Position numbers and translations under genes: made by a program. This document shows, piece by piece, positions 1 to 64,000 of a DNA stretch of 64,000 nucleotides. The notes below the pieces were generated by a model. That model ran no database searches. It was given only the letters and a program-made list of their open reading frames with translations, and was not told where the DNA came from. Position 1 is the stretch's first letter; each line of letters opens with the position of its first letter. Source of the DNA: Algoriphagus sp. (GTDB taxonomy: Bacteria > Bacteroidota > Bacteroidia > Cytophagales > Cyclobacteriaceae); contig JAQSDM010000012.1 of NCBI GenBank assembly GCA_029945945.1, positions 386,112 to 450,111 on the forward strand. Reading direction: 5' to 3'.

Positions 1-721
1 TGTAAAAGCCCCCAAAACCGTAAGCCCCTATGTAAAGTGCCAGACTGACCCAGGAAGGAACCGAATCTACATATGACAGTCCGAATCCGATCCCCAATAA
101 GGCTCCGCAAATGATGGAAAATATCAGTTCTGCATTTTTTCCGAAAACACCTCCATGTGCATGTTCATGTTCATCACCTTCTTTATGGATATGCTCTTTT
201 TTGCCTTCAACTTTCTTTTCAGTCTTTTCATCAGCTTTACCTACTTTCTCCAGATATCGCTCTACACTTACCTTTGAATCTGGCATGTCTAGTCCTTCTT
301 TTCGGAGTGCCTTTAAGATTTCATACTCATCCGTTTTGGTCTTGTCAAACTCGATACGAACCATACCGGAAGCAGACACTGCCGCTTCAATAATTCCTTT
401 CAAATCTTGAAGATTTCGTTCAATTTGGCGGGCATGACGGGTGTGGCGAATACCTTCTACTTCAATCAATTTATGCCCGAACTTCTGGGTAATCTCAGCC
501 CCTGCTTGCTCTGCCAAGGAACGAATCCTGTCTAGTGAAATGATTTCAGGATCATAATGGAAGCAGAGCTGTGGCACCCCATTTTCAGTTTCTTCTGCAA
601 CATGTACCTTTTCCAGACCTTCTTTGTCCTTCAATTGGTTCAAAAGTTTCTGCACACATTGATCCTTTTCATCCGGAACTTCGGGAAGGAGCAGGGGTAT
701 TTTAATTTTGAGCTTTTCCAT
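1..721 (-). CDS. Heavy-metal P-type ATPase, N-terminal part (cut by window edge)
   Basis: About 240 codons are present, starting at the ATG at 719-721; the C-terminal part lies outside the window. The translation begins MEKLKIKIPLLLPEV and shows two regions shaped like heavy-metal-associated (HMA) folds, around residues 3-70 and 80-145. Neither has the usual CxxC metal-binding pair. They are followed by a charged linker rich in His and Glu (near HIHKEGDEHEHAHGG) and the start of hydrophobic membrane segments. This layout is typical of Zn/Cd/Co/Cu-exporting P1B ATPases of the inner membrane. It lies downstream of the CusA/CusB genes on the same strand and is probably in their operon. The catalytic DKTGT and the membrane CPx motif are not visible, so the metal cannot be assigned. 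Confidence 0.8.
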   Translation of the reverse strand, partial: MEKLKIKIPLLLPEVPDEKDQCVQKLLNQLKDKEGLEKVHVAEETENGVPQLCFHYDPEIISLDRIRSLAEQAGAEITQKFGHKLIEVEGIRHTRHARQIERNLQDLKGIIEAAVSASGMVRIEFDKTKTDEYEILKALRKEGLDMPDSKVSVERYLEKVGKADEKTEKKVEGKKEHIHKEGDEHEHAHGGVFGKNAELIFSIICGALLGIGFGLSYVDSVPSWVSLALYIGAYGFGGFY

Positions 722-817
722 TATTTTGGTTTTTTTGCTATTGAGAGTTTAATGAAAGGACAATTGTGGAAATAGAATAAGGATATGGGTTTCCATCCTT
801 AGAAGGGATTCATCCTA

Positions 818-2020
818 TTAATGCCCGTGTCCTCCTCCTTCTTCTTCCGTATTTTTGGCTTTAGCCAACAAGGTGAAGGCACCTTTAGTGACCAGTTGAA
901 TGGTACTCAAGTCCTCCGTTGTATCAGCCAACGAAATCTGCGTATAGCTGTCTTCAGTGTAGCCTATGCTGACTTCCAGCATTTCAAAATCATGGATAGT
1001 TTGTCCATCTTCTGATTTTTCTCCTTCATAAGCAAAGACATAATGTTTGCCATCGAAACGTACAATAGATACTTCAGGAACGGCTAAAACCTCCTCACTG
1101 TCAGTTTCAATTTTGGCAGCTACGTACATACCCGGTTTCAGTTCTTCATTCATTTGCTTTAAATGTCCATGAACCGTAACTGAACGGTCTTCTCTGACTC
1201 CACTTCCCACAAGAAATACTTCTGCTTCCAGCCACTCGCTCGGAGAAGTGGGAAGAGAAAAGCGAATACGCTGCCCCAACTTCACTTTTTGAATGTCATT
1301 TTCATAGACAGTCAACTCCACATGCAGGTCTTCGGAATTGGTGATATCCATGATCACGTCTTGCGGATTTATGTACTTGCCAATATTGGTGTACACTTCA
1401 CGAACTGAGCCAGTTACTGGAGAATAAATACTAACCGTTGCAGAAACAACACCCTCCTTGATTTTGGCAAGATTAAATCCAATCAGCTTCAATCGCTCTT
1501 CCATGCTTTTAAGGCGAGCTTCATTTGCGAGATAGTTGCTTTTGGCCAACTGAAAGTTTTTTCCGGAGGCTACTTTCTCCTTATACAATTCTTCCTGTCG
1601 TTCAAAATCTTCTTTCAGAAAATCCCTGTTGGCTACGCTCTCAAGATATTCCTGCTGAAATTGGATGAATTCCGGGTTTTCAATTGTTACCAAAAGTTGA
1701 CCCTTCTTTACTTTACTGCCAGGAAGCATTTCGGTATATTTCACAAAACCTCCATATGGCATATTGATGGAAATGTTGCTCTGTGGTGGTACGTCAATCA
1801 TCCCATTCACCCGCAATTCTGAACCGATTACTTTCTTTTCGGCAGTTCCAATTTCAATCGTCGCTTGTTCATATTGCGCTTGGGTAAGTTCCACTGTGTT
1901 CTCACTTTCTATATGATTCACCTCAATGGCTTCCTCATTTTGTGGTCCGCAGGACGCAATGGTCAATCCCAAAAGAACTGCCATTGATTTTATTTTGATG
2001 TAATTGAATATATTTTTCAT
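818..2020 (-). CDS. CusB/CzcB-type RND periplasmic adaptor lipoprotein
   Basis: This is the membrane-fusion subunit that bridges an inner-membrane RND pump and an outer-membrane channel in a tripartite heavy-metal efflux system. The 400-aa protein from the ATG at 2020 has a signal sequence ending in a lipobox (LTIASC), a barrel-sandwich/lipoyl half (NMPYGGFVKYTEMLPGSKV), a coiled-coil hairpin near residues 120-190, the second lipoyl half (YSPVTGSVREVY) and a beta-barrel. It ends in a Gly/His tail (GGGHGH) that could bind metal. A start eight codons upstream is possible but would precede the signal peptide with charged residues. The gene begins just after the CusA-like stop codon, so the two are probably translated together. 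Confidence 0.9.
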   Translation of the reverse strand: MKNIFNYIKIKSMAVLLGLTIASCGPQNEEAIEVNHIESENTVELTQAQYEQATIEIGTAEKKVIGSELRVNGMIDVPPQSNISINMPYGGFVKYTEMLPGSKVKKGQLLVTIENPEFIQFQQEYLESVANRDFLKEDFERQEELYKEKVASGKNFQLAKSNYLANEARLKSMEERLKLIGFNLAKIKEGVVSATVSIYSPVTGSVREVYTNIGKYINPQDVIMDITNSEDLHVELTVYENDIQKVKLGQRIRFSLPTSPSEWLEAEVFLVGSGVREDRSVTVHGHLKQMNEELKPGMYVAAKIETDSEEVLAVPEVSIVRFDGKHYVFAYEGEKSEDGQTIHDFEMLEVSIGYTEDSYTQISLADTTEDLSTIQLVTKGAFTLLAKAKNTEEEGGGHGH

Positions 2021-2033
2021 TGTTGATTTCCTT

Positions 2034-5000
2034 TTATTGAACACCTGAAATGAACTCGATCTGTATAATGGTTTGGTTGTATTGGTTGAGAATCTCCAGG
2101 TAATTGAACTGGACTGTCAATGCCCGGCTAAGTCCCTGGATGTATTCCACGTAGCCGATTTCGCCGTTTTCAAATCCTTTTTGAGCCTGTTTGAGAATTA
2201 GCTCTGCTTGTGGAAGGGCGTTTTTCTCGTAATAAGCAAGACTAGTCTGAAATTTTTGGTATTGCTGAATGAGTGAGCTTAGCCTTCCTTGCAGTTCGTT
2301 GGTTACTGCCTGCAGCCGTGCTTCGCTTTCCTGCTTTTTCAATTCGGCCGCCTTTACGGTCGATCCTTGTGCCTTTGCCCCAAAAATGGGGATAGCTAAA
2401 CCTACCTGAAAACCGGTAAACCGATCACTGGAAGTGAAGTTAACCGGGTTGCCATCCAAATCCTGATTGGATCCATTGAGGGACTGGTTGAAATACCCTG
2501 CAGAAAGGTCGGGTAAGAACCTTGCCTTCTCCACCGATTTTTCTTTTTCGGCTACCTCTATTTGTTGGCGAAACCAGGCAAGCGTAGGGTTGTTGGCGAT
2601 TCCTTGCGTATCGAGAAGCACATTGATTTCCCTTGCTTCCAGATAGCCCATTGCGATATCCCCTATACTATCTAGATCAAGCAAGGTTTGCAGCTGTGTC
2701 CTGTAAATTTCGATATCAGACAGGTTTTGAAGTAGCAAAGCCTCAACTTCTGCAACCTGTGATTCTGCTGTTGCTTTTTCCAGCAGATTGGTTTCCCCCG
2801 TTTCGTATCGAAGGTTTGCAGCCCTTACAAACCTCAGGTAAATGCTATCCTGCTCCAGCAATAATTCTCTTTTGCTTTTTTCAAACCATAGCATATACCA
2901 AGTAGATTTAACCTGCTGGATCAGCTCATTTTGAGTAGCACTTTTTCTCCATTCACTCGCTTCTACCCGTGCTTTAGCCAATTTCTTTTGATTGGCATAA
3001 ACCGTTGGAAATTCCATGGATTGCGAGATATTAAATTGATTGTCATTATTGTAAATGCTGTTGTACTGCCCATGAGTGAGGCTGAAATTGGTTTTAGATA
3101 AATTCCAGCTGGCCCCTTTCAGCTCCCTTTCCTGCTGGGTTTGCAAGTCTGCTGCTTTCAGTGTAGGATTGTTTTGGATAGCAACTTGGATGGCTTCATC
3201 CAATGATTGATAGCTAACTAGAGAATCCTGCGCCTTGGCTTTAGGTATCTGAATACAAAGCAAGCCGATAACCAAAAGTGGAACTACTGCCCCGGGATTC
3301 ACCTTTATCCCTCTTTCAAAATAATAGTACAGGATAGGCAGCACAACCAAGGTCAGGAAGGTCGCCGTAATCAACCCACCAATCACCACCGTGGCTAGTG
3401 GACGCTGTACTTCTGCTCCACCGGATTGGGAAAGCGCCATCGGCAGAAAACCCAAGGAAGCTACGGCAGCCGTCATGATTACGGGTCGCAGACGCACACT
3501 CGTGCCTTTGTAAATCCGTTCGAAAATATCTGAGACGCCTTCCTTTTTCAGGTGATTGAACTCACTGATGAGCACAATCCCATTCAAAACAGCTACGCCA
3601 AATAACGCAATGAACCCAACCCCGGCAGAAATACTGAAAGGCAAATCTCTCAGCCACAAGGCAAAGATGCCCCCGATGGCAGAAAGTGGGATTGCTGTAA
3701 AAATGAGAATACCCTGCTTAAATGAGCCAAAAGTGAAATAAAGTAAGACGAAAATCAGTAGCAAAGCCAAAGGAACCGCAAAAGAGAGTCTTTCTCGAGC
3801 TTCTATCAAATTTTCAAACTGACCACCGTAGGTAACGGTGTAGCCCGGGGCAAATACCACCGACTCGTCAATTTTCTGCTTAAGCTCAGTCACCACACTT
3901 TCTACATCCCGATTACGAACATTGAAACCGACAATGATTCTTCTGCGTGTATCATCCCGCTGGATTTGGTAGGGCCCATCCTTTATTTCCACTTCTGCGA
4001 CCTGATAAAGCGGAATCTGATGACCGTCTTTACGTGAGATAAATAAGTTTCGAACTGATTCTACGTCCTCCCGATTAGTTTTATCCAGTCTCACTACAAG
4101 GTCAAAGCGTCTCTCATTCTCATAAACCAGTCCCGCGGAAGCTCCGGCAAATGCCGCTTGTACCGAGCGGTTCACATCCCGGACGCTGAGTCCGTATTTG
4201 GCTAATTGATCTCTTTTATAATTGATGACAATTTGCGGAACACCTGTTACCTCCTCGATATACAAATCTTCAGCACCTTCTACACCGGAAGTCAGTCGGC
4301 CAATTTGCTCGGCATATTCCGAAAGTTCGTTCAGGTCCTCCCCGTAAATTTTAACTGCCACATCCTGTCGAACCCCTGTCATTAGTTCGTTAAAACGCAT
4401 CTGGATAGGTTGCTGGAAGCCGAAGGTGACTCCCGGAATGACCTCCAAAGCCTCGGCCATTTTATTGGCCAGCTCTTCCCGGTTGGGGGCTGAGACCCAT
4501 TCACTTTTGTCTTTTAAGATCACCATCATATCGGCTGCTTCCACTGGCATGGGATCGGTAGGGATTTCACCGGCACCAATTTTTGATACCACTTGATTCA
4601 CTTCAGGAAATTGTTCAAGAAGGATTTTTTCTGCCTGAGTAGTAGCTTGAATCGTGTTTTGCAAAGAACTTCCCGTAATTACCCGGGTTTCTACGGCAAA
4701 GTCCCCTTCCTCCAAAGTCGGAATAAACTCACCTCCCATATTGGAAAATACCCAAAGTGAAACCAAGAAAAATCCCAATGCAAGGCTTAGTATCAAAGGT
4801 CTTTTGTGCATAGTCCAGCGAATGGCAGGATCATACAAACGGTGAAAGAAAGCCATGATCTTGTCCGAAATATTGGGTTTGTATTCGGTCTTTTTACTCA
4901 GAAAAAGAGCTGACATCATTGGAACATATGTCAGTGAGAGAATAAAAGCACCAAGAATTGCAAAGCTGACCGTCTTTGCCATGGGGCCAAACATTTTGCC

Positions 5001-6410
5001 TTCAACCCCAACCAAAGCAAGAATTGGGAGGTACACGATTAGGATAATGATTTCCCCAAATGCTGCTGAATTCCTGATTTTGCTAGCCGATTGGTATACT
5101 TCCTCATCCATTTCGCTCTGCGTGAGTTTTCTACCCAGCTTTAATAAACCAAGGTGATGCAATGTGGCTTCAACAATGATCACTGCCCCATCCACGATTA
5201 GACCAAAGTCAATTGCCCCAAGACTCATTAGATTACCCGAAACGCCAAATAGGTTCATCATCCCAAAGGCAAAAACCAAGGCAAGTGGAATAACAGAGGC
5301 TACAATTAATCCAGCTCGGAGATTTCCCAAGAGCAGCAAAAGGACAAAAATCACGATCAAAGCTCCTTCAGTCAGGTTTGTAGTCACTGTTCCAATAGCG
5401 GTATTGATCAATTTAGTCCGATCCAGAAAAGGCTCGATGGTAATTCCTTCAGGTAAAGTTTTGCTTATCTCTGCGATTCGCTTTTTTACTTTTTCAACGA
5501 CCTCAGCAGAATTTTCCCCTTTCAGCATCATCACGATAGCACTCACCACTTCCCCTTCACCATCACGAGTAGTTGCTCCATACCGAACGGCACTACCTAG
5601 TTGAACTTTGGCTACATCTTTTATGAGGACTGGAATTCCATCTTCATTGCTATTGACAAGCATGTTTCGGATGTCGTCCAAGTCGCCCACCAAGCCTTCA
5701 CTTCGGATAAAATAGGCGCTGAGGTTTTTTTCAATGTAAGCTCCCCCAGTATTCTCGTTGTTTTCTTCCAATGCCCGGAAAATATCGGCAATGGAAACGT
5801 CCATCGCTTTTAACCTGTCCGGGTCTATAGCGATTTCATATTGCTTGAGGTATCCACCAAAGCTGCTTACATCCGCTACTCCTGGAGTACCGAGCAACTG
5901 CCTTCGCACAATCCAGTCCTGAATCGTACGCAATTCACGGGCATCATATTGATCTTCATAACCCTTCTCTGTTCCCACTACATATTGGTAGATTTCTCCA
6001 AGTCCGGTAGTGATGGGAGCCATACCCGGCTGACCTACTCCTGGTGGAATTTGTGCTTGCACATCGGCCAGGCGTTCGTTTACCTGCTGACGGGCCCAAT
6101 ACACGTCCACATTTTCTTTGAACACGATAGTCACGACTGACAGGCCAAAGCGGGAGAAAGAACGAATCTCGTCCAGTTCCGGTATGGTAGCCATGGTGAT
6201 CTCGATAGGAAATGTGATTAAACGTTCTACTTCCTCAGCGGCAAGCGAAGGGGAAGCGGTAATAACCTGTACCTGATTATTGGTAATATCCGGTACGGCA
6301 TCAATGGGAAGTCTCGTAAGTGAGTAACCTCCCCAAATGACCAAGCCTAGCGTAAGCAGGCCAATGATCAGTTTGTTCTTAACTGAAAATAGAATGATTT
6401 TGTCCAGCAT
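2034..6410 (-). CDS. CusA/CzcA-type heavy-metal RND pump fused to a TolC-like outer-membrane factor
   Basis: A 1458-aa proton-driven metal exporter. Residues 1 to about 1045 are a complete HME-family RND permease: the first membrane helix (IIGLLTLGLVIWGGYSL), periplasmic porter loops, and a TM4 region carrying the family signature (DFGLIVDGAVIIVE). After the last pump helix (PILYYYFERG) comes a further hydrophobic stretch ending in KAKAQ. This is followed by a roughly 400-residue OEP/TolC-type domain (SLDEAIQVAIQNNPTLKAADL) with long coiled coils. Typical RND pumps are about 1040 residues, so the extra part is a fused CusC-like channel; I recall such fusions as common in Bacteroidota. The ATG at 6410 was chosen because it precedes the usual short N-terminal helix (MLDKIILFSVKNKL); the open frame extends 33 codons further without protein-like sequence. 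Confidence 0.92.
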   Translation of the reverse strand: MLDKIILFSVKNKLIIGLLTLGLVIWGGYSLTRLPIDAVPDITNNQVQVITASPSLAAEEVERLITFPIEITMATIPELDEIRSFSRFGLSVVTIVFKENVDVYWARQQVNERLADVQAQIPPGVGQPGMAPITTGLGEIYQYVVGTEKGYEDQYDARELRTIQDWIVRRQLLGTPGVADVSSFGGYLKQYEIAIDPDRLKAMDVSIADIFRALEENNENTGGAYIEKNLSAYFIRSEGLVGDLDDIRNMLVNSNEDGIPVLIKDVAKVQLGSAVRYGATTRDGEGEVVSAIVMMLKGENSAEVVEKVKKRIAEISKTLPEGITIEPFLDRTKLINTAIGTVTTNLTEGALIVIFVLLLLLGNLRAGLIVASVIPLALVFAFGMMNLFGVSGNLMSLGAIDFGLIVDGAVIIVEATLHHLGLLKLGRKLTQSEMDEEVYQSASKIRNSAAFGEIIILIVYLPILALVGVEGKMFGPMAKTVSFAILGAFILSLTYVPMMSALFLSKKTEYKPNISDKIMAFFHRLYDPAIRWTMHKRPLILSLALGFFLVSLWVFSNMGGEFIPTLEEGDFAVETRVITGSSLQNTIQATTQAEKILLEQFPEVNQVVSKIGAGEIPTDPMPVEAADMMVILKDKSEWVSAPNREELANKMAEALEVIPGVTFGFQQPIQMRFNELMTGVRQDVAVKIYGEDLNELSEYAEQIGRLTSGVEGAEDLYIEEVTGVPQIVINYKRDQLAKYGLSVRDVNRSVQAAFAGASAGLVYENERRFDLVVRLDKTNREDVESVRNLFISRKDGHQIPLYQVAEVEIKDGPYQIQRDDTRRRIIVGFNVRNRDVESVVTELKQKIDESVVFAPGYTVTYGGQFENLIEARERLSFAVPLALLLIFVLLYFTFGSFKQGILIFTAIPLSAIGGIFALWLRDLPFSISAGVGFIALFGVAVLNGIVLISEFNHLKKEGVSDIFERIYKGTSVRLRPVIMTAAVASLGFLPMALSQSGGAEVQRPLATVVIGGLITATFLTLVVLPILYYYFERGIKVNPGAVVPLLVIGLLCIQIPKAKAQDSLVSYQSLDEAIQVAIQNNPTLKAADLQTQQERELKGASWNLSKTNFSLTHGQYNSIYNNDNQFNISQSMEFPTVYANQKKLAKARVEASEWRKSATQNELIQQVKSTWYMLWFEKSKRELLLEQDSIYLRFVRAANLRYETGETNLLEKATAESQVAEVEALLLQNLSDIEIYRTQLQTLLDLDSIGDIAMGYLEAREINVLLDTQGIANNPTLAWFRQQIEVAEKEKSVEKARFLPDLSAGYFNQSLNGSNQDLDGNPVNFTSSDRFTGFQVGLAIPIFGAKAQGSTVKAAELKKQESEARLQAVTNELQGRLSSLIQQYQKFQTSLAYYEKNALPQAELILKQAQKGFENGEIGYVEYIQGLSRALTVQFNYLEILNQYNQTIIQIEFISGVQ

Positions 6411-6556
6411 TTTTTTGCATTTATTAATCTGATTTTTTGGATAGACAGGGCAGAAAGCCCTTGAATTTGGAGCTGGGGGAGTAAATTGAAAATGCAGGAT
6501 CACCTCCAAGCAACAGCTTGGAAATAATAACTATTTCAATTTAAATGTCCGGAAAA

Positions 6557-6955
6557 TCAGGCCTTGGGCGGCTGGAATGGGGATTCAGGGAATTCAGAGC
6601 AAAGCGAGAAGCTGTAAAAACTTGTCTGAGTAAGGATGAAAAAAGATTGGGTGGGGATTTCCACTATCTCCATTAAAGGAGTTATAAAAATGGAGCCATG
6701 CGAACACTGATGCTGATCATGGAAGGGTAATTTCTTGTCGTGCTCGTCATCATGGTGGTGGTCTTCTTCATTTTGACCGTCTCCATAATGGAAATCAATA
6801 AATTCCAGAAATGAAGTTCCATCGTGTTCAGACTGCTCCTCGTAGTGTTCAAAAAGTACAGGAAGCTTTGGCAACTCACAGCATAAATCCATAGTAGGCC
6901 CCAATGCCTGAAGCAGGAACAGAAAACCTAAGGATATGGAAAGAATGAATTTCAT
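6557..6955 (-). CDS. Small His-rich exported protein in metal efflux operon
   Basis: A 132-aa protein from the ATG at 6955. It has an N-terminal signal peptide (MKFILSISLGFLFLLQ), a CC pair just after it (DLCCELP), an acidic/His-rich stretch (EEDHHHDDEHDKK), a Cys near HQCSHG and a C-terminal PPKA. This CC plus PP layout matches small periplasmic proteins that I recall accompanying metal genes in Bacteroidota (HYC_CC_PP type); the name is from memory. Its likely role is periplasmic binding or delivery of metal to the adjacent RND pump, inferred from composition and position. The open frame extends 31 codons upstream, but that part overlaps the porin gene end and lacks signal-peptide character. 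Confidence 0.65.
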   Translation of the reverse strand: MKFILSISLGFLFLLQALGPTMDLCCELPKLPVLFEHYEEQSEHDGTSFLEFIDFHYGDGQNEEDHHHDDEHDKKLPFHDQHQCSHGSIFITPLMEIVEIPTQSFFILTQTSFYSFSLCSEFPESPFQPPKA

Positions 6956-7025
6956 TTGCCTGCAAATAAACGCAAAAATAGGACGCAAGGGTATTGCATT
7001 TAGCGAAGCGCCATTCCTTTGCTTC

Positions 7026-8252
7026 TTAAAAGTAGCTTGACAACCCAAATTGTACTCCCCCGATTTTAGCTGGCGGATTTCCCAAGATATCCTGTTGTCG
7101 CATGTACCGATAGTTAAGTCGGATGACCGTTTGTGATACCGGTCTGAAACTGATTGCCGGGACTACAGCCCACAAAACATCAGAAATATTTCCTCCGGTT
7201 TCCTCGAAACTTCCCACGTTCCAGTCCACATATTCCAGTCGGCAGGCCAGGCTGAACACTGCTTTATCAAAACCTGCCAGTTTCCCTCTCAAAATAGGTT
7301 GCACAATGTCTACGAACCCTCCCTTTTGCCGTTCACCAAATTGCTGACTGTAAGTCTCCGGCACATCAACCAATACCCAGGCCCATTCGCCAACCAAATA
7401 GGTTTTTGTTGCCGAAATGGTAGAATTGAAATCCACGGCTAATACGTCCAGGTGTCTTTTGGCATCCAGAACGAGACCATCTTCCTCAAATCGGTTATAA
7501 ATCCCCCCCATGTAGGAAAGTCCTATTTCTCCCACTTTGTTGTTTCTGACTGCTATTTTGCCTGTGAACAAGGGTTGCCCATTGCTGCTTTCTTCAAAGC
7601 GTAGGGCATTTTCTTTGGATGCCGGTAGAAAAGTTTTGTTTTGATTATTATTGATTATGCTGTTGTCGAAGCCATTAGTCAGGTAGGCTTCATACCCAAA
7701 AGCCCAAGCCTTTGAGTAATATTTTCCATACAGACCAAAACCGACATTGCTCCAAGTGGCTGCCAGCATTTCTGTCATGGCAATTGGCCGATCCACAAAT
7801 TCCCATTTTGGACCGTCATGATTTTGGTTGAATGCGCCGATGGGATTCATTACTACTCCACCACGTAGGTTAAGTAGAGGATGGAAATTTAAATCCAACG
7901 CAGCAAATTCGATGGATATTTGTTTTCCGCCTTCCTCCAACTCAATCTCAGAGAGGAACTTGATTTTCCTGTGAATCGAAGAAGCTACAAAGAGAGTAAA
8001 GCGGGGGATACGAAAACTGTGGCCCTCAGTGATCCCATCTTGGCCCATGTATTGATAATCGGCCTCTACGTACCCGCCAATGGAAGCCGGCAAATTTCCT
8101 AACTGAAGAAAAGGACGATTGTACACTGCATCCATGTTCATGGTTTGAGTCCTTGAAGTATCGACCGGTATTCTTTTTAACAGTGTACTGTCGATCTGGG
8201 CATTTGCAACCAGGGCAAACAAAAAGACAGGAAGGAATAAATATTTTTTCAT
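7026..8252 (-). CDS. Porin-like outer-membrane beta-barrel protein
   Basis: A 408-aa protein with a signal peptide ending at ANAQ. The mature part alternates aromatic and polar residues as in beta-barrels, with the strand-like ends typical of phosphate-selective porin (OprP/OprO) relatives: IGGYVEADYQYMG near the N-terminus and a final strand ending in GGVQFGLSSYF, with the usual terminal Phe. It starts in a 4-bp ATGA overlap with the Rieske gene stop and sits between redox proteins and a metal pump. It may therefore be the outer-membrane pore for this operon. The substrate cannot be told from the sequence. Confidence 0.75.
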   Translation of the reverse strand: MKKYLFLPVFLFALVANAQIDSTLLKRIPVDTSRTQTMNMDAVYNRPFLQLGNLPASIGGYVEADYQYMGQDGITEGHSFRIPRFTLFVASSIHRKIKFLSEIELEEGGKQISIEFAALDLNFHPLLNLRGGVVMNPIGAFNQNHDGPKWEFVDRPIAMTEMLAATWSNVGFGLYGKYYSKAWAFGYEAYLTNGFDNSIINNNQNKTFLPASKENALRFEESSNGQPLFTGKIAVRNNKVGEIGLSYMGGIYNRFEEDGLVLDAKRHLDVLAVDFNSTISATKTYLVGEWAWVLVDVPETYSQQFGERQKGGFVDIVQPILRGKLAGFDKAVFSLACRLEYVDWNVGSFEETGGNISDVLWAVVPAISFRPVSQTVIRLNYRYMRQQDILGNPPAKIGGVQFGLSSYF

Positions 8253-8689
8253 TTCAAGTCGATCTTTAAGGTGTTTTCTTCAATCTGAACAGGAAAGGTT
8301 CTCAATGGATCGTCTGCCGGGCCGTTTTGCACCATACCGGTATTGGTGAATTCACTACCATGGGCAGGGCATTGGAGCCGGTCGCCAAACACCTGAAGTT
8401 CTGTGCCCTGATGGGTACATCGCATCCATAATGCTTGATATGCTGTTTCAGACAACCGGAAAACCGCAATGGGGTATTGAAGTGATTCGTGATGCGCTAT
8501 CACACTTTGCCGATAGCTGGATTGACCGTTCTTAAGATTCACGAATGCATCCATCGGAACTATCATAAAATCTCCATCCAAGCTTGCCTGAAAGTATTTG
8601 GTGCCAGCACAGGAGGATAAGCTGGAAATTCCCGCCATTATGCCAAAACACCCCCATCCACAGCTTTTGATAAACTCATTTCTATTCAT
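8249..8689 (-). CDS. Rieske [2Fe-2S] lipoprotein
   Basis: A 146-aa exported electron-transfer protein. The N-terminus (MNRNEFIKSCGWGCFG) leads into a hydrophobic segment and a Cys at LSSC, so it is probably membrane anchored. The Rieske cluster ligands are complete: CTH (C91, H93) and CPAH (C107, H110), followed by GSEF. The size matches stand-alone Rieske proteins. It lies 12 bp downstream of the di-heme cytochrome gene, so a short periplasmic electron-transfer chain is plausible. What the pair oxidises or reduces is unknown; a link to metal redox chemistry is inferred from the neighbours only. Confidence 0.88.
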   Translation of the reverse strand: MNRNEFIKSCGWGCFGIMAGISSLSSCAGTKYFQASLDGDFMIVPMDAFVNLKNGQSSYRQSVIAHHESLQYPIAVFRLSETAYQALWMRCTHQGTELQVFGDRLQCPAHGSEFTNTGMVQNGPADDPLRTFPVQIEENTLKIDLK

Positions 8690-8701
8690 GGATTTTGAAG
8701 G

Positions 8702-9886
8702 TTATAGCGATTCAAGAAAACGGATCAAAGCAGTTTTATTTTCTGCGGATAGCGACTCAAACTTGGTACGGCTTGTACTAGCCTCTCCACCGTGTAGTAA
8801 AATTGCCTCCTCGATGGTATTAGCCCGGCCATCGTGCATGAGAAAGTAGCTGCCGCCCTGAGAGTTTGGCGAAAGGCCCAAACCCCAAAGGGGAGGTGTT
8901 CGCCATTCGAAAGTTTCAGCAGAGCCTTCGGTTACACCGTCGTCCAGTCCCGGCCCCATATCATGCAGCAACAGGTCTGTGTATGGAAAAAAGGTTTTAT
9001 TGGACAATGCTACAATATCAGAGGTTAGGGTGGTCCATTCAGGGGTGTGACAATCCCCACATTGGATTTGGGAAAACAAAGTCTTTCCCTGAATTATTTG
9101 TTGGTCATTTTGTGAGCGCTGGATGGGAGCTTTAAGTGTCCGGAGGTAAAAAACCACATCTCTGATCGTCTGGTCGCTCACTTCCGGATCAACCGCTAAT
9201 CCTGAAAAAGGATCAACAGGTTCAAATGTGGAAGTGATGCCCATGTCCTGGTTGTACGCTGATACGGTCTGGTGGTGCAGGTCGATGGCTGCTGCCTTTT
9301 TGCCAAAACGCCCTATAGAGCGCCCATTTGCAACTTGATGAAACCTCTGAGGAACAAAATAAGCCGGAGGATTCACATAGTTGGGCACCCCGGAAATTCC
9401 GTCTCCGTCCAGATCGTAGGGGTCTGCATTAGTTAGGATCTGCTCATCTGTTAGGGCTGACAGCAAACCTAAGCCAGTGACAGCAGGAGGGGTCAGCTTC
9501 ATGAATGGCGTTCCTTCTGGAAGTATTTCCGGTGTGTATCCTGGTATAGCTCTGTTTTGGAGTTGAGGACCTCCGATGTGCAGGTTGGTAGGCGTATTTG
9601 AAGCCGTCTGGCCAAAGCGTATCAGTGTAGTAAACGGATGTCCTTTTCCATCACCTGCATGGCAACTACCGCAGGAAGTAGCCACAAACGTAGGCCCCAG
9701 ACCGGTGCCAGAGGAAAATACCTCATCATTGAAGGCAACATCCCCAGCTAGGAATTGAGCTTGATCACTGGTGTTGAGCCCTTTTAATGGGCCGTCCAGG
9801 ATTTCGTTTTCTTCGGGAGACTCAGGAATGATTTGCTCACATGCAATAGTCATGCAGGCGAGCAATATCAGGAAAAGCTTCTTCAT
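8702..9886 (-). CDS. Di-heme cytochrome c oxidoreductase-like lipoprotein
   Basis: A 394-aa exported protein with a lipoprotein-type signal (LLACMTIAC). It has two CxxCH heme-attachment motifs: CGSCH at residues 72-76 and CGDCH at 276-280. The spacing and the surrounding blocks (RNRAIPG-like LQNRAIPGYTPE, DLDGDGISG, LWGLGLSP, FLMHDGRANTIEEAIL) match the di-heme thiol-oxidoreductase-like (DHOR, MauG/cytochrome peroxidase related) family. DLDGDG looks like a calcium-binding loop. It is the first gene of the leftward metal operon, with a 16-bp palindrome about 32 bp upstream. The reaction is not known for this subgroup. Confidence 0.85.
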   Translation of the reverse strand: MKKLFLILLACMTIACEQIIPESPEENEILDGPLKGLNTSDQAQFLAGDVAFNDEVFSSGTGLGPTFVATSCGSCHAGDGKGHPFTTLIRFGQTASNTPTNLHIGGPQLQNRAIPGYTPEILPEGTPFMKLTPPAVTGLGLLSALTDEQILTNADPYDLDGDGISGVPNYVNPPAYFVPQRFHQVANGRSIGRFGKKAAAIDLHHQTVSAYNQDMGITSTFEPVDPFSGLAVDPEVSDQTIRDVVFYLRTLKAPIQRSQNDQQIIQGKTLFSQIQCGDCHTPEWTTLTSDIVALSNKTFFPYTDLLLHDMGPGLDDGVTEGSAETFEWRTPPLWGLGLSPNSQGGSYFLMHDGRANTIEEAILLHGGEASTSRTKFESLSAENKTALIRFLESL

Positions 9887-9917
9887 AAATCTATTATTAG
9901 AATAGTAAAAGTAATAA

Positions 9918-9933
9918 GTTAGATTGATCTAAC
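9918..9933. promoter_or_regulatory. 16-bp palindrome upstream of metal/redox operon (candidate operator)
   Basis: GTTAGAT-TG-ATCTAAC is a perfect inverted repeat with a 2-bp centre, 32 bp before the start of the di-heme cytochrome gene. It sits where a repressor or activator of the leftward operon could bind. The regulator is not identified in the window. Confidence 0.45.
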
Positions 9934-10057
9934 ACATATCTTTTATGATAAAAACTTTCTTTTCTGAGTAGAATTTTTACGCCGTTCTTATGTGTGCCAG
10001 TCAGTTGTTTTGAAGATGCGATGGTAGAAGTCCGATAAATTGACGGTTTTATTCGTT

Positions 10058-10183
10058 ATGTCCATGAGAGTTTTTGAAACAGGGAAATTGGTGCTTTATA
10101 AACCTATCAGGTATTTAGACCCGCTCCATTTGAGCGATTTACGCCTGGGGATCAACCCAGATCATAAGAACCGTGGCTACTAG
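10058..10183 (+). other. Short open frame, possible gene remnant before the structured RNA
   Basis: An ATG-started frame of 41 codons (MSMRVFETGKLVLYKPIRYL at its start, ending HKNRGY) runs into a stop at 10181-10183, just before the intron-like RNA. It was not recognised as a family. It could be a broken 5' end of a gene interrupted by the RNA element, or chance. The stretch 9887-10471 holds no other supported gene. Confidence 0.2.
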
Positions 10184-10430
10184 TTAGAAAATTAAAATGT
10201 ATGCGAAACTAATCGCTTGCACCTGGTAATGAGTCAAGGCTACGGCTTCACGAAACGGCCTTCCAGAGTCCCAGGATTGCCGGGACTTAGGAGAAGGGTA
10301 AGTGGAGTGAAGCGGTAGCCGTGGGGAGTGAAAGTCCTTTCCTAGAGTGGAGAGATAATGAGCTGTCAATTGAAAAATGGCGCGAATGAATCGGAACGAA
10401 AGGAGTGGGCGAAACGAGGGAAATTTGCTT
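10184..10430 (+). ncRNA. Structured RNA resembling a group II intron 5' region (fragment)
   Basis: The plus strand folds into nested stems. A 14-nt arm at 10238-10251 (GGCTACGGCTTCAC) pairs with 10307-10320 with one mismatch. Inside it AGTCCC at 10267-10272 pairs with GGGACT at 10282-10287. Purine-rich GAAA-containing joints and the run GTGGGGAGTGAAAGTCC follow. This looks like domain I of a bacterial group II intron, by resemblance recalled from such introns. No reverse transcriptase/maturase gene and no 3' domain V/VI follow, because the next gene starts at once. If it is an intron, it is a truncated remnant. The exact ends are uncertain. Confidence 0.45.
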
Positions 10431-10510
10431 TTTATACCAAGGCTGTCAGCATCTCCTCAAGTTCCAAAGTTTTATACCAAGGCTGTCAGTATCTCCTCAA
10501 GTTCCAAAGC
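10431..10510. repeat. 40-bp tandem duplication at a gene 3' end
   Basis: Two adjacent 40-bp copies (10431-10470 and 10471-10510) differ at only two positions. The right copy contains the last codons and stop of the minus-strand membrane protein gene; the left copy is an extra duplicate outside it, directly beside the intron-like RNA. Confidence 0.85.
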
Positions 10511-11446
10511 TCTTTGCCTAATCCTGTTCATGAAAGAAATTGAGGCTATAAACAATCCTTCACGCCCAACCTTGTATTGTAAATCATCAAAAGAAAAAAC
10601 TAAGTCCCTATCAATTTCAAGTTGGCTTGCCCAATGCCTTTGAGACTCCTCAAGCTTGACTTTTTTGCTTGGATCTAGCTTTCGCATTAAAGTATTGAAA
10701 ACATTGTTCAGTTCTTTTTCCCAAAGATCTCGATGTTTATTGATGCATTCTCCCCATTCAACATTAGTAAGACATTCGCTTTCTCTGAATGATTTATCTA
10801 GCCAATGTTCTTTTGCATCAGGATTATTATGTGAAAAGTTACCCCCTCTATATTCGACTTTACTCTCAAGAGATTCAATGATTTTGGGTCCGACTTCAAT
10901 TATCCATTTTGCTGTCCTCTGATCATATTCCACTCCATGAGATGCTTGATTTAACACCCCAATCATGTCTCTTAAAACACTTTCCTCTTCAATCGGAATA
11001 ATATGATGTGACGCAAGTTCCCTTAAGAGATTGTTTATCCCCAACCTCTCGGCCTTTAGATCATATTTTAAAGCAATGCTTCGTAAGCACTTTTCAATAT
11101 CCAGCCTTAAGCTCACCAAAGCCAGTTCTTGATTTTGTTCTGCTAGCTCAACAAATAGCCTTTTCTCATCTTCTATTTCTCCCCCCTCCTTTTTAACGTC
11201 TTCAGAACTAATTAACCCTACCTTTTGGGCCTCCTCTTCAAGTTTTCGCAATTCTTGAAATTCAAGTTTTAAGCCACCGGGTAACTCTACCGATTTGAAA
11301 AGTGTCTCAACCCATGGAATAACAGCCAAAGCCAATAATGAAACCGTAATTAGATCAATATTGATCTTTGGAAAAAGAAGATGAAGAACAGCCAGCGAAG
11401 CCGCTGCTATTGTCACAACAATCTTTACTGTCTGTTTGGATTTCAT
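10472..11446 (-). CDS. Membrane protein with LprI/DUF1311-like C-terminal domain
   Basis: A 324-aa protein from the ATG at 11446; a TTG 22 codons upstream is less likely. Two adjacent hydrophobic helices lie near the N-terminus (VVTIAAASLAVLHLLF and ITVSLLALAVIPWVETLF). They are followed by a charged coiled-coil-like stretch and a helical region with LLRELASHHIIP and LNQASHG, as seen in DUF4145-like domains. The last 100 residues (CINKHRDLWEKELNNVFNTL, then ESQRHWASQLEIDRD, then NRIRQRALELEEIL) have the pattern of the lysozyme-inhibitor LprI/DUF1311 family, but with few of the usual cysteines. The function is unknown. It sits at the edge of a defense-type island, and membrane proteins there are sometimes effectors; that is only an inference. 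Confidence 0.7.
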   Translation of the reverse strand: MKSKQTVKIVVTIAAASLAVLHLLFPKINIDLITVSLLALAVIPWVETLFKSVELPGGLKLEFQELRKLEEEAQKVGLISSEDVKKEGGEIEDEKRLFVELAEQNQELALVSLRLDIEKCLRSIALKYDLKAERLGINNLLRELASHHIIPIEEESVLRDMIGVLNQASHGVEYDQRTAKWIIEVGPKIIESLESKVEYRGGNFSHNNPDAKEHWLDKSFRESECLTNVEWGECINKHRDLWEKELNNVFNTLMRKLDPSKKVKLEESQRHWASQLEIDRDLVFSFDDLQYKVGREGLFIASISFMNRIRQRALELEEILTALV

Positions 11447-11584
11447 ATCTATATTTTCAGACTGCAACTGTTTTTTGTAGTTCCCACGAACCTTAAACGA
11501 ATAATACCCCAATCATCGCTTCTGATTCAAATTCCCTTTTGGAATACATTTTAGGCCTATTTTTGAGAATCACTTTCAAGATGC

Positions 11585-14194
11585 CTATATATCCTTAATG
11601 ATTTTTAGAAAGTCCTCAAGCTTGTAGGCCCCATCTACCGTACGCCTTTCATACACCATAAAATACCGGAAATTATTTCCCGATTTACTTGCCCAAAATG
11701 CTCCTAATCGGATCTTTTGCTCGGCATCCAAATGGTCTCCTTTTGTCTCCAAAAGGACGGTCTTACCGCTCTTCGTTTGAATGATAAAATCAGGATAGTG
11801 GTTTATAAAGCCATTAATCCGGAAGCCTTTTCTTTCAATATTGCGTGACCAAAATGCGATATTACCCATGTTTCCGATTTCATTGATTACCTGCTCTTCA
11901 TATCCATTCATCTTTCCCTCTTTCTCATACAGGGATTTGGTGATATCCTTTGCTGTATCTCCAGGCGAAATGCTTTTAGGTAGTGGATAGGAGGATTTGA
12001 TGAAGACCTTATCTGTATCCAAAAAGTCCTTGAATTTTTGTTCTGCGTAAGATTCAGAAAGCGCGGTAATTTTTTGCTTTATCTTATCCTTATAAGTGTA
12101 TTCGTTGTTTGCGAAAGCAGAAAACTGCTCATCAGTGAAGTCCTCTAAGATCCGATTGATATATTTCTCTATTTCCTTGTCAGCGATAGGATACATGTTC
12201 CCAATCAAATCCATGATCCTCCTTGTAAAATTCTTAATCCTACTTTCTTTTCTAGCTGGATCAAGTAAATAGGTCATGACACTTTCTTTGACTATTCCAT
12301 CCAAGCGAACGAAAGTCGGAGTATGTTCCTTTTTAGTCTCGTCCAAATCTACCTTGTAAAGCTCTGAAGTAATGGTGTCAAAAGCGATATTGGTATCTGC
12401 TTTACTCAAAGCAAAGCCTTCCAATAAGTTTTCCTTTTCTAATGGAAGCTCTTCTAAGCCTGAGCTGAATAAATCGTTGGAAGGCACCTTGAGATAAAAC
12501 TGAGGGAGATTTACTTTTTCCGCCTCATCTTTAAAAACCTCTTTTATCGTATATCTTTTCACCAATTTTTGGATTTCGTTGGGCAATACTGGAATACCAC
12601 TTGATTCCATTTCAAAGACTGCTTTTTCAAAAGCTTCATTTTGTTCAATCGCCGTGTTTTCTATTTCAGATACCGATTCCACTTCTGGATAATCGTCAGA
12701 AACTATAATTCTTGACACATCAATATCTGAAGTGATATCCTCATCTGATTCCGGCTGATTTTGAGTCACACCAAGAGATGGAATTAAGGTAAGCTGCTGT
12801 AATGGATCCACCGGTCTAATAGGTTCTACGGTAATGGAGTCAGCCAACTTATAATCTTTGTCACTAAATCCTGCCTTGTTCAGCCCCTTTACAATGCTGT
12901 CCAGCGTCTCTAAAAATCTGGAAGATGCGGTTAAAACATAACTCACATTAAGCAAGGGGAATTTGTGCTTCATGACGTAGGGCTGCCTCAAAACACGGCC
13001 CAAAATCTGCTCCACATCCACAGCCGAATTCTTATCTGCCAAAGAAGCCAGAATATAGGCAAAAGGACAGTCCCACCCTTCCTTAAGTGCATTTACCGTT
13101 ATGATGAATCGTACTTCACAGTCTCGACTCATCAAGTCGATATTCTTCAATTCATTTAGATTGGCCGTCTTGATTTTGATTTGCTCCTCCGGAATTTTTA
13201 ACTCGATAAGCTTTTCCTTCAGTTTTTCGAAAGTTGTGTTATCATCAGCATTTCGGGGTTGGGCTTGAAAAAGCACAATCGGGCGGATGTATTTCCCTCC
13301 GTTTTTCTCTTCATCCAGCGCCTGTTTCTCAAGTCGCCTTTGTAGCTGCAAGGAAGAGTTGATTACTTCTGTCTTATCCTGATGATTATACACGATCACC
13401 GGGAGCTTCACCATATTCTCCTTCTTCAGATCCAGTGCATCTATGAAGCTGATGATGTTGCTGTTTTTGCGAGGTGTGGCAGTCAGGTCCAGGATAAAGC
13501 AAGGATTGATTTCCTTTAGCATATCCACACTCAGGTCACTTTCTGCGTTGTGACTTTCATCTACAACAACCACCGGATTAAGGTATTTAATGACCGCCCC
13601 TAGCGTGATCTCCTCATTCTTATCCAGCAAGCTCTCAAAAGATTGGAGGTTACCATTTTCCTGAAAAACCTTTCTGTCTTCTTTGTTCTTGGCCTTTAAA
13701 CTATCAAAGCTAAACACCATGATGTTCAATTGCTCCTTCACCGAAGTGGCATTAAACCCACTACCCTGGAGCAGGGTAGATTTATCAAAAACCTCAACTT
13801 TGTTTCCAAAGTGAGAATTGATTTTTTGTCGATAAGGATGTGAGGGATCTTTAAGATTCTTAATGGTTTGTTCCAAAATGGTAATGGAGGGAACCAGCCA
13901 GACCACAGCTTTTGGCTTGTCATAGTTAAATGCATCAAAAATAGTCTTGATGGCATTGCAGGCAATAAAAGTCTTCCCTCCAGCTGTGGGTACTTTCAAG
14001 CAAATATGGGGTACCCGAGGCACATTATTTTTGTAAGGCTCAATGGCTGTCCCAGGGAAAGGCATCAATGGCGTTTTGGGATGGGCTGACCAAAAATTAT
14101 GAAATGCCAGGGCGGTGTCCTTGGTTTCTTGCACGCTCTCCAAGAATAGAGACAAATCATTGATGACTTCTTGTTGATAGGGCTTCAGTTCCAT
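11585..14194 (-). CDS. Type III restriction enzyme, Res subunit
   Basis: An 869-aa subunit that, with Mod, cleaves unmodified DNA using ATP-driven movement. SF2 helicase motifs are clear: motif I VPTAGGKT (residues 68-75), motif II DESH, motif III TATPRKNS, and motif VI-like QILGRVLRQP. Near the C-terminus YPDFIIQ...LLETKGDHLD gives the PD-(D/E)xK nuclease residues. The length is close to typical type III Res proteins. Its ATG overlaps the RhuM gene stop by one base (TAATG), so it is translationally coupled. Confidence 0.93.
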   Translation of the reverse strand: MELKPYQQEVINDLSLFLESVQETKDTALAFHNFWSAHPKTPLMPFPGTAIEPYKNNVPRVPHICLKVPTAGGKTFIACNAIKTIFDAFNYDKPKAVVWLVPSITILEQTIKNLKDPSHPYRQKINSHFGNKVEVFDKSTLLQGSGFNATSVKEQLNIMVFSFDSLKAKNKEDRKVFQENGNLQSFESLLDKNEEITLGAVIKYLNPVVVVDESHNAESDLSVDMLKEINPCFILDLTATPRKNSNIISFIDALDLKKENMVKLPVIVYNHQDKTEVINSSLQLQRRLEKQALDEEKNGGKYIRPIVLFQAQPRNADDNTTFEKLKEKLIELKIPEEQIKIKTANLNELKNIDLMSRDCEVRFIITVNALKEGWDCPFAYILASLADKNSAVDVEQILGRVLRQPYVMKHKFPLLNVSYVLTASSRFLETLDSIVKGLNKAGFSDKDYKLADSITVEPIRPVDPLQQLTLIPSLGVTQNQPESDEDITSDIDVSRIIVSDDYPEVESVSEIENTAIEQNEAFEKAVFEMESSGIPVLPNEIQKLVKRYTIKEVFKDEAEKVNLPQFYLKVPSNDLFSSGLEELPLEKENLLEGFALSKADTNIAFDTITSELYKVDLDETKKEHTPTFVRLDGIVKESVMTYLLDPARKESRIKNFTRRIMDLIGNMYPIADKEIEKYINRILEDFTDEQFSAFANNEYTYKDKIKQKITALSESYAEQKFKDFLDTDKVFIKSSYPLPKSISPGDTAKDITKSLYEKEGKMNGYEEQVINEIGNMGNIAFWSRNIERKGFRINGFINHYPDFIIQTKSGKTVLLETKGDHLDAEQKIRLGAFWASKSGNNFRYFMVYERRTVDGAYKLEDFLKIIKDI

Positions 14195-15195
14195 TACTTC
14201 TTCTTCAATTTTTTAACTTCTTTGTCAAAGTCAGAAATGATTTTTTGAGTTTTGTTAAACTCATCATATTCCTTTACCGCCTTTTTGTCGGCCTGTAGTT
14301 TAGAAATCCGGCCTTTGCCGGAAAGGACTCTATATTCATTAAAAGTCAAAAACTTGTTGACGCTTTCAGCCAATCCCTCCATGGTAAAGGTATTTTCACG
14401 CTCGATCAGCCCTTCGATGTAGTCGAAATATCCGGTCACGGTTCTTTCCAATTGTTGGATTTCCTTTTCCTGAAGGTAATTCTTGGCGATGATCACATCC
14501 GACTTTAATACTCTACCCTCCGGGCTGTTTTTCCAAGTGGTCAGGCCCATATTTTCTTTTTTGGCGTCAGCTGAAAGATGAATAATCTCAACGGCAGTCT
14601 TACCCGTGATGGCAAAATGAAATTTGTTCTGAACCATGGCATAAAAATTTTTCGTAATCTCAGACTTGAGATCATAGTCGATACTGCATTCCGCAAAAAT
14701 GTCTGTCACCTGCTGGTATATCCTCCGCTCACTGGAACGGATGGAACGAACCCTTCGGAGTAACTCCTTGAAGTAATCTTTGCCAAAAGCGGTAGTTCCT
14801 TGCTTTAAACGCTCATCATCCAACACAAACCCTTTGATGATATATTCTTTTAGGGTTTGGGTTGCCCAAATCCTGAACTGGGTCGCTTTGGATGAATTGA
14901 CTCGATACCCGACTGAGATAATTGCGTCCAGATTATAAAACTTCTGTTTTCTAGACACCTGACGATCTCCTTCTTGCTGAACTTGTAAAATTTCTTTACA
15001 AGTTGCCATTTCGTCCAATTCACCACTTTCAAATATGTTTTTGAGGTGAATGGTTATGTTTTGGGTTGTGGTGTCAAATAGCAAACTCATTGCCTTTTGT
15101 GTCAACCAAACACTTTCATCCTGAAGGTAAACCTGCACTCGCACTTCCCCAGAAGGCGCGGTATAGAGTAGGAAATTATTCTGTTGTTCACTCAT
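14194..15195 (-). CDS. RhuM family protein
   Basis: A 333-aa protein of the RhuM family (first noted in Salmonella pathogenicity islands). Features seen are an N-terminal Bro/KilA-like start (LLYTAPSGEVRVQVYLQDES), WLTQKAMSLLFDTTTQNIT, KFYNLDAIISVGYRVNSSKA, and a lysine-rich tail. These are standard for full-length RhuM proteins. It lies between mod (2 bp gap) and res (1 bp overlap), so it is transcribed with the type III system. Its biochemical role is not established; insertion into restriction loci is common in my recollection of this family. Confidence 0.9.
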   Translation of the reverse strand: MSEQQNNFLLYTAPSGEVRVQVYLQDESVWLTQKAMSLLFDTTTQNITIHLKNIFESGELDEMATCKEILQVQQEGDRQVSRKQKFYNLDAIISVGYRVNSSKATQFRIWATQTLKEYIIKGFVLDDERLKQGTTAFGKDYFKELLRRVRSIRSSERRIYQQVTDIFAECSIDYDLKSEITKNFYAMVQNKFHFAITGKTAVEIIHLSADAKKENMGLTTWKNSPEGRVLKSDVIIAKNYLQEKEIQQLERTVTGYFDYIEGLIERENTFTMEGLAESVNKFLTFNEYRVLSGKGRISKLQADKKAVKEYDEFNKTQKIISDFDKEVKKLKKK

Positions 15196-15197
15196 GC

Positions 15198-16877
15198 TTA
15201 GAATCTGGTAATGTCTCTAGGTATCTTCTTAAAAATGATATGATGCTTCACCATAAATTCTTTGGTGAGCAAACAATTATCGGCGTAGATCACATATTGC
15301 TCAGCTTTGGTCTTGACGCTTGCCAGGAAGCTATGATCCAGTGTAGTGATGGCCTCTGATTCGTAGTAGAAATAGTAGGAGGTATCGTTATGCTTCCCAA
15401 GAAAATGGGCATTGTCCTCATGCTTCTCACCCTTCAAGGGAGTTTTGGTTTCAGTGTACCATACATAGTTTCGGATTTTCGGCAGCCCCACAGATTCATT
15501 GAGATTTCCATCCTCATCAAATAGTGGCTGACCTAATTCGTAGAAATCGAAACTTCCTCCTGTTCCTTCAACACCGTTTTTACCTTCACCATACCCTTTC
15601 ATCACCCGCTTCACGCGCTCCGCTGTGATGGCCTCAGCATAGTCTTCCATCTCGATACAGATAAATCTCCGGTTGCCACCATCTTGTTTGTTCAGATTAA
15701 GTACGGCATGCGCTGTAGTGCCTGAGCCAGCAAAGGAGTCTAAAACAACATCATCTTTTGAAGTAGTAAAACTCAAGATCTCTTCAATTAACTCAGTTGT
15801 TTTAGGGTTTTTGAATGGAGTTTTTGTTGTTTCAAAAACGTCCTTAATTGTGTTAGCCCCCTTTCTTCCATCTAACTCAATAACACTAGAAAGTTTTGCG
15901 CGATAGTCGAACGCATACAACTTTAGCTCAATAATTTTTGATTCGTCCTCTCCAAAAATTATTCTCTTTCTATCTATTAGTTCATTTAAAGTTGATTCAG
16001 GGAACCTGTACCCCATTAACGGCTGCTTACAGGGATTTTTAGTTATAGGGTGAATTACATCATATCTATACCCTTCTTTTCCAGGGTTGTGCACACTTCT
16101 ACTTCCAGTGTAAACGCCACCACCATCAATGAACTTGTAATCTTCAAATGGCCATAAAAACTGCTTATTTTCTCTAAACCATTTCGTGTATTCAATTTGC
16201 AGTTCCTCTGGATCAGAATATCTTTCAACAAACTCTTTCCCAATATTTAAAAGTTTTTCCTTCACATCTAGGTTGGGGGATTTCCATTCTGGAGCTAACT
16301 CTGTCTTCTTTTTAGAATAGCACAGAATATATTCATGTTCATCTGCTATTTGTGTTGGATTATTATCTGTGGCATTCTTCCAAATAATATTTCCCACTAG
16401 ATTAAATGGGCCAAAGATTTCGTCTAGGACAATCTTCAAACTATATAACTCATTATTATCGATTGACACCAAGAAAACCCCATCATCTTTCAATAATTTA
16501 TAAAGTAAAACTAGCCTAGGATACATCATGCACAACCATTTGTCATGACGACTTAAATCTTCGCCTTCTTTTCCTACAATTTTATCAAACCAAGATTTAA
16601 TTCGGGGATGATCAACTCTATCGTTATACTTCCACTCATCCTTTCCTGTATTGTAAGGAGGATCGATATAGATGCACTTGATTTGGCCTTCATATTCAGG
16701 TAGTAGGGCTTTGAGGGCTTCCAGGTTGTCCCCATGGATTATCTTGTTTCCACTTTGCGTTTCGGTGCTAGTCTGTGTTCCGTTATCAAATCCATAGCTT
16801 TGCTCCAGTACCTTAAAAGGCACGTCCATGTGATGATTGATTACTTTTTCCTTTCCTATCCAGTGTAGTGTAGGCAT
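15198..16877 (-). CDS. Type III site-specific DNA methyltransferase, Mod subunit
   Basis: A 559-aa adenine methyltransferase that both protects the host sites and supplies target recognition to Res. Catalytic motif IV DPPYNT (residues 72-77) precedes the SAM-binding motif FAGSGTT (382-388), the beta-class order typical of type III Mod proteins. The long segment between them (about residues 170-330) would be the target-recognition domain. The central part, roughly nucleotides 15700-16600, looks more AT-rich than the ends by eye, which fits a swapped recognition domain. The recognised sequence cannot be read from the protein. Confidence 0.93.
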   Translation of the reverse strand: MPTLHWIGKEKVINHHMDVPFKVLEQSYGFDNGTQTSTETQSGNKIIHGDNLEALKALLPEYEGQIKCIYIDPPYNTGKDEWKYNDRVDHPRIKSWFDKIVGKEGEDLSRHDKWLCMMYPRLVLLYKLLKDDGVFLVSIDNNELYSLKIVLDEIFGPFNLVGNIIWKNATDNNPTQIADEHEYILCYSKKKTELAPEWKSPNLDVKEKLLNIGKEFVERYSDPEELQIEYTKWFRENKQFLWPFEDYKFIDGGGVYTGSRSVHNPGKEGYRYDVIHPITKNPCKQPLMGYRFPESTLNELIDRKRIIFGEDESKIIELKLYAFDYRAKLSSVIELDGRKGANTIKDVFETTKTPFKNPKTTELIEEILSFTTSKDDVVLDSFAGSGTTAHAVLNLNKQDGGNRRFICIEMEDYAEAITAERVKRVMKGYGEGKNGVEGTGGSFDFYELGQPLFDEDGNLNESVGLPKIRNYVWYTETKTPLKGEKHEDNAHFLGKHNDTSYYFYYESEAITTLDHSFLASVKTKAEQYVIYADNCLLTKEFMVKHHIIFKKIPRDITRF

Positions 16878-16898
16878 TGGTTTTAATTAAAGCTGGGT

Positions 16899-17096
16899 TT
16901 ACAAATTTTGGCTAGACTTGATAAGATCTTTCGGGTCCACCCCCAATATTCTGGCAATTTCAAAAAGCACCTCCAATCGTGGTTGGTGCCGATTTTGGAC
17001 ATAGCCATTGACCATGTTGTAGCTTTTGCCGAGTTGTTCGGCAAGCCAAGTTTGGGTAATCCCTTTTTCCTCAAGCACTTCTTTGATCCGGTTCAT
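16899..17096 (-). CDS. XRE-family HTH regulator of the type III restriction locus
   Basis: A 65-aa protein consisting almost only of a Cro/C1-type helix-turn-helix: ITQTWLAEQLGKSYNMVNGY is the HTH core, with NRHQPRLEVLFEIARILGVD after it. It lies 21 bp upstream of mod on the same strand and is the first gene of the operon. By size and place it may act like a controller protein timing restriction and modification; this role is inferred. Confidence 0.85.
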   Translation of the reverse strand: MNRIKEVLEEKGITQTWLAEQLGKSYNMVNGYVQNRHQPRLEVLFEIARILGVDPKDLIKSSQNL

Positions 17097-17171
17097 TCCT
17101 GAAATAAGACAGAAACTAAAAATAGAGAATTATTGGGATTATCTCGTTTTTTGAGATAGAGTTGAAAGAAA

Positions 17172-17191
17172 AAAAGCCCTGTCGGGCTTTT
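17172..17191 (-). terminator. Rho-independent terminator after the 73-aa gene
   Basis: A perfect 8-bp stem (AAAAGCCC/GGGCTTTT) with a TGTC loop on the plus strand. On the minus strand it is followed by a T run. It lies between the 73-aa gene and the HTH-mod-RhuM-res operon and would separate the two transcripts. Confidence 0.8.
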
Positions 17192-17192
17192 C

Positions 17193-17414
17193 TCAAGATT
17201 CTTCAGAATCTGATTCTTTGACGGAAACATAAACCGTGTGGGTTTTTCCGTACTGATCAGGTTCTTTTAGCTTGGCGACATTGAATTTGACGAAGGTTTC
17301 TCCCTCGTACTCGAAGGTGTGGTTTTGAAGCTCGGCCATATTCAGGCTTACTTCCACAATGTCCATGTTTTCGACTTGCTTTCCTTTTCCGATGTACTTT
17401 TTTGAGAATGCCAT
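17193..17414 (-). CDS. Small conserved-looking protein of unknown function
   Basis: A 73-aa protein from ATG at 17414, ending in an acidic tail (KESDSEES). No signal peptide or membrane helix is seen. The charged, beta-rich composition (FEYEGETFVKFNVAKL) suggests a small folded cytoplasmic protein. I recall similar small proteins in Bacteroidota mobile elements but cannot name a family. A strong terminator follows the stop. The 288 bp upstream (17415-17702) contain no supported gene. Confidence 0.6.
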   Translation of the reverse strand: MAFSKKYIGKGKQVENMDIVEVSLNMAELQNHTFEYEGETFVKFNVAKLKEPDQYGKTHTVYVSVKESDSEES

Positions 17415-17702
17415 AGTATTTTGGTTTTAGTTAAAATTTATGCAGGTCATTTAGGATGGCCGGGAAAGTGAGGAAAATTAGAATTTAAAAACTGGGAGGT
17501 AGTCCGTAGGAAACCCTGTTTTTAGGAAATTCTGCTGGAAGCCCCAATTTTTTGAAACTGACAGGCCGTCCGACCTTTGTGCATACAATTGTATAAAACC
17601 GGACTAGGGCACTCAAAGACAAGGAGAAAAGCAAAAAAGACAAGATCAAATGACTTGGATGTTAAGTGACCTTGTCTAATTCTGATTAAGACTTGGAAAA
17701 TA

Positions 17703-18110
17703 TTAAAGATTTAGAACATTCAGTATCCAACCCCAGAAAGCACGACTCTTTTTCTCGATTCGTTTGATTTCAGGCTCTGGTTCAGTTTTATAGTATTTGA
17801 TTTTGACTTCTGCATCATATTCCCGAACATTCAAGATTTGATCCTTCGACCAAGATTCAGACCATTCAACCTTTCCATCCTTTATCCAATAATGTGATTG
17901 ACAATCGAAACTCCAATTGCCAATTGAAGGATAAAGGGAGATACTTTTTCCATTAAAAGTAAGTTTCCAATCAGCAGGTGAAATTGGAGTAACGACCTTA
18001 TTGCGGCATCCACACACGCAAAGGTGTATGGCTGTGCAATATTCAATAGAGATATAGATTATTCCTTCTTCAAGGTGATCGGGAATGAATTCTAGAAATC
18101 TATGCTGCAT
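17703..18110 (-). CDS. DUF6527-like Cys-rich protein of ubiquitin-like operon
   Basis: A 135-aa protein from the ATG at 18110 ([13 protein letters not shown]); ATGs at 18119 and 18140 are alternatives. It has a cluster CVCGC preceded by another Cys, then [30 protein letters not shown] and [12 protein letters not shown]. This is the pattern I remember for DUF6527, a family encoded beside ThiF/E1-like and multi-ubiquitin genes. The Cys set (EYC, LCVCGC, FDC) plus the His of SHYW could form a zinc site. The start overlaps the E1-like gene by 11 bp, so expression is coupled. Its activity is unknown; it could be the missing ligase, protease or adaptor of the system. Confidence 0.78.
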
Positions 18111-19275
18111 GATCGTCATTGATGATTTTAGAGACTTCAATTGTGTAGGTTGAATGATGCTCGTTTTCTAAATCAGCATACACTCCAAACTCCTTTTTCC
18201 AACGAATCACAGCCAGAATCGCGTTCAATGCATTAAGATCACTAATTTGGATATTTGACGCATATTCATTGTCTCCAATTTCCTCTGGAAATATCCGAGT
18301 GTCTAAATGATCAATCTTTCTAGAACTTCCCGCAGTTACTCTAACTGCCCCTATAAGCTCTCCATTAACTTCTGTTACCCCTAGTCCAACATCCACAAAT
18401 GGAATCCTATTTTGAGCCAAGTAGTCCGTGATCATTTTCCTTGCTGCATTATTGTCAATAGAAACAAATACAAAAGACATACCGTCCAACTCAGTAAGAT
18501 CTCCCTTTTTGACATTGTACTCATGGACTTGGACACCCTTATGCATTTCTGAATAAATTCCATAGTAGTAGTTCACTTTAGATAAACTTTCGCTAAGAAT
18601 CTCTAAAGAAGCTGCTCCAGGTGATCGGAACGCATTGTGCTGGTCGAAAGTGTCACCATCGTAGATGTGAATTTCGGAAACTTGAGTTTTAGCAACTTGG
18701 TCCAAGATATAAGCCCCAGTACCTCCAAGGCCAATAATCGCTATTTTTTGACCTTTAAGTTTCTCATTGATGTACTCAATTTTTGCTCTGCTTGAGTTGG
18801 TATCAATGTATCTGAATGGAGTTTCGTTTTCCAAGTCTGGAATCACTGTGAAAGTTTTTTCCGTGACTTTGTCATCCAAATACTTGGCCGGTGCCGAAAT
18901 GATATCTGCGTAGCGCTTCACCTTTTCGTAATGATTAGGATATCCAGCTGGGGGCTTATTTGAAAACGATCGATCAATAACCAAAGTCGTGGTTAATCTT
19001 TTTTGATTGACCGAATGCTGGATTTCGGAAATCACACTGCCATCAATGTTGCAAGGATTTTCACCGGCAAAATCAATTACATGCGTATGCGGGGCCGCAA
19101 CATTCCCTCCTACCAAAGTGATTTGGCTGACGAGGATTCCATACTTTATCTCTTTATTAGAGTTTAAATATGGAATGTGGTGGACAATTAAATGTCCACC
19201 TTGAATTTCCACCTGATATCCTTCGTCGCGAAGGCGCTTTAAGTGCGGATTACGATTTATCAGTTGCTGTGACAT
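18100..19275 (-). CDS. E1-like ThiF-family adenylyltransferase with N-terminal DUF6791-like domain
   Basis: A 391-aa protein from the ATG at 19275. Residues about 1-150 form an extra domain with [25 protein letters not shown] and [12 protein letters not shown], resembling DUF6791 as I recall it. Residues about 175-391 are the ThiF/E1 Rossmann domain: nucleotide loop IGLGGTGAY (GLGGTG at 182-187), [17 protein letters not shown], and [10 protein letters not shown]1 enzymes activate the C-terminus of a ubiquitin-like protein as an adenylate. The only cysteine in the chain is C75 in the N-terminal domain, so a normal E1 catalytic cysteine is absent. The start overlaps the Ub-like gene by 26 bp. 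An E2-like job for the N-terminal domain is inferred. Confidence 0.85.
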
Positions 19276-19942
19276 TGAAGACCATTTTATTTTTGACACG
19301 CACAACTGAAGTTTTCACCATAGTCCCTTCGGGCTTTGGCTCATGACCCCTAAAATAGGTAACTGTGTAACCTATGTTCGGATTCGGATCATACTTACCA
19401 AACGCTAGCTCAATTATTTGCTCAAAAGAGATTGTGGGTTTATCCCAGCTTTTCTCCTGAGCGTTCACGATGATCGTAAATTTAGTCTGAGCAGGTTTGG
19501 TAATAAACTTTTCCTTACCGGGTCGAGCCAGATCAACAACTACATCATTAGTTATCAAGTCATCTTCCCAGCCCTCCTTTATGTCCAAGTAAATGTCAAC
19601 ATCCATAGGAATGTTACCCAGTTCTCTGATTTGAACGCCTCGGATAAATTGCTTAAACCAAATAAATGCCTTACCATCGATCGAGAATTGAAGCTTTTTC
19701 TTGACAAAGAAATTCTCAATTTCAGGTCTTGCAAGATTGACTGTTTTTTCATTTTCAATCAGCTCATCCTTAAAAGGACGAAGGATTGAAAGAAAAAGCT
19801 CTGTATCCGGAGGAATTCCAGCTAATTCTTTAAGCTGTAAACCTGTCATAAATTGATTGAAGGTTTCGTATTGTTTACCTTCAATGATGAGCTTTAAGCT
19901 CGGCTGTTTTGAGGGATGTACCCCCTCCTCAAATTTTTTCAT
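19250..19942 (-). CDS. Multi-ubiquitin protein with three tandem Ub-like domains
   Basis: A 230-aa protein made of three beta-grasp-like repeats. Repeats 1 and 2 (about residues 15-85 and 86-150) are clearly related: GLQLKELAGIP matches GVQIRELGNIP, and VNLARPEIENF matches VDLARPGKEKF. Repeat 3 (about 155-230, FTIIVNAQEKSWDKP to VFNVTA) matches the Multiubiquitin family start and end. The chain ends TATDKS without a di-glycine, so conjugation through a classical C-terminus would need processing or another route. It is the first gene of a three-gene operon with an E1-like protein and a DUF6527-like protein. The start ATG at 19942 has little Shine-Dalgarno. Confidence 0.88.
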   Translation of the reverse strand: MKKFEEGVHPSKQPSLKLIIEGKQYETFNQFMTGLQLKELAGIPPDTELFLSILRPFKDELIENEKTVNLARPEIENFFVKKKLQFSIDGKAFIWFKQFIRGVQIRELGNIPMDVDIYLDIKEGWEDDLITNDVVVDLARPGKEKFITKPAQTKFTIIVNAQEKSWDKPTISFEQIIELAFGKYDPNPNIGYTVTYFRGHEPKPEGTMVKTSVVRVKNKMVFNVTATDKS

Positions 19943-20150
19943 GATTATGAAATTTTAGTGATTAAAACCTTTCACTTTCTCCAGCTTATCATTTCAGCTG
20001 GGAAAGATTTTAAAGGGCATTGCCCTAAATGCTGTCTATTCGTTGCAGTTAAAATTGATTTTAAGTACTGCCAGACACATGGACACCATGTGTTAAAAAT
20101 CACCTCAGACTTGCATTTATCACCTAAAGGAGGTACGTTTGAATTGCACA

Positions 20151-20158
20151 ACAAATAT
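20151..20158 (-). promoter_or_regulatory. Possible -7 element of the ubiquitin-like operon
   Basis: On the minus strand TATATTTG fits the Bacteroidota -7 consensus TAnnTTTG. It lies about 210 bp upstream of the multi-ubiquitin start, and no well-spaced -33 TTTG was found, so support is weak. Confidence 0.25.
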
Positions 20159-20201
20159 ACCGACAGCCTTGCAAGGGCCGAGGTTTCCTTTAAGGATATG
20201 A

Positions 20202-20227
20202 AGCCAGGTAATTTTTGCCTGGTTTTT
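20202..20227 (+). terminator. Plus-strand terminator-like hairpin between operons
   Basis: AAGCCAGG pairs with CCTGGTTT around a short T-rich loop and is followed by a T run on the plus strand. All neighbouring genes run on the minus strand, so this hairpin would end a plus-strand transcript, perhaps a small RNA. The rest of 19943-20308 has no supported gene. Confidence 0.4.
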
Positions 20228-20308
20228 TATTTCAATTAGTTTTCAGTATTGTTTCACTCTCATAACTCATGATCTTGATTCTACTTTGATTTTCTCTGTA
20301 GTAAATTT

Positions 20309-22789
20309 TTAAACCCTTGGAACAATTCGAGCAGCAGTTTTAATATCAACAGCTTGAACTCCATATGATTGTAGCATTTGTCTCATGTCATTAAATACCG
20401 GTTTCTCGTTATTAGGATCTGAAATCGTTAAGATTGCTGTGAATGGTACGCCTTCAATTGGAAGTGTTACACCATCCCTAGACAAATACTCTACATTTAA
20501 TTTCCATTCAGTTGAGGGACCGACTCCTCTAGAAAATGTTTTTTCATAAACTTTTACAGGACTCCACTTGAAAGAATGTTCAATTTGATCTTTCTCATAT
20601 GAACTTCCATCTCCATCTTCTGGTGTATAAATCGCATTTAACCTACCTTTATAGGTGCCGTCATTATGCATCTGTCTTAGAGCTGCATCAATATTTATTC
20701 GGACAAACTCAGATCCAAACCTATAATCAAAGCTTGGAGTACTTACTATGGTTAGTTTTGCATGTCCGAAACACTTGCCATCGCGTACAAGACTTGAAGG
20801 CCAAGAAAATTTAAAACTCATTTTATGACCTCTTATAACTCGGTTTGCAAATACCAATGTAATTGCATGAGGGCTTCCATTTAAAATCCTTTCAGAATCA
20901 TTAGGTATCCCAAATCCAACCAAATGTTTTGTTATATTTCTTAAATTTTTATCGTTGAGAGACTCCGGTAGCATTGCATGGTGAATTCCTAGAGCAATTA
21001 GCGTTTCCCTGGAAACAAAACCTTCAATAAAATGGTCAATGCTAGCTAAAGTCTTTGCTACATTTGGCGCAGCATAACTGGTTCCACAACCATCAATAAT
21101 TTTACTTTTTGGATCCAAAGACAATAATCCATGTCCCAGGACAGGGTCAATAGTCCCAGCCCCTCCAATATGAGCAAAATCAGGTTTAAGTCCGACTCGC
21201 AAGCCAGGTCCACGGCAACTATAATTAGATAGTGCATATGGAACAATACCTTCAAGGTGAGGGGGATTTAAGGCCGAAACACTGATATTTCTACAGCTTT
21301 CTGCTGGCTTTTTTATAGAATCATTTCTAGAAGATGCTAAAATTGTTAATGCATCGAAATGATCGGAAGGCCACTCCTTTCTGATGTCTCGAGGATGAGT
21401 ATTACCAGCAGAAATAACAAAAACAACATCATTCTCTTCTGCAATCTTATCTAAAATCTGTGCTGGAACACTGTATCCAGTTGTTGACGCATGTTCATCT
21501 ATATTTAAACTGAAGTTAAATATTCGAACCCCAGTTCTCTCTTTCAATTCCTGAACAGCTGTCTCAAGTTCATTAAAAAATTCCAAGGGTTTTGAATAGT
21601 ATAAGCTGTAACTATCTCGGCGAGGTAAGATATCAAGATCAATTATTTTACAACCATCAATTTCTCTGCAAATTGCCTGACCATTTAATTGTTGTCCAAA
21701 AATTGCAAGTCCAGCAATAAAAGTTCCGTGATTCTCGTCTTTATCAGGACTGCTAATTAACCCCCACCGTTCTATGACCCAATTCCCAAAAACATCAGAC
21801 ACTCCTCCATCTACTATACACAATTTAGGATATGAACCATTATCTTCAGGGGCAGGAATGGCAAAATCTTCACCTTTTACCTTAGACTTAGTCGTTAAAC
21901 TTTGTGAGATGACTGGAGGAAGAGTCACTTTTTTTACCAATGGATGATTACCTAGGTACTCTAACAATTGATTATGTCTTTCTAAGTTGAGATCAATAGA
22001 TTTTCTCTCTCCCGATTTACCTGCATTTGATGATGAGTAAAACTGTATTACTGGGGCTGAATCGTTATTTTCTAATTTAACTCCAAACACAACCGATGCT
22101 CCTTGGCCTGTGGTAATTCTGGACACAAATATTCCTCTACCTAAATTTGCTAAACCATCAAAAAAACTATTAAAGAGCTCAAATTTATATTTACTTAGTA
22201 AATCCCAATCTTGCCTTGGCGGTGGGGCTTCGAACAATTCCACTAAATACGATCCACCAGTTTGAGGATTAGATAGCCATCTAACAGCCTCTTTAACTGA
22301 AAAATTTCTCTTATCACTGGAAGAATACATTACTATTTCTTCAATTGCACCAATTTCACTCCTTAATCTGGATGGATTAGGCTCATTCTTGCCATTTTTT
22401 TCTTTGTACCTGGTTTCAGTTTCAGCTTGTTCAAATTTTTTGTTTATTTTTTCTACACTCTCAGGAGTAAGTTCTACAAATAGCTCTCCTAAGTCTCCAC
22501 CACCTATTACTGGTGCCACATCTCTTTTAAATATCTGAGAAGTCGGCCGATGACTTTTTGCAAGTGCAGCCTGCTTAAGTGACACTTTTGCGTAAGAAAC
22601 CTTAGCATAACTGTTAATCAATTGCATGCTTCTAATTTCATTGAGCTGTTTTTGGATGTTATTTCGATGCTCGACAAACCCAATATCATTTCCAGCGAAA
22701 AAGTCTTTTGAACCACCACCGCCATTATTTTCTAACGCCTCTATAAAGGAATCACTATTTAAAACGATTTGAACAGGACTGTTTGACAT
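20309..22789 (-). CDS. ietS: Subtilisin-like (S8) serine protease, IetS type
   Basis: An 826-aa intracellular-type S8 protease (no signal peptide). The catalytic residues are all visible: Asp327 in IVDGG, His354 in NHGTFIAG, Asn463 in SAGN and Ser571 in GTSYAAP. About 300 residues precede the protease domain and about 200 beta-rich residues follow it. A short in-frame repeat YAKVS-YAKVS lies at residues 61-70. It starts 3 bp after the AAA ATPase gene. AAA ATPase plus subtilisin pairs are known as IetAS, named from a plasmid stability/incompatibility pair and later listed among anti-phage systems (from memory). The symbol is given by this family match. Confidence 0.82.
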   Translation of the reverse strand: MSNSPVQIVLNSDSFIEALENNGGGGSKDFFAGNDIGFVEHRNNIQKQLNEIRSMQLINSYAKVSYAKVSLKQAALAKSHRPTSQIFKRDVAPVIGGGDLGELFVELTPESVEKINKKFEQAETETRYKEKNGKNEPNPSRLRSEIGAIEEIVMYSSSDKRNFSVKEAVRWLSNPQTGGSYLVELFEAPPPRQDWDLLSKYKFELFNSFFDGLANLGRGIFVSRITTGQGASVVFGVKLENNDSAPVIQFYSSSNAGKSGERKSIDLNLERHNQLLEYLGNHPLVKKVTLPPVISQSLTTKSKVKGEDFAIPAPEDNGSYPKLCIVDGGVSDVFGNWVIERWGLISSPDKDENHGTFIAGLAIFGQQLNGQAICREIDGCKIIDLDILPRRDSYSLYYSKPLEFFNELETAVQELKERTGVRIFNFSLNIDEHASTTGYSVPAQILDKIAEENDVVFVISAGNTHPRDIRKEWPSDHFDALTILASSRNDSIKKPAESCRNISVSALNPPHLEGIVPYALSNYSCRGPGLRVGLKPDFAHIGGAGTIDPVLGHGLLSLDPKSKIIDGCGTSYAAPNVAKTLASIDHFIEGFVSRETLIALGIHHAMLPESLNDKNLRNITKHLVGFGIPNDSERILNGSPHAITLVFANRVIRGHKMSFKFSWPSSLVRDGKCFGHAKLTIVSTPSFDYRFGSEFVRINIDAALRQMHNDGTYKGRLNAIYTPEDGDGSSYEKDQIEHSFKWSPVKVYEKTFSRGVGPSTEWKLNVEYLSRDGVTLPIEGVPFTAILTISDPNNEKPVFNDMRQMLQSYGVQAVDIKTAARIVPRV

Positions 22790-22792
22790 AAC

Positions 22793-23980
22793 TTATATTT
22801 TTTCAGAATCTTTAAATTTTGAAAGATGTTTACTCAAATTTGACGGAGTCATTCCGAAAAGGGATGCTATATCTTTCTGTTTAAAAGAGAAAACTTTGTC
22901 ATTAAGCAGCAAGCCCATAAAGTCCTCATCTCTATGAAGCATTATATTTCTCTTTTTGGTATCAACTCTACCAGAGTTTAGTAAGGCAAATTGTTTCATT
23001 ACCTCTACGATATTGCTTCCCTTTTCTATGACAAATGCCCGTTTCAGCCATTTAGAAAGCATTTCTGCATCAGCCCCAGACGAACCTTCTAGACACCATG
23101 CCAGAAACTTAATTTCACTTTCATTGAATTCTAATGGTGAAGTGAAGTGCTTAAGAAGTCGAATAATAACCTCCAGAGAAGGATTTGGAATTTCGATTTG
23201 TATGTCAAACCTTCTCCAAATAGCAGGATCTAAAAGACTTTCATGATTGGTTACCCCAATAGTAAAACCTTTTTCATGACGCGAATCAAGACTCTGTAAC
23301 AACGTATTAACTACCCTTTTCACTTCACCAACCTCTTGGGGATCATTTCGGAGTTTAGCTATAGCATCAAACTCGTCAAGAAGTAAAATACATTTATACC
23401 TGTTGGCAAATGCGAACAAATTTCCAATGTTTCGTGAAGTCGTACCAAGGTAGGATGACATCAAACCTTCAAGTCTTGCAAGAACAACTGGTATCCCAAT
23501 CTGTCTAGCAATCCATTTGGCTAGGTGGGTTTTTCCTGTTCCAGGTGCCCCATATATCAAACATGAACTTGCGGGTGTTGCATTTATTTCCAGAAGCTCA
23601 TCAAACTTTTTCCATTCATTTACTATAGTTTGAATAGCAAGCTGAATGTTCTCATCAAATATTGGAGCCTTTTCTGGAAGATCATTTGGAAAAAAAATCT
23701 CAGCCAAAGGAGTTGAGGTTTCTTTATCCACGGGCATAGTGGTTTTGTGAGTCAATTCCTCACCTTTTAAGGCTATAAAAGATCTCTGAATCTTACTAGG
23801 TGACATATCGAGTGCTGATTCCGAACTTTCCATCAATGCATCTAATGATTTCGCCTCCTTAGTGAAGCCGTCTTTTTCAAGACTTTCCTTAAGTCTTTTG
23901 ATTTGATGCACAATAGCTTCATTTGGTGTAGCTAATGCCGACCTGCTTAATGCCTGAATGATGTTGAAGTATTTTAACAT
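22793..23980 (-). CDS. ietA: AAA+ ATPase, IetA type, with C-terminal HTH
   Basis: About 395 aa from an ATG near 23980; the frame is open 16 codons further to a TTG at 24028. After a helical N-terminal region comes one AAA+ module: Walker A GAPGTGKT (near residue 145), Walker B CILLLDEFD, sensor GVTNHE and an Arg-finger block WRRFD. The last 30 residues (FSFKQKDIASLFGMTPSNLS then KHLSKF) look like a DNA-binding helix-turn-helix. It is the upstream partner of the S8 protease and probably controls its access to substrates. The AT-rich 117 bp upstream would hold the promoter. Confidence 0.83.
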   Translation of the reverse strand: MLKYFNIIQALSRSALATPNEAIVHQIKRLKESLEKDGFTKEAKSLDALMESSESALDMSPSKIQRSFIALKGEELTHKTTMPVDKETSTPLAEIFFPNDLPEKAPIFDENIQLAIQTIVNEWKKFDELLEINATPASSCLIYGAPGTGKTHLAKWIARQIGIPVVLARLEGLMSSYLGTTSRNIGNLFAFANRYKCILLLDEFDAIAKLRNDPQEVGEVKRVVNTLLQSLDSRHEKGFTIGVTNHESLLDPAIWRRFDIQIEIPNPSLEVIIRLLKHFTSPLEFNESEIKFLAWCLEGSSGADAEMLSKWLKRAFVIEKGSNIVEVMKQFALLNSGRVDTKKRNIMLHRDEDFMGLLLNDKVFSFKQKDIASLFGMTPSNLSKHLSKFKDSEKI

Positions 23981-24145
23981 AAAATCATTTTCGAATACTT
24001 TTTCCAAATATAAAGTTTTTATTTCCAATTAAAGAAATTTATTTCCGTTTTTTTGATAAAATTTCCATATACGAATAATCCAGCTTACTAGCCCATAATC
24101 ACATTTTGATCGCCTAAATTGTACATTTGAAATTGATTTAATGGG

Positions 24146-24634
24146 TTATTGTAAAACAATCTCTTCTGTTAGCGGGATCGAAGTTTCCCCAGGAGACAAT
24201 GCTTCATATTCGAATTGTCTATAAACCTCACCATCTGCCAAAACATTGACAGTCGCCGAAAGTTGCTGGAAAGAATCATCGGTTTCACCTCCCAAGTGAA
24301 CGGCATTGAAAACTAAACCTAAACTATAGATAGGGGCTGAGGAAGTGGCTGAAATGGTTGGAACTTCTGGCTCAAAAGAAAGCGTGTAGGAATTGCCTTG
24401 TTCGATCACTTGGGTCCAGTTGAGCTCAGTCGGCTGATACAACACCGGAGTGACAAAAGTAGATGTGCCGCTCAGCATACTATGAACCGAAAAGGTCACC
24501 AAGTAGTCGGCGTAATTACCATCCATTTCAACTTCGATGGTCACAGATTTTTCAACAGGTTTTGGAGTCTCATCCTCTGAAGAACAGCGAAAGGGAAAAG
24601 TAGCTGCAGCGAATAATTCAACTAGATAATTCAA
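24146..24634 (-). pseudogene. Lipoprotein gene copy 1 with damaged signal peptide
   Basis: From about residue 17 (CSSEDETPKP) this 162-codon frame is nearly identical to the lipoprotein gene at 33365-33859, and the DNA is also highly similar. The first part differs: the normal signal peptide (LLVLAVAVFSFSC in copy 2) is replaced by an aligned but mutated LVELFAAATFPFRC with Glu and Arg in the hydrophobic core. No ATG remains, only a TTG at 24634. It is therefore probably a decayed or promoter-less copy left of the copper block. The function of the family is unknown; the protein is beta-rich and would be surface or periplasmic. Confidence 0.65.
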
Positions 24635-24729
24635 CTCTCAACTCGAAATAGAAAAAGCTTTTTCAGGCGGTTCAGAAATGCAAGAAAAAAAAATTCTTAG
24701 CCATAGAACCAGAAGGATGAAACAAGAAA

Positions 24730-24753
24730 AAGGACCCCAAAATCGAAGTCCTT
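24730..24753 (-). terminator. Possible terminator of the copper oxidase operon
   Basis: AAGGAC pairs with GTCCTT around a 12-nt loop, followed on the minus strand by a T-rich run. It lies about 260 bp past the stop of the multicopper oxidase gene. A second nested hairpin is at 24778-24824 (GCAGGT/ACCTGC with an inner CGTAA/TTACG). The stretch 24635-25014 holds no other supported feature. Confidence 0.4.
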
Positions 24754-25014
24754 CCATTCCACTTAGCGGATTTTATTGCAGGTAGGTTACTCGTAATCAG
24801 AGCTTACGTCCTATGCAAACCTGCCCAACATTTTAAGAAATTTACTGGTAAAAGTCACCAACTATTTTTGACCACATTACCTATAAAATCTTGACTCGGT
24901 TGTTTTTACTGTTCTTGTTATTAACCAGCTTTTGAGAAAGCATATTGTTTTCCGAATTTTGGATTCCACGGAGTCAGTTCCGACTTGGCATTGTGTATGT
25001 CTATTAGGTTGGTT

Positions 25015-27273
25015 TTAATAATTCAACATCAATCCCACTCCAAATCCCATATCACTATCGTAATGAGTTCTGAATCCGATGTTTTTACCTGCTATATAGT
25101 TCAATCCGACCATGTATTCTTTGTCAGTATTAACCATAAAGTTTGCTCTCAATCTTTTTGATACAGGTATATCCTCTCGTCTTAATTGGACCCTGACGTT
25201 GCCATCTTGGTAAACTTCGGTTTGTAAAATAAAAAGCATAGGTAAGGTATAAGCAACTCCTACACTGAATTGAGCGCGGTTGTCTTTCGTGCTTTTCTGT
25301 CCAAAGATGTTTTGCTCCACTTCGCCGTGTCCTAGTTTCCTGTAACGCCAATCAAAACCAACAAAAGGCATTAACCATTGCATTCTTCCAAGATATCTGC
25401 CTACGTGCGTTTCACTTTCATAACCGTGCTCATCATTGTACCCTAGTCGCCATTCAGAGCCAAAACTCCAACGCGTATTTTGCAACATTGCCATTCCGTC
25501 ATTTCCATTGGTGGCAAAGTCATTTTGAGCCATAAGGTGTAATTGGTTGCTCTCTTTTTGCAATTTTTTGTAGGCCCAATTTTTGTCCGGCAACAGGGGA
25601 TTTGGCTCTTGTTTTTCATAACTGAAAACCCGGTTCATGCCTGCCATCATATGATAGAGTATATGGCAATGAAAGAACCAATCACCCTCAACATTGGCCT
25701 CAAATTCAATGACGTTGGTTTCCATTGGCATAATATCCATTACGTTTTTGAGCGGAGCGTACTCCCCTTGTCCGTTGATCACCCTAAAATCATGTCCATG
25801 CAAATGCATTGGGTGGCGCATCATCGAATTATTGAAAAGGGTAATTCGCACGATTTCCCCTTTTTTTATCAATATTTTATCGGATTCTGAAAGCACCTTA
25901 TTATCCATACTCCACACATAGCGGTTCATATTGCCTGTCAGTTCAAAGCGCATTTCCCTAACGGGTGCACTAGCAGGTAATGTGGTTTTAGTTGGGGATT
26001 TGAGCATTGCATAATTGAGCGTTACAATGTCCGTATTGCTAGAACCGTTACTGGAATGATCCATATTTTTCATATCCATTTCGGGCATTTCATCCATTTT
26101 CATCGGTTTCTTTTCGCCGGAAATTTCAGGATACATGACCGTGTTCATATCCATTTGTTGCAGGCTCATATTCATCCCCATATCGTTCATGTCGCCGTTC
26201 ATTTTCATCATATCGTTCATCATCTTCATGCCTTCAAAATATTTCAATTTGGGCAATGGACTGACCAATTGTTTGATGCCCGAACCGATGTAAATGGAAG
26301 CTGATTTGGTGCGGTCCTCCGCTGTAGCAAGAAACTCATAGGAAGTATTTTCAGCGGGAATAGTTACAATGACATCATAGGTTTCCGACACGCCAATAAT
26401 AAGCCTGTCGACTTCCACAGGATCTACATCATTGCCGTCATTGGCTACAACGGTCATTTTGCCGGCTGCATAGGTGAGCCAAAAGTAGGAGGAAGCACCG
26501 CCGTTTGAGATTTGCAATCGTACTCTATCACCTGCTTTGAATTGGGATAATTGGCTTTCATTTTTGCCGTTAATTAGAAATCTATCATAATAAATATCAC
26601 TCACGTCCATTGCCAACATTCGTTTCCATTCGTTGGCAACTTTGGTTTTAAAATGACCTTCCCTTATAGCCTCTGCATAACTTTGAGTGGTTCCTTTTTT
26701 AATAGCGAACCAATCAGAAGCATTGTGCAACATCCGATGCACATTTTCAGGTTTGTAGTCTGTCCACTCACTTAGAATAATAGGGACAGTCGGAATATCG
26801 TCAATCCCTGCCCTTAATCCTGGGTCATCCTCCCGCTTTTTTAGTATCATGGAGCCATACATTCCTATTTGCTCTTGCAGTCCGCTATGGCTATGATACC
26901 AATGTGTGCCATGTTGGATTATTGGAAATGTGTATTTGTGTGTCGTGCCGGGTTCTATCGGCATTTGCGTTAGAAAAGGAACACCATCTTCCTTATTGGG
27001 CAAAAACAAACCGTGCCAATGCAAGGATGTGCTTTCTTTGAGTTGGTTATGTACGTAAATTTCTGCTGTGTCGCCCTCCGTAAATGTCAGTGTAGGCATT
27101 GGAATTTGTCCGTTTACGGCAATGGCCCGTTTTTCTTTGCCTGAAAAATTGACAAGGGTATCTTTGACATACAAGTCATAACGCACTACTTTTTGAGCGT
27201 ATAGGTTTGTATTAAGTAATATTAAAACAACTATTAGTTGTGATGCCTTAGAAATATTTTTATTAACCTTCAT
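25015..27273 (-). CDS. CopA-type multicopper oxidase fused to a CopB-like beta-barrel domain
   Basis: A 752-aa exported protein with a signal peptide ending at LYAQ. The cupredoxin copper motifs are complete: HWHG (85-88), HWYHSH (124-129), HPMHLHGHDF and HCHILYHMMAGM near residues 480-545. Between domains 2 and 3 lies a Met/Asp-rich stretch (MNDMMKMNGDMNDMGMNM and MKMDEMPEMDMKNMDH) like that of CopA/PcoA copper-binding oxidases. After about residue 580 the chain becomes an outer-membrane-like beta domain (GSEWRLGYNDEHGYE, VGLNYIAGKN, GFGVGLMLNY) that resembles CopB. It oxidises Cu(I) or binds copper outside the cytoplasm. It is coupled to the upstream ATPase (stop and start nearly touch). 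Confidence 0.9.
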   Translation of the reverse strand: MKVNKNISKASQLIVVLILLNTNLYAQKVVRYDLYVKDTLVNFSGKEKRAIAVNGQIPMPTLTFTEGDTAEIYVHNQLKESTSLHWHGLFLPNKEDGVPFLTQMPIEPGTTHKYTFPIIQHGTHWYHSHSGLQEQIGMYGSMILKKREDDPGLRAGIDDIPTVPIILSEWTDYKPENVHRMLHNASDWFAIKKGTTQSYAEAIREGHFKTKVANEWKRMLAMDVSDIYYDRFLINGKNESQLSQFKAGDRVRLQISNGGASSYFWLTYAAGKMTVVANDGNDVDPVEVDRLIIGVSETYDVIVTIPAENTSYEFLATAEDRTKSASIYIGSGIKQLVSPLPKLKYFEGMKMMNDMMKMNGDMNDMGMNMSLQQMDMNTVMYPEISGEKKPMKMDEMPEMDMKNMDHSSNGSSNTDIVTLNYAMLKSPTKTTLPASAPVREMRFELTGNMNRYVWSMDNKVLSESDKILIKKGEIVRITLFNNSMMRHPMHLHGHDFRVINGQGEYAPLKNVMDIMPMETNVIEFEANVEGDWFFHCHILYHMMAGMNRVFSYEKQEPNPLLPDKNWAYKKLQKESNQLHLMAQNDFATNGNDGMAMLQNTRWSFGSEWRLGYNDEHGYESETHVGRYLGRMQWLMPFVGFDWRYRKLGHGEVEQNIFGQKSTKDNRAQFSVGVAYTLPMLFILQTEVYQDGNVRVQLRREDIPVSKRLRANFMVNTDKEYMVGLNYIAGKNIGFRTHYDSDMGFGVGLMLNY

Positions 27274-27274
27274 T

Positions 27275-29392
27275 TTAAGATTTATTATTATTCAATTTTA
27301 ATAGACTTGCATTGATTGCAACCACAATGGTGCTCACGCTCATTAACACCGCACCCATTGAGGGGCTTAAAACAAAATTTGGGTAAAGTACACCTGCTGC
27401 AAGTGGAATCGCTAAAACATTATAGCCAACTGCCCAAACTAGGTTTTGTACCATTTTCTTATAGGTGCGTTTTCCGAAATCTATCATTTTTGCTACATCT
27501 CTCGGGTCGCTATTTACCAGGATGATATCGGCAGTTTCAGCCGCCACATCAGTACCTGAACCCACAGCTATCCCCACATCTGCCTGGGCCAACGCAGGTG
27601 CATCATTGACCCCATCACCTGTCATCGCTACAATTTCGCCTTTGGCTTGGAATTCTTTAATTTTCTCTTGCTTGTTGTGCGGGAGCACGTTGGCAAAAAA
27701 ACCGTCCATTTTCAACTCATTGCTCACTGCTGCGGCAATTTTTTCATTATCACCAGTAAGTAAGTATGATTTGATATTCATATCCTTCAAATCATCAATT
27801 GCCTGTTGTGAACCTTCTCGAATGGTATCTGCCAAAGTAATAATACCTACTACTTCATCGTCAATCAGCAAAAAATTCACGGTTTCAGCATCTTGATTGA
27901 TGTCCTTAGGAAGGTCAGGTATGGCTAAAGTTTTATCATTGAAATAATTCGGCCCGGCTGCTGCAACAGACTTACCTTTAACGGTTCCCGACACACCGAT
28001 TCCCTGCATCAACTGAAAGTTCTCTGATTTCCACAACTCGAGATTTTTGTCTTTTAGAGTTTGGAGTACACCTTTTGCAATATGGTGTTCTGAATTTTGC
28101 TGGACTGCTGCTGCATATTGAATGATATCATCAGCAGTATATTTATCTGTTAACGGAATAGTTTTCTGAACCCTGTGAGATCCTTCAGTAAGTGTTCCGG
28201 TTTTGTCAAAAATGATTACCGATAATTTCCTTGTGGTCTCAAAAGCAGTCCTATTCCTGATTAAGAGGCCATTTGTAGCAGAAAGGGTTGTAGAGATTGC
28301 AACCACTAAAGGGATGGCAACACCCAAAGCGTGTGGGCACGCCGTGACCATCACAGTTACCATTCTTTCTAATGCAAAGGATAAATCTCCACTATTGCTG
28401 TACCAAAAAATAAAAGTTCCCACGCCAACAGCGATAGCAATGAAGGTGAGCCATTTGGCAACCCTATCTGCAAGGTTTTGGGTGTTGGATTTTGCTGCCT
28501 GTGCATCCTGCACCAGATTGATTACCTTATTGAGGTAGCTGTCTTTGCCTACTCCAGTAGCCTTAATCTTTAAAACCCCATCCCCATTTATCGAGCCTGC
28601 AATGACTTTTGCATCTACTTGCTTTTTCACAGGTACACTTTCGCCCGTAAGCATACTTTCATTGACAGAAGAAGAACCTTCCAATACCAATCCATCAGCG
28701 GCAATTTTCTCTCCTGGCTTAATGATGACAGTATCGTCATTCATAAGCTCTTCCAACTTTATTTTAACTGCTTCACCATTGCGCTCAATAGTTACTTCAT
28801 TGGGCAGTAAAGCCACCAAAGACTGTAATGCTTTGGAGGCAGCCATCTGGGAACGCATCTCCAGCCAATGCCCCAAGAGCATAATGACTATCAAGGTGGC
28901 AAGCTCCCAAAAGAAATCCATTCCTGGAAATCCAAGAGCTACAGCCATACTGTAGAAGTAGGCCACTGATATAGCCAATGCGACCAAAGTCATCATACCA
29001 ATGGCTTTGGATTTTATTTCGCCAACCATTCCCTTCAGAAATGGCATCCCCCCATAAATATAAATGGCTGTTCCCAATGCCATTAAAACGTATCTGTCTC
29101 CAGGGAAGGAAATGCTGAATCCTAACCATTGCTGTATCATATGAGATAGCAGCAAAATGGGAACCGTAAGAATTAAACTTACCCAAAACCTCTGGATGAA
29201 GTCACTGGTATGATGACCTTCGTGTTTGTCAAAATCAGCTTTTGAATGTTCCGCCGGGTGCTTTGAAGATTTGGAATGGTGAGAATGTTTGGCTTTTTCT
29301 CCAAAAGGCACCAAGTCCATCCCACAAATAGGACATTTTCCCGGTTCGTCTTTGAGCACTTGAAGGTGCATCGGACAAGTATATTTTCTCAC
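27275..29392 (-). CDS. CopB-type copper P1B-ATPase
   Basis: A 705-aa inner-membrane exporter. It begins with a heavy-metal-binding zinc-ribbon-like motif (CPMH...CPICGMDLVPF, residues 6-30), then a His-rich stretch (HSHHSKSSKHPAEHS). The membrane metal motif is CPH (352-354), the P1B-3 (CopB) type, rather than CPC. TGES (249-252), phosphorylation site DKTGT (396-400) and GDGVNDAP are intact. The start is GTG at 29392, in a 4-bp overlap with the DUF2911 gene. The His/Met-rich context suggests Cu (possibly Cu(II) or Ag) export to the periplasm. Confidence 0.92.
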   Translation of the reverse strand: MRKYTCPMHLQVLKDEPGKCPICGMDLVPFGEKAKHSHHSKSSKHPAEHSKADFDKHEGHHTSDFIQRFWVSLILTVPILLLSHMIQQWLGFSISFPGDRYVLMALGTAIYIYGGMPFLKGMVGEIKSKAIGMMTLVALAISVAYFYSMAVALGFPGMDFFWELATLIVIMLLGHWLEMRSQMAASKALQSLVALLPNEVTIERNGEAVKIKLEELMNDDTVIIKPGEKIAADGLVLEGSSSVNESMLTGESVPVKKQVDAKVIAGSINGDGVLKIKATGVGKDSYLNKVINLVQDAQAAKSNTQNLADRVAKWLTFIAIAVGVGTFIFWYSNSGDLSFALERMVTVMVTACPHALGVAIPLVVAISTTLSATNGLLIRNRTAFETTRKLSVIIFDKTGTLTEGSHRVQKTIPLTDKYTADDIIQYAAAVQQNSEHHIAKGVLQTLKDKNLELWKSENFQLMQGIGVSGTVKGKSVAAAGPNYFNDKTLAIPDLPKDINQDAETVNFLLIDDEVVGIITLADTIREGSQQAIDDLKDMNIKSYLLTGDNEKIAAAVSNELKMDGFFANVLPHNKQEKIKEFQAKGEIVAMTGDGVNDAPALAQADVGIAVGSGTDVAAETADIILVNSDPRDVAKMIDFGKRTYKKMVQNLVWAVGYNVLAIPLAAGVLYPNFVLSPSMGAVLMSVSTIVVAINASLLKLNNNKS

Positions 29393-29946
29393 TTTTCAGC
29401 GTTTTTGAAATCAAACGAAACGCTCACAAACTCCCAACTTATCTCTATTTTGCCTTGGTTTTCATTTGTTTTAACTACCTGATATTGTAAGGATTCAATG
29501 AGATCATCATTCTTTTTTGGTTTAACTTTTATCCTGATCAGATCGTTTTCCGAATTGTAATCATCCGCCAAATGCATATCCCAATCTTTACTAAGTATAA
29601 GTATCCACTCCCCCTCATTTGGAATGGTAAAAAACCCATACTTTCCTTTAGCAATTAGTTGATTGTTGATTGTTACATCCTCCGAAAATTCAATCCACGT
29701 AGCTTTGTGCGCACCAGTCGCCCAAACTTGTCCATAAGCGACCAGACCATTCCATATAACTCGCCCCCTTACGCTTGGCGAACCATAGTCTATATGTATA
29801 TGGTTGTCTCCAATCATTGCCATAGCGGATGTGCGCGGACTTTTGGATTTTACAGTAGTATCTTTCTCTGTCTGATGATGTTCGTGTTGAGCTACCGCTA
29901 TTAATGGTGAGAAAGCGATTAGGAATAGTATTAATAAGTTTTTCAT
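29389..29946 (-). CDS. DUF2911 exported protein
   Basis: A 185-aa protein with signal peptide (LLILFLIAFSPLIAVAQ). The DUF2911 hallmark is clear: IDYGSPSVRGRVIWNGLV followed by GQVWATGAHKATWIEFS, and KGKYGFFTIPNEGEWILIL. The family is widespread in Bacteroidota and its function is not known. It heads the DUF2911-CopB-oxidase transcript, so a periplasmic role in copper handling is plausible by association. The HEHHQ after the signal peptide could bind metal. Confidence 0.85.
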   Translation of the reverse strand: MKNLLILFLIAFSPLIAVAQHEHHQTEKDTTVKSKSPRTSAMAMIGDNHIHIDYGSPSVRGRVIWNGLVAYGQVWATGAHKATWIEFSEDVTINNQLIAKGKYGFFTIPNEGEWILILSKDWDMHLADDYNSENDLIRIKVKPKKNDDLIESLQYQVVKTNENQGKIEISWEFVSVSFDFKNAEK

Positions 29947-30053
29947 TTATATTTTAGTTTAATTTTTCAAGGTTATGCTATTTATTATCCTCTAGGTAAC
30001 CTAAATAGATTTACAATTATTTTTATAATCCAGGTTTGGATTGATTTTCAAAA

Positions 30054-30080
30054 AAGTCAATTAGCATTCAATTTTGACTT
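30054..30080 (-). terminator. Terminator between the two copper transcripts
   Basis: AAGTCAA pairs with TTGACTT around a 13-nt loop. On the minus strand a T run follows. It lies just past the stop of the CueO-like oxidase gene and would separate it from the DUF2911-CopB-oxidase unit. Confidence 0.55.
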
Positions 30081-30093
30081 CAAAATTTGTGTT

Positions 30094-31542
30094 TTATATG
30101 ACTTCAAAGTTTAGCATCATCCCATCATCCTCATGTTCAAGATTATGGCAATGAACTACAAACTTACCTTTATGCTCAAATTTCAGGATTACTAGTACCT
30201 TTTCCTTTGGTGCTACCAGAACAGTATCCTTCCATCCACTTTCTTGTGGCAAAATCGTGTTCCTGCCTCCTGTGCGTGACAATATTTGAAAATGAACACC
30301 ATGGACGTGCATAGGATGGGCTTCATCACCGGCAGTATTATCAAATTCCCAAATCTCAGTAGATCCTAAATTCACGATTTCATCAATCCGGTCAGAGTCA
30401 AACACTTTTCCGTTGATTTGATGCATACCGCGACTGTTGTGGCCCATTCTCATGGTTAATTTAAAAGGTCTCGTTTTAGTTGCGCCAGATAGTTTAGTAA
30501 ATGGCAGGAGCGTAGTAGGTAAAGCAAAGTTGTCTTTTTCAGCATTAGTCACATTGAAGCTCATAATTTTATAGCCCTGTTCTCCCTGTGCTTCACCCAT
30601 TCCGGAGAATTCCTCATTTTCGAGGTATATCATTTCACCCAATTTTGCACCGGAAAAATCGACCAAAACATCAACTCTCTCACCCGGGCCAAGCAGCAGG
30701 GTTTTCATGCTTCTAAGTTGTGGCAGCATGCTACCGTCTGAACCAATTACATAAAAATCTGCTCCATTGCTTATAGCTAGATTATAAATTCTGGCAGTAG
30801 ATCCGTTGAGAATTCTAAATCGGTAATAGCGCGTTGAAACTTCAAGGAAAGGTTTGTTGGTTCCGTTCACTAAAATGGTTTCGCCCATAAAGCCTGTCAT
30901 AACTTCATCCATAGATGGGTTATATTGGATAGTGCCATTCGAATTAAGGCGCTTGTCCTGGATTATGAGAGGAATCTCATGATCACCACTAGGCAGGTTA
31001 AGCGCTTTTTCTTCTTCGCTTTCTACGATAAACAATCCGGCCAATCCTTCGGTGACTTGCTTGCCTGTAAGGCCATGCAGATGCGGATGATACCAGTTTG
31101 TTCCGGCCTGTTGGTTTACGGTAAATTGAAAATTAAAGGAGTCGTTGGGCATTATCATATGGTCCGGGTGACCATCCATTGCGGCTGGGATCACTAAACC
31201 ATGCCAATGAATATTGGTATGTTCTGACAGTTTATTTGTAAAATTAAGGTTTACATTCTGATCTTTTTGGACTCTAATCGTGGGGCCCAACAGTCCAATT
31301 CCGTATCCCAATACCGATACTTCCCCACCATTTCCCAAGGATTCCATACCACCTTGAGCACTCAGAGCTGAAGTACCATTGATTGTTTCAGGGATCTTCA
31401 ATGGATTATTAAATACACCGTCCACAACATTTGGAGCTTCTCCTCCCATGCCATGATCCATGCATGAAGTCAAAAGACTTGGTCCTGCCGCAATGGCAAC
31501 TGTACCCAATCCCATTCTCTTTAAAAATTCACTTCTGTTCAT
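30094..31542 (-). CDS. CueO/SufI-like multicopper oxidase lipoprotein
   Basis: A 482-aa cupredoxin oxidase from the ATG at 31542 (MNRSEFLKRMGLG); a TTG 12 codons upstream is an alternative but would overlap the previous gene. The N-terminus has a hydrophobic signal and a Cys (SLLTSC), so it is probably a lipoprotein. Copper ligands are complete: HWHGLVIP, HPHLHG, HPMHVHGVHF and HCHNLEHEDDGMM. CueO-type enzymes oxidise Cu(I) to the less toxic Cu(II) in the periplasm. It follows the HMA-DUF3347 gene by about 20 bp and is likely in the same operon. Confidence 0.9.
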   Translation of the reverse strand: MNRSEFLKRMGLGTVAIAAGPSLLTSCMDHGMGGEAPNVVDGVFNNPLKIPETINGTSALSAQGGMESLGNGGEVSVLGYGIGLLGPTIRVQKDQNVNLNFTNKLSEHTNIHWHGLVIPAAMDGHPDHMIMPNDSFNFQFTVNQQAGTNWYHPHLHGLTGKQVTEGLAGLFIVESEEEKALNLPSGDHEIPLIIQDKRLNSNGTIQYNPSMDEVMTGFMGETILVNGTNKPFLEVSTRYYRFRILNGSTARIYNLAISNGADFYVIGSDGSMLPQLRSMKTLLLGPGERVDVLVDFSGAKLGEMIYLENEEFSGMGEAQGEQGYKIMSFNVTNAEKDNFALPTTLLPFTKLSGATKTRPFKLTMRMGHNSRGMHQINGKVFDSDRIDEIVNLGSTEIWEFDNTAGDEAHPMHVHGVHFQILSRTGGRNTILPQESGWKDTVLVAPKEKVLVILKFEHKGKFVVHCHNLEHEDDGMMLNFEVI

Positions 31543-31561
31543 TTCAGCTACAACATTGGGA

Positions 31562-32479
31562 TTAATTAATTTTTTCAACGGTACTTCCGCAAGTCATCAT
31601 CATTGACCCATAATATGGATTCTTGATAGAGCTTTCTTTACTAAGCCAGTTTGCTCCTTTCCCATTGTTGTACATGGGACATTTTTGGTAATAAACGGTT
31701 GGTCCTGCTGTAGAAAGCTTCATCAACTCATACATAGGCTGTGAAAGACCTGAAAAATAAACGCGTTGATCATCAGCATCGGTGGACTCGCTGATTTTTT
31801 CTGCATTTTCGCTTAATGCTTTCATTTTCACCATCCACGCTTCATGGGTTTTTGGTTCCAGTTCGCCCATTTTCACTTTGCCGATTGCAGTTACGAGAGC
31901 CTTTGCTGCAGTGGATGCTGACTTCCCATCTGATTGCACCAAGGCATCTTTTAAATCAAAGTATCGGTCGAAAACAGGCTGAAGCTCACCGGCATTTTGC
32001 ATCTGAATGTTTTCTGAGGGTTTTTCCCCATTTTTCATCCCCATTTCCACGCCGTGGTTGGCATGGCTTTCCATTTTTACGGGCTGTTCGGAATGTTTTT
32101 CCATTTTCATACTCGAGTTTGGCATGATGGTTTCTTTTTTATTTATTCTTTCGTATTGACAACATTCAGAAAGCATTGCATACGCTTTATCTGGCGCAAG
32201 AAACTGGTCGCTATCGTAACCTGCCAATGCAATGCGCTTCAAGATCTCATCTGGATTGGTCAAATTTGCATCATAGGTGATTGTAGCCATTTTGGTTTCT
32301 TTATTCCAATCAACCTCGGCTTCATTTTTTACATTACCCACTCTTTCAATGGTTACTTCGCACATTTGGCAGTTCCCATAAATTTTTACACTCTCGGTTT
32401 TAGTGTTTTTGATTTGAGCATTTATAGCTGTGGACGATAGCAATGCCATGATTGCCATCAATATTTTTATTGATTTCAT
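31562..32479 (-). CDS. HMA plus DUF3347 copper-binding exported protein
   Basis: A 305-aa protein with signal peptide ending at INAQ. Residues about 28-95 are a heavy-metal-associated domain with GNCQMC (Cys37, Cys40) as the metal pair. A Met/His/Lys linker (SSMKMEKHSEQPVKMESHAN) joins it to a C-terminal DUF3347 domain (LQPVFDRYFDLKDALVQSDG, then YYQKCPMYNNGKGANWLSK and ESSIKNPYYGSMMMTC). DUF3347 is typical of Bacteroidota metal-efflux neighbourhoods. The likely role is to bind copper in the periplasm and pass it to the adjacent oxidase; this is inferred from domains and order. Confidence 0.88.
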   Translation of the reverse strand: MKSIKILMAIMALLSSTAINAQIKNTKTESVKIYGNCQMCEVTIERVGNVKNEAEVDWNKETKMATITYDANLTNPDEILKRIALAGYDSDQFLAPDKAYAMLSECCQYERINKKETIMPNSSMKMEKHSEQPVKMESHANHGVEMGMKNGEKPSENIQMQNAGELQPVFDRYFDLKDALVQSDGKSASTAAKALVTAIGKVKMGELEPKTHEAWMVKMKALSENAEKISESTDADDQRVYFSGLSQPMYELMKLSTAGPTVYYQKCPMYNNGKGANWLSKESSIKNPYYGSMMMTCGSTVEKIN

Positions 32480-32569
32480 TTTTTTAAAATTTTAATGAGG
32501 GAAAGAAATTATTAAGAAAGCCGGTAATTGCTTTCAATTAGACATTTCTGTGGCTGTAATGGAAAAAAA

Positions 32570-32938
32570 TCAGCCTATTTTAGGCGGTAGCCAAACTGAT
32601 AAAAAACCTGATGAATAATTGGTTCTCTGATAGTAAAAGATAGATTCGCTCCATTTCAAACCACCTGAAAATTGGGCATTGGTAAGCAATAGCGGAATAG
32701 GACTATTGGATGGGCAATGGCAAGCGTGATCCGAACACTGTCCGTTACATCCTTCTGAATCTTTTTCAGAATGACCACTAGCGCAGCACTTCTTGGTTTC
32801 AGAATCATATTTGCCGTCACAAGTCTCGGTCTTGGGGCTCTCAGCTTTTTCACTTGACTTACCGCAAGCAAAGGTCTCTGATGGGTTCAAAAAGAATCCA
32901 AGAGAAATTAAAAACGCCATGAGTGCAAACTTTTGCAT
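32570..32938 (-). CDS. Small Cys-rich exported protein of copper operon
   Basis: A 122-aa protein from the ATG at 32938, with a signal peptide (FALMAFLISLGFFLNPSETF). The mature part has about ten cysteines (FACGK, ETCDGK, KKCCASGH, EGCNGQC, HACHC) and several His, then a non-polar C-terminus ending SVWLPPKIG. The CC and PP elements parallel the small protein at 6557-6955, so both may be the same broad family of metal-site proteins. It probably heads the leftward HMA-oxidase operon. Metal binding is inferred from composition. Confidence 0.7.
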   Translation of the reverse strand: MQKFALMAFLISLGFFLNPSETFACGKSSEKAESPKTETCDGKYDSETKKCCASGHSEKDSEGCNGQCSDHACHCPSNSPIPLLLTNAQFSGGLKWSESIFYYQRTNYSSGFLSVWLPPKIG

Positions 32939-33015
32939 ATCTAGGAGACGAAGATACACGATTTTTGTTGTCTTTTTATGGCGCCAATCAGCCGACACTC
33001 CCAGAATGAATTGGG

Positions 33016-33363
33016 CTAACCGCTCTGAAATCTTGGCTTCAGTTCAGATTTGTATTCCTCAAGTCTAACGTTCGAAAAAGAAAAACTTTCATCGACCATT
33101 TCCGAGTATTTTTTAAAATTCAACGGTTTGTTCATATCGGAACAGCCGCCGCAATTCAAACATTGTTCACGAATAAATGTAGGATTTCCATAGACATACT
33201 GAAAAACAAATATCTCGTAAGGGTTCCTGCAACATTCATCAATTTTTATCCGACTCCAAAGTTCACAATCCTTACAAACTATGACGTTATGAAATTGATA
33301 ATCGTAGGTACTTGAAATGTTGTTGCACCCTAAATTTTTACAGAACAATATATCCTTTACCAA
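33016..33363 (-). CDS. Cys-rich zinc-ribbon-like protein, probably 5'-truncated
   Basis: A frame of 115 codons from a TTG at 33363 contains many paired cysteines: FCKNLGC, VCKDC, DECC and QCLNCGGC, spaced like zinc-binding knuckles. No ATG or signal peptide is seen. The frame stays open further upstream but there it overlaps the lipoprotein gene in another frame. The lipoprotein stop is two bases before the TTG, so the original 5' end may have been lost when the lipoprotein copy joined here. No family was recognised. Confidence 0.5.
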   Translation of the reverse strand: MVKDILFCKNLGCNNISSTYDYQFHNVIVCKDCELWSRIKIDECCRNPYEIFVFQYVYGNPTFIREQCLNCGGCSDMNKPLNFKKYSEMVDESFSFSNVRLEEYKSELKPRFQSG

Positions 33364-33364
33364 A

Positions 33365-33859
33365 CTATTGAAATGTAATTTCCTCAGCAAGTGACACAGA
33401 AACCTCTCCTGGAGGCATAGCCTCATATTCAAATTGTCGATAGACTTCCCCATCAGCCAAAACATTGACGGTCGCTGAAAGTGGCTGGAAAGAATCATCG
33501 GTTTCACCTCCCAAGTGAACGGCATTGAAAACCAGGCCTAAGCTATGGATAGGGGCTGAGGAATTGGCTGAAATGGTCGGGAATTCTGGCTCAAAAGAAA
33601 GGGTGTAGGTATTGCCTTGTTCGATCACTTGGGTCCAGTTGAGCTCAGTCGGCTGATCCAACACCGGAGCGACAAAAGTAGAGGTACCGCTCAGCATACT
33701 ATGAACCGAAAAGGTCACCAGATAGTCAGCGTAATTACCATCCATTTCAACTTCGATGGCCACAGATTTTTCAACAAGTTTTGGAGTCTCATCCTCAGAG
33801 GAACAGCTAAAAGAAAAAACAGCTACTGCGAGTACTAACAGGTATTTCAAATTTCTCAT
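33365..33859 (-). CDS. Small beta-rich lipoprotein, copy 2 (intact)
   Basis: A 164-aa protein with a clean lipoprotein signal (LLVLAVAVFSFSC, then SSEDETPK). The mature part alternates polar and non-polar residues (VTFSVHSMLSGTSTFVAP, LGLVFNAVHLGGETDD), suggesting a small beta-sandwich on the cell surface or in the periplasm. The family is not known. It is the intact partner of the damaged copy at 24146-24634, and the copper genes lie exactly between the two. Both copies are on the minus strand and so form a direct repeat. Confidence 0.75.
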   Translation of the reverse strand: MRNLKYLLVLAVAVFSFSCSSEDETPKLVEKSVAIEVEMDGNYADYLVTFSVHSMLSGTSTFVAPVLDQPTELNWTQVIEQGNTYTLSFEPEFPTISANSSAPIHSLGLVFNAVHLGGETDDSFQPLSATVNVLADGEVYRQFEYEAMPPGEVSVSLAEEITFQ

Positions 33860-33945
33860 GGCGTAAAATGGTTTAGTTTAAAGATTGTGAATTTATAATT
33901 TCAAAAGATCATTAATCACAAAGGTTTGGGGCTTGGATGGACCTC

Positions 33946-35067
33946 TCACCTACCCATTTCCTGAGTCTGTGAAGGTAAAACGTTCAATTTTTTGAAATCC
34001 ATGTCATAAAACTGGACTTTCTTAAACTGAGGATCGGCCTCAATCAAGACCGGCTGCCCGGTTTCCAAAGTGGCCATTTGGGTATTTCCCCGACCTAAGC
34101 TGGAAATAAGCATTTCCTTTTCCTGAGCATTTACCAGCTCTTTGATGGGGAATCTGCTCAGTTCAGATTCCAGATTGAAGCCATAGTTTTGATAGAATTT
34201 TTGAAAGGCATAATTTCCAGCCTCGGTCTTTTGATCAAAATCCAGCTTAATCCAAATGTTCTCATTTCTCTTTGGAGCTTCGACCGACACTTCATTGCCT
34301 TCCCGATCAAACTCAAAAATTGTATGCGATTTGGACTCGTGGAGAATCTTAAAGGCTTTGATGTCCTGCTCTGGATTAGGATTTTTTAGAACGGCATCCT
34401 TAGCATCCAAGGCCAAGTTTAAGTTGTCATACAGATTATGGCTCGCTTCGTGCTGATTGGTAGATCTATCAAAGTAGGAATAAGACAGATATATTTTGCC
34501 TTCAGGCATAGAGGAAAAGTCCTTGCCTGTTGCCCCATCATAATATCTCAACAGGTAGCCCTTTGCATAGAGGTCGTATGAACCGTGAACATTGATCTTA
34601 TTCTTCACATTTTCGGCGATGATCTTGGAAGCCTCTTCTGTGCTAGATACCATCATTTCCTTCCCTCTTATTCCAGCATCGTCAATAAAGATCAAAGTAA
34701 ACTTGTCGGTTAGGATGGCCTTCTTAAATACAGAAGCTCCTCCGAGCAAATTATAGGCTTCCTTTGCCGTCACGTCATTTCCTTTCCCATAAGAAAAAGT
34801 GTTCTGAATCTGGTCGTTTAGGGTGACTTTTACGCTATCCAAAAAATATTGGTAGGACTTCAAAGATCTCGAGAAATTCAGCTCATAATTAACCTTGTCC
34901 TTTCCCAGGCTGCCATCCTTTTGCCTGGCATTAAAATCGGCTGAAACTCCGATTTTAAAGAACTCCTGTCGCTCAGAAACTTTAGCCTCAAGTGCAGCAT
35001 TTAATGAAGTGCCAAAGCCAAGGATTTTCAGATTCTTTTTGAGGAATTCAAGATTATTATTCTCCAT
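33946..35067 (-). CDS. Hypothetical protein at the end of the transfer operon
   Basis: A 373-aa protein from the ATG at 35067 (MENNNLEFLKKNLKILGFG). No signal peptide or membrane helix is seen. Repeated aromatic-rich stretches (YDLYAKGYLLRYYDGATG, YFDRSTNQHEASHNLYDNL) and NENIWIKLDFDQKTEAGNYA are present. I recall similar large cytoplasmic proteins next to DUF3945 proteins in Bacteroidota conjugative elements, but cannot name a family. It is the last gene of the leftward transfer cluster. Confidence 0.6.
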   Translation of the reverse strand: MENNNLEFLKKNLKILGFGTSLNAALEAKVSERQEFFKIGVSADFNARQKDGSLGKDKVNYELNFSRSLKSYQYFLDSVKVTLNDQIQNTFSYGKGNDVTAKEAYNLLGGASVFKKAILTDKFTLIFIDDAGIRGKEMMVSSTEEASKIIAENVKNKINVHGSYDLYAKGYLLRYYDGATGKDFSSMPEGKIYLSYSYFDRSTNQHEASHNLYDNLNLALDAKDAVLKNPNPEQDIKAFKILHESKSHTIFEFDREGNEVSVEAPKRNENIWIKLDFDQKTEAGNYAFQKFYQNYGFNLESELSRFPIKELVNAQEKEMLISSLGRGNTQMATLETGQPVLIEADPQFKKVQFYDMDFKKLNVLPSQTQEMGR

Positions 35068-35106
35068 AATTTTGAGTGACAAGCGTTTAAATATAGCAAA
35101 ACCGTA

Positions 35107-35772
35107 TTAATTGAATCCTTTCCAATACAGTTGGTTTAACTGATAAAAGGACTCAACTGCCTTTTGCTTTGGTTTAAATGTCCGGACGGTTTGAATGATC
35201 GCTTGGGAAATGCAGTAGGTTCGAAGTGAAAAGGTGAAAATCGATTCCTTCGAGACTTTATTCTTCTTTTGGTTTTTAAGCTGAACACAACCATCGGATA
35301 AATAATACCTGCAGTCCCGATCATAAACTAGATCCTGAACCCTACAATCCATCACCCTTCCTAAAATCGAGGTGCTAAAAACCGTATTGATCTTAGCTTT
35401 TTTTGAGACCCTCTTGAAAGCTTGGTTCAACAAGCTCAAGTCAAACTCAGCCCCAATGATCAAGAAGCCAGCTTCATCAAAGGAGATTCTAGCTTTGAAT
35501 TGATTGGCAAAGCAGATGAGGGAAGCATAGGAGTCTGAGACAAAAATTGCCCTTGAATTTTCTGAAAGATTAAGGGCTGAAATTCCTTTGGAAGCCTGCT
35601 TATTCCGGTAAAGGCTCAAGATTTCAGAATCCACTTTCTCGCCTTGCTCACCAAAGAAGTCAAAAACGATTTGGCCCATTTTGTCCTGATGGGCAAACTT
35701 GGAAAACAGACCTTGAATAGCCTTATCCACCCCTTTATAATTCAAAATATCAAAGGTCTCGGTCAAAGCCAT
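35107..35772 (-). CDS. Hypothetical transfer-cluster protein
   Basis: A 221-aa protein starting at ATG 35772 and overlapping the DUF3945-like gene by 23 bp. The sequence SRAIFVSDSYASLICFANQF followed by GAEFDLSLLNQAFKRV is faintly like a Toprim-type strand-helix layout, but the usual acidic motif is not complete. The C-terminal part is basic (LKNQKKNKVSKES). A DNA-related role inside the mobile element is possible; the family is not recognised. Confidence 0.55.
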   Translation of the reverse strand: MALTETFDILNYKGVDKAIQGLFSKFAHQDKMGQIVFDFFGEQGEKVDSEILSLYRNKQASKGISALNLSENSRAIFVSDSYASLICFANQFKARISFDEAGFLIIGAEFDLSLLNQAFKRVSKKAKINTVFSTSILGRVMDCRVQDLVYDRDCRYYLSDGCVQLKNQKKNKVSKESIFTFSLRTYCISQAIIQTVRTFKPKQKAVESFYQLNQLYWKGFN

Positions 35773-36676
35773 TGTCTTGTTCGAAGCGTTTTCTTGGATT
35801 CTTTCCTTCTTCCGTATCGATGCTGTTTAGCCGCTTGATGGCATTGATATCAAATTCATCCTTAATCGCTTTTGGGAGTGAGGAATCAGCCGAAATTTTG
35901 GAGTATTCCTCCTTGATGTTGTTCAAATCCCGGATTGCATCCCTGTCATTTGGGTTTTTAGCAATCCGTCGCTCCGTCTGCTTTTGAACCTCCTTGATAG
36001 CCTGAAGGTATCCTTCGCTGTAGGCTTTATCCTCCTGGCTTTCCTTTCCGAGCACTTTCTGAACACCGGTAATCAGTAGGTAGGACAAACCTCCATCCAG
36101 CAAAACTGAAAGGACTAACCCTGACTTATTTGATCTGAGGCCCTTTGGAGCGGAGGGAGAAAGTTGAAACGCTGTTCCATCTGCCAACAGCACCGTTTCC
36201 CCTTCCTTGTATTTCTTCTTTTGCTGTGGATCGAGTTCTTGCCCATTGACCGATTGAGGAGCTTTGATGTCTCGGGGATTGTAGGAGAGAAATTGTTTGG
36301 TTCGCTGATCGTACTCGATGATTTCGGTTTGAATGTTCCCTTCTTTGTCCACATAGCTTTTTTTGATGTTGGCCAATTCTTTCCGGACCAGCTGATTCCG
36401 CTCAACGTCATTCAAATTGGGATGTCGGTTCGGTTCCCTATAAACCGGATCAATCCGCAAGGCGGGATTCCCATCTTCTCCCCTTACTATGGAAAGTCTA
36501 GCCGGTAATTTATCGATGTAAATATCCTTCCCTTTCAGGTCGGTCAATTCCACGATATCGGTCATTCCGCCAGTTTTCAGGGCGTTTACTTCTTTTTCAG
36601 GAATGGTAAATTTTCCGTTTTTGATGACTCCAAAAATCTCCAGGTCCTTCATCGGTAATCCATTTTGGCTTTGCAT
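35750..36676 (-). CDS. DUF4099/DUF3945-type protein of conjugative element
   Basis: A 308-aa protein. Residues about 1-110 match DUF4099 style (IFGVIKNGKFTIPEKEVNAL, GGMTDIVELTDL, DIYIDKLPARLSI). Then follow VRKELANIKKSYVDKEG, FLSYNPRDIKAPQSVNG and GTAFQLSPSAPKGLRSNKSG, the DUF3945 pattern, with a hydrophobic segment LVLSVLLDGGLSYLLITG. The tail is highly charged. Such proteins are common near the transfer genes of Bacteroidota conjugative elements; their role is unknown. Confidence 0.75.
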   Translation of the reverse strand: MQSQNGLPMKDLEIFGVIKNGKFTIPEKEVNALKTGGMTDIVELTDLKGKDIYIDKLPARLSIVRGEDGNPALRIDPVYREPNRHPNLNDVERNQLVRKELANIKKSYVDKEGNIQTEIIEYDQRTKQFLSYNPRDIKAPQSVNGQELDPQQKKKYKEGETVLLADGTAFQLSPSAPKGLRSNKSGLVLSVLLDGGLSYLLITGVQKVLGKESQEDKAYSEGYLQAIKEVQKQTERRIAKNPNDRDAIRDLNNIKEEYSKISADSSLPKAIKDEFDINAIKRLNSIDTEEGKNPRKRFEQDNGFDRDL

Positions 36677-36686
36677 GTTGTTTGCT

Positions 36687-37319
36687 TTATGGTTTTGATA
36701 AATAAGTGATTGCCTCTTCTTTAGTCGATAGCCTTGAGATCAATTGAATGAATAAGACTGGATTGAAATATTCCTTTCCCTTTTTGATGCTCAGGTGCAG
36801 ATGATCGCCGGTAGCTCTTCCAGTATTTCCGGAAATACCCAGGATGGTGCCCGGTAAGACGCGCTCGCCCACTGCTACAAGGGACTGAGAAAGGTGAGCG
36901 TAAATCGATTCATACATGCCGTGTTGGACTTTGACAAAATTTCCCAAAAGCGGATCATTACCCACCGACACAACAGTTCCATGAAGTATGGAAAGCACTT
37001 TTGAACGCTTGGTTTTAAGATCGATTCCCCGATGAAATTTCGTTTCTCCGGAAAATGGATCGGAGCGGTAACCAAACTCAGAAGTCAGGGAAAAATCCTC
37101 CAAGGGGAGGGAAGCCAACACAAGCTCTTCCTTCTTTTCCAAGGTTAGTTCACGTTTGGACAAAGGCTGAATATCGGATCTCTTTGCCTCCTGCTTGAAT
37201 TCAGTGGACTTGATCACGTTCACGGAAGCCAGTTCCTTTCGAAATTCAATGGAATTGAATTGGGGAAATGCCTGATGAGCGACAAAAAGAAGAAATACGA
37301 TCGATAGGTTCTTTTGCAT
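36687..37319 (-). CDS. M23-family peptidoglycan endopeptidase
   Basis: A 210-aa exported protein (signal peptide ending at HQAFPQ). The LytM/M23 zinc motifs are intact: FHRGID (His96, Asp100) and HLH (His173, His175), with GYRSDPFSGETKF before and GDHLHL after. It would cut cell-wall crosslinks in the periplasm to let the transfer machine assemble. It lies 12 bp downstream of the coupling-protein gene, in the same operon. Confidence 0.9.
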   Translation of the reverse strand: MQKNLSIVFLLFVAHQAFPQFNSIEFRKELASVNVIKSTEFKQEAKRSDIQPLSKRELTLEKKEELVLASLPLEDFSLTSEFGYRSDPFSGETKFHRGIDLKTKRSKVLSILHGTVVSVGNDPLLGNFVKVQHGMYESIYAHLSQSLVAVGERVLPGTILGISGNTGRATGDHLHLSIKKGKEYFNPVLFIQLISRLSTKEEAITYLSKP

Positions 37320-37331
37320 GATTTCAATGGC

Positions 37332-39323
37332 TTAATCTAGGATTGCCATTTCCCGGTGCTTTTCTATAATCTCAGTAACCTGACGGTGGATTTTCTCAAA
37401 GTGCTTGGTCAGGATCTCTTCTTTCTTGCCTTTGAAATCGTAAAATTTCGGAGTGCTTCGATAGGAATTTTCTTCCTGCCTGATCTCCTTCATATCGAGA
37501 TTGACCCGGCAATGAACATTTGAGGTTTTGTATTTCCCGTCAAACTGAGTCCCTTCTGTAGCGATAATTCCAGCAATTTCCCCGGTATGCATGGAGGCAA
37601 TTTTTCCTGCAGGAATCAGTGGATCATATCGCTCACTGTACGAAATCGAGGTTTTGTCCCGATCAATGGATACACTCTGCCCCAACTGCTTTCGCTTACC
37701 AAACATCATCTCCAACCAGGATAGCGTATCCTTATGGCGAACTGAGCCACAAAGGACATTTCCGATCACCGAGGTCATGGTCGAAGCCGTATCTTTTCCC
37801 TGAAGCTGGTTTAACTGGGGCAGTTCCTGCAGACCGAGCAAAACAGCTACTTTATTACTTCGGGCTGTAGAAATCAGGTTTTCGATTTTATGGATGTAAA
37901 AAGTCGGCGCTTCATCCGCTATCAGAGCGGTCGGCAGATTCCCTTTGGTATTGATCAATCGGGTTAGCCTATTGATGATCACCGAATAGCAGGTACCTGT
38001 GATACTCTGGGTTTCGGTACTGTTGGCAAGAACAAGAATGGAAGGGCTATTGGGATCCGAGATTTTGAGGTCAAAATCATCCCCACTGAAGACCCAAGCA
38101 GTTTCTTTGGTATTCAGTCTGGAAAGGAAAATCTTCAAGGTACCGACCTGTCCTTCCAGCTGTTTGTAAACCTTCTTTTCAAAGGCACTTCGGAAGGGAG
38201 AAACCATTGATCTGAGTTCAGGATATTTCGTCAGACAGTTAAAAATATCCTCATAGTCCCTGTTGAGAAAATCCAGCACATGGGCGAATGTGGAATATTT
38301 GCCCTCTTCGTATCGAGACACAAAAAAGATACAGGCGGAGAGAAAGTTGATTGCGGATTGCTCAAAAAACTTATCTGCTCCTCCGGACGAATCAGATTTT
38401 TGAAGGGATTGAAAAATAGCTTCTGCGGTTTCCGAAGCATTTGCCGCTGTCTTCAAATACCTTCTGTTGATCGGATTGATCCTCCTGGAATATTCTACCT
38501 CATCCAGATTGATCACATGGAATTTGAAATTGGAATTTTTCTTTTTGTCCTGAGCTTTCAGATAGTGGAAGTAGGCAATCTGAGCCAAATCAGGAAACTT
38601 AAAATCGTAAAGGCACATGGTAAATCCCTTGCCAATCATCTGTCGAATAAAGGGATTGATCACGCCAAAAGACTTCCCTGAACCTGGGGTTCCAATCACA
38701 AAAGTCCCTCTGAATGGATTGACCAAGTTGATCCATCCTTTTCGTACTTTTCCCCTGAAATAGAACTTCATGGGGATGTTGACGGAATGGGGGTTTTCGA
38801 TTTTTTTGGTGTCTTGCATGAAAGACTCCCCTTCGATATTCCATTCATCCTTTCCGAGTCCCGATTTGATCAGTTTCGACACATTGTCCAATGAGGTATG
38901 GATCAAAACAGCCCCTATAAATAAACACAGACTATATCCGAGGTCTTGAATGGAGGTGAGGTTCATCACCAAAAATGAATCTTCCAGCGTGTAGAGATAG
39001 ATAGAACCAAAGAATAAAATCAGGCCGATTGCCAAGGGAAAAATGATCTGATTTATCGGGTTTAAATCCAGGTTCTTTCTGGCAACTGTCCCGATGGCTG
39101 AAAGGCAAATCGCTATCAAAATGGCCACTTTGCCAAGAAGTACATTACTGTAAATCTTCAGGTTTTGCAGCTTTTCAAAAAGAGGTAAAAGAAACCTTCC
39201 CATCCCATCCATGGCCAACAACTGTGGGGCATAGACAAACATCAGAATGTCCAAAAACACCATCAGGTAAACAATGAATTGAAAGGTTGCGTGAAGGCTT
39301 TTTAATTCTCTTTTCTCATTCAT
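37332..39323 (-). CDS. Type IV coupling protein (VirD4/TraG-like)
   Basis: A 663-aa inner-membrane ATPase that delivers the relaxase-DNA complex to the secretion channel. Four hydrophobic segments occupy residues 15-145. The nucleotide domain has Walker A GTPGSGKS (211-218) and Walker B LIADEAPTF, with TYxxIxN-like YSVIINRLTRLINT between them. It sits after TraN in the transfer operon, as in other Bacteroidota elements, where this protein is often called MobC or TraG-like. Confidence 0.9.
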   Translation of the reverse strand: MNEKRELKSLHATFQFIVYLMVFLDILMFVYAPQLLAMDGMGRFLLPLFEKLQNLKIYSNVLLGKVAILIAICLSAIGTVARKNLDLNPINQIIFPLAIGLILFFGSIYLYTLEDSFLVMNLTSIQDLGYSLCLFIGAVLIHTSLDNVSKLIKSGLGKDEWNIEGESFMQDTKKIENPHSVNIPMKFYFRGKVRKGWINLVNPFRGTFVIGTPGSGKSFGVINPFIRQMIGKGFTMCLYDFKFPDLAQIAYFHYLKAQDKKKNSNFKFHVINLDEVEYSRRINPINRRYLKTAANASETAEAIFQSLQKSDSSGGADKFFEQSAINFLSACIFFVSRYEEGKYSTFAHVLDFLNRDYEDIFNCLTKYPELRSMVSPFRSAFEKKVYKQLEGQVGTLKIFLSRLNTKETAWVFSGDDFDLKISDPNSPSILVLANSTETQSITGTCYSVIINRLTRLINTKGNLPTALIADEAPTFYIHKIENLISTARSNKVAVLLGLQELPQLNQLQGKDTASTMTSVIGNVLCGSVRHKDTLSWLEMMFGKRKQLGQSVSIDRDKTSISYSERYDPLIPAGKIASMHTGEIAGIIATEGTQFDGKYKTSNVHCRVNLDMKEIRQEENSYRSTPKFYDFKGKKEEILTKHFEKIHRQVTEIIEKHREMAILD

Positions 39324-39355
39324 GGCAAAGGCTCAGTTGAAGGGAAAAATCATTT

Positions 39356-40192
39356 TTAAAGTGTGTCTGCCGCTAAAAGGTCTGCGTACTTGATCTCCAA
39401 AGAAAGCGTCCTTCCGCTGATCTGGGATTCGGAAAGCTCGATGGTGAACACCTTGGAATTGGGGAAGGTGAACTTTTTGAACACGTAGATATTTCGGTAT
39501 TTCTTCTCAAAGCTCTCCGGGGTGAAAAGCTGGTACTCGGGCTCTATCTCAATGGACTGGACATTGGTTGCTTTGGTGATTCGCTTGTCCTCGATCTTAA
39601 ACCTCAACTGGTCCAGATCAAATTTGAGATTGGTCTTGTTGATAAAGGAGATGTCCAAAAAGATATAATCGTCCACCGTGTAGATACTGTTCACCTGACC
39701 GGAAACCCCATACTGACTGCTTTTGGTGATCTTATCCTTCCTCTTCTCTTTAAAGACCTCTATTGAAAAATACCGAAGCTCTTGGTCACTCATGGGGATT
39801 TTACCGACCTCCAAGGGACTGGTATGGATAGGAAGAATTTCGATTTGAGTCTTCAGCAGTCGCTCATCATGGGCATACCATAAATCGTACTGCGCGATGA
39901 ATTTCTGCCCGATGATGGTAACCACTCCCAGAGACTTATTGTATCCATTGAGGTTGGAAACACTGTCGCGGAAGGCTTTTACCCGAAATACATTTTCCAA
40001 TGGAATATCCCCGATCATATTATCGGTCGAGATATCCACGTATTGGATGGGTTCGGGAGAAAGAAAGTGAAGGGAGATTTCCTCGTCAATATAGATCTTG
40101 AGAAGTTGGCTTTTCAACAGGGTTCCGTTCTGCTGGCCATAGGCCGAAATGGATACTGTCCAAAGGATAAGAGTTAATATTTTCTGTGTCAT
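39356..40192 (-). CDS. traN: TraN-type conjugative transposon protein (VirB9-like)
   Basis: A 278-aa exported protein (signal peptide ending at SAYGQ) with DUF4138/TraN style blocks (YVDISTDNMIGDIPLENVFR, then VDDYIFLDISFINKTNLKFD, then FKKFTFPNSKVFTIEL). TraN corresponds to the VirB9 outer-ring component of the transfer channel. It is immediately downstream of TraM (6 bp), as expected for this operon type. Confidence 0.85.
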   Translation of the reverse strand: MTQKILTLILWTVSISAYGQQNGTLLKSQLLKIYIDEEISLHFLSPEPIQYVDISTDNMIGDIPLENVFRVKAFRDSVSNLNGYNKSLGVVTIIGQKFIAQYDLWYAHDERLLKTQIEILPIHTSPLEVGKIPMSDQELRYFSIEVFKEKRKDKITKSSQYGVSGQVNSIYTVDDYIFLDISFINKTNLKFDLDQLRFKIEDKRITKATNVQSIEIEPEYQLFTPESFEKKYRNIYVFKKFTFPNSKVFTIELSESQISGRTLSLEIKYADLLAADTL

Positions 40193-40198
40193 GATAGA

Positions 40199-41422
40199 TC
40201 AGTTTTGGTTTTGGATCATTTTTCCGTTTTCCTGCAATTCGTTGGTATCGATCAGATAGACTGAAGTTCCATACTTGATATTGGCCTTGTTCTTTTTGAT
40301 AGATTTGGAAACGGCTTGGGAAGTAGAGGTGAACATCCTCTGGAGCGCAGACATGTACAGTTGGCTCAATTCGTCTGAGTTTTGCTGCATGGTCAGATTC
40401 ATTCCACCTGTGGTGTTTCCTCCGAGTTCTTTGGAAAATTCCCTGAAGGCACTGGCCGGAACATACAGGCCTTCCATCCCATCCACGTCATAGATGGAGA
40501 GCTTAATCGGGAAGATTCGGTCATTGATCATGACCGAAGAAATGGTCAGCTTCACTCGTTGTGCTTCATATCCGGAAATCAAGGCATAGAGATAAGTTCC
40601 TCTGCCCACAATGGCATTTCCGATCAGGATATCATCTAAAAGTCGGATTCTCAATCTGGCCCCAAGAGTACCGCTCTTGATATCTTGGTCAATGATTGCT
40701 TCGATGAACTTTCCCTTTTTTTCTCTGGTGACAGTATTGAATAAGGTAGCGGCTCCTTCTGACTTTTGGACTCGATAAACCGCGTTTTCGGTCTCATTTG
40801 CTACGGGTTGACTCTCCTTTTCTTTTTGCTGCATCTCCTGATAGGCCGGATCATTCGCTTTGGAAATGGAGTCAATCACAGCCATCTGCGCTTTGAAAAG
40901 CTCCATAGGATCTTCGTATTTGTTGGCGGGAACTTGGGTCTTTTTTCCCTCCAGCTGATTTATGGCATTCAGCAATTCTTCATCTTCCTTGGAAAAGCTT
41001 TGCTGTCTGGAAGGTTGTGGCAAAACAGATGGAATCGAATTGCCTGCATCGGGTTTTCCCGAGTAAAGACCTGCGCTTTTTAAAGCGTTGTCTATGGAAT
41101 CCAGCAGCCTTTTTTCTTCCTCGTTATACAGCGTTTTGATTTGGCTGGTTTCTTCCACCTCGAGTTCCAAGCCTTTGATGGCCGTATATCCATCATTTGC
41201 CCTTTTATAGGTTTCTCTCGAAGCATCCAGTTTGGAATCAAGCGGTTTTTTCTGGATCTGTTCCGACACTTTGCCGATCTCTGATTGGATTCCACTGAGC
41301 CCCTGAACAGGATCAGCCGGACCGTCTTTGCTGAAGGATTTATACCCGTAAAACAGCAAACACAAAAACGGGAGCATGATAATCGGCAGGATGTATTTGG
41401 GTTGTTTGAAGTCAATTTTCAT
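40199..41422 (-). CDS. traM: TraM-type conjugative transposon protein (VirB10-like)
   Basis: A 407-aa protein from the ATG at 41422 (MKIDFKQPKYILPIIMLPFL) with one N-terminal membrane helix, a long charged and Gln/Pro-rich linker, and a C-terminal domain (EAIIDQDIKSGTLGARLRIR, then GNAIVGRGTYLYALISGYEA) typical of TraM/VirB10. It spans from the inner membrane to the outer-membrane ring. The frame is open 11 codons further upstream. It overlaps the preceding gene by 11 bp. Confidence 0.88.
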   Translation of the reverse strand: MKIDFKQPKYILPIIMLPFLCLLFYGYKSFSKDGPADPVQGLSGIQSEIGKVSEQIQKKPLDSKLDASRETYKRANDGYTAIKGLELEVEETSQIKTLYNEEEKRLLDSIDNALKSAGLYSGKPDAGNSIPSVLPQPSRQQSFSKEDEELLNAINQLEGKKTQVPANKYEDPMELFKAQMAVIDSISKANDPAYQEMQQKEKESQPVANETENAVYRVQKSEGAATLFNTVTREKKGKFIEAIIDQDIKSGTLGARLRIRLLDDILIGNAIVGRGTYLYALISGYEAQRVKLTISSVMINDRIFPIKLSIYDVDGMEGLYVPASAFREFSKELGGNTTGGMNLTMQQNSDELSQLYMSALQRMFTSTSQAVSKSIKKNKANIKYGTSVYLIDTNELQENGKMIQNQN

Positions 41423-41843
41423 GGGAGTGGTTATTAAAGTATTGCAGTTGCTCAATTGCTTTTTCCAGATAGGCTGAATCGGTCTTTGAAATGGAATCCT
41501 GAGCGATAATCCGTTCTATCTCAGATTTTACCTCCGCCATTTTCGCAGCCCTTTGAGTCAAATCCTGTAATGCTGAAAATTCTCCTGACAGCTCTCCTGG
41601 GATACCATTCAGCTCTTTTTTGAAATTTTCAGCCTGATTCTCCGGGTTAGGCTTCAGCACAAAAAAGGTGAGTATGAAAGAGGCTACGATGAGAAGAAGC
41701 ATGACACAAAAAATGATTTTGGCATGTCTATCTATCAACCCCTTTAAATGGCCGTTTACTCCTGTCAGGTGAGGATAAAGCTCATTTTTAAGCTCTTGGA
41801 ATAGGGTAGTTTCCCGATCCTTAGAAGGTGTTTTTCGAAACAT
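41412..41843 (-). CDS. TraL-like small membrane protein
   Basis: A 143-aa protein with one membrane helix (IIFCVMLLLIVASFILTFFV, residues 43-62) and a helical periplasmic part. Position between TraK and TraM is that of TraL in Bacteroidota operons. The sequence alone gives no clear family, so the TraL assignment rests on gene order. It overlaps TraK by 23 bp. Confidence 0.6.
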   Translation of the reverse strand: MFRKTPSKDRETTLFQELKNELYPHLTGVNGHLKGLIDRHAKIIFCVMLLLIVASFILTFFVLKPNPENQAENFKKELNGIPGELSGEFSALQDLTQRAAKMAEVKSEIERIIAQDSISKTDSAYLEKAIEQLQYFNNHSHEN

Positions 41844-42429
41844 TGCTCAGGTCTTTATTTTCAATGGTTTTCCAATTCGTGATCAACACCCCATGGCTAT
41901 TATTTTCACTTCTCGGGATATCGATCAGTTCACCCTCTGTGATGATCGATCGGGTGATCGTGGCACTTCTTCGATCTATTTTTTGCTTGCCGTAATACCG
42001 GAACCTGTTCTGATCCAAGACAATTGAATCCGTCTGTATAGAAAGCACAGAACTTGAGGAAAGAATGGAATTGAAGTAGCCTTTTTCTTTCAGGTTATTG
42101 TATTGGCCGACTCCTGTCTCATCCACGAAGTACATAGCCCGGCTCATTTGGTATTCGATGTGCTTATCGTCTGGAGTTAGGTTGAAAAAAAAGCTATGAA
42201 ATAAGTCCACTGCTGCTTTGTACTCAGCTGGCCTATTCATTTGCATATTGGTCTGCTTGGCCAAAATGGGGATATCATTGTCCAGGATATAAATGGACTG
42301 CCTTGCGTTGGCTACCTGTTTATAGGCGTAAACCGAAACAAAACCGCAGATAATGATTGAGGTAATAAGGCTTCCCAGGGAAAGAACCGTTGCCAATCTG
42401 ATTTTCGATTCAATGTTTTGGATGATCAT
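41821..42429 (-). CDS. traK: TraK-type conjugative transposon protein (VirB8-like)
   Basis: A 202-aa protein with an N-terminal membrane helix (LATVLSLGSLITSIIICGFV) and a periplasmic domain (NRPAEYKAAVDLFHSFFFNL, then RYYGKQKIDRRSATITRSII). This pattern is standard for TraK, a VirB8-like scaffold. It follows TraJ by 2 bp. Confidence 0.88.
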   Translation of the reverse strand: MIIQNIESKIRLATVLSLGSLITSIIICGFVSVYAYKQVANARQSIYILDNDIPILAKQTNMQMNRPAEYKAAVDLFHSFFFNLTPDDKHIEYQMSRAMYFVDETGVGQYNNLKEKGYFNSILSSSSVLSIQTDSIVLDQNRFRYYGKQKIDRRSATITRSIITEGELIDIPRSENNSHGVLITNWKTIENKDLSNVSKNTF

Positions 42430-42431
42430 GG

Positions 42432-43586
42432 TTAGATTAGTTTAGCTCTTGAAATTGATTTTGAAGCAGAAGATCCCATCCTTCCTGCGGTGGTTGCTGC
42501 TGAGGAGATTCCTGAAGTGGAAATGATCCAAGTGGAAATCGAGGGCACGGTAGTAATGGCAATGGCGCTGACAAAAAATGCTACAATCACCAGCCCGAAA
42601 CTCAAAAAGCCATTGGATGCAAGCCAAGCCATTTTCTCAAGCCTATCTGCTCCACCTCCGGTTGAAAGCAAGTACTCGTACTTGTCAATCTCTACCTCCA
42701 AAGCATATTGTTGGAGCCTTCCTGTGATGTAGAGAATCAAATATGCCACTCCTACATAAAGGTTGACGGAGACAAACCTGGCTATCCAAGTCGTGAACGC
42801 ATCCCGAAAAGCTGGAAGAATACTGACCACCACTGAGAAGGGACCAAGTATCACCAACACCGTCGAGTAGATGATCTGCAACATGAAAATGATGTAGACA
42901 CAAACCCTAAGAATCCATATAGCCACCAATTCGATGATTTGGGTAGCGAGCAGCTGAAGGCTGGTTTGCATCCTAATTCGCATTTGGACAATAGGAGCTA
43001 GAATCTGATCGGAGAAAAATCCTTTTGCCCCATCCACAATCACCGTCCCCAAATCCTTATCGGATTCTTGCGCCTGTTCCGATGCCATCTCGGTTACTGC
43101 CTGATATTCCACCAGCTGATCGGCCATTTCGATCATGTAGGCTGCGCGGTCAAGTCGCAACCCATTATTGATGTCGTTTTGAGTCCCAAAAAGCGCTTCT
43201 GTTTTGGCAGCGATCAAATCGGTAGGAAAAGCGATGATCTGGCAGAAAATTGGCCACCACATCAAAAGAATCACCAAAGCAAATGGTCTCAGGAGGGGCA
43301 TAATTTCAAGCTTTTTGTCCCCTGCCATCATTTCATAGCATTTCAAACTGAAAAAAATCAGCATGAAAATACAGGCCAAGGTCTGAGCATCTCTCATGAA
43401 AGGATCGGAGTGAGCAAAGCCATAATCCCTCATTTCTTCAAAGAAGGTCATCACTCCCCTGTCGTAAATGCTGTTTCCCTGCAAATAGCTTATGGTCTCC
43501 TTGTACTGGTCATGATTGGCCGATTGTGCAAATCCGGAGATTGATACCCCAAGGAAAATTGATAGTCCTGTGATCAGCTTCTTCAT
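42432..43586 (-). CDS. traJ: TraJ-type conjugative transposon protein (VirB6/TrbL-like)
   Basis: A 384-aa polytopic membrane protein with a signal-like start (ITGLSIFLGVSISGFAQ), several hydrophobic helices (ALVILLMWWPIFCQIIAFP, IIELVAIWILRVCVYIIFML) and the block TTWIARFVSVNLYVGVAYLI. This matches TraJ, the VirB6-type channel component. Its start overlaps the upstream DUF5045-like gene by 4 bp. Confidence 0.88.
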   Translation of the reverse strand: MKKLITGLSIFLGVSISGFAQSANHDQYKETISYLQGNSIYDRGVMTFFEEMRDYGFAHSDPFMRDAQTLACIFMLIFFSLKCYEMMAGDKKLEIMPLLRPFALVILLMWWPIFCQIIAFPTDLIAAKTEALFGTQNDINNGLRLDRAAYMIEMADQLVEYQAVTEMASEQAQESDKDLGTVIVDGAKGFFSDQILAPIVQMRIRMQTSLQLLATQIIELVAIWILRVCVYIIFMLQIIYSTVLVILGPFSVVVSILPAFRDAFTTWIARFVSVNLYVGVAYLILYITGRLQQYALEVEIDKYEYLLSTGGGADRLEKMAWLASNGFLSFGLVIVAFFVSAIAITTVPSISTWIISTSGISSAATTAGRMGSSASKSISRAKLI

Positions 43587-44365
43587 TTGAGGACTTGGGT
43601 TTGGTTAGCAATTTTCTTAGCTCTATCCTCCTCGCTTTTTGGATCTGAAAGGATAATCTCTCCGCTGATTTTTCGCTGGTTCAGCTTTCGAAAGGCAAGC
43701 ATATTGGAAGACATGTCCAGCTTGTATTGCCACTTTTTAAGGATATCTCTCATTTCAAGCATGATTCTGTGATACATCAGAATCCGTTGTCCTCTTTCCA
43801 TATCCAGGCTCTTTGCAAATTCATATCGCTCCGAAAGCGAAGCCATGTTGTTTAAGTACCATTGGTAAGCCCCATGATCAGTCATGTAATGGATTACTTC
43901 CGCAGGAACACCCTGAAAAGCAGTGGCTTCAGGATTTTCCAGAGGCCTGAGCTCTCGCTTATAGTAGAATTGATAAAGAGGATCTGTCGCTGAAAAAGCT
44001 CCTGAAATGCGAGCCATTTCAGCCGTTGCCAAGTTTTTGACCGTATCTGAGTGCTGCTTGTAGTAGTTAGAAGAAATCTGCATGGCCGCTGCCAATCCCA
44101 GCCTTTGAGTCTGTTCTCCCCTTGGAGATAATGGCCTTCGGTCCAGATCCGGGTAATTGGGGTGCAAGCCCCAGGTGATATACCAAATCGGATTCGTTGG
44201 GATTCCGAGCAGTCTATTGGGTTCAGGATAGAATTTATCCTCATCCCACTGCTTATAGACCATCCGTTCCTGCTGAGCGACAATCGCTTTATCATGGATT
44301 GGAGTCTGTCCGTAGCTGTGAATACAAACAGAAAAAAGGATCAAAAATGAGAGAGTCGGCTTCAT
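43583..44365 (-). CDS. DUF5045-like exported transfer-operon protein
   Basis: A 260-aa exported protein (signal peptide ending at SYGQ). It contains NPIWYITWGLHPNYPDLDRR, PLSPRGEQTQRLGLAAAM and a helical C-terminal half (YRIMLEMRDILKKWQY-like run). The pattern fits DUF5045-type proteins I recall in Bacteroidota transfer operons, sometimes fused to TraI-like parts. Start and stop both overlap neighbours by 4 bp, so it is translationally coupled in the operon. Confidence 0.65.
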   Translation of the reverse strand: MKPTLSFLILFSVCIHSYGQTPIHDKAIVAQQERMVYKQWDEDKFYPEPNRLLGIPTNPIWYITWGLHPNYPDLDRRPLSPRGEQTQRLGLAAAMQISSNYYKQHSDTVKNLATAEMARISGAFSATDPLYQFYYKRELRPLENPEATAFQGVPAEVIHYMTDHGAYQWYLNNMASLSERYEFAKSLDMERGQRILMYHRIMLEMRDILKKWQYKLDMSSNMLAFRKLNQRKISGEIILSDPKSEEDRAKKIANQTQVLK

Positions 44366-45024
44366 CGGGTAAGGATTTTCTGTTTGATGATGATTTCATT
44401 GATCAATCCTAAATCACGATTGATATAGGCTTGGTAAGGATTGAGGGATCGGATTATCCCATTGGTCTTGGCCCAGTAGATGCTGTTTTTTGCAGCTAGT
44501 ACCAAAGCAAGAATTACCTGTAATTCCTCCTGTACCGAATCAAGAAGCTCGTCCCGGACATTGTAATTCATCAGTAGATTATCGCCCTCTTTGAGAATAA
44601 GTGATGAAACTTCCGTAGCCAGGTTGAGACTTCTGGTTTTTGCCTGGCCCGTGTACTCTTCGACAAAAAGAAAAAGGATGGGATTATCGCCAGCCAACTG
44701 GAATGCCTCTGCGGAAATGGAACTGATATCCAAGACAGTCTCAGCTATCATCCTTACCTGTATTGCATCCTTGAACCCTTCATTGATTTGGGTGAGGGAG
44801 TTGACAATCATGGTTTGAACCAGTGCCAGGCTGGATGAATTGAGAATGATATCATCAGTGTTTTGCCTGATGATATCCAAAGTTTGGTGATACCCTATTT
44901 CACTGACATTTCGTACAGCAGCGTTGGCATTGACTATCGAAAAATGCTCTTTGTCAAATACCACGGTCTGGGGATAAGATTCAACAGCCACGAAACACAT
45001 GAAAAGAAAAAGGAGATTTTTCAT
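44362..45024 (-). CDS. TraI-like exported protein, tandem paralog A
   Basis: A 220-aa exported, helix-rich protein (signal peptide ending at SYPQ). It shares with the next two genes the core LAGDNPILFLFVEE and the C-terminal block IRSLNPYQAYINRDLGLINE followed by a K-I/L-L-T ending. These fit the TraI-like family of Bacteroidota transfer operons, a periplasmic component of unknown exact role. The start overlaps paralog B's stop by 4 bp. Confidence 0.7.
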   Translation of the reverse strand: MKNLLFLFMCFVAVESYPQTVVFDKEHFSIVNANAAVRNVSEIGYHQTLDIIRQNTDDIILNSSSLALVQTMIVNSLTQINEGFKDAIQVRMIAETVLDISSISAEAFQLAGDNPILFLFVEEYTGQAKTRSLNLATEVSSLILKEGDNLLMNYNVRDELLDSVQEELQVILALVLAAKNSIYWAKTNGIIRSLNPYQAYINRDLGLINEIIIKQKILTR

Positions 45025-45674
45025 CGGATTAGGGTTTTGGCGTTTTGAATGATTTCTTCTACCAAGGCCATTTCCGTTGCTACATACTGTAGGTAAGGAT
45101 TGATTCCTCTCTTCCTTTCGAGATAGTGCTGAAGTGATTTGGAAACGGTGTAGGAAAGTCCGTTGATCTCCCTCAGCTCGTCCAGAATATGTTGGAAAAG
45201 GATTCTTCTTTCCGAAACTTTCATCTGGTTGACCACTCCGATACTTGCCGAAAGGCCAAAGAGATAATTCAAAAGTGAATAGGATCTTTCGACGAAAACC
45301 CGTTCCGACTCTACCGCAAAAAGTACTAATTCCGGATTTTGGCTACAGTAGAAAACGATTTGCTGCTGGTTATCAATAATGGAATTGACCAAGGGCTCAG
45401 CCGCAGCACCAATTCCAAAAGCATCGATGACAATGGAGAGTTTGGCAAATCGGTCCTGGACGGCTCGGTATTTCTCCTTTACAGACTTGACCAAATTGGT
45501 ATTGACCTCCTCGTTGACCGAGTTCCTTCCCTGATTTCCTTTTGCCTCTTTTTGAAGGTTATATTCAGACTTGGATTCCTCGACTAGCTGGTGGAGAAGG
45601 GCCACATTGGTTTGAGCAAAACTCATCCCAAGGGTTGCCAAAAAAACGAAGGGTAAAAGCCAAAAAGATTTCAT
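45021..45674 (-). CDS. TraI-like exported protein, tandem paralog B
   Basis: A 217-aa exported protein (signal peptide ending at SFAQ). It is related to A and C by layout (CSQNPELVLFAVESE matching LAGENPALLLFAERN) and by the C-terminal GINPYLQYVATEMALVEE followed by KTLIR. It is the most divergent of the three, with an inserted Lys/Asn-rich region near residues 40-60. The start overlaps paralog C's stop by 4 bp. Confidence 0.7.
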   Translation of the reverse strand: MKSFWLLPFVFLATLGMSFAQTNVALLHQLVEESKSEYNLQKEAKGNQGRNSVNEEVNTNLVKSVKEKYRAVQDRFAKLSIVIDAFGIGAAAEPLVNSIIDNQQQIVFYCSQNPELVLFAVESERVFVERSYSLLNYLFGLSASIGVVNQMKVSERRILFQHILDELREINGLSYTVSKSLQHYLERKRGINPYLQYVATEMALVEEIIQNAKTLIR

Positions 45675-46333
45675 GGTTGGAGGGTTTTGGCTTTTCTGGC
45701 TATATCCTGCGCAAGCTGGATATCTACGTTGATGTACCCTTGAAAAGGATTTAGAGCCCTCACAAATCCTTTCATCTGAGCAAAATACATGGCTCGATAC
45801 ATGCCATAAGAGTAGGATCGCAGGATGACCATCTCAGTCAAAATCTGATTGATCAGTTTTGACCGCTCACCTGCATCCATGAGATTGTTTTCTCCTCCCT
45901 TCAACACAAATGAACTGACCTCCAAGGCCAAAGAAGTTGCCCTTTGCTGAAATAGGGTAGCATTCCGTTCGGCAAACAGGAGTAAAGCGGGATTCTCTCC
46001 GGCTAAGTCCATCACCTGGCTAAGGTCACTTGAAATCCCGGTGGCTATTCGAGCGATTTCCTGCACATTGGAAAGGTTGGTCAAAATCGAACTGACCTCA
46101 GAAAGTCCTTTGTAGATTTTGTCCTGCATCGTATTGACAATGGTCAGGTTTCCGGTAATCGCCAGCTGTCCCCGTTCAATCAAAGTCAATCGTTCATTAG
46201 TGGCATTCAGCTGAGAATTGATGACCGCAGAATGTGCCGCCGTTGCTCCTGCTACCGCTGGATCCACATAGATAGTTTGCCCTAAGGCAGATCCCGAGAG
46301 GATCAGAAATACCAGTATGTTCAAGCTTTTCAT
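45671..46333 (-). CDS. TraI-like exported protein, tandem paralog C
   Basis: A 220-aa exported protein (signal peptide ending at ALGQ) and the first of three tandem relatives. It has the most regular family sequence: DPAVAGATAAHSAVINSQLN, LAGENPALLLFAERN and VRALNPFQGYINVDIQLAQD, ending KAKTLQP. It follows the VirB4-type gene by 11 bp, the place of TraI in the standard operon. Confidence 0.75.
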   Translation of the reverse strand: MKSLNILVFLILSGSALGQTIYVDPAVAGATAAHSAVINSQLNATNERLTLIERGQLAITGNLTIVNTMQDKIYKGLSEVSSILTNLSNVQEIARIATGISSDLSQVMDLAGENPALLLFAERNATLFQQRATSLALEVSSFVLKGGENNLMDAGERSKLINQILTEMVILRSYSYGMYRAMYFAQMKGFVRALNPFQGYINVDIQLAQDIARKAKTLQP

Positions 46334-46344
46334 CTTTGTAATGG

Positions 46345-48837
46345 TTAAAAAGTGGCAGTTAGTGTTTCTCTTACCGGGGCCCCTTGCTTGTTGACCTCTC
46401 CAAAAAACTCATGGAGTGAAAGCTCAGAAGCCTTAAAATCCTCGACAAAAGCGTCCAGTCCCATTTGGTACCCTCTAAAGGCTTGGATATAGATTTCGAT
46501 GGCTGATTTTTCTGGCTTTTCCGTGGTATAGGTCAGGTATTGGTACAAGGAAACTTCCACCCCATACACCTCACCGGCAGATCCTCTTCGGATATATACT
46601 TCCTTGAATCTTCCCCTGCCCTCATGATTATCCAGCTGATTGATCGTGAAGATCTTTTTCCTTTCATTTTCATTGATGGAAAGCAGGGAGGCGATTTGAG
46701 AATAATTGTCTTTGAATTTTGTCTGATCCAAAAGACAGATCGTATCCGAATTATTGATAATACTGTCTTTGACTACCGCATTTCCGATGATATCTCCCAG
46801 CTCTTGGGTTACCACTATGGCTTCCCCCCAGAATTTTCGGACTGTTTTATAGAGGTATAGAATGTAGCCTGCCATGAGCGGGGAGGCTATGGCCTTCCAA
46901 GCTTCTTCGATGATGAGTGCCTTCCGGTATTTGGTTCGGAACCTCATTTTCTGGATGAAAACATCCATGATAATGAGTGTCACAATCGGGAAAAGCACCT
47001 TGTGCTCTTTGATGCTGTCAATTTCAAAAACCACAAAAGATTCGGTAAACAAGGACTGGTCAACTTCCTCATTGAGTAGGTTTTCAAACTCACCTCCCTT
47101 GTAAAACTTCTTGAGTACAAAGCGGAATTCTTCAAGTTCAAATCCAATGCTTTCACGCTCTTTGATTTCTGGGATTTTCTCCAGGGCGAATTCATAAAAG
47201 CTGTTGAAGCAAAGCCGATCGATAGTGCTTTCCTTGGAGAAAAAAGAGGAATAGTAGGCCGAGATCGTATTGGAAATAACATCGGCTTCAACCTGAGAGA
47301 CTGTTCCTTCCGCTGTCTTCCACAAGAGGGAAATCAGGGTCAGGAGATAGTCTTTCTTCTCGATGTTGTACTCTTCTTCAGTAATGGAAAAAGGGTTGGT
47401 GGTTATTGGCTTTTCCTCGGTGTAAGTGATGTATTTCCCTTGGTAGTATTGGCAAAGTCCGGAATACGAGTGGCCGGTATCGACAATGACTACATCCATC
47501 AGCCACTTAGGATTGGGCCGCTTATTCCACATGCAATACTGCTCGATCAGGGCATTCATAAAGAATGATTTCCCCGAACCGGAAGGCCCCAGTACAAACT
47601 TGTTTCGATTGTTGATCCGATTGGTTTGCATCGGCAAATCAGCGGGATCAATCTTCAAAGGGATTCCCTGTCGATCCGTAAATCGGATTTGGAATCCACT
47701 TATCTCATCCTTGTTCAGTGACTCCTTCAAGAAAAAACATAATGCAGCATCCGATGTGGTCAGGAAGTAATCGTAAACTTTCAACTCAGCGGTATTGCAG
47801 GGAAGCAGTGTCCTGAAAAGCTCCAGTTGGTTATAGGAATTTTTATTGGCCACAATGCCCTGTTGGAAAAGGGAGGATTCCACATAATTACAAGCTCCTT
47901 GGATGTGCTCCTTCTTGGCAGAAACAACCACATTGAAGTGGCAATTGACCAAAAGCTGGTTATGTCTGGCCACGTCTTCCAATAGCCTGTCGATATCTTC
48001 CACACAGATATTATTGGCTGGATCGGGTATCCCGGAATGCCGCTTTCGCTTCAATTCAAGCTTGGTAAGCGTTGATCTCTGCTCAATAATTTCAATGACC
48101 TGGTTATAAACTATGGTTTGGAAATTAGGGACATCGAAAAGGAAGGCCATATTATCAACAGGAAACCCTTTGAGGCTATCCTTATCGTTACGCTCCAAAT
48201 GGGTGGTCACCTTTTCCGGTAGTTCTACTTTGTCGGTATCTACCAAAGTGATCGACCGAAAAGCTCTTTCTCCGCTTTCCACTTGGCTTTCTTCAGCAAG
48301 CAGGTTGTCCAGCACAATCTTTTCCTCGTGGAAGTTCATGCTGAGAATCCGTTTCACATATCGGTCAGTCTCAATTCTTGAGAGTGCCTCTGTCTTGATT
48401 CCTGCACGTTCAAAAAGGTCGGTCACCTTTCCCAGTGTCTGAATAAAGTCCATTACTGACTTTTGACTGTATCTGCCTTTTACCCGTTTGGTAATCACCA
48501 AAAATGTCTTCATTGAAGTATAGGGCCGCCCCTGGAAATGGTCATCATACTTTTGCTGTAGGTATTCTTTTGAGGATTTTTCGCTGTAGGTCTTTCTGGA
48601 AAAAATGTCCTGCTTTTGGATCAGATGCCCTTCACCAAGTATTTTGATCAGGTTGGTGTATAGCTGATGAAAGGAATCGTACTTGGAAGAATCCGCTGAA
48701 TATTGCAGGACAGGATTGTCCAATCCAAGGATGACACCATAGTCACCCTTCAGATTGAATAGACAATGAAAACCATGGATCTGATCTTCAATCCCCAGAT
48801 AGGGAAGCTTAAATTCATTCCTTTTTTTCCCAAACAT
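46345..48837 (-). CDS. traG: TraG-type conjugation ATPase (VirB4-like)
   Basis: An 830-aa cytoplasmic motor of the type IV secretion machine. The N-terminal 400 residues match the TraG/VirB4 pattern (LPYLGIEDQIHGFHCLFNLK and NCHFNVVVSA). Walker A is GPSGSGKS (417-424), followed by DVVIVDTGHSYSGLC and Walker B ALIIEEAWKAI, with VVTQELGDI and SDTICLLDQ further on. It is preceded by TraF (2 bp gap). Confidence 0.92.
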   Translation of the reverse strand: MFGKKRNEFKLPYLGIEDQIHGFHCLFNLKGDYGVILGLDNPVLQYSADSSKYDSFHQLYTNLIKILGEGHLIQKQDIFSRKTYSEKSSKEYLQQKYDDHFQGRPYTSMKTFLVITKRVKGRYSQKSVMDFIQTLGKVTDLFERAGIKTEALSRIETDRYVKRILSMNFHEEKIVLDNLLAEESQVESGERAFRSITLVDTDKVELPEKVTTHLERNDKDSLKGFPVDNMAFLFDVPNFQTIVYNQVIEIIEQRSTLTKLELKRKRHSGIPDPANNICVEDIDRLLEDVARHNQLLVNCHFNVVVSAKKEHIQGACNYVESSLFQQGIVANKNSYNQLELFRTLLPCNTAELKVYDYFLTTSDAALCFFLKESLNKDEISGFQIRFTDRQGIPLKIDPADLPMQTNRINNRNKFVLGPSGSGKSFFMNALIEQYCMWNKRPNPKWLMDVVIVDTGHSYSGLCQYYQGKYITYTEEKPITTNPFSITEEEYNIEKKDYLLTLISLLWKTAEGTVSQVEADVISNTISAYYSSFFSKESTIDRLCFNSFYEFALEKIPEIKERESIGFELEEFRFVLKKFYKGGEFENLLNEEVDQSLFTESFVVFEIDSIKEHKVLFPIVTLIIMDVFIQKMRFRTKYRKALIIEEAWKAIASPLMAGYILYLYKTVRKFWGEAIVVTQELGDIIGNAVVKDSIINNSDTICLLDQTKFKDNYSQIASLLSINENERKKIFTINQLDNHEGRGRFKEVYIRRGSAGEVYGVEVSLYQYLTYTTEKPEKSAIEIYIQAFRGYQMGLDAFVEDFKASELSLHEFFGEVNKQGAPVRETLTATF

Positions 48838-48839
48838 GA

Positions 48840-49121
48840 TTACTTTGATTTTAAGGATGTAGCGATCTGAAATACCCCTTTATACCTTGTTTTGCTATGC
48901 AGGCCTTTTTTCTGTTGCTGAGAGGTGATGAAAAGTCCGGTAGTCATGACTGATAGGGTAATCACCCCACCTAAAACCATACTGGTTAAGCTTCCGATTA
49001 ATCCTCCTGAGACGACCGCGATAACTAAAGAAGCGACTCCCCATCCGATGTATTTTCCCTGAAAGCCCCGATATATAAGAGGCTTCTGAAGCCCCTTATA
49101 TATCGGAAATTGCTTAGCCAT
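48840..49121 (-). CDS. traF: TraF-type (DUF4133) membrane protein
   Basis: A 93-aa protein from the ATG at 49121 (MAKQFPIYKGLQKPLIYRGF), with two membrane helices. The YKGLxKPLIYRGFxGKYI start is the DUF4133/TraF signature, comparable to VirB3. The open frame is longer upstream but reads through TraE. The start overlaps the TraE stop by one base (TGATG). Confidence 0.88.
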   Translation of the reverse strand: MAKQFPIYKGLQKPLIYRGFQGKYIGWGVASLVIAVVSGGLIGSLTSMVLGGVITLSVMTTGLFITSQQQKKGLHSKTRYKGVFQIATSLKSK

Positions 49122-49426
49122 CAGACACCGAAAAACGCTTTGATGATCACACTGACCAAGACCAAAAACAGGCAGGAGCCGCCCCATCCCATCAATTCTT
49201 TATTGATGTCTTGATCACCGGAATTCCATTTGATGTAAACTCTTACGCCTCCTATCAGCCCTACTACCGCCCCAATAACAAGACAGAGACTGGCTACGGG
49301 ATCCACATAGGCGAGTAGAGACGATTCTGCTGCGACAATTCCCTGAACACCTTGGGCTCTGGCGGCTGTAGTTGCAAGCATCACAAACAATGCGCTTGAG
49401 ATCATTTTTTTGGTTCTGTTGAACAT
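49121..49426 (-). CDS. traE: TraE-type (DUF4134) membrane protein
   Basis: A 101-aa protein with signal peptide ending at RAQG and two helices (ASLCLVIGAVVGLIGGVRVY and CLFLVLVSVIIKAFFGV). This is the DUF4134/TraE pattern, comparable to the VirB2 pilin-like component. The motif GGVRVYIKWNSGDQD is typical. It lies just after a second, divergent DUF4134 gene. Confidence 0.88.
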   Translation of the reverse strand: MFNRTKKMISSALFVMLATTAARAQGVQGIVAAESSLLAYVDPVASLCLVIGAVVGLIGGVRVYIKWNSGDQDINKELMGWGGSCLFLVLVSVIIKAFFGV

Positions 49427-49483
49427 GGTGTTTATAGTTTAAGTGAGAAAATATTGACTGTTGATTTTGCTTTTTTTGGGGTG

Positions 49484-49813
49484 TCAAATCAGTGGGACAG
49501 CATACAGTCCGCTGAGAAAAAAGCCAATAGTGGCCAAGAATAGGCAGGCTCCGAACCAACTGATGACCTGAACATCGATCTGATGTCTTCCCATTTGCCA
49601 GTTGTTGTAAACCCGAAGACCGCCAAGCAATCCTGAGACTGCGCCCACGACAAATGAGAGTCTGGAAATAGCGACATAGAAACTTTTCATATCGGTCTCG
49701 ACCTCCTGAAATTTTGAAACTCCCGGAGGGGATTGGCCATAAGTCTCCGATCCCGACAAAAAGAATAAGAGGGAAAGGAGAGCACATAGGAATAGCCGAT
49801 GAAGGAGCTTCAT
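49484..49813 (-). CDS. Second DUF4134/TraE-like membrane protein
   Basis: A 109-aa relative of the next gene: signal peptide (FLSGSETYGQ), helix SRLSFVVGAVSGLLGGLRVY and NNWQMGRHQIDVQVISWFGA, then a second helix. The GG-LRVY-xxWQ block aligns with GGVRVYIKW of TraE. Two DUF4134 copies in one operon could form a mixed pilus-like assembly or reflect an old duplication. Confidence 0.8.
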   Translation of the reverse strand: MKLLHRLFLCALLSLLFFLSGSETYGQSPPGVSKFQEVETDMKSFYVAISRLSFVVGAVSGLLGGLRVYNNWQMGRHQIDVQVISWFGACLFLATIGFFLSGLYAVPLI

Positions 49814-50202
49814 GAGAACACGACTTTCTTTTTCATTTCAATACTGCCTTCCTTGGCGAGTACAAAGAGGGAATTGAGCGTAGTCACCCCTCCTGTAGAT
49901 TTGACTGGGCTGGGATCATTGATTTCAAATTCGATATCTTCTGAATCCTCCTCGCTGTTGACCCATACTTCCGTCTGGGAAGCAGATTCTGTCTTGGGCT
50001 TCACAGGATCAGGCACCGGGTCATTATCCTCAATCACCGTTGGACTTTCATCAAACTCATTGAGGTCCGTCTGGAATGTGTAGGCATTCCCTGCCGACAC
50101 TTCTGAAAGTTGTGGTTTGCGCAAAACATCGAAGACGACATTTACCGCATAGTACACCACATAGAAAAGGGATAGGTATAGAAAGAAGTCTGTCCAGCTC
50201 AT
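49810..50202 (-). CDS. Small acidic membrane-anchored protein of transfer operon
   Basis: A 130-aa protein with one N-terminal helix (FFLYLSLFYVVYYAVNVVF) followed by an acidic, Ser/Pro/Glu-rich domain (EFDESPTVIEDNDPVPD and NSEEDSEDIEFEINDPS). The start overlaps the DUF3408-like gene region by none and its stop overlaps the next gene by 4 bp. Its place is that of TraD-like proteins in some operons; no family was recognised. Confidence 0.6.
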   Translation of the reverse strand: MSWTDFFLYLSLFYVVYYAVNVVFDVLRKPQLSEVSAGNAYTFQTDLNEFDESPTVIEDNDPVPDPVKPKTESASQTEVWVNSEEDSEDIEFEINDPSPVKSTGGVTTLNSLFVLAKEGSIEMKKKVVFS

Positions 50203-50204
50203 GG

Positions 50205-50549
50205 CTATAGTTTTTGTATGGATTGTTTGATTTCATTGACCAGTTCTGGATTATTTTCCAGAAAGTCCCAGCACAGGAAATTCACGAAGGAGGTCACGTC
50301 CACTCCAAAAGTGGGACTGATTAGCTTCAGTACTTCCTCCGTTCGAGCGTCCATCCGAATCAGCCTTTTGGAATCTCCGTTTACTTCAAAATTCTTGATG
50401 GCCTCTATCAGCTCATGGATTCCTTGGCTTCCGATCTTGTCAGTCTCATTACTTTTAGACTTTACCAAAGGCTTTACCTCAGGTTCAGGCAATACCAATT
50501 CTGACCTTACTCCTTGGACAAGTTTGCTTATGTAGTCCCCGTTTGCCAT
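50205..50549 (-). CDS. DUF3408/TraB-like small protein
   Basis: A 114-aa cytoplasmic protein. The C-terminal half (RMDARTEEVLKLISPTFGVD, then VTSFVNFLCWDFLENNPELV and NEIKQSIQKL) has the helix-sheet pattern of DUF3408 proteins that accompany ParA (TraA) in Bacteroidota transfer operons. The family match is moderate. It follows the ParA gene by 2 bp. Confidence 0.6.
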   Translation of the reverse strand: MANGDYISKLVQGVRSELVLPEPEVKPLVKSKSNETDKIGSQGIHELIEAIKNFEVNGDSKRLIRMDARTEEVLKLISPTFGVDVTSFVNFLCWDFLENNPELVNEIKQSIQKL

Positions 50550-50551
50550 GG

Positions 50552-51178
50552 CTAATCTGCTTCTATATGGTCATCAAATAATTTGTTGAAAATGGGATCC
50601 AGGATAGGCACAAGCGATTCCGGAGTGTAGGAGGTAGTGAGTCTTTGGAAGTCTATCCGATCCGATACCGGGGAGGTCAATTCACCAAACTGGCCAAGTG
50701 CCTGATTGACGCTCTCCAAGGTTTCGTATTTGACTGATGTTTTGACTCTGTTGGGGATTAGGATAATCCGGCTTTCAGGATTCACCTTTTTGACCACGTA
50801 GCAAAATTCAAACGTGCTGGTGACGCTGTATTCATCGTAGCAAAAAGGGCAGATGATCAATTCAGACTCCTTGAGTACCGGCACCAGGTTGTCGTCATCC
50901 ATTCTCCCAGCAAGATCAATCACGGTGAGAATTTTAGGATCTTGAGCAGCTCTTTTCTGGATAGACTTGAATCCTGGAATATTCGATAGCTCAACTTCAT
51001 ACAACTTCTCATTTTCTAAGAGGTCCGAATTGAGATACTTGTTGTAAAGTGACTGTTGAAAGTCCATATCAAAGACTTTCACCTTTCTTTTCCTTTTCTG
51101 GACGGCAAAATTTGAAAACAGCACCGCGAGCGTACTTTTTCCCACTCCACCTTTTTGGTTTGCGAATAGAATGATCAT
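50552..51178 (-). CDS. ParA-family ATPase (TraA-like)
   Basis: A 208-aa protein from the ATG at 51178, directly at MIILFANQKGGVGKST, the deviant Walker A of ParA/MinD ATPases. FDMDFQQSLYNKYL and ILTVIDLAGRMDDDN give the other nucleotide motifs. In Bacteroidota elements this TraA-like ParA precedes the transfer genes. The open frame runs 39 codons upstream into the relaxase gene in another frame and is not protein-like there. Confidence 0.88.
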   Translation of the reverse strand: MIILFANQKGGVGKSTLAVLFSNFAVQKRKRKVKVFDMDFQQSLYNKYLNSDLLENEKLYEVELSNIPGFKSIQKRAAQDPKILTVIDLAGRMDDDNLVPVLKESELIICPFCYDEYSVTSTFEFCYVVKKVNPESRIILIPNRVKTSVKYETLESVNQALGQFGELTSPVSDRIDFQRLTTSYTPESLVPILDPIFNKLFDDHIEAD

Positions 51179-51188
51179 GGCTATCTTT

Positions 51189-52517
51189 TTATCTAGTGAT
51201 TTCATTGTCTCCCTTGCGCTTTTTGCTTCTTTTCCTACCGTGCACAGCTTCATCATCGATGTCATTGGCGATTTGGAGTACAAGAACCAGGTCAAAAATC
51301 TCTTGACTCTGTATGGCTCTATGGGCTTCGCTATCTTGGAAGTATTGACTTAATGCCAGCTGCTGCTCGGCAGAAAGAATGTCACTGGCAGCGATATCTC
51401 CTTGGGCTGTTTTCAGGTAAGAATTCCCATCTCTATTCTCCAACTTCAAAGCGTGGTGTTCCAAGCCTTGCCGAACTGTCGAGAAATCATTGAGAGCAGA
51501 TTGGAGCCTTACTTTTGCCTCGATCAAATCGATCGGCTTATCCTTGTTCGGTTTCTGGGATTGATAGGATTTACGTTCACCTTCCTGTTCAAAAAATCGC
51601 TGGATTGGGAATACTTCAATGCCTTTAAAAATGATCTTATTGGCATGGTCAATCAGGGAATAACCATAAGGCCTTTTTCCATCTTTGCCATGGAATACGA
51701 GCTGAACCCCAAATTTATCCCGTATAAAATCACCTAGATCCGATCGATACCCGGTTTGGTTTCCTTTTTTACCGCCGGGTTTAGGTTCAAATAGACAAGT
51801 GAGCTTAGTTTGGTAGACCTTGGAATATCTATCCAAAATCGCTTTCAGCTGTTTTGCTCGATCCTTATCCAATTGATAGGATTGGATCTTTTGGTTGAAT
51901 TCTGAAACAGGAATCTGACCTTGAACTGAACCATATTTGATCAATTCTATCTGCTCACCTTTTTCCCTCACCTTGAATCCCAAGTTTTCGAGGATTAAGA
52001 ATCCTTGGGCTTTGGTACTGAAGCGAAACTCCATCAAGCTATCCGCAGCTTTCACTGCTTCATGCTTGGGATTGAGTCTCATGATCTCATTGATTGCTTC
52101 TTGTGCCCTTAGCTTCTCAAATGAATCACTGATCTTTTTGCCATCCCGATCAATTCTCGATGACACAATATGAACGTGGTTATTTGCCGTATCCTTGTGA
52201 AAAACGATCAGGAAAGGGTTATTCCCATAGCCCATTTTATCTATCCATTCATGGGCGATTTCTGTCAGCTCTTCTTTGGAATACTCCCTGCCCTTGCAGC
52301 TGATCATGGCATGAAACTGCTTGTCCTTGACGAGTGCATTTCTGTTCGAATGAGTTATCAGGTAATTTTTCACCTCATTCGGCCCCACATCCTTGGTGTC
52401 CTGCAAATACCCAAAATTCCGGAGCCTAGTCAGCTCTCCCTTTTCATTTTGGGTTTTGTTCGTGTTGTAGGTCACCCCATTAAATGAACTTGCGCTGGAA
52501 AGGATTTTAACTCTCAT
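51189..52517 (-). CDS. Relaxase / mobilization nuclease
   Basis: A 442-aa protein that nicks at oriT and pilots the DNA strand. The metal-binding His motif is present in NNHVHIVSSRID (His114, His116), preceded by FHAMISCKG and FLIVFHKDT, the pattern of MOBP-type relaxases from Bacteroidota. The N-terminal NGVTYNTNKTQNEKGE carries a candidate active-site Tyr. It overlaps the accessory mobilization gene by 4 bp, and an oriT-like hairpin lies upstream. Confidence 0.85.
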   Translation of the reverse strand: MRVKILSSASSFNGVTYNTNKTQNEKGELTRLRNFGYLQDTKDVGPNEVKNYLITHSNRNALVKDKQFHAMISCKGREYSKEELTEIAHEWIDKMGYGNNPFLIVFHKDTANNHVHIVSSRIDRDGKKISDSFEKLRAQEAINEIMRLNPKHEAVKAADSLMEFRFSTKAQGFLILENLGFKVREKGEQIELIKYGSVQGQIPVSEFNQKIQSYQLDKDRAKQLKAILDRYSKVYQTKLTCLFEPKPGGKKGNQTGYRSDLGDFIRDKFGVQLVFHGKDGKRPYGYSLIDHANKIIFKGIEVFPIQRFFEQEGERKSYQSQKPNKDKPIDLIEAKVRLQSALNDFSTVRQGLEHHALKLENRDGNSYLKTAQGDIAASDILSAEQQLALSQYFQDSEAHRAIQSQEIFDLVLVLQIANDIDDEAVHGRKRSKKRKGDNEITR

Positions 52518-52879
52518 TTGATTGCCTGATAAATCTGTTTCAAAAACTTGTTCATGAAGTCCCTATGCTCAAGATGCTTGGCCATCTGTTTGGTGTGATT
52601 CAGAAAAATCTCCGGGGAAATTTTGTCTCGATACGTATTGGCATGCTTGGCCAACTGGTTGATATTATTGTTAACCCTAGCCTGTTCGGCAACCACCTTA
52701 TCAATTGCATTTAGGATTCCCTTGGTGTCAATGATCTTGATCGTTTCAGAGCTAAGCTTCATTCTGATCAAGTGACTCAAAGACACACCAAGGGACCTAC
52801 TTTCCTCCTTCAATCGGGTAAAAACATCCGGCTTTAACCTGACAGATACCCAAGAGAGATTTTCTCTTTTCTCCTTCAT
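52514..52879 (-). CDS. Mobilization accessory protein (MobC/MobA-like, RHH)
   Basis: A 121-aa basic protein from the ATG at 52879 (MKEKRENLSWVSVRLKPDVF). The start WVSVRLKPDVFTRLKEESRS looks like a ribbon-helix-helix, followed by LGVSLSHLIRMKL and a helical tail with NNNINQLAKHANT, a hallmark of MobC-type relaxosome proteins. The open frame continues 28 codons upstream into the oriT-like region and is not protein-like there. Confidence 0.82.
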   Translation of the reverse strand: MKEKRENLSWVSVRLKPDVFTRLKEESRSLGVSLSHLIRMKLSSETIKIIDTKGILNAIDKVVAEQARVNNNINQLAKHANTYRDKISPEIFLNHTKQMAKHLEHRDFMNKFLKQIYQAIK

Positions 52880-52959
52880 GGCTACATGTTGATGGGGGTA
52901 AAGAATTGGATTCTCTAGGCGAAAAAAAATACCTAGAACTGCGTAAATGCGATAAATAG

Positions 52960-52999
52960 GCATATCTGCGTATAGAAAATCGCCTATACGCAGATATGC
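52960..52999. other. oriT-like perfect inverted repeat upstream of mobilization genes
   Basis: GCATATCTGCGTATAG (52960-52975) and CTATACGCAGATATGC (52984-52999) are perfect 16-bp inverted arms with an 8-nt spacer. Immediately to the left is a further imperfect CTAGG/CCTAG pair (around 52914-52936). The site is about 80 bp before the mobilization protein start and next to the relaxase gene, as expected of an origin of transfer. The nick site is not identified. Confidence 0.55.
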
Positions 53000-53031
53000 T
53001 TAATCAATGGGTTCGTCCCTTAAAATCTGTT

Positions 53032-53952
53032 TTATGAATAGGAGTTTAGGGCGTTGATCAGCTCAACTCGGTTTTTGCTGTCCGCCTTTTTAAAAATCGT
53101 CTGAAGGTGTTTGTTGACTGTTCTTTCTGAAATAAAAAGTACTTCTGCGATTTCTTTGCTAGTAAGTCCTTGGGCTACTTTCTCAACCACTTCGCACTCT
53201 CGCTTGGTAAAGCCCAATTCAGCACATCGTTGGCCGAAAAAAGTACTGGGATCAATCGGTGGCCTCTGGTCGGTATCATTGATTTTTGCAAATACCTTTC
53301 TGTTTTCGAAGATCATCTTTCGGATAAACAAAAAAGTAATGATGATAAAGCCACCATTTGTGCAAATTACTTCCACAAATTGGGAAGCATCGACATAGCT
53401 AAAAACTGGCAGCAATACCCAAGGCACCGCCGCAGAATAAGTCAAAATTGCTTCCAGTGAATTTTGAGACCCCTCAAATTTCTTTCTAATACTCAGAAAA
53501 ATGATCACGATCAGATAAATCGCATAAACCAAAGGGATCGCCAATCCATACCAAATGGTTGCGGGAAGATCACCCAGTAATGGAAGCCCAATACAAAAGA
53601 AAAGCAGGAATGGAGCTATTAAGAATATCCAGACCCCAATTCGCGCATTCCACCTCAAATCATCCAGTTCGAAAACCCGATAAAAATAGTATGGAAAATA
53701 TGCTCCCATTACAAACCCGGTTCCATAAGCCAAGTTGATCTGAAGATTCAATGAAATAGGGAGCTCTGGATCTGGGAACAAGCCACCTGCAATATTGTAG
53801 ATGATCAACAATCCCAAAAGGATCAAATAGTATTGTCGATTCTTTTCAGCAGGATTTTGGAGATATAAAACCAACTGAGAAACAAAAAATAGCACCTCGC
53901 ACACGACAAAAATAAATGTCGCCAGATGCATGTCAGTTCCAAACACTGTCAT
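53032..53952 (-). CDS. LuxR-type regulator with membrane sensor domain
   Basis: A 306-aa protein with about seven hydrophobic segments (residues 10-215) and a C-terminal LuxR/FixJ helix-turn-helix (FTKRECEVVEKVAQGLTSKE, then IAEVLFISERTVNKHLQTIF). It could sense a membrane signal and switch transcription of the element. It starts in a 4-bp overlap with the GNAT gene and ends about 30 bp from the oriT-like repeat. Confidence 0.85.
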   Translation of the reverse strand: MTVFGTDMHLATFIFVVCEVLFFVSQLVLYLQNPAEKNRQYYLILLGLLIIYNIAGGLFPDPELPISLNLQINLAYGTGFVMGAYFPYYFYRVFELDDLRWNARIGVWIFLIAPFLLFFCIGLPLLGDLPATIWYGLAIPLVYAIYLIVIIFLSIRKKFEGSQNSLEAILTYSAAVPWVLLPVFSYVDASQFVEVICTNGGFIIITFLFIRKMIFENRKVFAKINDTDQRPPIDPSTFFGQRCAELGFTKRECEVVEKVAQGLTSKEIAEVLFISERTVNKHLQTIFKKADSKNRVELINALNSYS

Positions 53953-54518
53953 AGCAAATCCTTTTTGTAGAAGTAAAATGGAAAACCAAATTCATCGGAA
54001 GATGCATAAACTGAGAATCCGAAATTCTCATACCATCTGAAATTTCGCTCGGTGGAAGTTTCCAGGCAGACAGGTAGGTTCTTTTTCTTCGCCAACTCGA
54101 GTACAGATTTGAGAAGCATAGATCCTTCTCCTTTACCTTGGTTCTCTGGCTCTACACCGATAAACCAAACGTAAAGAAATGGCTCATTTGGTTGGACCCT
54201 TTCGATGCTTGATTCCCTTTTGAGCACCTTCGAAATTTTTGAAATTCCAATTCCCTGGAGAGCCAGTTTTAAGTCCCAAATCCATAGATTAAAAGACTTT
54301 CGCTTTCGGTTAGAATACTTGATCAAGACGCATGATTTTCCACTTTCGGAGATATACACCTCTCCGTTTTCCAGACAGTTTGCCAAACTGTACTCCATCA
54401 AAATTCTCCTGGAAGTGGCCGAATTACCAACCACAAAATCAACCGATTTATTGCCTTCAAAAGAATTCACTAAAATAGTAATGACTTTTTCTCGATCCTG
54501 TTCAATGAATTTTCTCAT
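53949..54518 (-). CDS. GNAT-family N-acetyltransferase
   Basis: A 189-aa protein. The acetyl-CoA binding region is FLYVWFIGVEPENQGKGEGS followed by MLLKSVLELA, with ENQGKGEGS as the Q/RxxGxG/A motif, and ETSTERNFRWYENFGFSVYA as motif B. The substrate is unknown. It is coupled to the LuxR-type regulator; together they may be a regulatory or cargo pair of the mobile element. Confidence 0.85.
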   Translation of the reverse strand: MRKFIEQDREKVITILVNSFEGNKSVDFVVGNSATSRRILMEYSLANCLENGEVYISESGKSCVLIKYSNRKRKSFNLWIWDLKLALQGIGISKISKVLKRESSIERVQPNEPFLYVWFIGVEPENQGKGEGSMLLKSVLELAKKKNLPVCLETSTERNFRWYENFGFSVYASSDEFGFPFYFYKKDLL

Positions 54519-54865
54519 GGTTCAGTCAATTTAAATTTTACCGAGTTGCGAGGTTAAATCCCTCCATTTTGAATGATTCAGCAAAGAAACATCGGAATGG
54601 CAAGTGCGTGTTTGTGAAAAAAATTCGGCAGAATTTGTGTCACAAATACACAACTTGCAAGGAACACGCAAAAGGTTCCTCAACACGCTCTTTCAATTTT
54701 ACATGCTGAAAAAAGCAAAGATATTTCTTCAACATTCCTCAAACCCACCACTTTCCCGCGAGGAAAAAAAGGTGCTAAAATTCATGGCCTGAGATTAAAT
54801 CAAGCCCATTTTTCAAAACCAGAATGATGCTTTTATCACTTGAAAAAAGACATCGAAATATTCCT

Positions 54866-54901
54866 ATATCTGTACATATCTATATATAGATATACAGATA
54901 T
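54866..54901. promoter_or_regulatory. AT-rich palindromic operator-like site before HTH-ParA genes
   Basis: A core perfect 18-bp palindrome (54876-54893, ATATCTATA/TATAGATAT) is flanked by ATATCTGT on the left and ACAGATAT on the right, with a 2-nt offset. It lies about 310 bp upstream of the plus-strand HTH gene. The gene-free stretch 54519-55207 is otherwise AT-rich; a 62-codon frame at 54604-54792 was judged unsupported. TATATTTG near 54952 could be a -7 element for rightward transcription. Confidence 0.45.
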
Positions 54902-55207
54902 GTATATATTCAGAAAACCAATAATTGCCTCACAAAATACATTTGTATGTATATATTTGCCTTAGAGGATCAAGTTATGATCTGCAAAACAGAAAAAGGA
55001 CTATATTCAATTTCACAGATAACACTTTCTTGATTTAGGCTCTGAACTTAAGATATCAACTAATGAAAAGGTCTGGAAGATCATCCCAATCGAACAATCC
55101 GAAAAGACCAACGGATAATTCCTTTTGAATATATCTATTTTTAAAAATATATGGTTTTGCTATATTATTAAAAAAATTTATCGTTTAAAAATAAGAATCA
55201 CTCATAA

Positions 55208-55615
55208 ATGACTGAAAATCAACGCCTAAAAATCATCCGGAAATTCTTAAAAGAAACCCAAGCAGATTTCGGGGCTTCTTTGGGCTTGACTCAGGCAGGA
55301 TATTCAGACATAGAACGAGGCAAGAACAACGTTTCTGGAAAGATTAAGATCCTCCTAAAGCGAGAACATAACATCAACCTAAGTTGGTTAGCTACGGGTG
55401 AGGGAGAAATGTTTATTACCACCATCGAGGATAGTGAAATGGACTCGGACAAACTAGGGAGCGAGCAAAACTTTTTTGACCGGCTCCAAGCAGAAATCGA
55501 AAGACTTCAAAATGAAGTGAAACGCCTAGCTGCTGAGAATAACTCATACAGTGAATTGGTGCGATCAAAGAACCTGATCATCGAGAACTTGGAAACCAGA
55601 ATTAATCAAAAGTAA
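55208..55615 (+). CDS. XRE-family HTH regulator with coiled coil
   Basis: A 135-aa protein. Residues 8-65 form a Cro/C1 helix-turn-helix (LKETQADFGASLGLTQAGYS, DIERGKNNVSGKI and LSWLATGEGEMF), followed by a Glu/Lys-rich coiled coil (FDRLQAEIERLQNEVKRLAA). It is upstream of the ParA gene and probably regulates the partition-like pair or the palindromic site to its left. Confidence 0.88.
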   Translation: MTENQRLKIIRKFLKETQADFGASLGLTQAGYSDIERGKNNVSGKIKILLKREHNINLSWLATGEGEMFITTIEDSEMDSDKLGSEQNFFDRLQAEIERLQNEVKRLAAENNSYSELVRSKNLIIENLETRINQK

Positions 55616-55683
55616 ATACATATTTATATAAATACTTTTTTATGGAAAAATGTTTTCATATCTTTAGTTAAAACCAAAGAGCC

Positions 55684-56430
55684 ATGAAAACAATCTCCAT
55701 CATGAATCACAAGGGAGGAACTGGTAAAACCACCTCCTCCATAAACATCGGTGCTGGGCTTGCCAAAAAAGGTTTCAAAGTTTTGTTGTTGGATATCGAT
55801 TCCCAAGCAAACCTGACTGAGGGACTGGGAAAAGGTGATCCTGAATTATCTGTTTATGATTCCATTCGGGAGAATAAAAAGTTACCGATCCTTAATGTCT
55901 CCGAAAACCTGGACTTGGTTCCCTCCTCCATCGATCTGTTGGGAGCTGAAATGGAGATTGTATCCAAAATTGGAAGAGAGCAAATCCTCCATAAACTCCT
56001 AAAGCCTATCCGCTCAGAATACGACTACATCATCATTGACTGCCCTCCTTCGGTTGGGTTATTGACCGTCAATGCCATGGTAGCGAGTGACACCATTTTG
56101 CTACCATTACAAGGAGAGTACTTTGCTTACAAAGGAGTGGACCGGCTTTTGGGCATAGTGAAAGAAGTCCGGGACAACCTAAACGATAAATTGGAAATCG
56201 GTGGAGTGTTTATTACCCAAATCAACCCAAACCGAATCCTGACCAAAACCATTGTGGAGAAACTCACCGAGGATCTCCAGGATAAAGTGTTCGACACCAA
56301 AATCCGAATCAACGTAGCATTGGCCGAAGCACAGCTGCAGGGACAAAGCATATTTGACTATGCACCAGACTCGAACGGAGCTAAGGATTATGAACTGCTG
56401 GTCGATGAAATTTTAAGCAAGTTAAACTGA
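55684..56430 (+). CDS. parA: ParA-family partition ATPase
   Basis: A 248-aa protein with deviant Walker A NHKGGTGKTTSS, LLLDIDSQANLTEGLG and IIIDCPPSVGLLTVNAM, the full ParA/Soj pattern. It would segregate or stabilise a plasmid or excised element. It is followed after 7 bp by a small RHH-like protein that may act as its partner. A second, different ParA is in the transfer operon. Confidence 0.92.
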   Translation: MKTISIMNHKGGTGKTTSSINIGAGLAKKGFKVLLLDIDSQANLTEGLGKGDPELSVYDSIRENKKLPILNVSENLDLVPSSIDLLGAEMEIVSKIGREQILHKLLKPIRSEYDYIIIDCPPSVGLLTVNAMVASDTILLPLQGEYFAYKGVDRLLGIVKEVRDNLNDKLEIGGVFITQINPNRILTKTIVEKLTEDLQDKVFDTKIRINVALAEAQLQGQSIFDYAPDSNGAKDYELLVDEILSKLN

Positions 56431-56437
56431 TAAAAAT

Positions 56438-56707
56438 ATGGCGAAGAAACTGAACGATCCTAGCAAGGGAAACAAAAACCTTGGCGCAAAACAAAGAGGT
56501 CTCGGAATGCTGATCAACCCTGAATCTGAGATACAACAAAAAGAAAAATCATCAAGCAAAGAGTTTGACACAGAAGATGTGAAAATCTACTCACTCCGGA
56601 TTCCAACTGATATGTTCGATAAGTTAAAATATGAGATAGGTAGGGAAACCAAGGCTTCAATGAGAGATATGATTCTGACGGCGGTTGCTAAGCATTATGG
56701 GATTTAG
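56438..56707 (+). CDS. Small ribbon-helix-helix-like protein, likely ParA partner
   Basis: An 89-aa protein with a flexible basic N-terminus (KKLNDPSKGNKNLGAKQRGL) and a C-terminal part VKIYSLRIPTDMFDKLKYEI followed by KASMRDMILTAVAKHYGI that fits a ribbon-helix-helix. This is the layout of ParG-like partition proteins: N-terminal arm stimulating ParA and RHH binding DNA. The assignment is by shape and position. Confidence 0.7.
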   Translation: MAKKLNDPSKGNKNLGAKQRGLGMLINPESEIQQKEKSSSKEFDTEDVKIYSLRIPTDMFDKLKYEIGRETKASMRDMILTAVAKHYGI

Positions 56708-56734
56708 GAAAAGGTTACTCCTTTTTGCACAATT

Positions 56735-56758
56735 AAAGCCACCTGAAAGGATGGCTTT
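56735..56758 (+). terminator. Terminator after the ParA operon
   Basis: AAAGCCA pairs with TGGCTTT (further CCT/AGG pairs inside), followed by a T-rich run on the plus strand, about 28 bp after the RHH-like gene stop. Confidence 0.65.
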
Positions 56759-56921
56759 GTTTCTTATGAAAGACTTTACGTTTTGCTTGATTTTAATACG
56801 GTTTTTTGAACAAAGACACGCACATGTAAAAAATTAATTTGTAGAAAAAGGCTAATCAAGCACTTCAGCCCTAATTACGTTTATACAATGTGGGAGGGGA
56901 GTGTTAGCCGAACTCTGTCCT

Positions 56922-56954
56922 TCCCTTCTCTTGGGGTAACCCAAGAGAAGGGAA
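56922..56954. repeat. 14-bp perfect hairpin inside the IS left end
   Basis: TTCCCTTCTCTTGG and its complement flank a 5-nt loop between the transposase stop and the left inverted repeat. It may stop transcription entering or leaving the element; there is no clear T run, so a plain terminator is not certain. Confidence 0.6.
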
Positions 56955-56967
56955 CTAAATAATTATT

Positions 56968-58182
56968 TTATTCCGCGTCCAAAACTAACCTCCCCTCAAA
57001 TCTAATGGCAAACTGTTGGACTGTCAACCCCCAGTTATGGATAGGGGCCGTCCATTTCCGTTCGATCCTCTTTGCAGCAAGATACACCAGTTTCAGCAGT
57101 GCCATATCACTTGTGAAAGCCCCTTTTATTTTGGTGACTTTCCTAACCTGCCGGTGATAGCCTTCAACCGCGTTGGTGGTATAAATGATCTTTCTGTTGG
57201 GTTTGGTATAGGCAAAATAGGCACTAAGACGTTCCCAGTTGCTGTTCCATGAACGGACCACCACAGGGTATTTCTTCCCCCACTTTTCTTCCAGGTCCAA
57301 CAGGGCAGACTCTGCCCCGTCTTTGGTATCTGCCCCATAGATAAGTTTCAGGTCAGCGGCAAGCTCCTTCTGCTCCTTACTAGCTACATACTTCAGGCTG
57401 TTGCGGATCTGGTGGACGATACAGAGCTGTACCTCAGCCTTAGGGAAAATAGAATGGATTGCTTCAGGGAATCCCGTCAGGTTATCTGTACAGGCGATCA
57501 GGATATCCTTTACCCCACGGTGCTGCAGGTCACTTAGGACCTGGAGCCAGAAGTTGGCCCCCTCACTTTCAGAAAGAAACATGCCCAACAGCTCTTTCTT
57601 CCCTTATTTGTTGATACCCAAAACATTGTACAGGGCCTTATGCCTCACCTTACCATCTTCCCGCACCTTGAAGTGCATCGCATCAAGCCATACGATACAA
57701 TATACATCCTCTAAAGGACGGCTCTGCCATTCTTTCACCTTTGGGACCACCCGGTCTGTAATCCCGCTGATCACTTCGGTGGAGACCTCTGTATATACAT
57801 CTCCCGGATATGGGCTGATATATCCCACATACTGCCTCCCATGCCATACAGGGCGGATCTGGTCTTCCAGACTGTCGGCTAATATGCGCTGCCTTTTTTT
57901 CACTATTTTAGGCTCAAAGCCACTTTTTCGGTCCTGTGGGGTCTCGATCGTTACTTCTCCCAGGTTACTCTTGACAATCTTGTTGCCCGTGCCGTTTCGC
58001 TTGTTGCCCGATGACCAACCATTTTCTTCATCCCGAAGATGCTCTTCCATCTCTGCGTGGAGCGCCTCTTCCAAAAACTCTTTGAGTATCGGCGCTAAGG
58101 CTCCGTCCTTTCGGAACAGGTTGTCACCTGATAAAAACTGTTTTAATACTTTTTTCTTGAATGCTGATTCTTGTTCTTTCAT
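56968..58182 (-). pseudogene. IS256-family transposase split by an in-frame stop
   Basis: The N-terminal part (57604-58182, 192 aa) ends LGINK followed by TAA; the reading continues in the same frame to the C-terminal part (to 56968, ending at LDAE). Together they give about 403 residues, the usual full length for this family. The stop takes the place of a residue just before GKKELLGMF. Catalytic region signals are WLDAMHFK, ACTDNLTGF and NAVEGYHRQ, the DDE residues of IS256 transposases. The element is therefore probably inactive unless the stop is read through. Confidence 0.85.
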
Positions 58183-58309
58183 ACTGCTCTATCTTAAAAT
58201 TCAAAGCTTTAGACAGAGTTAAGATTACACACTCGATCGATAGAAATTCCATTATCGGATTTTCATACATTTTGTATTTCTTTTGTGCACTCATGTCAAT
58301 GTGTTTTAA

Positions 58310-58540
58310 TTATTTAATCAATTTTTCTATAATATAAGCTGGAACCTGGGCTGAATACGCATCTTCATCATTAAGTTGATTTTTGGTAACAAGTTCCAAC
58401 TCGAAGATTAGCCCTAATACAAAAACCTTATCCATTTTTAGCTCTTGATAGAAGTTGTCATATTTTCTTTTTCCCAATAAATTGATCCCATAGAGATGAA
58501 AAACATGAATAATTTTACGGAGTTTAGAATAGCTTCCCAT
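58310..58540 (-). CDS. Small protein of unknown function beside patatin gene
   Basis: A 76-aa protein from ATG at 58540, 10 bp after the patatin-like gene stop. It is mixed hydrophobic/charged with KMDKVFVLGLIFELELV and ends AYIIEKLIK; no signal peptide. It may be co-expressed with the lipase. No family recognised. Confidence 0.5.
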   Translation of the reverse strand: MGSYSKLRKIIHVFHLYGINLLGKRKYDNFYQELKMDKVFVLGLIFELELVTKNQLNDEDAYSAQVPAYIIEKLIK

Positions 58541-58550
58541 CTCTTAATAA

Positions 58551-59417
58551 TTATAATATTCTATACTTTGTTATTTGTTCACTGGCAACCATTTCCCCTA
58601 TTTTTATCAGTTCATCTGCTTTATGAAAGTCGAAGGTATTGGCCGAATCATTAGGGATATTGATTAAGATATCCGGTTTGTACCTTTCAATATGCTGCCT
58701 GGCAATTTTATGTATCATAGCAGCAGTGGTTGTGGTTAACATAGAATAATAACCTAAACTTCCTTTATCTCCTGATGAAACCAGTTTGGCCATATTTTTC
58801 ATGAGGCCATTAAGCTGGTTATCGTTCGAATTGTTATTTGGCAAAACATTTTTGTTTAATTCATTTTTTTTATCTCCGTATAGATTTACCACAACAAGAA
58901 TGTAATCCTGTTTACGTTCTACATACTCAATGGGAACCGGATTTAACACCCCCCCGTCTACCAGCAATAAGTTCTTATACATAACCGGTATAAAAACGGT
59001 TGGAATTGCTACCGATGCCCGAATGGCCTCATAAAAACTACCCGATTTAAAAATCATTTCGCGTTCGTTCAGCAGATCAGTAGCTACAGCCGCAAAAGGA
59101 ATACGCATCTCCTCAATGTTCATGTCGGGGATAATTGTTTTCATTTTGTCAAATACTTTATCCCCTTTCAGTAACCCGGAGGTTGACAAAGCAAAATCCA
59201 AAAGTCCCCAGATTACCTGTCGGTTTATTGTTTTTACCCAATCGGTGTATTCGGGTAATTTACCCATCGCGTGGAGTCCGCCAATAACAGCGCCTATAGA
59301 AGATCCCGAAATAGAGGATATTTCAAACCCTTGTTTCTCCAATTCATTAATAGCACCAATATGAGCCAGCCCTCTTGAGCCGCCACTTGATAATACTAAT
59401 GATACTTTCCTTTTCAT
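58551..59417 (-). CDS. Patatin-like phospholipase
   Basis: A 288-aa lipid hydrolase of the patatin/RssA group. Motifs seen are SSGGSRGLAHIGAINELEKQ (oxyanion region), the nucleophile elbow GSSIG (Ser40) and the catalytic Asp in DGG (Asp154). No signal peptide is obvious, so it is probably cytoplasmic. The length is typical for the short bacterial form. It lies between an RND efflux operon and an unknown small gene. Confidence 0.88.
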   Translation of the reverse strand: MKRKVSLVLSSGGSRGLAHIGAINELEKQGFEISSISGSSIGAVIGGLHAMGKLPEYTDWVKTINRQVIWGLLDFALSTSGLLKGDKVFDKMKTIIPDMNIEEMRIPFAAVATDLLNEREMIFKSGSFYEAIRASVAIPTVFIPVMYKNLLLVDGGVLNPVPIEYVERKQDYILVVVNLYGDKKNELNKNVLPNNNSNDNQLNGLMKNMAKLVSSGDKGSLGYYSMLTTTTAAMIHKIARQHIERYKPDILINIPNDSANTFDFHKADELIKIGEMVASEQITKYRIL

Positions 59418-59503
59418 CTTTTAAAATTCATTCATTAATTTCTATTCTATCATTTAATCCAGATGGTTAGCCATTTCTACTTTTGAGTACAAATAGCATT
59501 GCT

Positions 59504-60874
59504 TTAACGCATGTTCTTAACCTCTCTACTGGTACCGGTAACTTGTAAATAGGTTGATATTGCCAGTTGATATTGAGTTTTGGCTTCAATCAATTTATCA
59601 GCAGTTTCTGTTTGCAGTGCTTGTGCTTCCAGTAAGTCCGAAAGGGTGACAACACCACTGTTATAACTGGTCTGCATTACTTTCAGATTCTCATCGGTTT
59701 GCTTTACAGTTTCTTCCATCATTATAATTTGACGATAAGATTCGTTTACATCAGTCCAGGCTTTTTCCATCTGAAGCTTTAATAAACCTTTGGTATCATT
59801 GAAAGTGTTCTCGGCAATTTGTTCCTTGATTTTATGTTCCTTGATGGCGTGCGAGCCTCCCCACCAATCGGAAATGGGTATAGACACTGTGCCATAAACC
59901 AAACCATTGGTAGTAGTATTAGTTCCTTCGTAATAGCTGTTGAAGGAATAACCAGCAGCACCTACAGCTAACTGAGGCATATAATCGCCCCTTTTCATTT
60001 TAGTTTGTAACTGCTCTGCTTTTACCGATTGCTGCAACAACTGATATTCTGCCCGGTTTGGTAATGCAGCTTCGATATCGGTGTAATAAGTGTTTGGCAA
60101 TTGTATGTTTTGCAAATCTTCCTGCAATACCAGCGCTGAGTCATACACTATACCGATGGTTTGACAGAACTGCCTAATCGCTAACTGCTTGCCGCTTTGC
60201 AGTTTGCTTTTATTGGTTCTAAGTTCACTTTGCTTTATCTGTACTTTCAACGCATCGTTTTTAATAATTAACCCTGATTTGAAGGCATCCTTTACTTGCT
60301 TGCTTACATCGTTTAACAACGCTTCATATTGTGCGATGGTCTTTTCTTTTTCCTGAAGCACTACAATCTGCCAGTATTGTTGTTCTGTTTTTAATAGCGT
60401 TTCATTTAAACTTAATTGTTGTTGCTTCTCTTTTACGTCAACTCCCAATTGGGCGAGTTTATTTCCGTTGCTGATTTTTCCACCAACAAAAATGGGTTGG
60501 GTTATATTGAGTAATCCAACCGTTGCTCTATCTAAAAGCTGGAGGTTTAAACCTGGAAAATAAGCAAACTCTGTTGCCGTTGCGAGGTTAGCCGGATTGC
60601 CGTCATATACCGGCAAATTTCCTCCCGGCATATTGAATTTAATGATGGGGTCCATCGCACGCATAGCAAATGCTGTTGCACTTACTTTAGGAAAGTAGTT
60701 GGTAAAAGCATTTTTCTTTACCTCCTGAGCCATCTCCATTTCCAATGCACTGTTTTTAATGTGTACATTATTTTTAATCGCCAAGTCTTTACTTTCTTGT
60801 AGGCTCAGCGTTGTCTGGCTGTATCCTTCTGTTATGAGAAATAAAGTGGCAGCTATGATAATTATCTTTTTCAT
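59504..60874 (-). CDS. TolC-family outer-membrane channel
   Basis: A 456-aa exported protein (signal peptide ending at GYSQ) with two OEP repeats of long coiled coils (LSLQESKDLAIKNNVHIKNS, and YQLLQQSVKAEQLQTKMK). It is the outer-membrane exit duct of the RND pump encoded 11 bp upstream. Substrate unknown. Confidence 0.9.
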   Translation of the reverse strand: MKKIIIIAATLFLITEGYSQTTLSLQESKDLAIKNNVHIKNSALEMEMAQEVKKNAFTNYFPKVSATAFAMRAMDPIIKFNMPGGNLPVYDGNPANLATATEFAYFPGLNLQLLDRATVGLLNITQPIFVGGKISNGNKLAQLGVDVKEKQQQLSLNETLLKTEQQYWQIVVLQEKEKTIAQYEALLNDVSKQVKDAFKSGLIIKNDALKVQIKQSELRTNKSKLQSGKQLAIRQFCQTIGIVYDSALVLQEDLQNIQLPNTYYTDIEAALPNRAEYQLLQQSVKAEQLQTKMKRGDYMPQLAVGAAGYSFNSYYEGTNTTTNGLVYGTVSIPISDWWGGSHAIKEHKIKEQIAENTFNDTKGLLKLQMEKAWTDVNESYRQIIMMEETVKQTDENLKVMQTSYNSGVVTLSDLLEAQALQTETADKLIEAKTQYQLAISTYLQVTGTSREVKNMR

Positions 60875-60885
60875 TCTAAAGAATT

Positions 60886-63800
60886 TTAAGCAATTGATTT
60901 CTTAAGTGATTGATGATACATCACAGGCAGCACATACAAGGTAAGTATCATGGATATCAGCAGTCCAAAGCAAACTACAGCACCTAAAGGCCCCCAAAGA
61001 GATGAGCCACTTACAATCATCGGCACCACGCCAACGGCAGCCGCAAAAGAAGTGAGAAATATGGGGCGCATTCTACGCTTACCGGCAGCCACCGCTGCTT
61101 CCGCCAATAACATTCCGTTCTTGTTGCGGAGCTCTTCAGCATAATCAATCAGGATAATGCCATTGCGCACGACGATACCCATAAGGCTCATTATTCCGAG
61201 GAAGGAGGTAAGCCCAAAAGGATAACCGGTAAGTACTAAACCCATAGCCGCACCCAGAAAACTTAAAGGCATGGTCAGCATCACTAAAAAGACTAATCTC
61301 GATCGCTTAAACTGGAAAAGCAAAATAAAATAAATCAACATTACGCCTGCCAGCATGGCTTTGCTCAGCGGTGTATAATTTTCCAATTCACTTTCCTCCT
61401 CACCGCCATACGTGAGTTGAACATCGGAACCTGTTTTTATTTTTTTGAGTTCCGGCTTTAGTTCAGCTAATATTTTATAAGGTAGCACCCCTCTTTTTAC
61501 ATCCGCTCGCACCGTAATAGTTCGTACACCGTTCCTGCGGATAATTTGCCCTTCGCTCCAGTCGGTGGTTATGGTAGTTACCTGTCGCACAGGAACTGTG
61601 GCACTCAAAAACAGGGATGTTACATTTTGATTTTCGATATCATCAAAACCATCTCTTTTATCGATTGGATTAATGACCTTCACATCTACCGGATAATCTC
61701 CTTCCCAAACTGTACCTATAGGTATCCCAGAGAAACCAGATGCTATTGAAGAGGCGATTAGTCCTCGGGTCAACCCTAACCGGTTGGCGAGTTCATCATT
61801 CACATCTACACGCACACCCTGCCTTTTATTAAGATAATCCGTACGCGCCCATATAACAGCATCGTTTTGTTGCATTATACTTTTTACATTTTCAGCGATG
61901 GCTTTTATGGAATCAATGTTGTTACCGGAAATCCGTACTTCAATCGGAGCGGTTGTGCTCAGCATATCCAATTGTTTCATGCGCACATAGGCATTTGGAA
62001 AAATATTGCGTTTTGCTTCATATTCATCCAATATTGCCACGGCATCGTCGGCTGTTATGGTATTGACTACCAACTGCGCATAATTTTTTGATGGGAAATT
62101 AGGTGCGTAGGTAGTGTGGAAACGTGGTGAGCTGGTACCCATGAAGGAGGCTACATTAACCACCCGACTATCACTCATGAGCAATACCTCCATACTATCG
62201 GCAACAGCAACTGTTTGGGCAAGTGTGTATCCTTCCGGTAGATAAATTTCTACGGCAAACTGATTCCTCTCCACTTTTGGAAATAACTGTCGTGGCAACA
62301 GTGCCATGATTGCTCCGCCTAATAAAATGGAGAGTAAGCCTACCAGCATGGTCAGCTTTGGTCCTCTGAAGGCACTTTCGAGTGTGCTATTATAAAACTG
62401 TTGCACCCAATCGAGTAGTGACTTCTTATCGGCTTTTGCTTCTTCCGCTTCTCCTTTCCTGACTCCTTTTTTGATAAATACATAGCTCATGTAAGGAACC
62501 AGAAAGTAGGCCACCAGCATAGACGTAAACAAGGCCACACCAATGGTAACAGGCAGAGAACCAACAAAATCACCGGTCATTCCAGATAAGAAAAATACCA
62601 AAGGAACATAGGTAGCGATAATGGCAAGGGTAGCAGAAAATACCGGAACAAAAAGTTCTGTCGCACTTTTCCAGGCAGCATCCCAGGGCGTTTCGCCATG
62701 ATCTAATTTTTCTACATGACTATCAATAACAACAATGGCATTATCCACCACCATGCCTAATACAACGATTAATCCTGCAAGCGAAACGGTGTGTAGTTCA
62801 ACACCTAATAAATATAAAATGCCTACGGTTATAAAAATGGTAATGGGGATCGTTACGCCGGCAACCGCAGCTACCCGTAAAGGCAATAACAACATCGTAA
62901 CGATGATCACAGCGATAATAGCAATGAAAAATTCTTTCAGGAAATGAATAATGGAACGATCTACGGCTGTTGGCATATCAGCAATCTTATCCAGATTTAC
63001 ATCAGAAGAAATTTTAGTCCGGATGGAAGCGAGGGATTGATCCACCTGTTTCCCAAAATCAACAATGTTGTTGCCAGGTTGCATTTCCAATGACACCAGC
63101 AAGCTTTTTGCCCCATTGTTTTTTATGAAAGAGTCAGGTTCCTTATATTTTCTAACTACAGTAGCAATATCTTTCATCCGGATGATGTTACCAGCAGGAT
63201 CGGCATACACGATTTGGTTTTTAATGTCTTCTTCCGATTTGAAATTTGCTGGAATATGTATCGGTGTAATCAATTCTGAATTATTGAGTTCGCCACCGTA
63301 ATACACAGCACCCTCCAATTGCATGGCGGCAAGCACCGTAATAGGACGCACACCGTAATAAGCCAGTTTAGCATTATCCAGATAAATGGCTATCTGTTCC
63401 TGTTGAATTCCGTAGTGTTTTACTTTAGAAACGGCCTTTATTTTTCGCAATTCCGTTTCGATAATTTTCAATTCTTTCTCCAGCTCTTTATAGGTTTTGC
63501 TTTCTGATTGTATGGTAAGTAGCAAAGCGGCTGTATCGCCAAAATCATTGTTGGCAATCAGCGCAAGTACCTGCGGTGGCAACTGTAATTTTAATTCGCT
63601 GAGGCCGAATTTTATTTTATCCCAAAAGCCATCAGGGTCTTTTACGTTGTTGTTTACTTCCACAAACACAACCAACATTCCTTCTCTGGATATGGAATAC
63701 GTTTTCTCCCGGTTTACTTCTTTAAAACCGTAAAGAAAACTTTCCACTTTGGTGGCTAATTGGTCTTCCACCTGTTCGGAAGTAGCCCCCGGAAATACAC

Positions 63801-63960
63801 CGATGATCAATCCCTGTCGAATGATGAACTCAGGAAATTCATTTCGGGGCATTACCCAAAGAGAAAATATACCAAACAACACCAACAGACTTGTTATGGT
63901 AATGGCTATTTGCTTATACCTCATAGCCAATTCTATGACATTAAACTTATGTGTCGTCAT
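60886..63960 (-). CDS. RND-family efflux permease (AcrB/HAE-like)
   Basis: A 1024-aa inner-membrane proton antiporter. The standard RND plan is present: first helix (IAITITSLLVLFGIFSLWVM), porter domain, TM4 block AGLIVVLGMVVDNAIVVIDS (with the conserved acidic pair region), and the second half with LGIMSLMGIVVRNGIILIDY. It lacks the HME metal signature of the pump at 2034-6410, so it is more likely a hydrophobe/drug or envelope-compound exporter. It is downstream of an adaptor gene that ends at the window edge. Confidence 0.92.
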   Translation of the reverse strand: MTTHKFNVIELAMRYKQIAITITSLLVLFGIFSLWVMPRNEFPEFIIRQGLIIGVFPGATSEQVEDQLATKVESFLYGFKEVNREKTYSISREGMLVVFVEVNNNVKDPDGFWDKIKFGLSELKLQLPPQVLALIANNDFGDTAALLLTIQSESKTYKELEKELKIIETELRKIKAVSKVKHYGIQQEQIAIYLDNAKLAYYGVRPITVLAAMQLEGAVYYGGELNNSELITPIHIPANFKSEEDIKNQIVYADPAGNIIRMKDIATVVRKYKEPDSFIKNNGAKSLLVSLEMQPGNNIVDFGKQVDQSLASIRTKISSDVNLDKIADMPTAVDRSIIHFLKEFFIAIIAVIIVTMLLLPLRVAAVAGVTIPITIFITVGILYLLGVELHTVSLAGLIVVLGMVVDNAIVVIDSHVEKLDHGETPWDAAWKSATELFVPVFSATLAIIATYVPLVFFLSGMTGDFVGSLPVTIGVALFTSMLVAYFLVPYMSYVFIKKGVRKGEAEEAKADKKSLLDWVQQFYNSTLESAFRGPKLTMLVGLLSILLGGAIMALLPRQLFPKVERNQFAVEIYLPEGYTLAQTVAVADSMEVLLMSDSRVVNVASFMGTSSPRFHTTYAPNFPSKNYAQLVVNTITADDAVAILDEYEAKRNIFPNAYVRMKQLDMLSTTAPIEVRISGNNIDSIKAIAENVKSIMQQNDAVIWARTDYLNKRQGVRVDVNDELANRLGLTRGLIASSIASGFSGIPIGTVWEGDYPVDVKVINPIDKRDGFDDIENQNVTSLFLSATVPVRQVTTITTDWSEGQIIRRNGVRTITVRADVKRGVLPYKILAELKPELKKIKTGSDVQLTYGGEEESELENYTPLSKAMLAGVMLIYFILLFQFKRSRLVFLVMLTMPLSFLGAAMGLVLTGYPFGLTSFLGIMSLMGIVVRNGIILIDYAEELRNKNGMLLAEAAVAAGKRRMRPIFLTSFAAAVGVVPMIVSGSSLWGPLGAVVCFGLLISMILTLYVLPVMYHQSLKKSIA

Positions 63961-63964
63961 GATG

Positions 63965-64000
63965 CTATTTTATAATGTTTACCTGTGAGCCCTGGCGAAG
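63965..64000 (-). CDS. C-terminal end of RND periplasmic adaptor gene (partial)
   Basis: Eleven codons and a TAG at the window edge read LRQGSQVNIIK. This tail, 4 bp before the RND start, fits the end of an HlyD/AcrA-type adaptor, which usually precedes the pump. Only the tail is visible. Confidence 0.5.
   Translation of the reverse strand, partial: LRQGSQVNIIK

Follow-up and report, generated by a model that had tools for sequence, protein, structure and literature searches.

A compact three-gene ubiquitin-like operon related to Bub operons, with an adjoining structured RNA candidate, in Algoriphagus sp.

Results

Gene organisation of the locus

We analysed a 64,000-nucleotide stretch of Algoriphagus sp. 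DNA (contig JAQSDM010000012.1), hereafter the window. It harbours three minus-strand genes that overlap end to end in the order ubiquitin-like protein (Ubl), E1 and DUF6527 (Table 1). An earlier note on this DNA had described these three overlapping frames as a triple ubiquitin-like protein, an E1-like enzyme whose N terminus carries an extra domain and a Cys-rich partner, and all three were found in their places. The four families it had named scored above the curated Pfam cut-offs: Multi_ubiq in three stretches of the Ubl (4.8e-33), DUF6791 (PF20590, 4.6e-54) and ThiF (1.2e-13) in the E1, and DUF6527 in the third protein (6.9e-25). Also as claimed, Pfam detected no JAB domain in the trio proteins, and the Ubl has no glycine end.

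Table 1. Features of the three-gene operon and its surroundings (positions in the window).
Feature	Position	Strand	Remarks
Ubl (BubA-like)	19250..19942	-	230 aa; three Multi_ubiq domains (PF14452, three stretches)
Multi_ubiq domains in Ubl	~19697-19894, ~19493-19690, ~19259-19480	-	converted from family search
E1-like adenylating enzyme with N-terminal DUF6791	18100..19275	-	391 aa; 26-nt overlap with Ubl gene
DUF6791 domain of E1	18799..19245	-	probable 'domain X' of Iyer et al.; suggested to be a diverged E2-like domain
ThiF/E1 adenylation core	18382..18765	-	PF00899, residues 171-298; GLGGTG loop, DGD motif
DUF6527 protein (BubE-like by position)	17703..18140	-	145 aa from TTG; PF20137
IetS (S8 peptidase), outside trio	20309..22789	-	PADLOC IetS 1049 bits
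IetA (AAA ATPase), outside trio	22793..24028	-	PADLOC IetA 4.8e-161
Structured RNA candidate	20096..20245	+	divergent from operon; branched helices and terminator-like hairpin; model R1 153.4 bits
Intrinsic-terminator-like hairpin and T run	20200..20226	+	3' end of RNA candidate

The most likely start of the E1 is ATG 19275, rather than TTG 19305, because the 26-nt overlap with the Ubl gene, from ATG or GTG, is kept in 32 of 35 loci in the printed DNA, window included (41 nt in the remaining three). The 35 loci comprise the window itself, three viral contigs and 31 relatives, which include the close set L009-L013; a Spirosoma locus found later also has an overlap of 26 nt. An alternative start of DUF6527 at an ATG near 18119 is possible.

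The trio is located between type III restriction-modification genes and IetAS, and conjugation genes (TraG, TraM and a relaxase) are found farther along. The earlier note had spoken of an island of restriction and IetAS genes; both kinds of gene are present, but cargo close to conjugation genes is the more fitting description of the island. Upstream (5') of the trio is IetAS, and downstream (3') are a 73-aa ORF and a 65-aa HTH protein. In the parts of a recent survey that were available, Cap-type regulators are reported beside 219 and 59 of 544 Bub operons, which is part of them only (PMC13373217), and they are no defining trait of the group. None of CapW, CapH with CapP or CapK with CapS adjoins the window trio, and no divergent pair of ImmA/IrrE peptidase and HTH genes was seen beside it.

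Several further observations were made in these surroundings. In the window, as in L009-L013, IetAS immediately precedes the trio; in the four of these five that were compared, DNA identity was about 80% over IetAS and 69-74% across the longer pieces of the trio that aligned. IetA-like ATPases adjoin JAB-type Bub operons in L078 and L081. CapH/CapP-like divergent pairs (ImmA/IrrE peptidase plus small HTH) lie 5' of Bub operons of both types (L023, L024, L028, L030-L032, L078 and L082; the HTH partner in L024 is a hypothetical protein). A small DUF2188-annotated gene stands beside Bub operons in L023, L031 and L081, and ORFs of similar appearance were noticed in L009 (~3764-4010) and L119 (just below 6989); in the window, no such gene was noticed in the interval from IetS to the Ubl gene. 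In plasmids L017, L018, L020, L021 and L022 there is a UvrD-helicase gene 5' of the trio, followed in L017 by a PD-(D/E)XK nuclease and accompanied in L022 by a nearby TnsD-type Tn7-like gene. Between IetAS and the genes for conjugation, the window also encodes multicopper oxidases and a P-type ATPase that carries a heavy-metal-binding domain (25015-32479); a 1491-aa ORF at 2034-6509 joins an AcrB-type pump to an outer membrane efflux domain.

Conservation and distribution of the three genes

All three genes were present in the same order at 31 of 31 other loci fetched via the E1 (six loci from five genomes, six genome contigs and 19 plasmid records picked for spread among the 115 that matched). 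DUF6527 is interrupted by an IS256 element in L027 and is present but unannotated in L030. This set was selected by the E1, and a separate search for the three families is the fairer test of linkage: in 296 Bacteroidota genomes, DUF6527 and Multi_ubiq were adjacent at 7/7 DUF6791 sites (6 genomes, own site included). Both searches bear out the view of the earlier note that the three genes belong together. DUF6527 and Multi_ubiq are also found without DUF6791 in this set (14 and 13 genomes respectively, compared to 6 for DUF6791).

DUF6791 was found in only 2 of 59 genomes of the genus, own genome included; the trio is therefore patchy and was probably acquired. The trio stretches of L009-L013, from Pedobacter, Pelobium, Chryseobacterium and Paenimyroides contigs, look nearly identical, which suggests a recent spread on a mobile element.

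The ubiquitin-like protein ends at a fixed serine

Residues 23-230 of the 230-residue Ubl align with the solved 'multi-ubiquitin domain protein' 9cd2 (8.7e-21; 1.1e-47 for the family profile), and this homology supports the beta-grasp folds predicted by the earlier note. The Bil homologue 8u38 was a weak match (0.0011). The Ubl ends in VTATDKS-stop, and in 35 of 35 loci the stop codon directly follows a Ser codon, always TCN. The residue of the overlapping E1 frame beside this serine varies by eye (H, R, L or P), so the serine end needs more than the overlap to explain it. In the six JAB-type Ubls, inspection by eye showed a Gly close to the C terminus, with a short tail or an E2 part after it; mapped onto the Citrobacter relative, the last residue of the construct BubA(155-229) named in a PDB title would be a Gly, compared to Ser in the window. 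It is plausible that loss of JAB was accompanied by a Ubl made ready for use.

An alternative is that no protein is tagged at all, the triple Ubl being structural or filament-forming and the E1 modifying its end, for example with a small group. Bacterial Ubls with three domains reportedly form filaments (Gong et al.), and the homology to 9cd2, the fixed serine end without Gly and the lack of a recognisable E2 gene would all fit. The Citrobacter Bub-type operon, however, has the same three-gene order and there comes with E2-like and JAB-like parts too, and we consider a purely structural Ubl unlikely.

The E1 and its DUF6791 domain

The top solved match of the E1 was Citrobacter BubCD. The E1 proved related to BubD, with other E1s nearly tied in one comparison. 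A Tyr shortly before the last helix is present in six of six BubCD-type E1s (residue 370 in the Citrobacter plasmid protein), and the mutant Y370F is named in a PDB title. By position, Tyr338 of the window E1 would be the equivalent of this Tyr370, although the aligner put the two in separate columns. Bub conjugation reportedly proceeds by oxyester chemistry (Ye et al.).

His65, Ser105, Lys107, Lys118, Tyr122 and Tyr338 were conserved in 30 of 30 E1 sequences, and Pro74 of DUF6791 was invariant in 30 sequences. No invariant Cys was found in the E1 or its DUF6791 domain (21 sequences), nor among the conserved positions of the Ubl (30 sequences). As the Ubl also ends in Ser at 35/35 loci, we infer that conjugation is cysteine-independent. 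An ordinary thioester route would instead use Cys75 of DUF6791 as an E2-like cysteine, with Ser105 being structural; Cys75, beside the invariant Pro74 and 10 residues after the invariant His65, is shared by 25 of 30 sequences, that of the window among them. Five relatives nevertheless have L, H or F at this position and the E1 core lacks a conserved Cys, so that we give the thioester route a low probability.

DUF6791 was predicted to fold in the order helix, four strands, two strands, helix (10-row alignment, mean pLDDT 78.6), an order that would suit an E2-like fold. When its profile was compared with that of six BubB domains, the match was weak (P 0.03, probability 1.7%); the relaxed alignment runs from end to end and places Ser105 near the RWSRH motif of BubB. 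We take this comparison as a lead towards an E2-like DUF6791.

The DUF6527 protein and its viral homologues

DUF6527 residues were surveyed in 72 sequences (30 from trios, 5 viral with an E1, 31 stand-alone viral and 6 JAB-type). Ser72 was present in 69 of 72 (the exceptions are two Cys and one Met), and His83 in 70 of the 71 sequences with a letter there, the sole Met72 sequence also having Arg83. Cys41 and Cys45 were conserved as well, and Ser82 was variable. Probable metal ligands are Cys41, Cys45 and Cys80; the last is replaced by Tyr in 14 stand-alone viral copies, and the same number have His81. A Ser-His pair has been reported for Bub. Judging by conservation, Ser72 and His83 may be this pair, or His83 may be a fourth metal ligand. 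The DUF6527 model had a pLDDT of 89.8, and no solved fold resembling it was found; the profile matched the DUF6527 of the Citrobacter plasmid with a probability of 97%. An unannotated DUF6527-like frame without the middle Cys was seen after the E1 of the Acidiphilium plasmid pACMV5 (L082, ~4313-4650).

In viral contigs, an E1 adjoined DUF6527 at 3 of 38 loci. New here is that DUF6527 stands without E1 or Ubl in the available DNA of the other 35, some of these contigs ending nearby. The 35 stand-alone loci (L042 and L044-L077) come from diverse viral contigs, and their neighbours (115 proteins at 25 loci) include terminase, portal, endolysin and HNH families; the commonest family accounted for 4 of the 115 proteins among the matches listed (the best 25 of 104 for PHROG and 25 of 37 for Pfam). 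Of the 31 distinct stand-alone sequences, 14 form a 'YHAHY' group with other residues in place of the last Cys and Ser82. DUF6527 matched 3 of 50,697 phage records. The stand-alone proteins may be phage deconjugases.

A structured RNA candidate beside the operon

DNA comparisons with L009 and L118 revealed a conserved stretch in the region that separates the Ubl start from the upstream gene. It contains an open plus-strand frame partly common to the window and L009; a coding function was rejected, as L118 has no corresponding frame of at least 45 codons. Terminator-like sites numbered 5 in positions 17000-20500, compared to 3.0 expected.

An RNA model built from five sequences, three of them nearly identical, matched its own genome once and 8 of 32 sources with E ~1e-13 or better (window, L009-L013, L119 and the Runella locus L015). 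The remaining 24 gave no match at E up to 1 (four same-phylum genome loci, L019 and 19 other-phylum loci). With filters off, L121 scored 15.2 bits (E 0.45) and nothing was found in L120, L122, L123, L018 and L019. All 32 sources had been fetched for their Ubl-E1 genes, and so do not by themselves show a linkage of RNA and trio. A blind blastn of the 150 RNA bases against 72,556 plasmids returned one record, from Spirosoma oryzicola (42 bases, E 8e-4). The matching part is the hairpin end; it lies just upstream of the same trio, divergently, and scores 64.1 bits with the model. The Runella copy found only itself by the same blastn.

Over five lineages, in an alignment fitted to the model and thus favouring the structure, 94.0% of pair cells were standard pairs, 13 of 34 pairs had changed on both sides, and the terminator-like helix was 100% paired. 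None of 500 shuffles reached the covariation score, and structures slid along the alignment never exceeded 56.9% paired; a less telling measure is the number of pair types, which 50 of 500 shuffles reached. No Rfam family reached its cut-off in this stretch. A covarying structured RNA beside the trio in five lineages, the Spirosoma copy found blind, is new here. Genome surveys with stricter filters detected nothing beyond the window's own copy, the one positive in 148 family genomes and in 296 phylum genomes; five other genomes among the 296 carry the trio yet yielded no RNA, which therefore marks a subset of the family.

The plus strand is our presumed strand for this RNA. There is a sizeable chance, somewhat short of even, that the candidate has no role of its own and is a mere conserved terminator and promoter region, or a minus-strand leader of the operon. 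The minus strand also folds better than its shuffles in the window (z -3.3, compared to z -2.4 for the branched fold of the plus strand), and in L009 and L015 the hairpin is just behind the upstream gene. Against this, the T run follows the hairpin on the plus strand only, and three further helices covary.

Discussion

Proposed mechanism and its meaning

We propose, with a probability of about 0.6, that the trio is a compact, mobile module for Ubl conjugation and deconjugation, a JAB-less, domain-X member of the 6e/Bub group with an oxyester route, a DUF6527 deconjugase and a linked RNA. The E1 would adenylate the C-terminal carboxylate of the triple-domain Ubl, for which trimming would be unnecessary because the protein already ends at a conserved Ser. 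The Ubl would then pass through oxygen esters, not thioesters, from Tyr338 of the E1 to Ser105 of DUF6791 (both candidates) and on to a target protein, with the DUF6791 domain standing in for the missing E2. DUF6527 would be a metal-binding hydrolase, with Ser72/His83 as candidate pair, that removes or edits conjugates, and the divergently transcribed structured RNA would regulate or serve the operon. As mobile cargo, the module would probably act in phage defence or in a stress response; anti-phage activity of the trio, suspected in the earlier note, is plausible.

A more far-reaching version, which we regard as a long shot, is that a Bacteroidota subset of Bub has a dedicated, uncatalogued structured RNA, which controls Ubl conjugation or has a part in it, and is countered by phages whose stand-alone DUF6527 strips the conjugates. 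If true, this would be a ubiquitin-like defence that is linked to an RNA and opposed by a deconjugase carried by phages. Among ubiquitin-like conjugation systems, Bub-type operons have been little characterised, and the three-gene form shows which parts may be absent (JAB, a recognisable E2 and the Gly end). A few named residues could decide between ester and thioester chemistry by mutation, and the linked RNA and viral DUF6527 genes offer handles on regulation and on the target of the system.

Comparison with known systems

Iyer, Burroughs and Aravind (2006) described, in the accessible part of their survey, a class 6e with a tandem Ubl, an E1 in which a 'domain X' replaces JAB, and a metal-binding protein Y, and named a three-repeat Ubl, M. 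loti mlr6139 (PMC1779556). The earlier note had held that multi-ubiquitin loci are known from surveys and that this exact form has no settled function; the form is already in print as this class 6e. The window trio shares with it the tandem Ubl as first gene, the adjoining ThiF-type E1 with an X domain, and a putative metal-binding third protein, here DUF6527 as last gene. Row 6e accepts either JAB or X, and in the window DUF6791 occupies the JAB place, with no JAB match. From position and gene set, we infer that DUF6791 is 'domain X'. Unlike class 6e as given there, the trio lacks a separate gene for an inactive E2/RWD protein, its host phylum Bacteroidota is absent from row 6e, and no RNA is mentioned for the class in the part available.

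In type II CBASS (Cap2/Cap3) and 6A-MBL systems the E1-type core is common, with weak profile matches to the window E1. Unlike type II CBASS, the window encodes a Ubl, and among the proteins scanned around the trio there was no cyclase (CD-NTase) with Cap2/Cap3, no JAB and no recognisable Cys-type E2. Bil (BilABCD) shares Ubl and E1 with the window, 8u38 being the weak Ubl match. Unlike in Bil, no Cys-type E2, JAB or exposed Gly was found; among the scanned proteins near the trio, Pfam detected neither the JAB peptidase nor the E2 gene of Bil.

The trio also resembles the Citrobacter type of Bub (bacterial ubiquitination-like) operons, with BubA, BubB, BubCD and DUF6527. The Citrobacter plasmid operon has the same Ubl-E1-DUF6527 order, the same E1 core fold and the Tyr before the last helix. 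It differs from the window in its E2-like part and the JAB-like domain on its E1, neither recognisable in the window trio, and in the Gly at residue 229 of the relative where the solved Ubl construct ends. According to the accessible part of a recent paper, relatives of the trio form are now called Bub operons (PMC13373217), and the trio is a relative of these operons, of a kind already described.
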